This document shows, piece by piece, positions 1-42,358 of a DNA stretch of 42,358 bases. This DNA comes from Ruaniaceae bacterium KH17 (GTDB lineage: Bacteria > Actinomycetota > Actinomycetes > Actinomycetales > Actinomycetaceae), in the NCBI GenBank assembly GCA_900199505.1, contig FZQV01000022.1, forward strand, positions 1-42,358. Direction: 5' to 3'. Numbering within the stretch: position 1 is the stretch's first letter; each line of letters opens with the position of its first letter. A program made the position numbers and the translations under genes. Under the pieces are notes generated by a model, which had not been told where the DNA came from, searched no databases, and worked only from the letters and a program-made list of their open reading frames with translations.

Positions 1-246
1 CCGACGCAACACCTCGTTCTCCATCTCCAACTCCCGGATCCGCTTCAGCGCAGCCATCATCTCGCGGCGCTCGTCAGGATCAGTCGTTGGCGTCAGCCCC
101 TGCGCACGGAATCGGTCATCCCTCACCCACGCCTGCAGCGCGGACTTCGAGATCCCCAGATCCCTACACACCTTCTTCTGGGACACGCCCTGCGCGACCA
201 TCGCAACAGCGTCTCGTTTGAACTGCTCGGTATAGATCTTCGGCAT
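1..246 (-). CDS. IS3-family transposase OrfA, partial
   Basis: The reading frame starts with ATG at 246 and stays open to the window edge (82 codons). It opens MPKIYTEQFKRDAVAMV and carries a helix-turn-helix typical of IS3 OrfA (QKKVCRDLGISKSALQAWV), followed by the start of the leucine-zipper segment (ALKRIRELEMENEVLRR). OrfA binds the element's ends and is normally joined to the OrfB catalytic part by a -1 frameshift, which would lie outside the window. Identical terminal repeats suggest it is the same kind of element as the OrfB fragment at 42042-42358. Confidence 0.88.
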   Translation of the reverse strand, partial: MPKIYTEQFKRDAVAMVAQGVSQKKVCRDLGISKSALQAWVRDDRFRAQGLTPTTDPDERREMMAALKRIRELEMENEVLRR

Positions 247-294
247 GATAGCCATCCTCTCAACACGACCCCCTCACGGGAATCATGCAGTCAA

Positions 295-321
295 GGACTC
301 AACCAAACCTTCAGCAGACCC
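295..321 (-). repeat. Terminal inverted repeat of the left IS3 element
   Basis: Read on the minus strand from outside inwards it begins GGGTCTGCTGAAGGTTTGG and ends GAGTCC. The same 27 bases occur on the plus strand at 42010-42036. The sequences differ immediately beyond the inner edge, as expected for the left and right ends of one IS type. The exact outer boundary is uncertain by a few bases. Confidence 0.8.
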
Positions 322-546
322 GGTTCGACTCATCGAAGAGCTCTTTGATGCGCTCGGCCAGGCCCGTCCGGCACTGCTTTTGGGGACCGGGCGTGCCGCG
401 TCGGTTCAGCCACGCGTAGTAGCCGGCCCGCCCGATCCCGAGGACACGGCACATGAACACGATTGGGAAGAAGGCCTTCTCCTGCTCCATCAGCTGATAC
501 TTCTCGATCAGTTCTGCGTCCGGGCGAAGAAGGCCGCGGCTTTTTT
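322..546 (-). pseudogene. IS3-family transposase OrfB, 5' fragment
   Basis: Downstream of the slippery site the -1 frame reads SRGLLRPDAELIEKYQLMEQ and goes on with KAFFPIVFMCRVLGIGRAGYYAW, the standard N-terminal region of IS3 OrfB. The frame breaks after LFDESNR at about 322, where the terminal repeat of the left IS begins and gives a TGA within three codons. The DDE catalytic core is therefore absent. This is direct evidence of one IS inserting into another. Confidence 0.85.
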
Positions 547-801
547 CAGGAACTCGTTTTCCATCTTCAACCGCCGGTTCTCTTCTTCGACCGCGGCCAG
601 GCGCGCCGCGTCCACCGGGGACAAAGCCCGCGCTGGTTCCGGGTTCGCTTCTCGGTATTTCCCGACCCAGTTCCCCAGCGTCCCCTCGTTAATCCCCAAC
701 TCGCGGGCAACCTCCGCGATTGGGCGAGACGACTCGATCACCAGCTGAACAGACTCTGCCTTGTACTGGGCAGAGAACTTCCTTCTCTTCGATGTAGACA
801 C
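508..801 (-). CDS. IS3-family transposase OrfA
   Basis: A 97-residue OrfA of ordinary length for IS3 elements. The N-terminal half is a helix-turn-helix (roughly residues 8-50: KFSAQYKAESVQLV ... EVARELGINEGTLGNWV). The C-terminal half is a leucine-zipper-like helix (VEEENRRLKMENEFLKKAAAFF). The A6G heptamer at 540-546, over the two lysines before AAAFF, is the expected site for the -1 frameshift making the OrfAB fusion. In the shifted frame the sequence continues as recognisable OrfB. The gene is intact but OrfB is truncated, so the copy cannot transpose by itself. Confidence 0.9.
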   Translation of the reverse strand: MSTSKRRKFSAQYKAESVQLVIESSRPIAEVARELGINEGTLGNWVGKYREANPEPARALSPVDAARLAAVEEENRRLKMENEFLKKAAAFFARTQN

Positions 802-980
802 GTGAACATCCTTCCGGCTAAACGCTGTCTACAGAAACGGTGACACCCCAAGACTCCAGTTTGCGATTCCTGGGGAGTACTTGCTACGAAAGGTGCATAG
901 GCCCGTCCCAACTCTAGGTCATAGGATTGCCGCACTGTGTTTGCCCAATTAATACGAGTTGCCCACATATCTGGAGCAGC

Positions 981-2612
981 ATGAGCAGTTCCCGACGGTA
1001 CGCCCACCTCGCTGGGCGCGGCGCGCGACTGATTCTGCGACGCGTCTCAGCTGAATCGACGATCAGGCAGATTCACCGCCGCGAGTCCGCACTCACCACA
1101 GAACCAGGGAAGCAGATCGTGACCGCCTTCGGTCGGAGATTCCCTGCCATGCCTGTGGCATACGTCGTCGGCATTGAGTGGCAATCTCAGCTCCTCGAAG
1201 AACTCATTCAGCGTCTTGACGAGAGCATCCCAGGTCAGTTCTTCCTCGCAAGCGCGCGCGTGGGCGGAACACCGCGCATCGGAGTCATGAGTGGCTCGTG
1301 GGATCGAGTCTCTACCGCTCTCAGTGGCACCGACCTCCTTTCTACTACTCGAACCCAGCTCAGTGCGCTCAACGGATGGGGGCACTTCTCCCCCGTGTCC
1401 GATCAGTCCCCAGATGCTCTCTCCTTTGTTGTCTTCGCTCCTGCGTGCAATCGGCCTGGCGAAGCTCACTTTGTCCATGGGCCAGAGACCGGGATCATCC
1501 TCGAGAGTTGGGCGGAGCTCGACGGTGAACTGGCACCTACCTCCGGCCGTGGCGCCCCACGGATCAACGCCGGAACCATCAGGCGAATCACTTCAGAGCG
1601 CACGCGTGGGCTCGATGCGCCGATGCCCCTCGCGCTACAACAGCCTGACGTCAGCGACGTCACGTTCCCGATCGACGCCGTCTACACCTGGGTGGACGGG
1701 AATGACGTGGCATGGCGCGCCGAACGCGACGAGTACCTGAAGCAAGAGAATCCGGAGGCCTTTACCGAGTCCTCCGCCGACCAGAGCCGGTTCGCTGACC
1801 ACGAGGAGCTCCGCTACTCGCTCCGCTCGATCGAACAATACGCTCCGTGGATCCGACACATCTATCTCGTCACTGCGGGACAACGTCCCTCCTGGCTCGC
1901 CGATGAGCACCCCAATCTGACCGTCGTAGACCACCGAGAGATCTTCCCCAGCGATCTGGACGCACTTCCCACCTACAACTCCCATGCGATCGAGTCCGTG
2001 ATACATCGGATCCCCGGGCTCGCCGAGCACTACCTCTATCTGAATGACGATGTCCTCTTTGCGTCACCCACATCACCGGAGACGTTCTTCGCCGGCAATG
2101 GGATCGCGCGCTTTGCGCAGTCACGCGCGCAGATCGCAGACGGCGCACCCGTTGCCGATGAGCCAGCCTCAGACTCCTCTGGCAAGAATGCGCGCGAGCT
2201 CGTGCTCGAGGTATGTGGGCGGCGAATGAACCGAAAGCTCTTCCACACGCCCCTGGCACTTCAGCGAGCAGTCGCAGAGGAACTCTGGGACACCTACCCC
2301 GAACAGGCAGTTGCGACAGCGCGGGCGCGGTTCCGAACGATCACCGACTATCAGTTCTCCGGGAACCTTCACCTCCACTACGCCTATGCACGCGGAAAGG
2401 CAATGATTGGAAGGATCCCCTACCGGTACGTCGACGTGGGTGCCACGACCGCGGAGGTCGAGTTGCAGCGGCTCTATGACGCCCGGCATGGCATCCGCGT
2501 GTACTGCCTCAACGAGGCGTCTTCAGGCCTCACACCTGAGCAAATCGAAGGGACCATGCGACCATTCCTCGAGCGTATGCATCCGAACGTCTCTTCGTTT
2601 GAAAGGCGCTAG
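981..2612 (+). CDS. Stealth-family sugar-phosphate transferase (first of two)
   Basis: A 543-residue protein with the four conserved regions of the Stealth family, the hexose-1-phosphate transferases found in bacterial capsule synthesis and in human GlcNAc-1-phosphotransferase. CR1 is near residues 231-246 (IDAVYTWVDGNDVAW), CR2 about 269-306 (FADHEELRYSLRSIEQYAPW then IYLVTAGQRPSWL), CR3 about 333-360 (NSHAIES, HYLYLNDDVLF), and CR4 near the C terminus (VYCLNEASS onward). The first 225 residues are less conserved. The expected reaction is transfer of sugar 1-phosphate from a nucleotide sugar to a sugar hydroxyl, giving a phosphodiester. ATG at 981 is preferred to an in-frame ATG at 927 because GGAG lies at 973-976. 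The next gene starts three bases after the stop. The sugar used cannot be read from the sequence. Confidence 0.9.
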   Translation: MSSSRRYAHLAGRGARLILRRVSAESTIRQIHRRESALTTEPGKQIVTAFGRRFPAMPVAYVVGIEWQSQLLEELIQRLDESIPGQFFLASARVGGTPRIGVMSGSWDRVSTALSGTDLLSTTRTQLSALNGWGHFSPVSDQSPDALSFVVFAPACNRPGEAHFVHGPETGIILESWAELDGELAPTSGRGAPRINAGTIRRITSERTRGLDAPMPLALQQPDVSDVTFPIDAVYTWVDGNDVAWRAERDEYLKQENPEAFTESSADQSRFADHEELRYSLRSIEQYAPWIRHIYLVTAGQRPSWLADEHPNLTVVDHREIFPSDLDALPTYNSHAIESVIHRIPGLAEHYLYLNDDVLFASPTSPETFFAGNGIARFAQSRAQIADGAPVADEPASDSSGKNARELVLEVCGRRMNRKLFHTPLALQRAVAEELWDTYPEQAVATARARFRTITDYQFSGNLHLHYAYARGKAMIGRIPYRYVDVGATTAEVELQRLYDARHGIRVYCLNEASSGLTPEQIEGTMRPFLERMHPNVSSFERR

Positions 2613-2615
2613 GCG

Positions 2616-4172
2616 ATGAGCCCATCGTTCCTGCCGCCGTCCCTGCGGCGCCAGCTCGCCGCGTTCAAGCGCGGCGATACCCTTCGTGACGTGATTCGGG
2701 CGCGGCGCGATCTCGTCAAGACTCCACCCGAGGCTTCCGAAGCCGGCCCAGCATTCCGCCCCCTCCTTGCGAGCACTTCCGGCCCACACTCTCTCCACCA
2801 GATCCGCGCCGATGCAATCATGCGCGCCACGGAAGCGCTGATCTCTCATGACGTCCCATTCCACCGGATCTTCAGAGGTCGGGACCGAGACGTTGTCCTC
2901 GTTGTCCACGAGGAGATCTTTCCGACAGCATGCGAGGTCATTGAAGGTTCGGCGCCAAGTGAGACGTGGCACCTGACTCGCCCATCCTCACACACAGCCA
3001 TCTTCTTGCACGCCGCTGCCGACCTCTCTGGACACCTCATCGCGGACTCCGCTCAAGGGGTCCGGATCGAAGGATGGCGCGCAGTCACGGATCTACACCG
3101 CCCCGATGACGGAGAGTATCCGGAGGGAGCACTCGTTCCGCCGGCGCCCGGCCCCTACTCGGTGCCCTTTATCGCTCCCGACGGGACCGAAACGACGTCC
3201 GACGCCTTCACGTTCACCGAACCGATCGACGTCGTCTATACGTGGGTAGACAACTCCGATCCGGATTGGCGCGCCCGCTATGCACGTGCTCTGGGCGAGG
3301 AATCGGACCAACTCCACGCCGGGGCGACAGACCCGGTGCGCTTCACCTCCTTCGATGAGCTTCGCTACTCGTTACGCTCCGTCCTTACGTATGCGGACTG
3401 GGTGCGGAACATCTACATCGTCACCGATGGGCAGGTCCCCGAGTGGCTCGACACCTCTCACTCGCGGATCAAGATGGTAGACCACCTCCAAATCCTCGAT
3501 GCGCCGGTCTTCAACTCCCACGCTATCGAGTCCCGCCTGCACCGGATTCCGGGGCTCTCCGAGCACTACCTCTACCTGAATGACGACGTGTTCTTTGGTA
3601 ACGAGGTGTTCCCTGAAGACTTCTTCGCTTCTCCCACCGTTCACTACTTCGCGCCGTCCTATCAGGCGCTGGATGATCGGCCCGCAGAGCCTGCCGATCC
3701 GCCGATCATGGCTGCGGCGAAGAACGGCCGCGACCTGCTCGAATCTGCCTTCGGGAAACGTGTCCACTTCAAGATGGAGCATACGGTCCATCCGCAGCAG
3801 AGGAGCGTCATCACCGCGCTCGAAGCTCAGTTCCCGCAAGAGTTCGAGCGCGTGGGGCACTCGGCGCTGCGGCACTATCAAGACATCTCCGTGGCCTCCT
3901 CACTTAGCCACTGGTACGGGTTCCTCACCGGCCGTGCGATCCCGCGTGCCGTACCTGTGTTCTATACGAACCTCACGCGTTCCGATGCGCCCCAGCAACT
4001 GGATGCGTTGTACTCACTACGCCGATACTCAACGTTCTGCCTCAACTTCGAGCGCGGCGACGGCGACTGGGAGTCCGCGGCGGACGAGATGGTCTCGTTC
4101 CTGAAGAAGTACTTTCCATACGCAGCCCCGTGGGAACGAGCGACCAATGACTCTCCCCAACATGCTCAATAA
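2616..4172 (+). CDS. Stealth-family sugar-phosphate transferase (second of two)
   Basis: A 518-residue paralogue of the upstream gene, with the same order of Stealth regions: CR1 about residues 203-218 (EPIDVVYTWVDNSDPDW), CR2 about 243-278 (FTSFDELRYSLRSV ... IYIVTDGQVPEWL), CR3 about 299-327 (FNSHAIESRLHRIPGLSEHY, LNDDVFF), and CR4 near 474-510 (TFCLNFERGDG to YFPYAAPWE). The N-terminal 195 residues differ strongly from the first copy, so the two probably use different substrates or acceptors. Starting three bases after the previous stop suggests co-transcription. No phosphate-transferase assay can be inferred from the sequence; the family assignment is firm. Confidence 0.9.
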   Translation: MSPSFLPPSLRRQLAAFKRGDTLRDVIRARRDLVKTPPEASEAGPAFRPLLASTSGPHSLHQIRADAIMRATEALISHDVPFHRIFRGRDRDVVLVVHEEIFPTACEVIEGSAPSETWHLTRPSSHTAIFLHAAADLSGHLIADSAQGVRIEGWRAVTDLHRPDDGEYPEGALVPPAPGPYSVPFIAPDGTETTSDAFTFTEPIDVVYTWVDNSDPDWRARYARALGEESDQLHAGATDPVRFTSFDELRYSLRSVLTYADWVRNIYIVTDGQVPEWLDTSHSRIKMVDHLQILDAPVFNSHAIESRLHRIPGLSEHYLYLNDDVFFGNEVFPEDFFASPTVHYFAPSYQALDDRPAEPADPPIMAAAKNGRDLLESAFGKRVHFKMEHTVHPQQRSVITALEAQFPQEFERVGHSALRHYQDISVASSLSHWYGFLTGRAIPRAVPVFYTNLTRSDAPQQLDALYSLRRYSTFCLNFERGDGDWESAADEMVSFLKKYFPYAAPWERATNDSPQHAQ

Positions 4173-4455
4173 CGCATCGACCACCGACGGGCATATACCT
4201 GGAGCACATGGCGTTGAAGATAGCGTGAGCAGAAGTCATCCCCAAGCAGAATGCCCCATCCGGCCCGGCGATCCCTGCAGCCTCTGCTTCCCCGGCGCAG
4301 ACGGTCCGGAAAACTGTGGGCTCGTCTACCTCGTTCAAGACGATCCCGAGATGGCCGCCACGCTCAATCAGGAACGCGCCAAGTTCAATCGCGCTCAGCG
4401 GCTCGCGAAACAGGCCGACTTCCAGCCCGCCTCAGGGCACCCTCTAGCCAGCTAG
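4147..4455 (+). CDS. Small four-cysteine protein of unknown function (DUF6767-like)
   Basis: A protein of about 102 residues with no signal peptide or membrane segment. Its core CPIRPGDPCSLC ... PENCGLVYLVQDDPE holds four cysteines spaced C-x7-C-x2-C-x9-C, which could bind a metal ion or cluster. I recall similar small proteins across actinobacteria under a domain-of-unknown-function name (DUF6767), but I am not certain of the number. The ATG at 4147 overlaps the Stealth gene by 26 bases. An in-frame GTG at 4225 would give a 76-residue protein that still contains the whole motif and may be the true start. The stop overlaps the convergent vapC-like stop by four bases. Confidence 0.65.
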   Translation: MTLPNMLNNASTTDGHIPGAHGVEDSVSRSHPQAECPIRPGDPCSLCFPGADGPENCGLVYLVQDDPEMAATLNQERAKFNRAQRLAKQADFQPASGHPLAS

Positions 4456-4853
4456 ATGAACTGGCAGTCGGCGCCCACGGCATCATAGGTCCGGGCCGCG
4501 CGGCGGTCTCCTGTGACAAGCACGCAAGCATGGCGAGCGGCAGTGACACCGATCATGCCGTCGTATGCAGCACCACCTGAGATCCCAAGCGCGGCTAATC
4601 TCGGAATGAGTTCAAGCTGCTCACCAGCACTGAGCCCGATCGTCTCTCGTCTGAGTGCAGCGATCGCAGCAGCCGCCAGATCTGGTGCCACACGTTGGCG
4701 AACGGGGAGCCGAGTGAGCACACTGTAGGTTTCCATCGCCACGTGCGCCGGAATCACCGTCACATCGGAAAACGCAGCCGCCGCCGACTCGTGCTTCTCA
4801 TGCCACGTCACCAGAGTTGGCACAAGGATGCTCGTATCGCACGCGCGTTTCAT
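4452..4853 (-). CDS. PIN-domain ribonuclease toxin, VapC-like
   Basis: A 133-residue protein with the acidic residues of a PIN-domain nuclease: D6 (ACDTSIL), E41 (AMETYSV), D97 (AYDGMIG) and D115 (TGDRRA). They would hold Mg2+/Mn2+ for RNA cleavage. VapC toxins of this size usually cut tRNA or rRNA and are held inactive by a DNA-binding antitoxin. The start overlaps the antitoxin stop by four bases, indicating translational coupling. The pair sits between two polysaccharide gene groups on the opposite strand, suggesting an acquired or stabilising module. The target RNA is unknown. Confidence 0.88.
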   Translation of the reverse strand: MKRACDTSILVPTLVTWHEKHESAAAAFSDVTVIPAHVAMETYSVLTRLPVRQRVAPDLAAAAIAALRRETIGLSAGEQLELIPRLAALGISGGAAYDGMIGVTAARHACVLVTGDRRAARTYDAVGADCQFI

Positions 4854-5095
4854 CGGCGAATCGACTCGAGTGTGGCACGAACAGCGGCATCGTCGAGCGG
4901 CTCAACATCCTCATCCGGGACAATCCGCGGAGACTCACCACTGGTATCCAAGTGTGCGCGGATGGGTGCGAACTCGATGACGATCGCGCCATCGGTGTAA
5001 CTCATGTCTACCTTGGCTCCCGGGCGCAAGCCCATCGCATCGCGAAGCGCCTTCGGAATGACGAGGCGACCGGCAGAATCAATGGCAGTACTCAT
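4850..5095 (-). CDS. AbrB/MazE-type antitoxin, VapB-like
   Basis: An 81-residue protein with an N-terminal SpoVT/AbrB swapped-hairpin DNA-binding domain (residues 1-47: STAIDSAGRLVIPKALRDAM then LRPGAKVDMSYTDG). The acidic C-terminal tail (about residues 48-81) probably wraps the toxin. Such antitoxins repress their own operon together with the toxin. The ATG at 5095 lies six bases after a -10-like TATTCT on the minus strand, with no Shine-Dalgarno sequence, which fits a leaderless mRNA. Confidence 0.88.
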   Translation of the reverse strand: MSTAIDSAGRLVIPKALRDAMGLRPGAKVDMSYTDGAIVIEFAPIRAHLDTSGESPRIVPDEDVEPLDDAAVRATLESIRR

Positions 5096-5101
5096 GGCAG
5101 G

Positions 5102-5107
5102 AGAATA
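5102..5107 (-). promoter_or_regulatory. -10 element for a leaderless vapB-like mRNA
   Basis: The minus strand reads TATTCT, then CCTGCC, then the ATG at 5095. Transcription starting 6-7 bases after the hexamer would begin at the start codon itself. There is no purine-rich ribosome-binding site. No clear -35 was found. Confidence 0.5.
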
Positions 5108-5207
5108 CCATTTAGCGGCCCATCTGGGAACCTTCGAGTTCTTCCGGCAACTCTTCGACCGACTCCCGCGCCGTTCACTGAGTGTTCAACCGGGGTGCCT
5201 ACCGTAG

Positions 5208-6401
<1,194 letters not shown>

Positions 6402-6553
6402 CACGGGCCGCGTCTCGGCTCCATGCGCTGAACGCCAAGCACCGCATCCGCATGCAACGAGCGTAACGAGCGCCCAGGAAGGGAGTGGGCGGGTTCACAC
6501 TGTCGGGTCCGTAGTGGCTACGCGGCGTTCACCCCGATTTCACCTCGGATCCG

Positions 6554-6559
6554 TAACGT
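6554..6559 (+). promoter_or_regulatory. -10 element for a leaderless pyruvyltransferase-fusion mRNA
   Basis: TAACGT is followed by six bases (CGAAAC) and the GTG start at 6566. No Shine-Dalgarno sequence is visible. The match to TANNNT is modest and no good -35 was found. Confidence 0.35.
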
Positions 6560-6565
6560 CGAAAC

Positions 6566-9205
6566 GTGCCTCATGTACTCGAAGAAACAGGCCGGGAAAC
6601 GATCCCGCAGAAGACCTACGACGTAGCCCTCCTCGGGTGGTGGTACGGAAAGAACTACGGCTCCATTCTCACCTACTACGGCCTGCACCAAGCGATCACC
6701 GACCTCGGCCACTCAGTACTCATGGTGCACGAACCGCTCGGCTACAACGGTTACCGCGTGGACTGGCCGGACGACATCATCTCCCTCAAGTTCGCCCGCC
6801 GAGTGGGCTACGACTACACCGAGCAGGCCCACTTCTCCAAGCTCGCAAGCCTGAACAACGTTGCCCGCACCTTCGTCGTCGGAAGCGACCAACTGTGGAA
6901 CCCGCTAATCGGCCGGGTGAACGACGATCTGTTCCTCGACTTCGTAGCACCCGATCGTTCCCGCGTTTCCTACGGCACCTCGTTCGGCAACCGCGGCACT
7001 GACAAATTCTCCGCCCCATTCGTGATCAAGCACGCTCCCAACCTGCAGCAGTTCAAGGCAGTTTCCGTGCGTGAGAGCTACGCGATCGACACGGCGAGAG
7101 AGATCTTCGGTGTCAATGCGTCGCTCGTCGTCGATCCTGTGTTCCTCCTCCCGAGGAATCACTATGAGAACCTGGCATCGCGAGCAACGGTAGCGCCCAG
7201 TGGCGCGTATCTGGCAGTCTTCCTACTCGACCCCACGGCGGAGAAGAAGGCCGCGGCCCAGGCAATCGCCGATAAGCTCAACTTCGAGAAGATCCTCGTG
7301 ATTCCTAACCCTGACAACGGGCGGGACACCGTCACATCCCTCTTCGCAGACGATCCCAGAGCCGAGATCCTCGCTGAGGACTCGCCCGAGAACTTCTTGC
7401 GCGCCTATCGTGATTCCGGCTACGTGGTCACAGATAGCTTCCATGGCTCGGCATTTGCCACAATCTTCGAGAAGCCCTTCTCCTCGATCTACAACACGAA
7501 ACGCGGCGCGGATCGGTTCCAGTACCTGATGGATTCGCTCGGGTTCGGCGAAAGCCGACGCGTGTTTGAGACCGATTCGGCGCAGGTGATCGCCGCGAAC
7601 CCAAACGTGAGCCGAGACATCGACTTCACGACGGCACGTGCTTACATCGAGAGTGGCCGGGCATCATCGATGGATTGGCTCGCACATGCGCTCGATCCCA
7701 CCACCACGGGGACCGCAGCACTCCCACCCGAGCAGCGGCCCACGCTGCCAACCGGCACCGCACGCGCGCCGCAGAGCTTCGACCTGATCGCGCCCACGTT
7801 CACTGCAAGCACCGAGTCATGGCGTATATCACCAAGGCAGAAGAACACGCGACTCAGAGTGATGCGCGGCGGAGCCATCCTTGGAAACCTCGTGTGGACG
7901 GATCTCCCGGAGGCACTCCGGCGCGGTGCCACCTACGAGTTGAAGCTCGACTGGACGCCCACCACGACTACCCGCGCAATCAACCTTCACTTCCGCAATC
8001 CTGAGACAGGTAGATTCCGTGTCATCGGCAAGATAGAGATGCCGGAACGCACTGGCACGGCACGGACGGACACGGTCATCTTCCGGGCCCCGGAAGCTGG
8101 TCTCAGCCAGTTCATGCTTGGTGCCATCCACTTCGAGGGCCGCCGAGGTGGCGCCGAGATCCGCCGCATCATCGTGAACGAACTACCCGCAGGCACGGCG
8201 ACACCTGCTCCCAGGGCGAATGCCACTCCCGCGAAGGGCTTCGCCGGCGAAGCCCACGCGCTCAACCGTGCGGACGCCGAGCGGCAGATCCGTTCCTTCA
8301 ACCACGCCCGCTCAGCCGATGGCGATGCGGGGGCTCGAGCCCGCATGATCTTCCACGCTCACGCAATCGAGAAGGGCCTGAGCCGCTCCAACTTCCGCGC
8401 GGGATTCGGGAAGATCGCTGTTCCCGGGCTCGCCAAGGAGATGAATGCCTGGCTTGCGGCCGGACGCGACACCGAGGATAGCTTCCTGCAGAGTTCCGCC
8501 GCCGTCATGAAGACCTACTTCGATCGTCACGCGACGCTGAAGAAGGACGTCTCGGAGTATCGCAAGCTCTTCAGCCCTGCGGCACGCGACCTGATTGATA
8601 ACTGCACACACCACGAAGGCGGCGTTCTACCCGCCTCGCAAATCCGTGAGATCCCCGGTGCTGGCGAGAGTGATCGCAGCTTCATGGAGGTGATGTACGG
8701 GCGCCGAAGCGTCCGCGAGTTCACGCGCGAACCAGTCAGTGACGAACAGATTGCGCGCGCCGTGCAGATCGCCATGCAGGCGCCATCGGTATGCAACCGC
8801 CAAGGTGCACGAGTCCACCAGTTTGAGGATCCTCAGATCATTAAGGCTGTGCTCGAGATTCAGGGTGGCTTCAGCGGATACCAGATGCCGCCACGGCTCT
8901 TGCTCATCACGGCAGATCTCGACGCATTCCTCTTCGCGCCCGAGCGCAACCAGCCGTTCGTTGACGGCGGTCTCTTCATGATGTCGCTCCTCCTTGGCCT
9001 CACGCATGTGGGCCTCGGATCGTGCTCCCTCAACACCGCGATGGGAACCAAGAAGGAGAACGCAGTCCGCGAAATCATTAGCATCCCCGATCACGAAGTA
9101 TTCATCTGCTTCGTGGCCGTGGGGCACTACGAGCAATCGGTCCTCGTTCCGAGATCTAAGCGCACTGACCTCGAGCAGGTCCTCGTGCGCCACAGGAAGG
9201 GCTGA
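6566..9205 (+). CDS. Polysaccharide pyruvyltransferase / beta-domain / nitroreductase fusion
   Basis: An 879-residue, three-part protein. Residues about 17-335 match the polysaccharide pyruvyl transferase family (LLGWWYGKNYGSILTYYGL, VVGSDQLWNP at 104-113, VVTDSFHGSAFATIF at 287-301), which uses phosphoenolpyruvate to put ketal pyruvate on sugars. Residues about 404-540 look like an all-beta, carbohydrate-binding-like domain that I cannot assign. Residues about 595-875 form a nitroreductase domain with the helical lead-in seen in capsule-locus members (HAHAIEKGLS), then SFMEVMYGRRSVREF, MQAPSVCNRQGARVHQF and GLGSCSLN, an FMN-type fold. No signal peptide or membrane helix is seen, so it is probably cytoplasmic. 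The start is GTG with no Shine-Dalgarno. The next gene starts one base after its stop. The nitroreductase substrate is unknown. Confidence 0.85.
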   Translation: MPHVLEETGRETIPQKTYDVALLGWWYGKNYGSILTYYGLHQAITDLGHSVLMVHEPLGYNGYRVDWPDDIISLKFARRVGYDYTEQAHFSKLASLNNVARTFVVGSDQLWNPLIGRVNDDLFLDFVAPDRSRVSYGTSFGNRGTDKFSAPFVIKHAPNLQQFKAVSVRESYAIDTAREIFGVNASLVVDPVFLLPRNHYENLASRATVAPSGAYLAVFLLDPTAEKKAAAQAIADKLNFEKILVIPNPDNGRDTVTSLFADDPRAEILAEDSPENFLRAYRDSGYVVTDSFHGSAFATIFEKPFSSIYNTKRGADRFQYLMDSLGFGESRRVFETDSAQVIAANPNVSRDIDFTTARAYIESGRASSMDWLAHALDPTTTGTAALPPEQRPTLPTGTARAPQSFDLIAPTFTASTESWRISPRQKNTRLRVMRGGAILGNLVWTDLPEALRRGATYELKLDWTPTTTTRAINLHFRNPETGRFRVIGKIEMPERTGTARTDTVIFRAPEAGLSQFMLGAIHFEGRRGGAEIRRIIVNELPAGTATPAPRANATPAKGFAGEAHALNRADAERQIRSFNHARSADGDAGARARMIFHAHAIEKGLSRSNFRAGFGKIAVPGLAKEMNAWLAAGRDTEDSFLQSSAAVMKTYFDRHATLKKDVSEYRKLFSPAARDLIDNCTHHEGGVLPASQIREIPGAGESDRSFMEVMYGRRSVREFTREPVSDEQIARAVQIAMQAPSVCNRQGARVHQFEDPQIIKAVLEIQGGFSGYQMPPRLLLITADLDAFLFAPERNQPFVDGGLFMMSLLLGLTHVGLGSCSLNTAMGTKKENAVREIISIPDHEVFICFVAVGHYEQSVLVPRSKRTDLEQVLVRHRKG

Positions 9206-9206
9206 G

Positions 9207-11024
9207 ATGACTGCACCCATCACCGACATCAGCACGCACAGCGACACACTCGAGATCTCCCCTCGACCCACCGGCTACGCCCTGCAACACGCAATCTGGC
9301 CCGAGCCCGGAATCTCCACCGAGACCGATCCGCATCTCGAAGTAGCCGGTCCAGTCAGCATCTCGCTCAGTGGTGGCGGAGCGGACTTTGGGCCCGGAGG
9401 TAGCATCTCGACGGGAACCTACTACAATCTCCTCAACCTCGGAAAGTGGCGCACGAACGCCGGAGATCTGCCGCTCGAGCTACAGCTCACCGGCCAAGGG
9501 CGTTTCGCACTCTCGATTTACCTTGCGAGCCCGAACAAGTCCTGGCACCAAGTCTTCAGCGAGACCATCGAGCTCGACGGCACCCTTCGCCAGCCCATCG
9601 ATACCAGCGCCGTCACGAACTCCGCGGCCGTCCTCTTCTTCTCGCTCACCGCACTCACCGATGGGCGACTCGATGACTTTGCCTGGCTGACCACCGCACC
9701 GCCACGCACCACTCCCACACTTACGCTCGCCGTCACCACGTTTCGCCGTGAGAACGAGGTGGCGCGCACCGCCGAGAGATTCCGCCGGTTCCGGGCCACC
9801 TCTCCACTTCGCGAACACATCCAGATGGTCATTGTGGACAACGGCGGGACCGCGACACTTGAGGACGGAGACGGCGTCGCCGTGATCCCCAACGAGAACC
9901 TCGGTGGTTCCGGCGGATTCGCGCGCGGCCTCATCGCCGCCCGCGAATCCGGCGCAACCCACTGCCTCTTCATGGATGACGACGCATCCATCCAGATGGA
10001 AGCCATCACCCGCACCTGGACATTCCTCGCGTACGCCCAAGATCCGCGCACCGCCGTAGCTGGCGCCATGATCAACGCCTCGCACCGCTGGCAGATCTGG
10101 GAGAACGGTGCCAGATTCGACCTCGGCTGCAAAGCGCTCTACCACGGACTCGACCTGCGTGACCGTGAGCAAGTACTAAGAATGGAGTTTGAGACAACAT
10201 CTACGGCACCTAGCGACACTTACGCCGGCTGGTGGTTCTTCGCGTTCCCCATCGCACAGGTGAAGCACATGCCGTTCCCCTTCTTCGTGCGGGGCGACGA
10301 TGTGAGCTTCTCCCTCGTCAACGACTTCAACACGGTCACACTGCCCGGTGTCGCCTCGGTGCAGGAGAACTTCACGGACAAGGCCTCCCCGCAGACGTGG
10401 TACCTCGACTTCCGCAGCCACCTCGCACACTATCTCAGCGGCGTAGCGCGCCACCACTCCTGGCGCGAACTGCGCCCCATGTTGATGAGCTTCTACTCAC
10501 GCAACGCGCTCCGGTTCCACTATGACACCCTCGCCGCAGTCAACCTCGCACTGGAGGACGTCATGGAAGGGCCCGAGTTCTTCGACAAGAACGCAGACAT
10601 GGCTCAGCGCCGCGCAGACGTGAAGAACCTGACGGCTACGGAGGCATGGCAACCGATCACATCGCCACCACGAGAGGATCTCAGCGACTTCTCACGCCCG
10701 GTGCGCCTGATCTGGCGGGCCAGCGTCAACGGACACCTCATGCCTTTCGGCAAGAGTTCACGACGCGTGGTCCCCTCGATCCACCGCGATACCTTTCCAC
10801 TGGTCTACGGCGCAACGGAGATCACCTATCTCAATGCCGACGGCGACAAGGCCTACACGGTCCAGCGGGATCGGAAGCGCTTCGCGCGGGAAACCACGAG
10901 ATTCTGGAGGAACACGCGGAGGCTGCAGCGGAACTACGTGAAGCTCCAGAAGGAATGGCAGCGCGGCTACGCCGAGATGACCTCGACCGAGTACTGGGAA
11001 GCCAAACTCAACCTCAATCGGTGA
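9207..11024 (+). CDS. GlfT2-like galactofuranosyltransferase (GT2)
   Basis: A 605-residue glycosyltransferase with the architecture of mycobacterial GlfT2: an N-terminal beta domain (about 1-165), then a GT-A catalytic domain and a helical C-terminal part. Key motifs are VTTFRREN (176-183), NENLGGSGGFARG (229-241), the metal-binding FMDDDA (255-260), GWWFFAF (341-347) and VRGDDVSF (361-368), where the two aspartates correspond to the catalytic pair. It would add galactofuranose from UDP-Galf to a growing chain at the inner membrane face. An upstream extension of the frame to 8994 is rejected because ATG at 9207 has AGGAAGG at 9194-9200. Its stop overlaps the convergent GT2 gene by 11 bases. 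Confidence 0.88.
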   Translation: MTAPITDISTHSDTLEISPRPTGYALQHAIWPEPGISTETDPHLEVAGPVSISLSGGGADFGPGGSISTGTYYNLLNLGKWRTNAGDLPLELQLTGQGRFALSIYLASPNKSWHQVFSETIELDGTLRQPIDTSAVTNSAAVLFFSLTALTDGRLDDFAWLTTAPPRTTPTLTLAVTTFRRENEVARTAERFRRFRATSPLREHIQMVIVDNGGTATLEDGDGVAVIPNENLGGSGGFARGLIAARESGATHCLFMDDDASIQMEAITRTWTFLAYAQDPRTAVAGAMINASHRWQIWENGARFDLGCKALYHGLDLRDREQVLRMEFETTSTAPSDTYAGWWFFAFPIAQVKHMPFPFFVRGDDVSFSLVNDFNTVTLPGVASVQENFTDKASPQTWYLDFRSHLAHYLSGVARHHSWRELRPMLMSFYSRNALRFHYDTLAAVNLALEDVMEGPEFFDKNADMAQRRADVKNLTATEAWQPITSPPREDLSDFSRPVRLIWRASVNGHLMPFGKSSRRVVPSIHRDTFPLVYGATEITYLNADGDKAYTVQRDRKRFARETTRFWRNTRRLQRNYVKLQKEWQRGYAEMTSTEYWEAKLNLNR

Positions 11025-11832
11025 AAGTGGCGCGGTAGGCGCGGCGGCGGATCGCCGTCGGAATCAGCCGATACCCACATCGCACCGCCACATTCCGCAA
11101 GAACTCGCCAGTGCCCACAAAGCCAATCTCCCGTAGCTTCCGCTGCAGCGCCCATTCAGAGCGCAGCATCTCGAGCCCACCACGCCGGTGATACGCACCC
11201 GCATCTACGCGATAGTGCACGAGCACCTCGGGCAGATTCGCCACGCGCGCCCCCGCCTGAAGCATGCGTGCGAACAGCCAGTAGTCCTCCATCTTGTTTA
11301 GGTGCTGATACCCACCAGCGGCCGCCACCGCAGATCTCCGATACACAACCGAGGGGTGATTGAATGGGTCCCGAAACGCGGCGCCCGCAAGAATCTCCTC
11401 CTGAGTGAGCGGCATCGGCCGAATGGCCCCCATCCCCCGCTCGGAGTCGAGCTCCTGAATCGCCGAGCCCACCAGGTCGAGCCCGTCCTCCACCAGCGCG
11501 GGAACCTGCAGAGCGAATCGCTCCGGCACGGAGATGTCATCCGCGTCAGCCCGCCCGACGACGTCGTACTGGCAGGCAGCCAATCCTGCCTCAAGCGCTC
11601 GGGCAAGTCCCATATTTTCCGGCAGCCGCACGATGTTCGTGGGGACACCGCCGGTCAGATCGTCGATCCCGCGCAGCAGCGCATCGACCTCGTCCGAGAC
11701 CGGGCCATCGCACACGATCACCAGCTCGGTTGGCCGCAAGGTCTGGTCCGCCGTCACCGATCGCACCGACTCTGCAAAGTGCTCGGCCTGGTCCCCCAGA
11801 TACACCGGCAAGAGCACGGAGAACTCGCTCAC
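11014..11832 (-). CDS. Family-2 glycosyltransferase
   Basis: A 272-residue GT-A glycosyltransferase. The N terminus FSVLLPVYLGDQAEHFAESV with LVIVCDGPVSDEV gives the nucleotide-sugar-binding fold. GRADADDISVPERF is the DxD region (about residues 93-106), and NKMEDYWLFARML is the usual ED acceptor-side motif. The start is GTG at 11832, overlapping the upstream GT2 stop by four bases, so the two are translationally coupled. The sugar is unknown. It might start or decorate the galactan, given the neighbours. Confidence 0.85.
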   Translation of the reverse strand: MSEFSVLLPVYLGDQAEHFAESVRSVTADQTLRPTELVIVCDGPVSDEVDALLRGIDDLTGGVPTNIVRLPENMGLARALEAGLAACQYDVVGRADADDISVPERFALQVPALVEDGLDLVGSAIQELDSERGMGAIRPMPLTQEEILAGAAFRDPFNHPSVVYRRSAVAAAGGYQHLNKMEDYWLFARMLQAGARVANLPEVLVHYRVDAGAYHRRGGLEMLRSEWALQRKLREIGFVGTGEFLRNVAVRCGYRLIPTAIRRRAYRATFTD

Positions 11833-12773
11833 GCGAACTCCTTCACGGCGGCCTCAATCGCCGTGCCCGCGAAGACCTCGGCATTGCTCCGCGGCGCCGC
11901 CTTGGCATCCGCGAGTGCTCTTCGCGCCAACCCCACGAGTTCGCCGCGTTCCGGCGACCGCACCAATAGGCTCACCCAACGCAACGCGGTGCGGCCACCG
12001 TAGAGGGTCTTCTCCAGGCCGCTTAGCGCGCCGGAACGCCGGAACAGCCACGCCTTGTTCCGCACCTCGTTGTAGAAGCGCGACCCCGGGTTGAACGCCG
12101 AGCCGCCGAACTCCTTCGTGGCATGCAGTACGCGGCTCTCGCGCACATACAGCCCCACGCGGTTCCTCAGGATGCGGGATGTGTACTCGAAGTCGTCGTT
12201 CCACAGGAAGTAATCGGCGATCGGCAGCCCGTCCTCACGTACGGCCCGCGCATCGATCAGGATCGAGACGAACGAGGCCGAACGAATCTGCACCGCGCCC
12301 ACGGCCGCCGCATGCTCGCGCAGTTCACGGCTCACGCCCGGCCGCTCACGTGGCGCGTTCATTGGGTGCTCACACCCGTCATGCCACACCGCCTGCGAGG
12401 CACAAATCGCCACGTCTCCAGGGTAGGCATCCCGCGCCGCAAGGAGCGCTTCGAGAGCGCCCGGCTGCGGAATCGTGTCATCGTCCATGATCCACACGGC
12501 TTCGGCGCCGTGCTCCGCCACGGCCACCGCGATCCCCGCCGCGAAACCTCCCGCGCCACCGGTGTTAGTGGGGAGCGTGATCACGTGCGGCGCGAGAGCG
12601 TGTGCCCGGGCGAGCTCCCCTGAACCGTCAGTCGACGCGTTGTCGATCACCACAACGCCGTCGGGCCGAACCGACTGAGCCAGAAGCCCATCGAGGGTTT
12701 GGCTCAGTAGCTCGCGCCGGTTGTAGGCAACCACCACCGCGACGACGCCGCTCGGGCCGGCCGGATAACTCAT
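11829..12773 (-). CDS. Family-2 glycosyltransferase, GlfT1/rhamnosyltransferase-like
   Basis: A 314-residue GT-A enzyme. Motifs include VVAVVVAYNRRELLSQTLDG, VVIDNASTDGSG, LPTNTGGAGGFAAG, the DDD metal site in VWIMDDDTIPQPG and FLWNDDFEYTSR as the catalytic-base region. NTGGAGGF and the WNDDFEY pattern resemble actinobacterial rhamnosyl- and galactofuranosyl-transferases that start galactan on a lipid-linked disaccharide, so a GlfT1-like role is plausible. The ATG at 12773 lies six bases after TAGCCT with no Shine-Dalgarno, fitting a leaderless message. It heads a two-gene operon. Confidence 0.85.
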   Translation of the reverse strand: MSYPAGPSGVVAVVVAYNRRELLSQTLDGLLAQSVRPDGVVVIDNASTDGSGELARAHALAPHVITLPTNTGGAGGFAAGIAVAVAEHGAEAVWIMDDDTIPQPGALEALLAARDAYPGDVAICASQAVWHDGCEHPMNAPRERPGVSRELREHAAAVGAVQIRSASFVSILIDARAVREDGLPIADYFLWNDDFEYTSRILRNRVGLYVRESRVLHATKEFGGSAFNPGSRFYNEVRNKAWLFRRSGALSGLEKTLYGGRTALRWVSLLVRSPERGELVGLARRALADAKAAPRSNAEVFAGTAIEAAVKEFA

Positions 12774-12779
12774 GTTCCC

Positions 12780-12785
12780 AGGCTA
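12780..12785 (-). promoter_or_regulatory. -10 element for a leaderless GT2 operon mRNA
   Basis: The minus strand reads TAGCCT, then GGGAAC, then the ATG at 12773. The promoter would lie in the 36 bases between this gene and the protease stop codon and extend into the protease 3' end. Confidence 0.45.
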
Positions 12786-12809
12786 TCCGACCAGCCAGCG
12801 GTCATGCGC

Positions 12810-15800
12810 TCAGGCGAGCGCGCGGCGGCGCTTCCACCAGATGAAGCCCGAGCCGGCACCCAGCAGGGCGAGTGCCGTCAGCACCAACGGGAGCGGCTCA
12901 GCACCGGTTCCGGGAGTGTTGCCACCGCCGGGGCTACTGGTACCACCATTACCACCCGGGCTCGGCGTGCCACTACCGTTGTCACCCGGATCGCCACCAG
13001 GATCGGTAGCGGCGGCAACCTTCAGGACGTAGGTGGCCTTGCTTGATCCCGTGAACGTGAGCATGCCATCCGCCCAGGATGACGGCACAGGCTGCAGCGA
13101 GCCATCCTCCAGCTTCAGGTACACTTTGGTGCCCTCTTCGGCTGGGATCGTGATCACGGCGGTGCGTGCGGAGAACTCCTCCTTGTTGCTGATTGTGAGC
13201 GTGCCCGGCTTGCCCGGCGCAGCCGCCACCAGGGTGGCAGTCAGCTTGTCATCGGAACGGAAGGTGCTCGTTGCCGTCACATCGCCGTCCGTCAGCGTCA
13301 CCTGCTTCAGCGTCACGTTCACCGTGACCTCGTGCTCAGTGCGCTGCCCTGCGGAGTCCGTGGCGATCACGATCACCGTGTTCTCGCCCTCACCAATGAC
13401 GGTGAGCGGCGCGAGTTCCAGTGATGGCTCTGCATCCGGATCGTCATCCGAGGCGGTGAACTCGGCGAGCACACGCGCGGCGAGCGCATCCTGATCGGCC
13501 AGTAGCTCGCGGTAGACCTCGAGGTCCACCTCATCCGGGCCGTCGATTACCGGGGCGTGGTCGACCATGAAGACATATGTCTCAGCGGTCGAATGCCCCA
13601 CCACGTCCGTCGAAACGGCAACCAGGGTGTGCTGGCCAAACGCCAGCTCCACGGTCGAGATCGAGGTCGAGTACTCGGTGTCGAAGTCGAGCTCCGGCGC
13701 CTCCGGCTCCCCGTGACGCAGATCCACCAGCGCGTCCTCAATCTGCTGCTCCACGAGGGCCGGGGCGGACTGCGAGTCCACCTCGTCCCCATCGAGTAGC
13801 ACCGTCAGAGACGCCAACTGATCGTCGGTTGCCGTCACTTCGATCGTCGATGCGTTGCCTGCACGAAGGAGCGGGTTACCGCCCGAGATCTCGATCTCAG
13901 GTGCAACCTGATCGAGCACCACAGGGACGAGGCCCGCAAGGGCGTTCCCGTTGGCGTCGTTGAGCGTCAGGAGCAGCGTATCGCCGTTCGCCACCGTGAG
14001 ATCAGTGGAGAAGTCACGCTGGTTCGAGTCCGGACCCAGGCCACTATTGTGGAAGAGATCCAACACTGCGGAGTTGTTCAGTCTGAGAGTGTAGCCCCAG
14101 CCGTCATCCGAGGCCGTGCCCGCGAAGGTTACCTGCTCCTCATCGGTGATGAGCGCACCAGCCCTGAGCGTTGGCTCGTCAAACGTGATGGTGGGCGCCA
14201 CAACGTCGAAGTAGAACGTGATGGCCTGATCGATCATCACCTCGCCGTCAGCAGCAGTCACCACGATGCGGAAATCGTTCTCGCCCGTCCCTGCCATCGG
14301 CAGTGTGGCCTCAAACTCGCCCCAACCGGAGTCGATCGTTGCGGCGATCGGCTCCGGCTGAGTCAGCGAGCCATCGTCAGTGGCACGCGAACCCGGGGTA
14401 AACACGATCGAGGACACCGGATCATCGATTTCGCCGTACACGGTGAACTCGGTGCCATCCTCGCTGATGTCCGGATGATCGCCCTCGACGAAGCACGCGC
14501 TCAGGCCAATGCAGTCGACGTTCGTGATGTACGGCTCCCACCACCAATCACTTCCGGCGTTATGCTCACGGCCAGCGATCAGGAGAGATTCGTAATCGAA
14601 GTTAGCGCCATCGGAGAACTCGAGAGACACGTAGTAATCGTCATCCCACGGCTCGTAGTCGTGGTCGAACGATCCATTCGGAGCAATGTAAATCTCTTCG
14701 CCGTCGACGTAGAGGGATAGTTCGGCATCGTCACGCTCATCGCGGAGGGTACCGGCGATCGTTACGGTGCCGTCGTCGTTGAGATCGAGTTCACCGTCAG
14801 AGTTGAGGCTCGTGATATCAAGCACCGGCGGGGTGCCGTCATACACAACAACAAGAGTCTTCGTGTCGATCTCATCGCCGGCGGCGTTGTATGCCACGAT
14901 CTCGATTTGCTGAGAGCCCTCTGTGAGCGTGTGAAGGGCATAGAAGCGACCGTCCTCGACCTCTACCTCGTCACCTTCCACGGTGACCCATGCAACGTCA
15001 TCGGACGCGAAGCCCTCAAGGTGCAGATCGCCCGCAACCGTGTACGGACCGAACTCGCCAAGGACGCCGGAGGTGATCTCATCCTCACCGAGGACTGCGA
15101 TGCCCGAAGCCAGAGACTTCGCAGCCGTGGCCTCGTTCAATGCGTTGTCATACGCCACCACAATAAGGAATGGCGAGGTGGCACCCGCGGGCAGAGTGAT
15201 CTCCCATGTGTTCTCATCCACCTGTGTGACGTCGTCGACGGCGATCCCGCCGGCCAGTTCCACATCGATTTCCTCGTAGACGCCGGAGCCGCCGCCCTCA
15301 TCCGTTACTGTCACGGTGAGCACGCCATCCTCATCCACGTCACCGAGCTCGATGACAGGGGCCACCGTGTCGATGCCGAACGGAAGCTCGTACTCCTGCC
15401 AGTCGAAATCGGCCGAGAGGCGAGCCTTGATGACATAGGAGTACTCGCCGTCGGGGACGATCGTGAAGTCTCCCGCCTGAGCATCCCAGACGGTACCGTC
15501 AAAGGCGTAGCCGAGGGCCACGTTCGTCGGCTCCTGCTCGGGGTTAGCGATGTCTGCCAAGTGGGTGCGCGGGAGCTCCTGCTCCGCACCAATCTTGGTC
15601 ACCACGTTCCCTGCCGCATCGCGAATCTCGTACTCCATGTCAGATGCATTGCGGAGTTGGAAGATGCTCGGGAAAACGGCATCGAATAGCTCGTCGCCGT
15701 TCGGCGAGATCCAGACGTATTCATCCAGCTCACTGCCCAGAACTGCGGCGCCGTAGATGTCCGTGACCAGCTCGGTGGTGCGCAACGAGATCGGGTTATC

Positions 15801-18086
15801 CGGGTCAATGTCATCACTGAACCAGAAGAACTCCTCGTATGGCTCCTGGACGATCGGCTCCTCATTCCAGTCACCCTTTAAGCCGAGGTATGGAACGGCG
15901 AGATCGGGTGCCCCTGCCGTGGTGGACTCGAGACGTGCCCAACCTTGGAGGAATCCTTCATCACCCACGCTCGGGTCGAGCGTGAAGGTCACCGTGGCGG
16001 TGCCATTGGCTGGAACCGTGACCGTGTTCTTGTTCGCCGTCAGGGTGGCGTCCGAGAGGAAGCCCACGTACCACCAGTCCTCGTTCTCATCATCCGTGAG
16101 AACCTGCTGTGCGGGAACGTCGTAAGTGACGGCACTCGAGCCGTAGTTTGTGAGCAGGACCTCGATCGAACTCGGCTCGTTGACTTCGTGCAGCGCCACC
16201 GAGGGATAGCCATCGACAGTCGCGATGACGTTCGTCTCGAGTGCACGGTCCACGCGGCCGAGGCCCGCACCGATCTGGCGAGGCGGGAACGGCACGCCAT
16301 TCTCATCGACAAGGATCTCTGCGGTGTTCATCAGCGCGATCTCGGTGAGCCCGATCAGCTCGGACTGCGGCCTGCCCTCGAATCGCTCCTTGAAGTCTTC
16401 CAGCATCAACGCGGACATCCCGGACACGTTAGGGGCCGCCATCGAGGTACCGGACATTGATCCGTATGAGTTGTTGTTCAGCGTCGAGTACACCTGGCCA
16501 CCGATACCGGCGATCTGCGGCTTGAACTCGAGGCCCGGGGTGGGGCCCCACGATGTGAAGCTCGATGGAGTGAGCGCAGCATCGTTCGGTTCGAAGACCG
16601 GCTCCTGCGCGAAACGGATCGTCGCGGAGCCGTTCTCCTCAATCAGGCTCAGCAGGTGTGACCCTGCCGCGTTGCCGAAGAACACCGAGGGGATCGACAC
16701 TTCGTCCGTCCCTGCCATGTTGATCAGCTCTTCGCCGCCGTCCGCGTGGTTGAAGACAATCGCGCCGGCGGCGCCCGCAGCCTCGGCGTTCGCAAGCTTG
16801 TCGGCGAAACCGATCTCGCCGCGCTCGATCAACGCGACCTTGCCTTCGAAGTCACCCACGAAATCCTCCGGGTAGCCGAGACCGGCGTCCAGAACCTCGT
16901 AGGTAGTGCCGTCGAACGCCGGGCCGCTCTGGGGGTTGTAGGTCACGCCGTCGGCCTCGTCGTTGATGAACGCGTACTTGACCATTCCGTAAGTGTTCTC
17001 GATTGAGGCAACCGTGAACGCGGACTCTTGCGAGCCAGGAGCCCCCACCACGCCGTCGTCGAAGAAGCCGAGGTAGTCATCGTTCTCACCGGTGGCCGAG
17101 AAGTTCAGGCCCTCGTTACCCGCGGAGACCACGGTCAACACGCCCGCTTCACGAGCCTTCGCCATCGCCCGGTAGGTGCCATCCGATGCGTAGTTCATAC
17201 CATTGGTGGAGCCGAGCGACATGTTGATGACGTCCGCACCCATTTTCACGGAGTCCTCAATCGCCGCGATGATATCCGAATCGTAGGCCCAGCCGCTGCC
17301 GTCGTTGGAGAAGACCTTCATCGCGAGTAGCTGCGCGTTCGGGGCCACGCCGTCGACGCGTCCGGCCTCGGCCGCGGTGGCGTCACCCACAGAGCCGTTA
17401 GCACCCACGATTCCCGCCACATGCATCCCGTGCTGGGAGGACGTCGTGTCCTTCACGACGGAGTTCTCATCGATGTAGTTGTAGCCGTTCGGCACCTTGC
17501 ACGTGAAGCCCGGCTTCGGCTGTAGCTTGACGTCCGGCCCACAGCTGCTCGCAGTCTCGGAGTCCAGTCGCATGTCCTGGTGCTCGATGTCAATGCCGGT
17601 ATCGACGATCGCGACCACCGTGCCGGTACCGTCCACACCGAAGTCTTCGTAGGCTGCGGGAACGCCCTGCAGCTCGCGCGCGGTGTTCTCCGTTGTCTCG
17701 TACAGGCGTTCCCTGCGCACCGACTCGACTCGCGAATCCTTGGAGAGCTCGAGCAGCTTATCCGCGGGAACGCTCGCCGAGAAGCCGTTCACGAGGTAAC
17801 CGAATTGGCGGCGAATCTCAACACCGTACTTCGACTTCCAGTCCTGCAGGATCGGTGCCTGACCTTTGATGTTGCTCGACTCCGCCGATGCCGAGGGTGT
17901 CGTGGGCTGGTTCTTCAGGATGACAACCACGTCAACCTTCAGGTCCACCTGCTCCCCCAGTTCGACATCCTCGCGCGAGGGAATGGGCTCGGGAGGACGC
18001 GCAGCGAATGCGGGGGTAGCGAGGGCGGTAGCGAGCGCAGTCGCAGCGATTGCCACACCCACTCCCCGAAAGTGCTTAGCAACCAC
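12810..18086 (-). CDS. Giant secreted subtilisin-like (S8) serine protease with PA domain and cell-wall anchor region
   Basis: A 1758-residue surface protease of the lactocepin/C5a-peptidase type. A signal peptide (residues 1-28, cut likely after AFA) precedes an I9-like propeptide (about 45-130). The S8 domain has D162 (VVAIVDTGIDIEHQD), H219 (SSQHGMHVAG), oxyanion N324 (SAGNEG) and S548 (GTSMAAPNVSG). A PA domain is inserted (about 400-490). About 1100 residues of Ig/Fn3-like beta modules follow, then a Gly/Pro/Ser-rich wall-spanning stretch, the motif TPGTG, a membrane helix (LVLTALALLGAGSGFIWW) and KRRRALA. TPGTG departs from LPxTG at the first position. GTG at 18086 is preferred to starts up to 18182 because AAGGAG lies at 18093-18098, six bases away, and the signal peptide follows directly. 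Substrates are unknown. Confidence 0.92.
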   Translation of the reverse strand: MVAKHFRGVGVAIAATALATALATPAFAARPPEPIPSREDVELGEQVDLKVDVVVILKNQPTTPSASAESSNIKGQAPILQDWKSKYGVEIRRQFGYLVNGFSASVPADKLLELSKDSRVESVRRERLYETTENTARELQGVPAAYEDFGVDGTGTVVAIVDTGIDIEHQDMRLDSETASSCGPDVKLQPKPGFTCKVPNGYNYIDENSVVKDTTSSQHGMHVAGIVGANGSVGDATAAEAGRVDGVAPNAQLLAMKVFSNDGSGWAYDSDIIAAIEDSVKMGADVINMSLGSTNGMNYASDGTYRAMAKAREAGVLTVVSAGNEGLNFSATGENDDYLGFFDDGVVGAPGSQESAFTVASIENTYGMVKYAFINDEADGVTYNPQSGPAFDGTTYEVLDAGLGYPEDFVGDFEGKVALIERGEIGFADKLANAEAAGAAGAIVFNHADGGEELINMAGTDEVSIPSVFFGNAAGSHLLSLIEENGSATIRFAQEPVFEPNDAALTPSSFTSWGPTPGLEFKPQIAGIGGQVYSTLNNNSYGSMSGTSMAAPNVSGMSALMLEDFKERFEGRPQSELIGLTEIALMNTAEILVDENGVPFPPRQIGAGLGRVDRALETNVIATVDGYPSVALHEVNEPSSIEVLLTNYGSSAVTYDVPAQQVLTDDENEDWWYVGFLSDATLTANKNTVTVPANGTATVTFTLDPSVGDEGFLQGWARLESTTAGAPDLAVPYLGLKGDWNEEPIVQEPYEEFFWFSDDIDPDNPISLRTTELVTDIYGAAVLGSELDEYVWISPNGDELFDAVFPSIFQLRNASDMEYEIRDAAGNVVTKIGAEQELPRTHLADIANPEQEPTNVALGYAFDGTVWDAQAGDFTIVPDGEYSYVIKARLSADFDWQEYELPFGIDTVAPVIELGDVDEDGVLTVTVTDEGGGSGVYEEIDVELAGGIAVDDVTQVDENTWEITLPAGATSPFLIVVAYDNALNEATAAKSLASGIAVLGEDEITSGVLGEFGPYTVAGDLHLEGFASDDVAWVTVEGDEVEVEDGRFYALHTLTEGSQQIEIVAYNAAGDEIDTKTLVVVYDGTPPVLDITSLNSDGELDLNDDGTVTIAGTLRDERDDAELSLYVDGEEIYIAPNGSFDHDYEPWDDDYYVSLEFSDGANFDYESLLIAGREHNAGSDWWWEPYITNVDCIGLSACFVEGDHPDISEDGTEFTVYGEIDDPVSSIVFTPGSRATDDGSLTQPEPIAATIDSGWGEFEATLPMAGTGENDFRIVVTAADGEVMIDQAITFYFDVVAPTITFDEPTLRAGALITDEEQVTFAGTASDDGWGYTLRLNNSAVLDLFHNSGLGPDSNQRDFSTDLTVANGDTLLLTLNDANGNALAGLVPVVLDQVAPEIEISGGNPLLRAGNASTIEVTATDDQLASLTVLLDGDEVDSQSAPALVEQQIEDALVDLRHGEPEAPELDFDTEYSTSISTVELAFGQHTLVAVSTDVVGHSTAETYVFMVDHAPVIDGPDEVDLEVYRELLADQDALAARVLAEFTASDDDPDAEPSLELAPLTVIGEGENTVIVIATDSAGQRTEHEVTVNVTLKQVTLTDGDVTATSTFRSDDKLTATLVAAAPGKPGTLTISNKEEFSARTAVITIPAEEGTKVYLKLEDGSLQPVPSSWADGMLTFTGSSKATYVLKVAAATDPGGDPGDNGSGTPSPGGNGGTSSPGGGNTPGTGAEPLPLVLTALALLGAGSGFIWWKRRRALA

Positions 18087-18092
18087 GAACTT

Positions 18093-18098
18093 CTCCTT
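18093..18098 (-). promoter_or_regulatory. Ribosome-binding site deciding the protease start
   Basis: The minus strand reads AAGGAG, then AAGTTC, then GTG at 18086. The perfect site, six-base spacing and immediate signal peptide together favour this start over the upstream in-frame codons at 18128 and 18182. Confidence 0.75.
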
Positions 18099-18279
18099 TA
18101 GGGGTTCATCTCGTCTCTGAGTCGACATCTCTGAGTGCATCCACTCAACTCCCCTCTCGATGACTTTTGTGCGCCGTGTCACAATGTGGACGCGTGGCGG
18201 TTCCCAGGCTCGTAGGCGAGAGGCACCTTGATCCGCCCGGCGTGTATGACTTCACAGCAAAACAAAGGTGAAAGTTCTG

Positions 18280-18285
18280 TAAAAT
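18280..18285 (+). promoter_or_regulatory. -10 element for a leaderless LCP mRNA
   Basis: TAAAAT is followed by seven bases (CGAGTCC) and the GTG start at 18293. It lies in an unusually A-rich stretch for this genome (18258-18285). No Shine-Dalgarno is present. A -35 at normal distance is not obvious. Confidence 0.55.
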
Positions 18286-18292
18286 CGAGTCC

Positions 18293-19612
18293 GTGACTTC
18301 TTCCCAGGGTGGGCGGCATACGCCGTCCGGCCACCAAACAGCGCGGCACCGGTCGCGCGCGCCGCGCGTCAGCCGGCTCAGGCGTGCCACCGCGCTCGTG
18401 TTGACGTTCCTGCTCGCGTTCGCCACCTCGGGAGGTGCGCTCGCCTACAACCGCTTCCAGAGCAACATCGATACGCACGATATCGGTGATCTCCTCGGCA
18501 CCGATCGACCCACCGTCTCGGAGGACGTCGAGACCGCCGACGACGCGCACGCCGGCCAGACCCTCAACCTCCTCTTCATGGGAACGGACTCGCGTGAGGG
18601 TGACAACGCGGAGCTCGACGGTTCCGGCACCACCACGGGCATGCGCGCGGATACGACCCTGCTCGTACAAGTACCCGCAGATCGGAAGGGCCTAACCGTC
18701 GTCTCGATCCCTCGTGACACGCTCGTGGACATACCGGCCTGCACCCGCCCGGACGGGACGGAGTCGTCTCCGCAGTCCCAGGCCATGTTCAACTCGGCGT
18801 TCAACACGGGATCCGGCGGCACCTCCGTGGCGCACGGCGCGGCCTGCACAATCAAGACCGTTGAAGCACTGACCGGCGTACTGATTGACGACTTCGTGGT
18901 GGTGGACTTCGCAGGATTCATCGGCCTCATCGACGCGCTCGACGGAATCCCCATGTACGTTGAAGAGGACATCACCAGCAAAGAGGCGCAGCTCGAGCTG
19001 ACCGCTGGCTGCCAAATCCTCAACGGCGAAGACGCGCTCGGCTTTGCTCGCGTCCGCAAGGGCGTCAGCGATGGCTCGGATATCGCGCGCATTGGACGCC
19101 AGCAGGACCTCCTGATGGCCGTGATCGAGGACGCGCTCTCCTCACGCGTTCTCACCAACCCCGCCATGCTCTACGAAGTGGCGGACGCCGCGACACAGAC
19201 GATCACCACCGGGCGTGACATCGGAAACCTAACGACCATCGTGGGACTCGCCTACTCGATGCGAAACGTGGACCTCGACCAGATCCAGTTCATCACGATG
19301 CCCTTCGACTGGGCCGGCGATCGCGTGGTACCGAGCCCGCTCTACGCCGAAGACGTGTGGCAGGCACTACGCACCCGGCAGCCCGTGGATCCGCGGCTCT
19401 CCGGTGTGGGCTGGGAGATCACCGAGCAGCTCGCGAAGGATGAGGCGGCAGAACAGGCAACCGACGAGCCGACGGACGATGCGACCGACGATCCCACGTC
19501 GGAGCCAACAACCGCGCCCACGGACAACGCCACCGATATTCCCACGATCGCGCCCACTGACGAGGCCACCGGCGACGAGAACGTCTGCACACGGGAAACC
19601 GCACGATCCTAG
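18293..19612 (+). CDS. LytR-CpsA-Psr (LCP) family wall-polymer ligase, first of three
   Basis: A 439-residue membrane-anchored protein. A basic N terminus is followed by one membrane helix (about residues 32-52), and the LCP domain spans about 90-290. Conserved features are FMGTDSRE (95-102), GMRADTTLL with R118 and D120, VSIPRDTLVDIP (137-148), and LGFARVRKGVSDGSDIARIGRQQ. LCP enzymes move undecaprenyl-phosphate-linked glycopolymers onto peptidoglycan on the outer membrane face. The last 50 residues are a low-complexity Thr/Pro/Asp tail rich in PTDxATD repeats, unusual for the family and probably flexible. The gene lies directly before the assembly operon and divergently from the protease. 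Confidence 0.92.
   Translation: MTSSQGGRHTPSGHQTARHRSRAPRVSRLRRATALVLTFLLAFATSGGALAYNRFQSNIDTHDIGDLLGTDRPTVSEDVETADDAHAGQTLNLLFMGTDSREGDNAELDGSGTTTGMRADTTLLVQVPADRKGLTVVSIPRDTLVDIPACTRPDGTESSPQSQAMFNSAFNTGSGGTSVAHGAACTIKTVEALTGVLIDDFVVVDFAGFIGLIDALDGIPMYVEEDITSKEAQLELTAGCQILNGEDALGFARVRKGVSDGSDIARIGRQQDLLMAVIEDALSSRVLTNPAMLYEVADAATQTITTGRDIGNLTTIVGLAYSMRNVDLDQIQFITMPFDWAGDRVVPSPLYAEDVWQALRTRQPVDPRLSGVGWEITEQLAKDEAAEQATDEPTDDATDDPTSEPTTAPTDNATDIPTIAPTDEATGDENVCTRETARS
19449..19590 (+). repeat. Low-complexity Thr/Pro/Asp coding repeat
   Basis: Imperfect repeats of 12-24 bases encode units such as TDEPTDDATDDPTSEPTT and APTDNATDIPTIAPTDEATG at the C terminus of the LCP protein. Such tracts can vary in length by slippage. 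Confidence 0.6.
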
Positions 19613-19623
19613 GACCACCGATC

Positions 19624-19629
19624 TATACT
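19624..19629 (+). promoter_or_regulatory. Possible -10 element for the polysaccharide assembly operon
   Basis: TATACT is a near-consensus -10 hexamer in the 159-base gap upstream of the dehydratase gene. It would give a leader of about 140 bases. The bases 17 positions upstream do not match a strong -35, so the call is tentative. Confidence 0.35.
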
Positions 19630-19774
19630 CGACATGTAGTGCCCAATTAAGAAAGCTCCGCCAAGCCGTGCCAACCCCTCTCACCATCGTCCAGCCGCCG
19701 CGCAATCGCAACGTTTCGTGTGCGTACCTCGTGAACCTCACTCTCGCGCATGACCCCACGCGAGGAGGAACGTG

Positions 19775-21598
19775 GTGAAGGATCGCTCCCGTCGAACGAT
19801 CGAGCTATTCCAGCGAACAGGGATACCTGTTGGCCGCATCTTCTATGTGGTCGACGCCATACTTTGGGTCATCACGATTCTCATCGCTGCAACGTTGCGC
19901 TATGAGTTCGATCTGAGCCGGATCAATTGGAGCGCCTTCGCGGCATTCTCGATCGCGGCTGTCGCACTGCAGTTCGTGATTGGCAGCATCCTCAATCTCT
20001 ACCGTGCCGGCCTCCGGCTGCGCCTTGGAACCTTCGAGGATGCCCTCACCATCGCTCTCACCTCGATCTCTGTCGGTGGCCTCCTCTGGCTCGTATCTCT
20101 CGTCCTCAGCCAGCCGTGGGGCATCTCGCGCGGCGTCATGGTGATCGCAACGCCATTCGCGATGCTCGCCATGCTCGCCGCTCGCGTCCTCACCCGCCTG
20201 TTCTTCGAACATGCGCAACAGCCAGGCTCGGACTCACAGTCGGCACTGATCCTCGGGGCCGGTTTCATCGGCACCAACCTCGTGCACTGGATGAAGACCG
20301 ATCCCCGCTCACCGTACCGGCCGGTGGGCCTCATCGACGACGATCCTCTGATCGGCTGGCGGAGCATCAATAACGTCCCGATCCTCGGAACGCGGGCCGA
20401 TCTGCGCCGCGTCGCAGCGAAGTCGGGCGCCGAGGTCCTGATCGTCGCGATTGGCAACGCTGATGCCGCGCTTCTCCGAGAGATCCAGGACCTCGCCAAC
20501 GAGTGCGGGCTTACGGTGAAGGTGATGCCTCCCATTGGACAGGTTGTGGCGAATGGGGTTCGCGCGGACGATCTTCGCGATCTCTCGATCGAAGACCTGC
20601 TCGGCAGGCAAGCGGTGGATACGAACGTCTCGGAAATCGCCGACTACCTCACGGGCAGGCGCGTCCTCGTGACGGGAGCCGGAGGATCGATCGGCGCGCA
20701 ACTCTGCACCGAGATCACCCGCTTCGGGCCCACCGAGTTGATCATGCTGGATCGCGACGAGACCGGTCTCCAGCATGCCCAGATCAACACGGCAGGCAAT
20801 GGTCTCCTGAACACCGACGATGTGGTTCTCGCTGATATTCGCGATGCGGACACCTTGATCGAGATCTTCAAGGCGCGGAAGCCCGAGGTCGTCTTCCATG
20901 CGGCAGCCCTCAAGCACCTCCCGATGCTTGAGCAGTATCCCGATGAAGCGTGGAAGACGAATGTGCTCGGAACACTCAACGTCCTGCGCGCGGCCGAGGC
21001 GGCCGGCGTCACAACATTCATCAATATCTCGACGGACAAGGCTGCGAACCCAACGAGCGTCCTCGGCTACTCGAAACGCGTTGCGGAGAAGCTCACCTCC
21101 TGGTTCGGCCAGTCCACCGGCAAGAAGTACCTCTCCGTTCGCTTCGGCAACGTCATCGGCAGCCGGGGATCGATGCTGCCCACGTTCATGCGCCTGATCG
21201 ATGAGGACAAGCCGCTGACCGTCACCCACCCGGATATCACGCGCTACTTCATGACGATCCCCGAGGCCTGCCAGCTGGTCCTCCAAGCCGGTGGAATCGG
21301 ACGTGTGGGCGAAGTCCTCATTCTCGACATGGGCGAGCCTGTGAAGATCCTTGACATCGCGCAGCGGATGGTCGCCATGTCCGGCAAAGATATCCAGATC
21401 GTGTTCACGGGTCTGCGCGAGGGCGCGAAGATGCATGAGGAACTCGTCGGATCGGGCGAGCACGCCGAACGTCCGTTCCACCCGAAGATCTCGCACGCAA
21501 CCGTCACCGGCATCGCTCCCGATAAGCTGGACAAGCACGCGTGGGACTCCCGTGTTCACCACCTCACGGTGGCGATACCCCTCCAAGGACAGAGCTGA
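19775..21598 (+). CDS. Membrane-bound NDP-sugar 4,6-dehydratase, PglF/CapD/WbpM-like
   Basis: About 607 residues. Four membrane helices lie in residues 20-145, then a Rossmann-like domain (SALILGAGFIGTNLVHW, about 155-260), then a short-chain dehydrogenase domain starting RRVLVTGAGGSIGAQL (about 295). NISTDKAANPTSVLGYSKRVAEK holds the active-site Thr/Asp/Lys. The usual SDR tyrosine four residues before the lysine is Leu, where WbpM/PglF relatives have Met, so the change is family-typical. The expected product is UDP-4-keto-6-deoxy-GlcNAc. GTG at 19775 is chosen over GTG at 19772 because GAGGAGG (19762-19768) is six rather than three bases away. It is the first gene of the operon, and its stop overlaps the next start by one base. 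Confidence 0.9.
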   Translation: MKDRSRRTIELFQRTGIPVGRIFYVVDAILWVITILIAATLRYEFDLSRINWSAFAAFSIAAVALQFVIGSILNLYRAGLRLRLGTFEDALTIALTSISVGGLLWLVSLVLSQPWGISRGVMVIATPFAMLAMLAARVLTRLFFEHAQQPGSDSQSALILGAGFIGTNLVHWMKTDPRSPYRPVGLIDDDPLIGWRSINNVPILGTRADLRRVAAKSGAEVLIVAIGNADAALLREIQDLANECGLTVKVMPPIGQVVANGVRADDLRDLSIEDLLGRQAVDTNVSEIADYLTGRRVLVTGAGGSIGAQLCTEITRFGPTELIMLDRDETGLQHAQINTAGNGLLNTDDVVLADIRDADTLIEIFKARKPEVVFHAAALKHLPMLEQYPDEAWKTNVLGTLNVLRAAEAAGVTTFINISTDKAANPTSVLGYSKRVAEKLTSWFGQSTGKKYLSVRFGNVIGSRGSMLPTFMRLIDEDKPLTVTHPDITRYFMTIPEACQLVLQAGGIGRVGEVLILDMGEPVKILDIAQRMVAMSGKDIQIVFTGLREGAKMHEELVGSGEHAERPFHPKISHATVTGIAPDKLDKHAWDSRVHHLTVAIPLQGQS

Positions 21599-22779
21599 TG
21601 GCCATTCCCTTCTCCCCTCCGGATCTTCGCGATGAGGACATCGAAGCGGTCTCGGATGTCCTCAGGTCCGGCTGGATCACGTCCGGACCGGTGGGGCAGA
21701 GATTCGAGGAAACGCTCGCATCGTTTGTCGGCGTCAATCGCGCTGTCGGACTCAACTCGTGTACCGCAGCACTCGAATTGTCGCTTCGCGTTCTCGGAAT
21801 CGGGCCAGGTGATGAGGTCATCGTACCGGCCTACACATACTCGGCGTCGGCCGCAGTCGTCGACCACGTGGGTGCACGAATCGTGCTCGTCGACGTCGCT
21901 CCAGGCTCATACGTGCCGTCGGCCGACCAGATCCTCGCGGCGATCACGGAAAAGACCAAGGCCGTCATCGTCGTCGATCTCGCAGGGGTCCCTTTTGATA
22001 CGCCCACTCTCCGAGCGGCCCTTGATGAGCGTGCCATTCAGAGCGATAACCCTCTTCTCGCGGCGCTCGGGCGCCCCGCAATCGTCGTTGACGCAGCGCA
22101 TTCGCTCGGCGGTGCCAGGGATGGATTCCGCGCCGGCCAGATGGGAGACTTCACTGCGTTCTCCTTCCACGCGGTCAAGAACCTGACTACTGCGGAAGGC
22201 GGAGCCCTGGTGTGGCGCTCCGATCTCCCGGTGGACTCAACCGAGCTCGCGACGATCGTGCGGCGACTCTCACTTCACGGCCAATCGAAGGACGCCTTCA
22301 GCAAGATGAAGGCTGGGGCATGGGAGTACGACATCGTCGAACTCGGTTTCAAGTGCAATATGCCCGATACGCTTGCCGCACTCGGGCTCAGCCAACTATC
22401 GCGTTACGAGTCGCAGATCGCACGGCGGCACGAGATCGTCGCTCTGTACGACTCCTTGCTCAGTAGCCGATTCTCATCGTTGGCGCACTCTGGCACCTCG
22501 TTCCGTTCCAGCGCACACCTCCATATGCTCGATCTTGGAAGTCACTACCGTGCTCGCGACGAAATCATCGCTCGCATGGCCGACGCCGAGATCGCGACAA
22601 ATGTTCACTACAAGCCGCTGCCTCTCTTCACTGCCTACAAGAAACTCGGCTTCCAGATCGCTGACTTCCCACACGCAAATCAGCGTTTCGAAGCGGAACT
22701 CACATTGCCTCTGCACACGTTGCTGACAGATGATGATGTTGCACTCGTCGCGAGCACACTGCTGAGGGTGTCAGGATAA
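21598..22779 (+). CDS. DegT/DnrJ/EryC1/StrS sugar aminotransferase, PglE-like
   Basis: A 393-residue PLP enzyme. The PLP lysine is K194 in FHAVKNLTTAEGG. VVDAAHSLGG (163-172) gives the PLP-ring aspartate, and LNSCTAALELSLR binds the phosphate. With the upstream dehydratase it should turn UDP-4-keto-6-deoxy-GlcNAc into a 4-amino-4,6-dideoxy sugar, as PglE does. ATG at 21598 overlaps the previous stop (TGATG), and AAGGA lies eight bases upstream. The 57-base gap that follows contains only a short GC palindrome. Confidence 0.92.
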   Translation: MAIPFSPPDLRDEDIEAVSDVLRSGWITSGPVGQRFEETLASFVGVNRAVGLNSCTAALELSLRVLGIGPGDEVIVPAYTYSASAAVVDHVGARIVLVDVAPGSYVPSADQILAAITEKTKAVIVVDLAGVPFDTPTLRAALDERAIQSDNPLLAALGRPAIVVDAAHSLGGARDGFRAGQMGDFTAFSFHAVKNLTTAEGGALVWRSDLPVDSTELATIVRRLSLHGQSKDAFSKMKAGAWEYDIVELGFKCNMPDTLAALGLSQLSRYESQIARRHEIVALYDSLLSSRFSSLAHSGTSFRSSAHLHMLDLGSHYRARDEIIARMADAEIATNVHYKPLPLFTAYKKLGFQIADFPHANQRFEAELTLPLHTLLTDDDVALVASTLLRVSG

Positions 22780-22836
22780 GGGCCACGGAGGCCTAACTGG
22801 GCGGCCCAGCCGCATTGCGTTTAGGAGAGAGTCTTC

Positions 22837-23457
22837 GTGTCTGTCTATGAGAGCGTCGGCAAACGCGCGCTCGATGTTGCCGGCGCCATCGTAGCCCTTC
22901 CGATTCTGGGTGCAGTGACCGTCGTCGTCGCACCGATCATCAAGCTCAGCGACGGCGGCCCGGTCTTCTTCCTCGGCGAGCGCCGGGGCCGATCAGGCCA
23001 GCATTTCACGATGTACAAGTTCCGCTCGATGCGCGTGAATGCTCCGGATCTTCGCAATAGCGATCTCTCAACTGTCAACAGCGACTCTGATCCCAGGGTG
23101 ACCCGTATCGGGCGGATTCTCCGCGCAACCTCACTCGACGAGCTACCCCAGATCCTGAATGTCCTCAAAGGCGATATGAGCTTCGTCGGCCCCCGCCCCA
23201 ATATGACGACCCAGACATGGGATGAGCTGACGGACCTCGAGAGGAAACGCCTGCGCGTGCGTCCAGGGATCACAGGTCTGGCACAAGCATCTCGCCGAAA
23301 CGCCGCTACCTCCATTGAAAAGTATGAGATCGACGAGTACTACGTCGACAATCTCTCGATGCTCCTCGATCTGAGAGTGATCGGAGAGACGATCTCGGCG
23401 GTCGTCGCTTCTCGGAACATCAACGCCCCCTCCGAGAGATCGAACACCGATGACTGA
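22837..23457 (+). CDS. Initiating phosphoglycosyltransferase, PglC-like
   Basis: A 206-residue monotopic phosphoglycosyltransferase with an N-terminal re-entrant hydrophobic helix (about residues 11-36). KFRSM (61-65), the catalytic Asp-Glu pair in SLDELPQ (D101, E102), FVGPRPN and VRPGITGLAQ are all present. It transfers sugar 1-phosphate from a UDP-sugar to undecaprenyl phosphate, the first committed step. It has only the catalytic core length of PglC, without the extra helices of WcaJ. The GTG start at 22837 has AGGAGAG at 22823-22829. It overlaps the first ATP-grasp gene by eight bases. Confidence 0.93.
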   Translation: MSVYESVGKRALDVAGAIVALPILGAVTVVVAPIIKLSDGGPVFFLGERRGRSGQHFTMYKFRSMRVNAPDLRNSDLSTVNSDSDPRVTRIGRILRATSLDELPQILNVLKGDMSFVGPRPNMTTQTWDELTDLERKRLRVRPGITGLAQASRRNAATSIEKYEIDEYYVDNLSMLLDLRVIGETISAVVASRNINAPSERSNTDD

Positions 23458-24631
23458 CCACCGGCCGTGTCTCCTCGTCATCGGCGCGTCATCACTCCAG
23501 GTGCCCGCGATCGTCACCGCTCAGCGGTTGGGATATCGCGTCGCGGCAGTAGATCGGAATCCCTCAGCGCCAGGCGCTCGGATCGCCGACGAGTTCGCGC
23601 AGGTGAGTACCACTGACGCGATCGGCATCAAGGAGGTCGCTGCGGGATGCGGAGCCCAAGGAATCATCACGATCGGTACGGATCTTCCGATGCGCGCACT
23701 CGCCTTCGCTTCTCAGGCCCTTGGCTTGCGCTCGCCTTCGGAGGAGTCCGCGTACGTTGCGACCGACAAGATTGCGATGCATGAGGCGCTCGACGGTGCC
23801 GGCGTACCCATTCCGAAGAGCGTCCCCATCGTTGAAAAGAGAGATCTCGCCGCCGCCTCAGGTGTGGGATTTCCTCTCATCCTCAAGCCAGCTGATAGCT
23901 CGGGTAGCCGCGGTGTCACACGAGTTGACAGCGCAGATGAGCTCGAACCGGCCTACGTCTACGCATGCCGCCATAGCCCAACCGGCCATGTGATTGCCCA
24001 GCAATTTCTTCGTGGAGCGGAGTTCAGTGTCGAAGGCTTCTGCATAGGCGCGACTCCAAGGATCGTTGCGATCACCGACAAGGTCACGACCGGCCCTCCC
24101 CACTTCGTCGAGGTCGGGCACTCTCAGCCATCAGCTCTCTCTCCAGACGATCGTCGGTGTGTGAATGATACTGTCATGCGCGCAGCGCGTGCGCTACGAC
24201 TAAGCGATTGCGCCATCCATGCAGAGATCATGATGACGGCGGACGGCCCCCGGATCATCGAAGTCGGTGCTCGCTTGGGCGGGGACTTCATCACATCCCA
24301 TCTGGTGCCGCTGTCAACCGGCGTCGACATGATCCGCTCGTTGATCGAGATCGTGATCGGTCGGGAGCCACAACTTGATCACCAGTTCACCCGAGGAAGT
24401 GCGGTGCGATTCCTTGATCAGCCGGCAGATAGCGATCGAGTCGCGGAGATCACGAAACTGGAAGGTGTTATCGATGTCTCCGTGCAGAACCACGATCTGC
24501 CGGGCGGTATCCAGAGCAGCATTGATAGGTTTGGCTATGTCATCACTACTGGGGAGACCTCCGATTCAGCGGCGAGGCTCGCAAACGATGTGGGCCAGTT
24601 ACTGATGGCTTCGGCACGAAGGATCCTCTAG
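23450..24631 (+). CDS. ATP-grasp ligase, first of two
   Basis: A 393-residue carboxylate-amine/thiol ligase fold: a pre-ATP-grasp domain (about 1-110), an ATP-grasp core (about 111-300) and a C-terminal lid. K146 in FPLILKPADSSGSRGV should bind ATP, and E259 (CAIHAEIMM) and E271 (RIIEVGARLGG) should bind Mg2+. Such enzymes join an acyl phosphate to an amine. The gene overlaps the phosphoglycosyltransferase gene and there is no acetyltransferase, so I infer that it acylates the 4-amino group of the nucleotide sugar with an amino or hydroxy acid, as the ATP-grasp part of Neisseria PglB2 does with glycerate. The actual acid is not predictable. Confidence 0.85.
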   Translation: MTDHRPCLLVIGASSLQVPAIVTAQRLGYRVAAVDRNPSAPGARIADEFAQVSTTDAIGIKEVAAGCGAQGIITIGTDLPMRALAFASQALGLRSPSEESAYVATDKIAMHEALDGAGVPIPKSVPIVEKRDLAAASGVGFPLILKPADSSGSRGVTRVDSADELEPAYVYACRHSPTGHVIAQQFLRGAEFSVEGFCIGATPRIVAITDKVTTGPPHFVEVGHSQPSALSPDDRRCVNDTVMRAARALRLSDCAIHAEIMMTADGPRIIEVGARLGGDFITSHLVPLSTGVDMIRSLIEIVIGREPQLDHQFTRGSAVRFLDQPADSDRVAEITKLEGVIDVSVQNHDLPGGIQSSIDRFGYVITTGETSDSAARLANDVGQLLMASARRIL

Positions 24632-24646
24632 AGAAAGGTCTCGACG

Positions 24647-25861
24647 TTGAAGAGCGGACGCATTCTGATTCTCGGTGCCGGCCGCGGGCAGGTTGGCCTC
24701 ATCCGTGCCGCAAATTCTCTCGGTGTCGAGACCATCGTCGCTTCGCTGCCTTCTACGACCGCACCCGGCATCTCACTCGCAGATCAGGTCGTCTACGCCG
24801 ACATCGCCGATCCGCAGGGAATCGTCGAGGCGGCGCGGGACCTCAATGTCTCAGCTATCGCAACAAGCTGTGCGGATACCGGGTTGCCGGCGCTCGGAGC
24901 TGCATGCGACGAGCTCGCCCTCGTCGGCCTCTCGCACGCGGCCGCGAAACTCTGCAATGACAAGCTTCTGATGAAACGGGCCTTCGAACGGCACGGCGTC
25001 AGAACCGCCCGGTTCCGCGAAGTCTCGACAGTTCACGGACTCGACGACGCGATCGAGCAGCTCGGCCTTCCGCTCGTCATCAAGGCCACCGACCTTCAGG
25101 GCAGTCAAGGGATCTCGATCGTTCGCTCAGTGGATGAGGCGCATAGTGGCTTCGAGCACGCCCGCGCCGTCACGAAGCGAGAGAGCGTCATCGTGGAACA
25201 GTTCATCGAGGGTGACGAGTTCGGCGCACAGGCACTCGTCCATGACGGCAAGATCGTCTTCGTAATGCCCCATGGCGACGAAGTCTTCATGGCGAGGACC
25301 GCCGTGCCAGTCGGTCATTCAGTTCCCCTCGATCTACCCGACTCCACGTTGGACGAGGTCGTACGCGAGGTCGAAAAGGCGATCGTGGCCGTGGGAATCG
25401 ACAATTCGGCCGTCAACGTTGACTTGATTGCACGTGGCGAGGAGATTTTCATCATCGAGATCACCGGGAGAGTTGGCGCCAACGGACTTCCCGAACTCGT
25501 ATCGGCCCATTTCGGTATCGACTATTACGAGGTGCTCGTCCGCCTGGCCCTCGGCGAGGCCCCGTTGAAGGCCTGGGACACGGCAACAACTCCGACCCAT
25601 GCGGCCGCCGTGCGGATGCTGATCGCCCCCGAAGCTCGCGGCAGGATCGCGGACATCCACGTTGACTCCCAGATCGCACAGGAAGGTCCCGAGTTCACCC
25701 TCTTTCGGCGCCGCGGCGATGAGCTCTCAGGCTTCACGAACTCTGGGGACTGCGTCGGTCAGGTCGTAGTCCGGGGCGAGACTCTCGGCGAAGCGCTCCT
25801 CGCACTCGACGCTGCGGAAAGGGCGCTCGTCATCGTCCTTGAGAGCTCCCCACATGAGTAA
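24647..25861 (+). CDS. ATP-grasp ligase, second of two
   Basis: A 404-residue ATP-grasp enzyme paralogous to the upstream one. The N-terminal domain RILILGAGRGQVGLIRAA is Rossmann-like. K146 (PLVIKATDLQGSQGI), D259 (SAVNVDLIA) and E271 (IFIIEITGRVGANG) are the nucleotide and metal ligands. The C-terminal domain (about 300-400) has the CPSase/PurK-like lid. The start is TTG at 24647 with AAAGG at 24634-24638. It may add a second acyl group, extend the first, or make the acid that the first uses. Its stop overlaps the next start by eight bases. Confidence 0.85.
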   Translation: MKSGRILILGAGRGQVGLIRAANSLGVETIVASLPSTTAPGISLADQVVYADIADPQGIVEAARDLNVSAIATSCADTGLPALGAACDELALVGLSHAAAKLCNDKLLMKRAFERHGVRTARFREVSTVHGLDDAIEQLGLPLVIKATDLQGSQGISIVRSVDEAHSGFEHARAVTKRESVIVEQFIEGDEFGAQALVHDGKIVFVMPHGDEVFMARTAVPVGHSVPLDLPDSTLDEVVREVEKAIVAVGIDNSAVNVDLIARGEEIFIIEITGRVGANGLPELVSAHFGIDYYEVLVRLALGEAPLKAWDTATTPTHAAAVRMLIAPEARGRIADIHVDSQIAQEGPEFTLFRRRGDELSGFTNSGDCVGQVVVRGETLGEALLALDAAERALVIVLESSPHE

Positions 25862-27110
25862 GGTGCTGTTGCTCTTCGCCAATGCATTTCCTTTCGGCAC
25901 ATGGGAGCCCTTCCTCGAACGTGAGACCGAGTTCTACGGCGAGTTTGACGAGATATACCTATTCTCCCTCTCTGTACGCCCAGAGCAGGCGACCGTACGA
26001 CGGCATATCGACAAACGGATCACCGTTGTCCAGGTTCCTTTCAGGCCGAAGCTCTTCTACGCGATCCGAAGCGCACTCCTGATCGCAAATCGCGAGTTCC
26101 TCGAAGAACTCCGGTTTCTTGCGTCGAAGAAGAGACTGTCCCCATCGCGACTCGTACAGGCGGCGGTCTTCTTCAGCCGAGCGGATCACGAGGCATCCCT
26201 GGCTCGCCGCTTCATCCGCGACAATGTCAGCGTCCGTTCGGGTGACGAGGTCGTTCTCTATGCCTATCGCTTCCTCTACCAGCCGTATCTGATGTCGCGA
26301 GTCGCCCCGCTGTTCGAGCGCACGCTCCTCGTGGCACGAGCCCACGGCACGGACCTCTATGAGGACCAGACACCGACCGGCTATCTCCCATTCCGCCGCG
26401 GAAGCATGCGGGTGCTCGACACCCTCAGCCTGATCTCACGACACGGACACGAGTATGTCAAACGCACAATCCCGGGTTTCTCCGAGAAGATGCGCCTCGA
26501 CTACATGGGAACGGAAGATCGTGGAATCGCAGCCATCCCCCCCGATCGAGTTCCTCTGCGAATCGTCACCTGCTCCAACGTGGTCCCTGTCAAGCGCCTC
26601 GACCTCCTGATCGACGCGTTGACGAAGCTCGCTTCGGATATCGAGGTCCAGTGGACCCACTACGGAGACGGACCGATGTTGCCTCAGTTACGTCAACGCG
26701 CAGAGTTTCTTGGTCCTGCGGTCTCCGTTATCTTCAAGGGTTCCGTGCCGAATGCGCAGGTCCTCGATGACTACTCGACAGGTCGATACCACGTGCTTGT
26801 CAACGTGAGTTCCTCTGAGGGCCTGCCCGTCTCGATCATGGAGGCCTGTTCCTTCGGCATTCCCGTGATCGCCACCGATGTCGGAGGAACCTCCGAGATC
26901 GTCCGGGATGGCGTCAACGGCATCCTGCTCTCCGCTGATCCGACCACGGACGAACTCGCCCACGCGATTACGCGCCTCTCTCTCACGAGCCACGACTCGT
27001 ACGAGAGCCTTCGGCTGAGCGCCAGATCGATTTGGGAGGACGAATTCAACTCGGAGGCCAACTATCGGAAGTTTGTGACCGAGGTGCTTCTGGGGGCAGG
27101 CCCGCGATGA
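25854..27110 (+). CDS. Family-4 glycosyltransferase
   Basis: A 418-residue GT-B enzyme. The C-terminal donor domain has RIVTCSNVVPVKRLDLLIDA and the E-x7-E motif starting at E322 (EGLPVSIMEA), followed by GIPVIATDVGGTSEIV and DGVNGILL. The N-terminal acceptor domain is less conserved, and AHGTDLYEDQ is typical of this group. It should add a sugar to the lipid-linked acceptor at the inner face of the membrane. ATG at 25854 is preferred to 25839 because it overlaps the previous stop (ATGAGTAA) in an operon-typical way. Confidence 0.88.
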   Translation: MSKVLLLFANAFPFGTWEPFLERETEFYGEFDEIYLFSLSVRPEQATVRRHIDKRITVVQVPFRPKLFYAIRSALLIANREFLEELRFLASKKRLSPSRLVQAAVFFSRADHEASLARRFIRDNVSVRSGDEVVLYAYRFLYQPYLMSRVAPLFERTLLVARAHGTDLYEDQTPTGYLPFRRGSMRVLDTLSLISRHGHEYVKRTIPGFSEKMRLDYMGTEDRGIAAIPPDRVPLRIVTCSNVVPVKRLDLLIDALTKLASDIEVQWTHYGDGPMLPQLRQRAEFLGPAVSVIFKGSVPNAQVLDDYSTGRYHVLVNVSSSEGLPVSIMEACSFGIPVIATDVGGTSEIVRDGVNGILLSADPTTDELAHAITRLSLTSHDSYESLRLSARSIWEDEFNSEANYRKFVTEVLLGAGPR

Positions 27111-29797
27111 CGGACAAGGACACGCTGCCGGCTGGTGTGACGGCAACGGCACGGAACTGGGCAAACACAAGGATCCCGCCGCTATGGCGAAAGTACCGGA
27201 GCTCGAAGACCGCGCTAGCCTTCACACTGGCAAATCTGCTCGTTGCTCTCGCCGCCATCACCACGCCGATGACCTTCGGCTGGTTCATCCTGTTCACGAT
27301 CTGGGTCAACACCGTTGGTTATACCCTGCTGCAGCCGAGAAAACGGATCTTCCCACTCCTCTTCCTGCTGAGCTACTTCCTCTTCCTGATGAGCCGGCCC
27401 GCACTTCAATATGTGTTCGGGTTCGGTGATCCCGCACTCAGCACCAGAGACCTTCAGATTCTCGAGGCCGCGCTTCTTTGGTCTCTCGCACCGCTCTGTC
27501 TGGTTTACGTCATCGTCGATCGGATCAGCGCACGTCGTGATCCTCAGCCGAAACTCATGTTCATTCGCCAAATCGATGATCTTCGTGACCCCGCTCGCAT
27601 CACGTCGATCATCGCGTTCGCGCTTCTCCTGCCCGGCGCGCTCTTCGCGTCTCTCCAACGGGTGATCTTCATTCTCTCCGAGGGATACCTCGCGATCTAC
27701 ACCGAGGAGTTCATTTCAGCGAACTCGTCACCGCTCGGTGTCGCTACGACATACATGACGCAGGGGGCGTTCGTCGCTCTCATCGTCTACCTGGCAACCA
27801 TGCCTCCAGTCCGTCGAACTTTCATTCCCATTGCATCGTGGCTTGTTGTCACGGCATTGCTCGCCGCTACGGGAGCGCGCCAGCAGTTCATGCTTGCTGT
27901 GCTCCTCTCAGTCGGCTACCTGGTGCTTCGCGGGCCGATCACGCGCGCGGGAAGCCTCTGGCGAAGGATCACATTGATCGTGGGGACGGCCGCCGTGCCC
28001 GTCCTAATAGTCGCGATGGCACTCGTCGAGAGATTCCGAGGCCTCGGCGGAACATATCGTTCGGTCTGGACGATACTTCCCGAGTTCGTCTATGGGCAAG
28101 GTGTCACAGCACGGACCATCGTCAACACCTATCTGCTCCGCGACACGCTGCCTGATCAGTTCTACCTCGCTGAATTCGCCCGCAGTGGTATTTTCGCGCG
28201 AATCCTAGGCTTCGACGTGCTTCAGGGAAACAGCGTCGAACGGGCCGAAACCGGAGGCTCGCTCGCCCATTCCCTCTCCTACGCGGTACTTGGCGATGAC
28301 TACCTCCGTGGTATGGGCACCGGCACCTCGTTAGTTGCTGAAGGCTATGCCACCTGGGGGGTAGCGGGCATCCTCGTGATCTCAATCGTCATCGCATTGC
28401 TCGTGTGGCAGATGTCGAAGATCGGTCGAGGTGGCCTCCTTTCAGACATCGCTCGTCTCCTCATCGTTCAGAGTCTTCTGTGGTCTCCTCGCGGCAGCTC
28501 GACAGCATTCATCACGATGCTGGCAGCCCCGAGCACCATCTTCATGGTCATCGTCATCTTCGTCAGTGCCGTCCTCCTCAGAGCACGTCGCTCCGCACCA
28601 GCTCATCAACCTCTGGCATCAACTCCAACGATCGCGACGACAGCTCAGTCCACGGTGGAAGGACTGAATGTGGGACCCGGGAATCACGTCTCGCAGCGCG
28701 GTGTGGAGCCCTCCGCACCTGCTCCTGTCTTTTCGATTGTGATCCCGGTGTTCAATATGGCACGCGTCATGCAGCGCAGCATCGACTCAGTCATCGGCCA
28801 GAGTTACCAGAACTTCGAGGTGATCCTCGTCAACGACGGGTCGACAGATGAATCCGGTGCGGTCTGCGACCGCCTTGCATCCGCAGATCCACGTATCCGC
28901 GCTGTGCACAAAGAGAACGGGGGCTTATCGAGTGCACGCAATCTGGGGGTCCAAAATGCGACAGGAGAGTACATCGTCCTGCTCGACGCCGATGACTGGA
29001 TCGAGCTCGATACCCTCGCGACATTCGCTGAGCAGATCTGGGCCCACCGCCCCGATTGCATCCGTGGAAACTTCGTTATCAGCTCGTCCTCGGGCGACAT
29101 TCCACACCAACTGTCGATCGAGACCGGGCTCTACCTCACATCCTCGAAACTTTACGCGCTGGCAAAGGGTTTCACGCAGGCATTGGAGCCTAGCTATGCG
29201 CCGCTCTTCATCTCGCGAAGGGAGACTCTCCTCGAGCTTCCCTTCGATGAGACAATTCCGTTCCTTGAAGACAGCCTCTTCGTCTCGCAGCTCCTCAGGA
29301 GAGTCACGAGCGTCCTCATCATCGACTTCCGCTTCTATCACTATTACGTGAACACCGAGGGGATGTCCAAGAACCCGGCAAACTTCCATCGCAACGTACT
29401 CTCGGTTGCCCACGTCGGCGAACTGATGGCCCGAGAACTCACCGAGTACCCCGGATACTCGGACGGGGACGACGACCAAGTTCGCGCACAGCGCAGCGAT
29501 TTCCTCGGCCGTCAGATAATCTCCGCCCTCTCGCGAAGAGTCATCCGGTTCTCGAGCTTCCTCTCGCTGTCGGAAGACCTCCACGGCAACGAGAGCTATC
29601 GATCTCTCGTCTCGGTTCCGCCCCTCTCTGTCTTCCACATGCCTACATATCTCCTGCACCGTCTGATCCTGCACGGCTCGCACCGGGTGGCAGGAGTCGT
29701 CGCGTGCTCACTCGCAACAGCTGATCGCTGGCGGAAGTCACTGCACAGATCATCAACGCCCTCGGTCCACACCTCGAACAAGACCTCGATCGGATAG
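27107..29797 (+). CDS. Wzy-like repeat-unit polymerase fused to a GT2 glycosyltransferase
   Basis: A single 896-residue frame. Residues about 35-495 form a polytopic membrane domain with some ten or more helices and a Wzy-like segment (GMGTGTSLVAEGYATWGVAGI, about 402-421). A flexible, Ala/Ser/Pro-rich linker spans about 496-540. Residues 541-760 are a soluble GT-A domain: FSIVIPVFNMARVMQRSIDS, VILVNDGSTDESG, ENGGLSSARNLG, LLDADDW and FLEDSLFVSQLL. The first half would polymerise repeat units on the outer face. The GT2 half should use nucleotide sugars on the inner face, so linker and topology matter. The last helix leads into LLRARRS, fitting a cytoplasmic linker. It starts at ATG overlapping the previous stop by four bases. 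Confidence 0.88.
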   Translation: MTDKDTLPAGVTATARNWANTRIPPLWRKYRSSKTALAFTLANLLVALAAITTPMTFGWFILFTIWVNTVGYTLLQPRKRIFPLLFLLSYFLFLMSRPALQYVFGFGDPALSTRDLQILEAALLWSLAPLCLVYVIVDRISARRDPQPKLMFIRQIDDLRDPARITSIIAFALLLPGALFASLQRVIFILSEGYLAIYTEEFISANSSPLGVATTYMTQGAFVALIVYLATMPPVRRTFIPIASWLVVTALLAATGARQQFMLAVLLSVGYLVLRGPITRAGSLWRRITLIVGTAAVPVLIVAMALVERFRGLGGTYRSVWTILPEFVYGQGVTARTIVNTYLLRDTLPDQFYLAEFARSGIFARILGFDVLQGNSVERAETGGSLAHSLSYAVLGDDYLRGMGTGTSLVAEGYATWGVAGILVISIVIALLVWQMSKIGRGGLLSDIARLLIVQSLLWSPRGSSTAFITMLAAPSTIFMVIVIFVSAVLLRARRSAPAHQPLASTPTIATTAQSTVEGLNVGPGNHVSQRGVEPSAPAPVFSIVIPVFNMARVMQRSIDSVIGQSYQNFEVILVNDGSTDESGAVCDRLASADPRIRAVHKENGGLSSARNLGVQNATGEYIVLLDADDWIELDTLATFAEQIWAHRPDCIRGNFVISSSSGDIPHQLSIETGLYLTSSKLYALAKGFTQALEPSYAPLFISRRETLLELPFDETIPFLEDSLFVSQLLRRVTSVLIIDFRFYHYYVNTEGMSKNPANFHRNVLSVAHVGELMARELTEYPGYSDGDDDQVRAQRSDFLGRQIISALSRRVIRFSSFLSLSEDLHGNESYRSLVSVPPLSVFHMPTYLLHRLILHGSHRVAGVVACSLATADRWRKSLHRSSTPSVHTSNKTSIG

Positions 29798-29867
29798 GCC
29801 GCGAGTTGAGTACTATTCGAGAGTTCGCCACACACTCGATGGCTGAGCCAAATGACCGGTCTGCCCC

Positions 29868-31265
29868 ATGAGCACGCTCCTCTCGTTTCTCAAGAACAGC
29901 GGAATCTTCGTCCTTGGATCGATGCTCACCAAGCTCGTAGGATTCCTCCTCCTCCCGCTCTACACGTCCTGGATTGCACCCAACGATCTCGGCTACTACG
30001 ACGTGAGCCTCGCCTACCTCGCGATCGCCTGTGAGGCTCTCTTCCTCAATATCTGGGTTGTCGTGCTTCGCTTCATGTACGACTTCGAGGACGAGAACCA
30101 GAAGCCGCGAGCGTTTCAAGCAGGAATGATTCTCTTCGGAGTGTCAACAAGCGTCTATCTTCTGGCTGCGATCTGCATCGCCGCGATCTTCGATCCACCG
30201 TACTTCTGGTTGATCGTCTCCTATGGTCTGCTCCAGAACATCAGCATGGTCTTCAAGTTCACAGCACGCGGGTATGGGCGGAACATCGACTTCGCGGTCT
30301 CCGGCGTGATCGCAACCCTCGTGATGGCCGGGCTGAACGTTGTGGCCATCGGGATGCTGGGACTCGGAATCGGAGCGCTCTACGCATCGATGATCGTCGG
30401 ATTCATTATTGAGATCGCATACCTGGAGATCCGGGTCGGAATCCTGCGACGGATCCGCCGTTCAACGGCCGAACACATCTCACGCTCATACGTCATGACG
30501 ATGGCCAAGTACGCGTTGCCGATCGGGTTGAACGCACTCTGCTACTGGTTCATCCAGTCATACAACCGAGTCGTGATCAGCCAGGAGCTCTCACTTCATG
30601 ACAACGGCATCTTCTCGGTAGCAGCGCGTTTCGGGGGCGTGGTCGTCCTCGCGACGGTCGCTATGACCTACGCGTGGCAGGAGATCGCGTTCAATAAGGA
30701 TCTTCAGAACGGCGCCTTCTTCGGACGCGCAGCCTCCATGTACTTCGTGGGTCTTGTAGTGCTCGTCTCGATGATGCTGCCCTTCCTGAACGCCGGATTC
30801 GATGTGTTCGTCGGTGCGGCATACGCAGACGCATTTCTCATCATCCCCTCGGCAATCCTGCTGGGCGTGGCCAGCGGATACTCGAACTTCGTGATCAACA
30901 TGTTCTATGGGTTGAAGGACTCGAAGACCGTGCTGTGGACCTTACTTGCCAGCTCGATAGTCAACGTCGCCGCAATCCACTTCTTCATCGGATGGTGGGG
31001 TCTTCAAGGAGCCAACCTTGCTGCCTGCCTGGCATTCCTCGTTAACGTCGCTCTTCTACAGCTCATACTGCGAAAGCGGATTCAGCTGAGGCTATCGATC
31101 CCGTTCATCGCCGCCGGGATCGCCGTCGGTACGATCACTGGGGTGGTGTATTTCCACGGTGACCGCTGGTTCAATCTCATCTACGGATCGGTCCTCTCCA
31201 TGTTGGTCGCAGCGGGAGTCCTCGTCTTCGTCTTAAGGAGACGTAACCAGCACTCAGCCGGTTAA
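29868..31265 (+). CDS. Wzx-like polysaccharide flippase (MOP superfamily)
   Basis: A 465-residue membrane protein with about twelve to fourteen predicted helices. The opening FLKNSGIFVLGSMLTKLVGF followed by LLPLYTSWIAPNDLGYYDV is characteristic of polysaccharide exporters. It should move undecaprenyl-pyrophosphate-linked repeat units across the membrane for the polymerase upstream. The 70-base gap before it has only a weak ribosome-binding sequence. It is the last gene of the operon and overlaps the convergent acyltransferase stop by four bases, so no terminator hairpin can lie between them. Confidence 0.92.
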   Translation: MSTLLSFLKNSGIFVLGSMLTKLVGFLLLPLYTSWIAPNDLGYYDVSLAYLAIACEALFLNIWVVVLRFMYDFEDENQKPRAFQAGMILFGVSTSVYLLAAICIAAIFDPPYFWLIVSYGLLQNISMVFKFTARGYGRNIDFAVSGVIATLVMAGLNVVAIGMLGLGIGALYASMIVGFIIEIAYLEIRVGILRRIRRSTAEHISRSYVMTMAKYALPIGLNALCYWFIQSYNRVVISQELSLHDNGIFSVAARFGGVVVLATVAMTYAWQEIAFNKDLQNGAFFGRAASMYFVGLVVLVSMMLPFLNAGFDVFVGAAYADAFLIIPSAILLGVASGYSNFVINMFYGLKDSKTVLWTLLASSIVNVAAIHFFIGWWGLQGANLAACLAFLVNVALLQLILRKRIQLRLSIPFIAAGIAVGTITGVVYFHGDRWFNLIYGSVLSMLVAAGVLVFVLRRRNQHSAG

Positions 31266-33313
31266 GACTCCGCCTCCCCCAAGTCGAGTATCTCTGTGAT
31301 CTTGTCACGAACAGGCCAGCCCCGCTCGCGCACCCATGTGTTCGACAAGTGATTGTTGTCCTGGTACTGAAGAATGAAGCCATCGGTCACCTCGCACATG
31401 GTTTCGCCGCAATAGAGGTCGGCAAGGTCCATGAACTCGACACCCTCTATAGGTGGGGGCAACAGAGACTCGAGAGGTTCGAAGACCTCAGATCGATCGA
31501 TCGCGCACGCGGCCGCCCCGTCGCGCTCGACGCATTCGGGAACCCGGAATCCAAACCGAGGGTTATCGCGTAAGCCGAGCACGCTGATGCCCGCGTCAGA
31601 CAGCGCTTGGAAGCGGGATATCATTCCCGGTGTCACTCGCTCGTTCCTGCCCTGTGACGTTGTTCCCATTGTGACGACAAGGGCAGGTTCTTCGGCGAGA
31701 ATTTCCGCAATAGTCGAGTCGTTCCAGTCCACACAATCGTCAACCCACGGCCAATCATCCGCGTCTACGACGGGGTCTACGAAGGCGCAGCCACCCATCC
31801 CATATAGTATTGTTCGCGCGCCGAATTGCTCGGAAGCTTCAACCACCGGCTCAATCCACTGAATCGCGTGAGATCCACCCACCACAACAACGGTGTGCTC
31901 AGCCTCAGGATCACCCCACTCGCAGTGGTAGGCATCGATCCCAGGGAGTCGGCAACCGGCGGAACCGCCGTAGACGATCTGACTGTCATCACGATCTGCG
32001 AAGGATGGATGTGGAATGAGTAATCCGGCTGATGGGGGACCGTCCGGAAATTCCTCGGCGCGCTCGGCGAGTATCCGTGAAGCGTTCCGGATGTCGTGAA
32101 TCGCGTATCCAAGACGTATCTCAATCCGAGATTCCCAGTAATTCACCAAAGCCAGTGGAACCGTCAGCAATCCAGCGGCAACGACTAGCGTCGCCCACCA
32201 TCGGCGTCCAAGGAACGGCGACTTCCGTATCGGGTCTTCGACCAATCGGGTCGTGAGCACCGCAAGCACCAGAGCCAGCGAGATGATCCCGATACCCCCG
32301 ATCAGACTCACATCATCGCCAAATCGGTAGCGGTACACCACGAGCAGTGGCCAGTGCCACAGATAGAAGGCAAAGGAAGCATCGGCTATCGCAAGCATCG
32401 GCGCCCAGGTGAGCGGACGCGGCTCGACATCATTGAACGCGCTGACCAAAATGCCACAAGCTGCCAGGACCGGAAGCAGCGACAAGTAGCCGGGGAGCAG
32501 TCGGGACAAGTCGAAGAACGCGCCGAGAGTGAAGAGGAGAACGATCCCCGACCAACCGAGAACAGCCGCCCACCGCTTGCTCGTACTCTCCCGCTTCAGC
32601 AGCAGGAAGACAAACACGCCTGCCATGAACTCCCAGAGGCGGGCAAAGGTGTTGAAGTAGGCGGCTGTCTGGTTAGCGGATGTCTCATATATGGAGAACA
32701 CGAACGACGCGACGAAGATCGTGCCGCCGAGCACAAGCATCCCCGCGCGAAGCACACCAGCCCGGCGTCGCCACGGTCGAACAGCCAAGACGAGAAGGCA
32801 CACCAGGACGGAGAACAGCAGGTAAAACTGCGCATTCACGGCGAGAGCCCAGAACTGCTGGAAGGGAGACGCTCCAGAATCCTGCTGAGCATAGTCAGCT
32901 GATGCCGAGATGAGCTGCCAGTTCTCCCAGAAGCCCAGTGCTGCCACTGCGGGCTCGATGCTCTCGCTCTGGCCGCGTAGCGGCATGAAATAGCGACTTA
33001 GCAACACGGTGCCAACGACCACGATAGTCGCGGAGGGCACGATCCGCCGTAGTGTTCCCAGCAAGTAGGCTGCCAGCCGGCGCAGAGTATCACTGGCGCC
33101 GGTCCCAGCACTGAAGGAGCGCAGAAGTGACCCCGCCGCAAAGTATCCTGCGACGACGAAGAACACATCGACGCCGCCGGACACCCGGTGAAACCAGATG
33201 TGGTAGACCGCGACCAGAAGTGCGGCAACGGTTCGAAGTCCCTGGACTCCAAGAAGATACTTGCGTTGTGGAGGAGCGGGCACAGCAGCAGTGTCGACAG
33301 GTTGAGTCTGCAT
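31262..33313 (-). CDS. OafA-type O-acyltransferase with C-terminal SGNH domain
   Basis: A 683-residue protein. Residues about 18-370 are an acyltransferase-3 membrane domain, with LRTVAALLVAVYHIWFHRVSGGVDVFF containing H38 and the R-x-SGGVDVFF signature. Residues about 400-683 are an extracytoplasmic SGNH-like domain with S481 in VVVVGGSHAIQW and the Asp/His pair in QDNNHLS (D652, H655). Such proteins pass acetyl or other acyl groups across the membrane onto surface glycans. ATG at 33313 is preferred to TTG at 33334, with GAGGAG about ten bases upstream. It faces the assembly operon and most likely decorates its product. The acyl group is unknown. Confidence 0.92.
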   Translation of the reverse strand: MQTQPVDTAAVPAPPQRKYLLGVQGLRTVAALLVAVYHIWFHRVSGGVDVFFVVAGYFAAGSLLRSFSAGTGASDTLRRLAAYLLGTLRRIVPSATIVVVGTVLLSRYFMPLRGQSESIEPAVAALGFWENWQLISASADYAQQDSGASPFQQFWALAVNAQFYLLFSVLVCLLVLAVRPWRRRAGVLRAGMLVLGGTIFVASFVFSIYETSANQTAAYFNTFARLWEFMAGVFVFLLLKRESTSKRWAAVLGWSGIVLLFTLGAFFDLSRLLPGYLSLLPVLAACGILVSAFNDVEPRPLTWAPMLAIADASFAFYLWHWPLLVVYRYRFGDDVSLIGGIGIISLALVLAVLTTRLVEDPIRKSPFLGRRWWATLVVAAGLLTVPLALVNYWESRIEIRLGYAIHDIRNASRILAERAEEFPDGPPSAGLLIPHPSFADRDDSQIVYGGSAGCRLPGIDAYHCEWGDPEAEHTVVVVGGSHAIQWIEPVVEASEQFGARTILYGMGGCAFVDPVVDADDWPWVDDCVDWNDSTIAEILAEEPALVVTMGTTSQGRNERVTPGMISRFQALSDAGISVLGLRDNPRFGFRVPECVERDGAAACAIDRSEVFEPLESLLPPPIEGVEFMDLADLYCGETMCEVTDGFILQYQDNNHLSNTWVRERGWPVRDKITEILDLGEAES

Positions 33314-33405
33314 GCTGGCTGAACTCCTCGACAAAGTCGCCCAAAGAATGGGTTTGACTACCTAATAAACCTCTCCCATGGCTGCGGTCACAGCGATCCT
33401 AGCCG

Positions 33406-33421
33406 ACGCCTTCCCAGGCGT
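33406..33421 (-). terminator. Weak hairpin after the second LCP gene
   Basis: ACGCC and GGCGT pair around a six-base loop just after the LCP stop codon at 33434 on the minus strand. The stem is short and there is no U-run, so a terminator role is only possible. Confidence 0.25.
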
Positions 33422-33433
33422 ACGAATCGCATC

Positions 33434-34528
33434 CTACGGCTGCCAGTCGCCGACCCGGTCTTCACGGAACAGGATCGCGAGTTCGGCGAGGCGGTCCCAG
33501 TCCGGGTGAACCACCGACGCCGATCCCACCATTCCCGTTCCCAGGGTCGGGGAGGTGAACATCGTCATATCGTTCGCACGGACACTCTGCATCGAGATTC
33601 CGAGCGGCACCAGATTCGCCACGGTCAGGCCGGAGTCAACGGTGAGGAACGGGGAGAATGCATCGACCGCCTCGACAATCCGGTTCGGGCTCGTCAAGGT
33701 CTCACGAGAGAGCAACTCCCGCACAAGACTCTTCAGAAAGAGCTGCTGGTTCGCCACACGCGAATAGTCGCCGTCCGGGAAGGCGTAGCGTTCGCGCACG
33801 AAACTCAGTGCCTGCTCTCCCTCCAGTGTGATTGAGCCCTCCGCGAAATAATGGTCATCGACAGATGTGAACTCACGTGGATTCTCGACTGTGACGCCAT
33901 CCAGCGCTTCAGTCAGGCCCTTGAACCCCTCGAAATCGATGATGGCGACATGATCGATCGGCACATCGATGATGTTCTCGATCGTCTGAATCAGAAGTGG
34001 AACACCGCCGAAAGCCATCGCCGCGTTGATCTTGTTCATCCCGCGGCCGGGAATCTCAACCCAGTTATCGCGCATGATCGACATGACGTTGATTGAGTCG
34101 CGGTCAGCGGGAATGTTGACCACCAGAATCGTGTCGGAACGCTGGCCCCGGATGTCGTCAAGGTCGTCGCCAACCTCTCCGCGCGTGTCGGATCCAAGAA
34201 GCAGGATATTCATCGGATCGTAGGACGCGCCATCCGGCCTCACGATCGCGTCGGGACGGTTCTCAGCATCGGGAAAGACCTCCGCGCTGTCGAACCGCTC
34301 AGCCTGGTTGTACGCCGCGTTCAACCGCCACGCGTATGAGCCGATGACACCTCCGCCCACGATCAGCACCAGGAGCAGAGCGGACAGAATGATCTGCCCG
34401 GTTCGAGTCATCCGGCGTGGCTGCTTCCTCGCATGCCGAGGCGTCTGGCGGCCCCGCCGCTGGCTACCGGAACGCCGAGCGCGCGTGGTGCGGCGTGTTG
34501 CTGACGGTTCCACTGACTTGCCTGGCAC
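33434..34528 (-). CDS. LCP family wall-polymer ligase, second of three
   Basis: A 364-residue protein with a very basic cytoplasmic N terminus (residues 11-43), a membrane helix (about 44-64) and an LCP domain (about 105-320). It has LLLGSDTRGEVG, RGQRSDTILVV and NKINAAMAFGG, with ALSFVRERYAFPDGDYSRVANQQ later. The usual P-R-D-T active-site segment reads IMRDNWVEIPG, so Pro and Thr are replaced while Arg and Asp are kept. GTG at 34528 is chosen because a -10-like GACAAT lies seven bases upstream. The open frame runs on to 35431, but that part is antisense to the third LCP gene. The two LCP genes are divergent. Confidence 0.88.
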   Translation of the reverse strand: MPGKSVEPSATRRTTRARRSGSQRRGRQTPRHARKQPRRMTRTGQIILSALLLVLIVGGGVIGSYAWRLNAAYNQAERFDSAEVFPDAENRPDAIVRPDGASYDPMNILLLGSDTRGEVGDDLDDIRGQRSDTILVVNIPADRDSINVMSIMRDNWVEIPGRGMNKINAAMAFGGVPLLIQTIENIIDVPIDHVAIIDFEGFKGLTEALDGVTVENPREFTSVDDHYFAEGSITLEGEQALSFVRERYAFPDGDYSRVANQQLFLKSLVRELLSRETLTSPNRIVEAVDAFSPFLTVDSGLTVANLVPLGISMQSVRANDMTMFTSPTLGTGMVGSASVVHPDWDRLAELAILFREDRVGDWQP

Positions 34529-34535
34529 GGCTCCA

Positions 34536-34541
34536 ATTGTC
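34536..34541 (-). promoter_or_regulatory. -10 element for a leaderless LCP mRNA
   Basis: The minus strand reads GACAAT, then seven bases, then GTG at 34528. The same spacing is seen at the first LCP gene (TAAAAT, seven bases, GTG). A small palindrome at 34547-34560 lies between this hexamer and the expected -35. Confidence 0.4.
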
Positions 34542-34546
34542 TCATG

Positions 34547-34560
34547 CCCGTCCGAACGGG
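34547..34560. promoter_or_regulatory. Small palindrome between divergent LCP genes
   Basis: CCCGT-CCGA-ACGGG is a perfect five-base inverted repeat with a four-base centre. It is placed in the promoter spacer of the minus-strand LCP gene and about 100 bases upstream of the plus-strand LCP gene. It could be an operator or chance. Confidence 0.25.
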
Positions 34561-34660
34561 ACCGACAATCGGTGCGGAGCCCAGGCGATGTCGCGATGTA
34601 GCATGGCATTCGTTGAGGGGCACCTAGGAGAGGCCCACACACGAGAAAGGCCGAGATTCG

Positions 34661-35839
34661 ATGAGCGACGAGATTCCTCCGAGCTTCACACCATCCTCCG
34701 GCCGTTCGCGCCCCAACGACACCCGCCCGCTGCCTTCCGCACGGCCTGCGAACTCCCCTTCGCCGGATCTTCCGCCCACGATTCCGCCGAGGATCTCTCA
34801 CACACCACGCGTCCCTCAGCAGTCGCCGGCTCATCGTGAGCCCGAAGCCGCAGCGCAGTATGCACCGCAGCATGCGCCGCAACACCCCACTGCCGTACCA
34901 CGCCAAAAGCGTCGCCGCCGTTCCAGAGCGCCCAAGGTGGTGCTGATCCTCCTGGTCCTGGTCCTCGCCTGGCCCACCGGGCTGCTGCTCTGGGCCAACA
35001 GCAAGATCCAGCACACCGAGGCACTGAGCGGCGCCGCCAACACGCCCGGACACACCTATCTGCTCGTCGGCTCGGACTCGCGCGCAGACGGCCAAATCGA
35101 TGACAACACCGAGGGCCAGCGTGCGGACACGATCATCTTGTTGCACAAGCCGGCGAGTGGCACGCCGTCGATGATCTCGCTCCCGCGGGACACCTACGTC
35201 GAGATCCCCGGTTACGGCGCAAACAAGCTGAACGCGGCATACTTCTTTGGCGGTGCACCGCTCCTCGTGCAAACGGTCGAAGGGCTCACGGGCATCACGA
35301 TCGATCACTTCGTGGAGATCGGTATGGGTGGCGTTGTGAGCATCGTCGACGCCGTCGGTGGCGTGGAGCTCTGCCTCGATTATGACGTGAGCGATGAGAG
35401 GTCCGAACTCGAATGGACGGCTGGCTGCCATGAAGCCGACGGCAAGACGGCGCTAGCCTTCGCCCGCATGCGCTACTCCGATCCGCTCGGCGACTTCGGC
35501 CGACAACAGCGGCAGCGCCAGGTGATCGGTGCTGTCGTCCGATCCGCCGCCTCCCCCGAATCACTCAATCCGCTGAAGCAGGTGGACATGATCGGTGCCG
35601 GCGTGGGCGCACTGATCACGGATACGGATACCGGAATCATCGACCTCGGGCGCCTCGCACTCGCCTTCCGCGCGGCCAATGGGGACTCCGGCGTGAGCGG
35701 CGCTCCGCCGATCGCCTCCGGCAACTACCAACCCGGCGGCGTCGGTTCCACGGTGTTGTTAGCGGACTCCGCTCCCGACTTCTTCCAGAAGGTACTCGAC
35801 GGCACTGTCACCCAGGACGACACTCAACAGTTCAACTAG
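34661..35839 (+). CDS. LCP family wall-polymer ligase, third of three
   Basis: A 392-residue protein. Residues 1-80 are Pro/Ser/Gln-rich and probably disordered in the cytoplasm, followed by a basic cluster (RQKRRRRSRAPK) and a membrane helix (about 93-113). The LCP domain spans about 130-340, with LLVGSDSRADG, GQRADTIILL (R154, D156), SLPRDTYVEIPGYG and ANKLNAAYFFGG, plus LAFARMRYSDPLGDFGRQQRQ. All canonical residues are present, unlike the divergent neighbour. AAAGG lies near 34646-34653 upstream of the ATG, so this message has an ordinary leader. The role is attachment of lipid-linked glycopolymers to peptidoglycan. Confidence 0.92.
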   Translation: MSDEIPPSFTPSSGRSRPNDTRPLPSARPANSPSPDLPPTIPPRISHTPRVPQQSPAHREPEAAAQYAPQHAPQHPTAVPRQKRRRRSRAPKVVLILLVLVLAWPTGLLLWANSKIQHTEALSGAANTPGHTYLLVGSDSRADGQIDDNTEGQRADTIILLHKPASGTPSMISLPRDTYVEIPGYGANKLNAAYFFGGAPLLVQTVEGLTGITIDHFVEIGMGGVVSIVDAVGGVELCLDYDVSDERSELEWTAGCHEADGKTALAFARMRYSDPLGDFGRQQRQRQVIGAVVRSAASPESLNPLKQVDMIGAGVGALITDTDTGIIDLGRLALAFRAANGDSGVSGAPPIASGNYQPGGVGSTVLLADSAPDFFQKVLDGTVTQDDTQQFN

Positions 35840-35892
35840 CCGCCCCCGCTCCGATCCGCGCCATTCTGCACAACCAGCGCCGCCTCCCAGAA

Positions 35893-36012
35893 CTCGTCAT
35901 TCTGTGCTTAGGGCGTAGCCCGGAATCGCCAAATCCAGGTCGCGAGTCAGATCCAACGCACCTTCCTGGCTCCTACGACTGCGTCTAAAGCTCCGCGCAG
36001 GACGACAAGGAA
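35893..36012. repeat. Degenerate palindromic repeat pair (REP/BIME-like)
   Basis: A unit beginning CTCGTCATTCTG (35893) and ending near AAATCCAGGT (35940) is followed by an opposite-facing unit ending CTCCGCGCAGGACGACAAGG (about 36010). Start and end sequences match the better-preserved pair at 37487-37592, with decayed interiors. It fills the gap between the convergent third LCP gene and galE, where such repeats often act as bidirectional terminators or RNA-stabilising hairpins. Confidence 0.55.
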
Positions 36013-36014
36013 CG

Positions 36015-36986
36015 TTAGTCGTGCTGGAAACGCCAGGCCTTCCATGCAGTGTCAACGATCTCGTCGAGACCCGTGGTGGAGACGAAGTCCAGATCCCGCT
36101 CGATCTTCTTCGCCGAGGCAACCAGGCGCGGCGGATCGCCCGGACGGCGCTCCTTGATGATCGGGGTCGTGTCCCTGCCACTCGCGCGGCCGATCGCCTC
36201 AATTACCTCGAGCACCGAGGCGCCCGTGCCCGTACCCACGTTGAACACGTGTTCCGAACCCGGCTTGTCGAGCACGTCAAGCGCCTTGATGTGCGCCACC
36301 GCGAGGTCCTTCACGTGGACGTAGTCGCGGATGCACGTGCCATCCTCCGTGAGATAGTCATCGCCGAACACAAGCGGCCGCTCGCCGCGCTCTAGCCGAT
36401 CGAACACCATCGTCATCAGATTGAGGATCGCCTCATCGCCGAGCTCCGGCCAGCCCGCGCCGGCCACGTTGAAGTAGCGCAGCGCGGCGTAGCTGAGGCC
36501 CCAGGCACGCGCGCAGTCAGCGAGAATGTACTCACCGATCAGCTTCGTGCGCCCATAGGGGTTGATCGGCTCGCACGGCGTCTCCTCGATCACCATGTCC
36601 ACGTTCTGCGGCATGCCATACACTGCCGCCGAGGAGGAGAAAATGATCTTCTTAACGTCCTCGGCCTGCATCGCCTCAAGCACGTTGACCAGCCCGCCCA
36701 CGTTCTGCGCGTAGTAGTACAGCGGGCGCTCCATGGACTCGCCCACCTGCTTGCGCGCGGCAAAGTGAATGACCGAGTCCACGTCATACTCACGGATCGT
36801 GCGCCGGAACACCTCGACCGCCTCCGGCGAGGCCGCGTCAAGTTCCACGAGCGGAGAATCCCCAATCCGCCCCGCATTCGAGGTCGAGAGGTCATCGACG
36901 ACAACAACCCCCACCCCCGCCTCCTGCAGAAGCCGCACCACGTGCGCACCGATGTATCCGGCGCCGCCCACCACCATGACTGTCAT
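36015..36986 (-). CDS. galE: UDP-glucose 4-epimerase
   Basis: A 323-residue SDR enzyme. NAD-binding GGAGYIG is at residues 7-13, FSSSAAVYG holds the catalytic serine near 118, and Y144/K148 are in [35 protein letters not shown] and [13 protein letters not shown] are standard GalE segments. It interconverts UDP-glucose and UDP-galactose and so can supply Glf. ATG at 36986 overlaps the purE stop (ATGA) and has GGAGG seven bases upstream, so it is coupled to purE. That pairing with a purine gene is a matter of location rather than pathway. Confidence 0.95.
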
Positions 36987-37468
36987 TTCATTTCCTCCTT
37001 CAGCGCGCGGCCCTTCTCTTCAGCAACCACGCGGAGTCCTTCTTGATACTTCTCCATGGCGGCCCGAACGCCGTCATCCGAGGCGCCAACGATCCGTGCC
37101 GCCAGCAAACCTGCGTTCTTCGCACCACCGATCGAGACCGTGGCCACCGGGACACCCCCCGGCATCTGCACGATCGAAAGCAGCGAGTCCATACCGTCGA
37201 GGTACTTCAGCGGCACCGGCACACCGATCACCGGCAGCGGGGTCACCGCCGCCAGCATGCCCGGCAAGTGCGCCGCGCCCCCGGCCCCCGCGATGATCGC
37301 GGTGAGGCCGCGCTCCGCGGCGCTCTTGCCGTACTCGATCATCTCTTCCGGCATCCGGTGCGCCGAGACCACGCCCACTTCATAGGGGATCTCAAACTCG
37401 TCGAGCACCTCCGCCGCGGCTTTCATCACCGGCCAATCGGAGTCCGATCCCATCACGATCCCAATCAC
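36983..37468 (-). CDS. purE: N5-carboxyaminoimidazole ribonucleotide mutase
   Basis: A 161-residue PurE of normal length for class I. Motifs are [38 protein letters not shown] and [16 protein letters not shown]. It converts N5-CAIR, the PurK product, to CAIR in de novo purine synthesis. The start is GTG at 37468 with GGGAG upstream. It is separated from purK by 126 bases containing a palindromic repeat pair, which may alter how much purE and galE is transcribed from the purK promoter. Confidence 0.96.
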
Positions 37469-37486
37469 GCTGTTCTCCCAATTCTC

Positions 37487-37592
37487 GTCATCCTGCGCGC
37501 AGACCGGAGGCCGGAGTCGCAGGATCCAGTGACGCAGATCAACTCACTATCTAGATTCTGCGACTCCGCTACGCTCCGCGCAGAATGACGAG
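37487..37592. repeat. Palindromic repeat pair between purK and purE (REP/BIME-like)
   Basis: Two GC-rich palindromes face each other: CGTCATCCTGCGCGCAGACC to about 37535, and from about 37551 a unit ending CTCCGCGCAGAATGACGAGG. Each unit folds on itself (ATCCTGCG with CGCAGGAT; ATTCTGCG with CGCAGAAT), and the whole is roughly an inverted repeat of itself. A decayed copy lies at 35893-36012. This fits an intergenic interspersed repeat family. Confidence 0.7.
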
Positions 37593-37594
37593 GG

Positions 37595-38767
37595 TTACGC
37601 ATCGTCACCCCTTAGCAGGGCGACGGCGCCACGAGCTACCTCGCGGGCGGCCTCCAGATCGTCGCCACAGGCGGTCACGTGGCCGAGCTTCCGCCCAGGC
37701 CGCACGCCCTTGCCATACAGGTGCACCTTCGCCCCGGGATACTTCGCCATCAGCTCGGGATACGCCTCGCGCGGATCGGAAAGAGAGCTGCCGAGCAGGT
37801 TCACCATGACGGACCACGGCACTTTCGCGGTGGTCTCACCAAGTGGGAGATCGAGCACAGCGCGAAGGTGCTGCTCGAACTGGCTGGTCACGGCGCCGTC
37901 GATCGTCCAGTGGCCGGAGTTGTGCGGCCGCATCGCCAGCTCGTTCACCGTGATCCGACCCTCACCCTCGACGGCGAACATCTCGACCGCGAGCACACCC
38001 GTCACATCAAGCCCCTCAGCGATCGTCACGGCGATCTGCTGGGCACGCTCGGCGAGCGCCGGGTCCAGTCCGGGTGCGGGCGCGGTCACCTCGGAGCAGA
38101 CGCCGTTGGCCTGCACCGTCTCGGCAACAGGCCAGGCGCGAATCTCGCCACTGGGGTTGCGCGCCACCAGCGCCGCCAACTCGCGGGTGAACGGCACACA
38201 CTCCTCGACCAGCAACGCCGACTCCGTACGGCTCTCGCCCCCCAGCCCACCGGCACCGGCCCCACGGAACCAGTCCGCCACGTCCTCGGGAGAATCCACC
38301 AAGCGCACGCCCTTGCCGTCATATCCGCCCGAGGGCAGCTTCACGATCACGGGCCAGCCGACGGCGTCGCCAAAGCTCTGCAGCTCACGCGGAGTCGCAA
38401 CTTCGGCCCAGGCCGGGCACTCGACGCCGAGCTCGGCCAACCGGGAGCGCATCGCCAGCTTGTTCTGGGCGAACGTGAGGGCGTCTACGGAGGGCTGCAC
38501 CGAGACGCCGCGAGCCGCGAGCGCACGGAGGTGATCGCCGTCTTGCATCTCGTGCTCGAAGGTGAGGACATCCGCGCCAGCCACGAGTTCGTCGACCTTG
38601 GCGCGATCATGCGCCGCGCCCACGAGGGAGCCCGGAAGAACCTTCCCAGCGGAGCCATCCGGCGCCTCAACGAGCGCCTGCAGACGGATATCGAGCGCCG
38701 AGGCGGCCTCGCCCATCATGCGCGCGAGCTGACCACCACCCACCACAGCTACGGTCCAAGAGGTCAC
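37595..38767 (-). CDS. purK: N5-carboxyaminoimidazole ribonucleotide synthase
   Basis: A 390-residue ATP-grasp enzyme that carboxylates AIR with ATP and bicarbonate. VAVVGGGQLARMMGEAA opens the N-terminal domain, VLTFEHE and PSVDALTFAQNKLAMR follow, and LPSGGYDGKGVRLV is the ATP-binding loop. NELAMRPHNSGHWTIDGAVT and KVHLYGKGVRPGRKLGHVT are PurK signatures. The start is GTG at 38767, six bases after a TAGGCT -10-like hexamer with no Shine-Dalgarno. It heads a purK-purE-galE order on the minus strand, divergent from the GtrA gene. Confidence 0.96.
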   Translation of the reverse strand: MTSWTVAVVGGGQLARMMGEAASALDIRLQALVEAPDGSAGKVLPGSLVGAAHDRAKVDELVAGADVLTFEHEMQDGDHLRALAARGVSVQPSVDALTFAQNKLAMRSRLAELGVECPAWAEVATPRELQSFGDAVGWPVIVKLPSGGYDGKGVRLVDSPEDVADWFRGAGAGGLGGESRTESALLVEECVPFTRELAALVARNPSGEIRAWPVAETVQANGVCSEVTAPAPGLDPALAERAQQIAVTIAEGLDVTGVLAVEMFAVEGEGRITVNELAMRPHNSGHWTIDGAVTSQFEQHLRAVLDLPLGETTAKVPWSVMVNLLGSSLSDPREAYPELMAKYPGAKVHLYGKGVRPGRKLGHVTACGDDLEAAREVARGAVALLRGDDA

Positions 38768-38773
38768 GCGTTA

Positions 38774-38779
38774 AGCCTA
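38774..38779 (-). promoter_or_regulatory. -10 element for a leaderless purK mRNA
   Basis: The minus strand reads TAGGCT, then TAACGC, then GTG at 38767. It is one of two such starts in the divergent purK/GtrA gap. Confidence 0.5.
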
Positions 38780-38929
38780 GCGGTTCCTGGCGGGTGTGTA
38801 CTGCGCCTTCATCCTATTTGGACAGTCTCCGAACATTTACCGTTAGGTCCCTCACCTCACCTGAGGGTGGGAACGGAGTCGGGGCGGGACCGATGCCGCG
38901 GGCTGGGCGGGACTCGGCGCCGGGCGGGA

Positions 38930-38935
38930 TACCAT
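38930..38935 (+). promoter_or_regulatory. -10 element for a leaderless GtrA-family mRNA
   Basis: TACCAT is followed by TGCCTG and the GTG at 38942. The same hexamer with the same six-base spacing precedes the response-regulator GTG at 41369. Confidence 0.55.
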
Positions 38936-38941
38936 TGCCTG

Positions 38942-39463
38942 GTGCCCACACGTACCGAGATCACCACCAAGCTCACCGAGCTCATCAAGTTCGGCTTCGT
39001 GGGCGGCATGGCGTACATCGTGGACACCGGCCTGTTCAACCTGCTGCGCTTCGGCCCAGGCGAGCTACTCGGCGACAAACCACTGACCGCCAAGATCGTC
39101 TCCGCCGCCATCGCAACTCTCTTCGCCTGGCTCGGCAACCGGTACTGGACATTCTCAACGAAGCGCAACAGCAACTCGATCCGCGAGCTCCTGCAGTTCA
39201 TCATCGTGAACGTAGGCGGGATGGGCGTGGCGCTCCTGTGCCTCTGGTTCTCGCACTACGTCCTGGGCCTCACCAGCCCACTGGCGGACAACATCTCGGC
39301 AAACGTGATCGGCGTGGGCCTCGGAATGGTCTTCCGCTACTGGCTGTACTCGACCTGGGTGTTCACCGGCGACTCCGCCGACGCCCCACCGCAACCAGCG
39401 CTCCCTGAGGCATCACCACTCGCGGATCCAGAGTCGAGGGAAGTCCGTTCAGGAACACGGTGA
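38942..39463 (+). CDS. GtrA-family membrane protein
   Basis: A 173-residue protein with four predicted membrane helices. It opens LTELIKFGFVGGMAYIVDTGLF and contains ATLFAWLGNRYWTFS, then VVF-type helices ending GMVFRYWLYSTWVF. These are GtrA/DPMS C-terminal-like features, and such proteins are thought to help move or use undecaprenyl-linked sugars. The frame is open far upstream (to 37679), but that part is antisense to purK. GTG at 38942 starts just before the domain and follows a -10-like TACCAT. The last 33 codons overlap the 3' end of the convergent histidine kinase by 101 bases, an unusually long overlap. Confidence 0.88.
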   Translation: MPTRTEITTKLTELIKFGFVGGMAYIVDTGLFNLLRFGPGELLGDKPLTAKIVSAAIATLFAWLGNRYWTFSTKRNSNSIRELLQFIIVNVGGMGVALLCLWFSHYVLGLTSPLADNISANVIGVGLGMVFRYWLYSTWVFTGDSADAPPQPALPEASPLADPESREVRSGTR

Positions 39464-40682
39464 AAATCGGTGGGGTGCGCTGCGTGAGTTCGAGCCGCCC
39501 GCCATCGGCCGCCACGAGGTCCTTCGCGAGCGCCAGCCCCACACCGGTCGAGCCCTTACCTGAAACGCCCCTCTCAAAGAGGTTCGCCACCAGATCTTCG
39601 GCCACGCCCTCGCCTTCATCCGAGACGTCGATAAAGACCCCTCTGCCCGACGACGCCCGGGTCGCGATCCGCGTTGTGCCCGCCCCGTATTTGAGCGAGT
39701 TCTCAATCAACGTGGCCAAGACCTGCGCCAGCGCACCCGGGCTTGCAAGCACCACACGATTGGCCTCATTGCTGAACTCCAGGCCGCGCTTCGCGGCATC
39801 AAACGTGGAACTCCACTCATCGAGCTGCTGCGCGAAGACCTGATCGAGATCCACCGCCTCGGTGGTGCCACCACTCGACTTGCGTGAGTTCTGAAGCAGG
39901 TCATCCACTACGCCAGTCAGCCGATCGATCTGATTCAGCGCGGCGCTCGCCTCCTGCTTCACCTCATCCTCGGTGGAGATCAGCTCGATCTCCTCAAGCC
40001 TCATCGAGAGCGCGGCCAGTGGCGTACGCAACTGGTGCGTGGCATCCGCCGCAAACTGCCGCTCAGCAGCCAACCGGCCGGCCATCCGATCCGCCGAACG
40101 CACCAGCTCGGACTGGACCAGATCGATCTCCTCAATCCCGGACGGCTTCACACGAGGACGGGTCTGGCCGCTCCCCACCTGCTCGGCGGCGGCCGCAAGG
40201 TAGATCAAGGGCGCGGCAATCCTGCGGGACATCTTCAACGCGAACATCACGGCCACAATGAACGCAAAGATCGAGGCGACCGCGACAAGCGTGATCGTCA
40301 CGTAGATCCCCTGCATCACGTCGCCCACGCGCACTTCCATCGTGATGTTCGCGCCAGACACGGTGGTCTTGCTCGAGGCGACCACCTTCGACGGTCCGAT
40401 GTCTCCGACGCGCAACCGTTCGCCGTCGGGGGTAATCACCAAGATCTGCGCCTCGGGATTGAGCGTGCCGCCGAGAAATGGCCCAAGCATCGAATCGTCC
40501 AACGAATCGCCTTGCGCGAGCCGCCGCTCAATCGTGCGCTCGAGAAGCGAGACGCGCGCGTTCAGCGACTGTTGGGCGGACTCCCACTGTTGGAGCGAGC
40601 CGAACGCCGCGAGGGGTGCGCCCACCATCAGGATCGCGATCGTGACGGCGATCACCGCCATCCAGACGACGCGGCGCCGCAC
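39363..40682 (-). CDS. Sensor histidine kinase
   Basis: A 439-residue HAMP-type kinase. Two membrane helices (about 7-29 and 127-149) enclose an extracytoplasmic sensor of about 97 residues. HAMP covers about 150-205. The H box is FAADATHQLRTPLAAL with H216. The N box is LIENSLKYG, and DVSDEGEGV with GSTGVGLALAKDLV completes the ATP-binding domain. The start is GTG at 40682, three bases after the response-regulator stop, with GAGG eight bases upstream. The C-terminal tail after VFLNGLP overlaps the GtrA gene on the other strand. The signal sensed is unknown; a link to the envelope is only suggested by the neighbours. Confidence 0.93.
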   Translation of the reverse strand: MRRRVVWMAVIAVTIAILMVGAPLAAFGSLQQWESAQQSLNARVSLLERTIERRLAQGDSLDDSMLGPFLGGTLNPEAQILVITPDGERLRVGDIGPSKVVASSKTTVSGANITMEVRVGDVMQGIYVTITLVAVASIFAFIVAVMFALKMSRRIAAPLIYLAAAAEQVGSGQTRPRVKPSGIEEIDLVQSELVRSADRMAGRLAAERQFAADATHQLRTPLAALSMRLEEIELISTEDEVKQEASAALNQIDRLTGVVDDLLQNSRKSSGGTTEAVDLDQVFAQQLDEWSSTFDAAKRGLEFSNEANRVVLASPGALAQVLATLIENSLKYGAGTTRIATRASSGRGVFIDVSDEGEGVAEDLVANLFERGVSGKGSTGVGLALAKDLVAADGGRLELTQRTPPIFTVFLNGLPSTLDPRVVMPQGALVAVGRRRSRR

Positions 40683-40685
40683 CGG

Positions 40686-41369
40686 CTACACCTCGGAGGT
40701 CTCGAAGCGGAAGCCCATTCCTCTGACGGTGGAGATGTAGCGGGGATCCGCGGCGTCATCGCCAAGCTTCCGGCGCAACCACGAAATGTGCATGTCGAGA
40801 GTCTTGGTAGAGCCGGCGGGGTCCGAACCCCACACCTCACGCATGAGCGTCTCCCGCTCCACGACGGCGCCGGCATCACGCAGCAGCACGCGCAAGAGCT
40901 CGAACTCTTTCGCGGTGAGCTGGAGCTCGCGCTTGCCCTGGAAGGCGCGGTGCGCGCCCACGTCCACGCGCACGTCCTGTGCCACGAGCTCGTCCTCATC
41001 GGTGAGCTCGCCGCCCACGCGGCGCAGCAGCGCACGAACCCGGGCAAGGAGCTCGGCGAGGCGGAATGGCTTGGTGACGTAGTCATCCGCGCCAGCATCC
41101 AGGCCCACGACGAGGTCCACCTCATCGGCACGGGCCGTCAGCACGAGAATCGGGGTCACGTAGCCGTCCGCACGGATCGTGCGGGCCACGTCCAGACCGT
41201 CGATGTCGGGCAGGCCGAGGTCGAGGATCACGAGATCGGCGGCCGAGGCAACTTCCAGCGCGCCACGCCCGGTTCCCTTTGAGAGAACCTCGTACCCCTC
41301 ACGTGCGAGGGCGCGAGCAAGCGGCTCAGCGATGGCTGGATCATCTTCAACAAGGAGAACTCTGGTCAC
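40686..41369 (-). CDS. OmpR/PhoB-family response regulator
   Basis: A 227-residue regulator. The receiver domain (1-115) has acidic residues in LLVEDDPAIAEPLA, the phosphorylated D50 in LVILDLGLPDIDGLDV, Thr in VLTARADE and Lys in YVTKPF. The C-terminal winged helix (about 130-225) has LQLTAKEFELLRVLLRDAG and TKTLDMHISWLRRKLGDD. GTG at 41369 begins exactly at TRVLLVEDD and lies six bases after TACCAT on the minus strand; an alternative start at 41387 would add six residues. It leads a two-gene operon with the kinase. Confidence 0.93.
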   Translation of the reverse strand: MTRVLLVEDDPAIAEPLARALAREGYEVLSKGTGRGALEVASAADLVILDLGLPDIDGLDVARTIRADGYVTPILVLTARADEVDLVVGLDAGADDYVTKPFRLAELLARVRALLRRVGGELTDEDELVAQDVRVDVGAHRAFQGKRELQLTAKEFELLRVLLRDAGAVVERETLMREVWGSDPAGSTKTLDMHISWLRRKLGDDAADPRYISTVRGMGFRFETSEV

Positions 41370-41375
41370 ACATCC

Positions 41376-41381
41376 ATGGTA
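41376..41381 (-). promoter_or_regulatory. -10 element for the leaderless response-regulator mRNA
   Basis: The minus strand reads TACCAT, then GGATGT, then GTG at 41369. TTGACC upstream is a reasonable -35, although its 19-base spacer is long. Confidence 0.6.
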
Positions 41382-41433
41382 AAGCAAAAGTTCAATAAAT
41401 GGTCAAGTTGCGTCGGTCAGTCGCCTACACACA

Positions 41434-41500
41434 CCACGAGCCGCGCACTCGTGGAGCTGCTGGCCGCCTAAACCGGGGCATAGAAGGCCAGCAGCTCCAC
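41434..41500 (-). terminator. Strong hairpin, with an overlapping alternative, between the DUF885 and regulator genes
   Basis: GTGGAGCTGCTGGCC (41451-41465) pairs perfectly with GGCCAGCAGCTCCAC (41486-41500) across a 20-base loop. A second, smaller stem (CCACGAG 41434-41440 with CTCGTGG 41448-41454) shares four bases with the first, so both cannot form fully at once. It lies just after the DUF885 stop on the minus strand, as expected of a terminator, although there is no U-run. Confidence 0.55.
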
Positions 41501-41525
41501 AACAGGAGAAATGGGCCGTGAGCGC

Positions 41526-42009
41526 TCAGGCGAGGGCGGCGCGCAAGGTGTCGAGGCCCACGGAGCCCACATCGAGCGCGCGGCGGTGGAATGCCTTCAG
41601 GTCGAAGTCCTCCCCGCGAGCGGCCGCAGCGGCCTTGGATTCGTCACGAATCTGCTCCCACAGCCGCTGCCCCACCTTGTACGACGGCGCCTGCCCCGGC
41701 CAGCCGAGGTACCGGTTCAGTTCGAACAGTAGCGACTTCCGATCCATCGCCACGTTCGCCTTCAGGAACTCCCACGCCGCATCGCGGTCCCAGGTGCCCG
41801 AGCCAATCGAGGCCGGCAGCGGCTTGCCGAGGTGCACGCCAATATCCACGACCACGCGGGCGGCGCGCAAGCGTTGCGCATCGAGCATGCCCATGCGGTC
41901 GCCGGGATCCGAGAGGTAGCCGAGATCCTGCATCAGCCGCTCGGCGTACAGCGCCCAGCCCTCGCCGTGGCCGGAAACCCACGAAAACATCCGGCGCCAG
42001 GTGTTGAGG
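41526..42009 (-). pseudogene. DUF885-type putative metallopeptidase, 3' part only, cut by an IS
   Basis: The frame enters from the IS boundary as NTWRRMFSWVSGHGEGWALY and ends at TGA (41526). HGEGWALYAERLM and the following RLRAARVVVDIGVH are hallmarks of DUF885 proteins, distant relatives of zinc carboxypeptidases in which this segment carries metal-binding and catalytic residues. Only about 160 of roughly 550 residues remain. The IS3 terminal repeat starts at about 42010, directly against the coding sequence, so the gene was broken by insertion. The start given as MFSW by ORF finding is simply the first methionine after the break. Confidence 0.85.
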
Positions 42010-42036
42010 GGGTCTGCTGAAGGTTTGGTTGAGTCC
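42010..42036 (+). repeat. Terminal inverted repeat of the right IS3 element
   Basis: Reading inwards it begins GGGTCTGCTGAAGGTTTGG and ends GAGTCC, identical over 27 bases to the minus strand of 295-321. It marks the transposase 3' end of the element. The exact outer edge may be a few bases inside 42010. Confidence 0.8.
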
Positions 42037-42041
42037 GGGGT

Positions 42042-42358
42042 TTATGCCGCTAGTGTGGCGGCGTCTTTCATTATGGTCTCGAATTCGATGGGTGTCAGTT
42101 TCCCGAGTCGACGCTGTCGGCGTTTGCGGTGGTAGATCCCTTCGATCCATTGCACGATTGCTAGTCGTAGCTCGAGCCGGGTCGTCCACCGTTGCCGGTC
42201 GAGAACGTTCTTCTGCAGCAGGCTGAAGAAGCTTTCCATCGCGGCGTTGTCGCCACACGCGCCAACTCTGCCCATCGACCCGAGGAGCTTGTGACGCTTG
42301 AGAGCGTTGCGAAATTTCCTGGAACGAAATTGGCTACCTCTGTCGCTGTGCACGATCA
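42042..42358 (-). CDS. IS3-family transposase OrfB, C-terminal part
   Basis: The frame is open from the window edge to TAA at 42042 (105 codons). It begins IVHSDRGSQFRSRKF, containing the second Asp of the DDE triad, and the Glu follows in GDNAAMESFFSLLQKN. The rest (RLAIVQWIEGIYHRKRRQRRL and LTPIEFE) is the standard OrfB C terminus. It is intact to the end, so the full element may be active. It probably pairs with an OrfA like the one at 1-246. Confidence 0.9.
   Translation of the reverse strand, partial: IVHSDRGSQFRSRKFRNALKRHKLLGSMGRVGACGDNAAMESFFSLLQKNVLDRQRWTTRLELRLAIVQWIEGIYHRKRRQRRLGKLTPIEFETIMKDAATLAA

Follow-up and report, generated by a model that had tools for sequence, protein, structure and literature searches.

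A putative two-ligase ATP-grasp cassette for acyl decoration of a priming amino sugar in Ruaniaceae bacterium KH17 and its relatives in three phyla

The window analyzed here is the whole 42,358-nucleotide stretch of contig FZQV01000022.1 from Ruaniaceae bacterium KH17. It contains an operon in which genes for a dehydratase, an aminotransferase, and a small phosphoglycosyl transferase (PGT) are followed by two ATP-grasp genes, tentatively referred to as ATPg1 and ATPg2. On balance, we favor the reading that this operon makes a decorated priming sugar, in which ATPg1 would acylate the 4-amine (N4), ATPg2 would extend the acyl group, and the PGT would load the product onto its carrier. The enzyme types are known, while their arrangement as a pair of ligases looks new. 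A full-text literature search returned no description of an ATPg1-ATPg2 pair, which is not proof of absence in print; one paper that it did return mentions an ATP-grasp protein in passing.

Gene content of the operon

The features of the operon and its surroundings are as follows.

18293..19612, + strand: LytR-CpsA-Psr (LCP) protein, probable wall-attachment enzyme, upstream (Pfam LytR_cpsA_psr, 143 bits)
19775..21598, + strand: PglF-like membrane UDP-GlcNAc 4,6-dehydratase, GTG start (Polysacc_synt_2, 344 bits)
21598..22779, + strand: DegT/DnrJ/EryC1 PLP aminotransferase, putative C4 amination (Pfam DegT, 302 bits; PDB 6ewj, 377 bits)
22837..23457, + strand: small monotopic PGT, PglC/EpsL-like (Bac_transf, 204 bits)
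23450..24631, + strand: ATPg1, ATP-grasp protein of L-amino-acid-ligase type, proposed to acylate the 4-amine of the sugar (Pfam, fold)
24647..25861, + strand: ATPg2, the other ATP-grasp ligase, related to 4dim and proposed to extend or cap the acyl chain (4dim_A, 388 bits)
25854..27110, + strand: GT4 glycosyltransferase, proposed second-sugar transferase (Glyco_trans_1_4, 88 bits)
27107..29797, + strand: Wzy-type polymerase and GT2 domain in one reading frame (O-ag_pol_Wzy, 217 bits; Glycos_transf_2, 116 bits)
29868..31265, + strand: Wzx-like flippase (Polysacc_synt, 33.1 bits; gathering score 28.2)
31262-33334, - strand: AT3/SGNH acyltransferase

The tight operon of dehydratase, aminotransferase, PGT, and two ATP-grasp genes described in the first-pass annotation was confirmed in its positions and overlaps. 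The aminotransferase gene begins on the last base of the stop codon of the dehydratase gene (a 1-base overlap), PGT and ATPg1 overlap by 8 bases, ATPg2 and GT4 by 8, and GT4 and the polymerase gene by 4, with gaps of 57 bases between the aminotransferase and PGT genes and 15 bases between the two ligases. The PGT is encoded separately and is not fused to an ATP-grasp domain. Its comparison with 8g1n, an N,N'-diacetylbacillosaminyl-1-phosphate transferase, gave 122 bits. The best solved relative of the dehydratase is WlaL (5bju, 260 bits), which we take to be PglF. An alternative GTG start for the dehydratase lies at 19772.

Sequence and fold of the two ligases

Pfam places both proteins in ATP-grasp families; LAL_C2 matches both, above cut-off only in ATPg2. 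Three residues typical of ATP-grasp enzymes, lysine K146, glutamate E271, and arginine R275, are invariant in 16 of 16 rows of each ligase alignment. In ATPg1, E221, H224, and R275 align with E273, H276, and R328 of BacD (numbering set from the Trp332Ala in the title of 3wo1), so that ATPg1 has both an ATP-grasp fold and the E..H and E...R residues known from BacD, as in the L-amino acid ligase family. The position of Trp332 in BacD is taken by D279 in ATPg1, in a pocket predicted to accommodate the side chain of the acid. Comparison of predicted with solved structures, a check of the kind proposed in the first-pass annotation, showed both ligases to resemble 3vot, a dipeptide ligase acting on free amino acids. 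For ATPg1 (model pLDDT 92.4) it is the best fold match (Z 38.7, rmsd 2.6, 368 aligned); for ATPg2 (pLDDT 90.0) it scored Z 37.3.

ATPg2 matches 4dim of Anaerococcus prevotii in fold (Z 48.7, rmsd 3.1, 392 aligned) and is 46% identical to it, whereas the deposited name of 4dim, phosphoribosylglycinamide synthetase, implies purine synthesis. That name is probably wrong for the ATPg2 family, because in Anaerococcus hydrogenalis the ATPg2 homolog lies in a polysaccharide cassette of the present type. Among the 25 matches listed for ATPg2, no NCBIfam purine model exceeded its cut-off.

Aminotransferase and predicted sugar configuration

The aminotransferase aligns with Spr1654 (6ewj) over residues 3-391 of 393 at 377 bits, the nearest of the solved chains, against 78.7 bits for 1o61, which we take to be PglE. 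The label "bacillosamine-type" given in the first-pass annotation thus fits poorly, and judging from sequence similarity the galacto form (AATGal/FucNAc4N) is more likely than the gluco form (bacillosamine). According to the accessible part of the Spr1654 paper, which mentions 6EWJ once, the proposed product of this Streptococcus pneumoniae enzyme is AATGal with a free 4-amine (PMC5936713).

Absence of a PglD-type acetyltransferase in the window

As the first-pass annotation had stated, there is no PglD-like acetyltransferase in the window: a Pfam scan of 25 proteins from it found none of hexapeptide or PglD type. The same holds across the whole genome at the cut-off of TIGR03570 (NeuD/PglB/VioB), where 8 matches all fell below it. 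Those opened as candidate N4-acetyltransferases were of CysE, GlmU, or other hexapeptide type, namely, by our own assignment, a serine acetyltransferase-like gene next to a cysteine-synthase-like gene, GlmU, and a hexapeptide protein that carries a long extension and is encoded next to folA/thyA-like genes.

Distribution of the cassette

A genome scan seeded on ATPg2 and its PDB relative gave 15 loci from Actinomycetota, Bacillota, and Bacteroidota. Separate genome searches scored the best 6 or best 7 first-look candidates, so that figures for rarity may be too low. Tessaracoccus and Alkalihalobacillus are among the environmental or commensal hosts of the cassette. ATPg1 is present in all 15, the PGT and the DegT aminotransferase each in 14, and a dehydratase within about 10 kb in eight. 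Since PGT, ATPg1, ATPg2, and DegT genes occur together in 14 of the 15 loci and in three phyla, their grouping is not due to chance, and the cassette is not confined to the one lineage of which the first-pass annotation spoke. The DegT cluster has 15 genes in 15 loci, that is, one per locus in the flanks examined, and a GT4 homolog adjoins the cassette in several loci.

Every close ATPg2 homolog seen accompanies an ATPg1, and ATPg2 is found in 19 of the 23 PGT-linked ATPg1 loci seen. In a wider set of ATPg1-type loci, 18 of 21 have a DegT homolog and L080, L084, and L087 have none, raw counts that are not adjusted for how often DegT genes occur at polysaccharide loci in general. Two loci depart from the pattern: L014 has both ligases with no PGT or DegT gene in reach and was kept out of the two-ligase class, and L009, whose ATPg2-like gene (33%) has no separate ATPg1 to accompany it, was kept out of the ATPg1 set. 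No cluster beyond the ligase, PGT, DegT, GT, dehydratase, and hexapeptide genes is common to at least eight loci, and hence no acid-making enzyme appears to travel with the cassette. SDR, PLP-like, and GNAT partners were also sought in all 19 two-ligase cassettes within the flanks examined; the sole match, of a generic SDR kind (23.6%), lies in the window but not in its operon.

Fusions and single-ligase loci

In two loci (L006 and L010), which belong to two lineages and different starred clades, a single reading frame encodes ATPg1 followed by ATPg2; one such natural fusion comes from Tessaracoccus oleiagri, and the alignment of the natural fusion covers its C half only. Across 16 loci, pairwise identities among the ATPg1 proteins rise and fall with those among the ATPg2 proteins (matrix correlation r 0.71, permutation p 0.001), a value that still includes host relatedness. 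Given the natural fusions in two lineages and the correlated divergences, the sequences indicate that both ligases very probably serve the sugar pathway. The proposal in the first-pass annotation that they occupy the usual place of the acetyltransferase is thereby strengthened, as it also is by their conserved pairing.

Four loci (L055, L089, L090, and L094), one of them from Enterococcus hirae, carry an ATPg1 next to PGT and DegT genes but lack ATPg2. An ATPg2 encoded elsewhere was sought in three whole single-ligase genomes and the whole E. hirae plasmid, and none was found there: the search returned only the ATPg1 proteins themselves (25-28%) and, in genome G916, another match at 27%, compared with 59% in the positive control G446. 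In the single-ligase ATPg1s, both the catalytic residues and the E..H..R residues are retained. Their branches are scattered among those of the two-ligase ATPg1s, which implies at least three changes on the tree, two of them forced by starred branches. An AU test against one single-ligase clade was borderline (p 0.039). The careful tree comprises 26 rows, with L021 as a long branch and odd composition in eight rows; it omits L014, L056, L057, L083-L088, L091-L093, and the four ATPg2 rows of the quick tree. The first-pass annotation had allowed either that each ligase adds one acid or that one activates or extends the acid used by the other. As loci with ATPg1 alone exist, we now favor extension of the acyl group of ATPg1 over one acid each.

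Proposed pathway and alternatives

We propose that a surface polymer of Wzx/Wzy type, attached by the LCP protein, receives its priming sugar from this operon. UDP-GlcNAc would be converted to UDP-2-acetamido-4-amino-2,4,6-trideoxyhexose by the dehydratase and the DegT aminotransferase. ATPg1 would then form the acyl phosphate of a carboxylic acid (most likely an alpha-amino acid) and couple the acid to N4, replacing the N4 acetylation carried out by PglD/EpsM in the classical pathway, and ATPg2 would ligate a second acid onto this acyl group, extending or capping it. Undecaprenyl phosphate would receive the decorated sugar phosphate from the PGT, and the GT4 enzyme would add the next sugar. 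The tool results give the gene content, its conservation, the fusions, the conserved catalytic residues, and the fold; the substrates, the sequence in which the ligases act, the carrier that bears the sugar during ligation, and the stereochemistry are our inferences.

The same product could arise in the opposite order, if ATPg2 first joined two free acids, giving a dipeptide or an N-acyl amino acid, for ATPg1 to attach to the 4-amine as a finished unit. The resemblance of both ligases to 3vot is consistent with such an order and the fusions are compatible with either, but single- and two-ligase ATPg1s share their residues and interleave in the tree, as expected if the reaction of ATPg1 is unchanged, and we regard ATPg2 acting first as unlikely, if credible. 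It is rather doubtful that ATPg1 alone acts on the priming sugar while ATPg2 acylates another amine of the repeat unit (for instance an additional amino sugar or amine substituent). The ATPg1 pathway can indeed do without ATPg2, and an ATPg2-like gene lies in a pseudaminate operon that has no separate ATPg1; however, the two fusions and the single DegT-cluster gene per locus (15 in 15) point to a common substrate.

A sugar carrying a single acid, with one ligase acylating N4 and the other making or activating the acid or assisting, would parallel PglB2, in which one ATP-grasp enzyme yields a glyceramido sugar according to the part of the source available (PMC11130364), and would suit the single-ligase loci. 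Yet both ligases keep their catalytic residues in all 16 aligned members and no acid-making enzyme accompanies the cassette, so that we consider this very improbable. Least probable of all is that the 4-amine is acetylated, or free as proposed for Spr1654 in the accessible text (PMC5936713), and that the ligases modify something unrelated. A PseH-like GNAT in one locus and hexapeptide proteins in others would fit such a scheme, whereas the tight co-occurrence of the ligases with PGT and DegT genes over three phyla and the lack of a PglD above cut-off in the genome of the window argue against it.

Our preferred reading, stepwise acylation by ATPg1 and then ATPg2, bears on surface polymers more widely, as the N-acyl groups of priming sugars influence antigenicity and also determine how specific phosphoglycosyl transferases, flippases, and polymerases are. 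The signature of an acid-activating sugar ligase with a second slot would make acyl decorations readable from loci, where they are now hidden under the annotation "ATP-grasp domain-containing protein", and the 4dim family gains a directly testable function. More tentatively, the cassette may be a mobile cross-phylum module that builds a dipeptide or N-acyl-aminoacyl group on the 4-amine in two ATP-grasp steps, with ATPg1 constant and a swappable second enzyme (ATPg2, SDR, PLP-fold protein, or GNAT) setting the final acyl group, possibly also in nonulosonate-type loci. If true, bacterial surface sugars would be decorated combinatorially, in a peptide-like fashion.

Comparison with known systems

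The closest parallel by description is Neisseria PglB2, which makes GATDH: as far as the accessible portions of the sources describe it, an ATP-grasp domain acylates a 4-amino-trideoxyhexose without an acetyltransferase and coupled to a PGT (PMC11130364, PMC6959607). PglB2 is a PGT/ATP-grasp fusion with one ligase, whereas the window has a separate PGT and two ligases, which are fused to each other in two loci. In EpsCNM-EpsL of Bacillus subtilis and PglFED-PglC, a dehydratase, an aminotransferase, and a small PGT likewise prime exopolysaccharide, according to the available text (PMC10653937), with the acetyltransferase EpsM/PglD in place of the ATP-grasp ligases and without the Spr1654-nearest aminotransferase of the window. 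The Spr1654 pathway shares the closest solved relative of the aminotransferase, but no ligases are described for it in the available part of its paper (PMC5936713). The L-amino acid ligases BL00235 and BacD/YwfE share fold and catalytic residues with ATPg1; they join free amino acids, as stated in the portion available (PMC6920838), whereas the gene context of ATPg1 points to an amino sugar.

Acetyltransferase genes in related loci

Hexapeptide transferases are present in seven of the 15 scan loci and in L009, and hexapeptide proteins also in L090 and L081. As candidates for PglD, seven of the 10 members of the cluster were tested by Pfam, and no PglD_N domain was found in these seven; hexapeptide transferases of the related loci may still acetylate N4. 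In the single-ligase locus L094, a PseH-like GNAT gene (84.9 bits against a cut-off of 93.1) lies between the PGT and ATPg1 genes and could itself acetylate N4, leaving ATPg1 another task. NeuD/PglD exceeds the cut-off in two of the 15 cassette genomes, in both on a contig other than that of the cassette.

Gene order and the priming sugar

The first-pass annotation described the genes at 19775-25861 accurately. Around the two ATP-grasp ligases (referred to as ATPg1 and ATPg2 respectively), the gene order is as follows:

18293-19612, +, LCP gene
19775-21598, +, PglF-like dehydratase
21598-22779, +, DegT aminotransferase
22837-23457, +, small phosphoglycosyl transferase (PGT)
23450-24631, +, ATPg1, ATP-grasp protein
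24647-25861, +, ATPg2, ATP-grasp protein
25854-27110, +, GT4
27107-29797, +, Wzy-type O-antigen polymerase and GT2 glycosyltransferase domain in one reading frame
29868-31265, +, flippase

The LCP gene lies 162 bases upstream of the dehydratase gene; junctions in the operon overlap by 1, 8, 8, and 4 bases, and the gaps from DegT onward are 57, 15, and 70 bases. The dehydratase matches 5bju (WlaL, 260 bits) and the PGT matches 8g1n (122 bits). Because the aminotransferase best matches Spr1654 (6ewj, 377 bits), the priming sugar would more likely be a galacto-configured 4-amino sugar than the bacillosamine named in the first-pass annotation. Spr1654 is a proposed AATGal aminotransferase for pneumococcal teichoic acid, whose use of the sugar substrate is, according to the authors of that work, still to be determined (PMC5936713).

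Elsewhere in the window (927-11024) are two neighbouring Stealth-family proteins (927-4172), a UDP-galactopyranose mutase (5229-6401), and a GlfT2-like protein (8994-11024), which suggest a second wall polymer containing galactofuranose. An 879-aa frame (6566-9205) has an N-terminal match to polysaccharide pyruvyl transferase and a C-terminal match to nitroreductase, a combination that appears unusual.

Acetyltransferase candidates

A NeuD/PglB/VioB model gave no match above cut-off in the window's genome and eight below it; those inspected were, as read from their genes, a serine acetyltransferase-like protein, GlmU, and a long-extended protein of the hexapeptide type. An AT3/SGNH acyltransferase is encoded at 31262-33334; enzymes of this type are usually O-acyltransferases. 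Among 15 genomes with a related cassette, two have a NeuD match above cut-off, on contigs other than that of the cassette, and hexapeptide proteins are also present in two further loci, L081 and L090. Upstream of the cassette in locus L012 (2369-5970) are a thiolase, a 3-hydroxyacyl-CoA dehydrogenase, and hexapeptide transferases, suggesting a separate 3-hydroxyacyl decoration within that locus.

Distribution of the cassette

We aligned ATPg2 with its solved relative 4dim (46% identical), derived two peptide patterns from the pair, and scanned 84,980 species, one genome each. The scan yielded 15 loci: three in Actinomycetota (two Tessaracoccus, one Actinomyces), nine in Bacillota (Bacillus, Alkalihalobacillus, Cytobacillus, Anaerococcus, and uncultured Clostridia), and three in Bacteroidota. 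Searching these loci with the proteins of the window recovered ATPg1 in all 15, the PGT and the aminotransferase in 14 each (both are missing from L014), and the dehydratase in eight, within about 10 kb either side. In a Parabacteroides distasonis record, both ligases occur together with the PGT and the aminotransferase, and no dehydratase lies within reach. The complete set of five genes is present at two loci from the family of the window and in one Anaerococcus relative.

The distribution is sporadic: ATPg1 was found in 3/151 family genomes at E 1e-40, the window's own among them, and ATPg2 in 1/296 phylum genomes at 1e-60 (the window's own) and in 2/100 genomes around Anaerococcus at 1e-70. 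In four other genome groups, ATPg1-type matches at 1e-60 numbered 9/246, 6/247, 3/249, and 2/147, already known genomes counted. Since the window ATPg1 groups with Tessaracoccus in the tree and those of the two own-family loci with Actinomyces, the cassette was likely acquired separately within this family.

A core and an optional ligase

ATPg1 is the core ligase and ATPg2 is optional, because four of the 23 PGT-linked ATPg1 loci lack ATPg2 (19 have it), and each ATPg2 of >40% identity in the loci seen is accompanied by ATPg1. One of the four, on Enterococcus hirae plasmid NZ_CP068121 (L055), has the dehydratase, DegT, an SDR, the PGT, and ATPg1 (tblastn with ATPg1); the others are L089, L090, and L094. 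An ATPg2 search of the whole genomes of these three and the whole E. hirae plasmid returned only ATPg1 itself (25-28%) and one other match of 27%, against 59% in control genome G446.

The single-ligase ATPg1s retain the catalytic and E..H..R residues; position 279 is Gly in L090, as in two two-ligase rows, and L094 has Val at 226. They are interspersed among two-ligase ATPg1s, requiring at least three changes on the tree, two of them forced by starred branches, and grouping them as one clade was disfavoured at a borderline level (AU p 0.039). This retention and interleaving favours an ATPg1 step that would be unchanged across the loci, with ATPg2 acting afterwards.

Predicted folds and the acyl group

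The predicted ATPg1 model (pLDDT 92.4) is nearest to BL00235, an L-amino-acid ligase (3vot; Z 38.7, rmsd 2.6, 368 aligned), followed by 4dim (Z 37.6) and BacD/YwfE (about 36). That of ATPg2 (pLDDT 90.0) is nearest to 4dim (Z 48.7, rmsd 3.1, 392 aligned), with PurT and 3vot next at about 37. All 16 rows of each of the two alignments carry K146, E271, and R275. The ATPg1 counterparts of BacD E273, H276, and R328 are E221, H224, and R275, invariant over 16 rows. As counterparts of E273 and H276, which we take to bind the N-terminal amino acid in BacD, are kept, the acid used by ATPg1 is probably an alpha-amino acid if that role holds; its addition would leave an amine as the acceptor for ATPg2. 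The position of BacD Trp332 is Asp279 in all but one of the 16 ATPg1 rows and Asn279 in all 16 ATPg2 rows. Trp332 is named as a substrate-pocket residue in PMC6920838, and is changed to alanine in BacD structure 3wo1.

Partnership of the ligases

ATPg1 and ATPg2 form one uninterrupted frame, in that order, in Tessaracoccus oleiagri (L010) and in an own-family genome (L006). These two belong to separate starred clades in which all other members have unfused genes, so that two fusion events are the simplest account. Across 16 loci, pairwise identity values of the two ligases are correlated (0.71, permutation p 0.001), and either ligase shows correlations of 0.50-0.74 with the PGT and with the aminotransferase; host relatedness is not removed in this test. 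The two ligases appear to work together.

Neisseria PglB2, described as an ATP-grasp/PGT protein yielding a glyceramido sugar (PMC11130364; PMC6959607), is alike in that a ligase takes the place of the acetyltransferase; the cassette differs in its separate PGT, second ligase, ATPg1-ATPg2 fusions, and spread. By this analogy, the ligase-for-acetyltransferase logic is already known and the paired-ligase arrangement is a variant of it; no description of the pair was found in the full-text literature searched.

A possible second slot beside ATPg1

Where ATPg2 is absent, the neighbour of ATPg1 may be an SDR, a PLP-fold-like protein, or a PseH-like GNAT; none of these turned up in any of the 19 loci with both ligases, generic SDR similarity excepted, and none is visible in L090. 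Four loci (L080, L081, L082, and L092) were classed as nonulosonate-type by the appearance of their reading frames, L082 partly by Pfam. The SDRs of L055 (10297-11307) and nonulosonate-type L081 (7705-8724) are 58% identical and lie shortly upstream of ATPg1, adjacent in L081 and with one gene between in L055; L057 has a more distant SDR. The PLP-aminotransferase-like proteins of L089 (8265-9338), L080 (7471-8637), and L082 (4744-7719) are 26-31% identical, adjoin ATPg1 directly in L089 and L080 and lie near it in L082, and belong to no clear family (Pfam matches none or sub-threshold). Because PGT-type loci share these partners with loci of the nonulosonate type, the partners may, on these few loci, track the acyl group of ATPg1 and not the sugar, as the SDR common to L055 and L081 hints. 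The PseH-like GNAT of L094 would also be compatible with acetylation of N4 in that locus.

Two further loci carry related ligases. In L088 (9135-12427), an ATPg1-like gene (702-aa frame) and an ATPg2-like gene (41%) share a 4-base overlap and have small transporter-like, GT2, and DegT genes nearby; an undecaprenyl-phosphate amino-sugar system may therefore be another setting in which the ligase pair works. In Aureibacter tunicatorum (L009, 9980-11188), an ATPg2-like ligase (33%) lies within a pseB-pseC-pseF-pseI operon.
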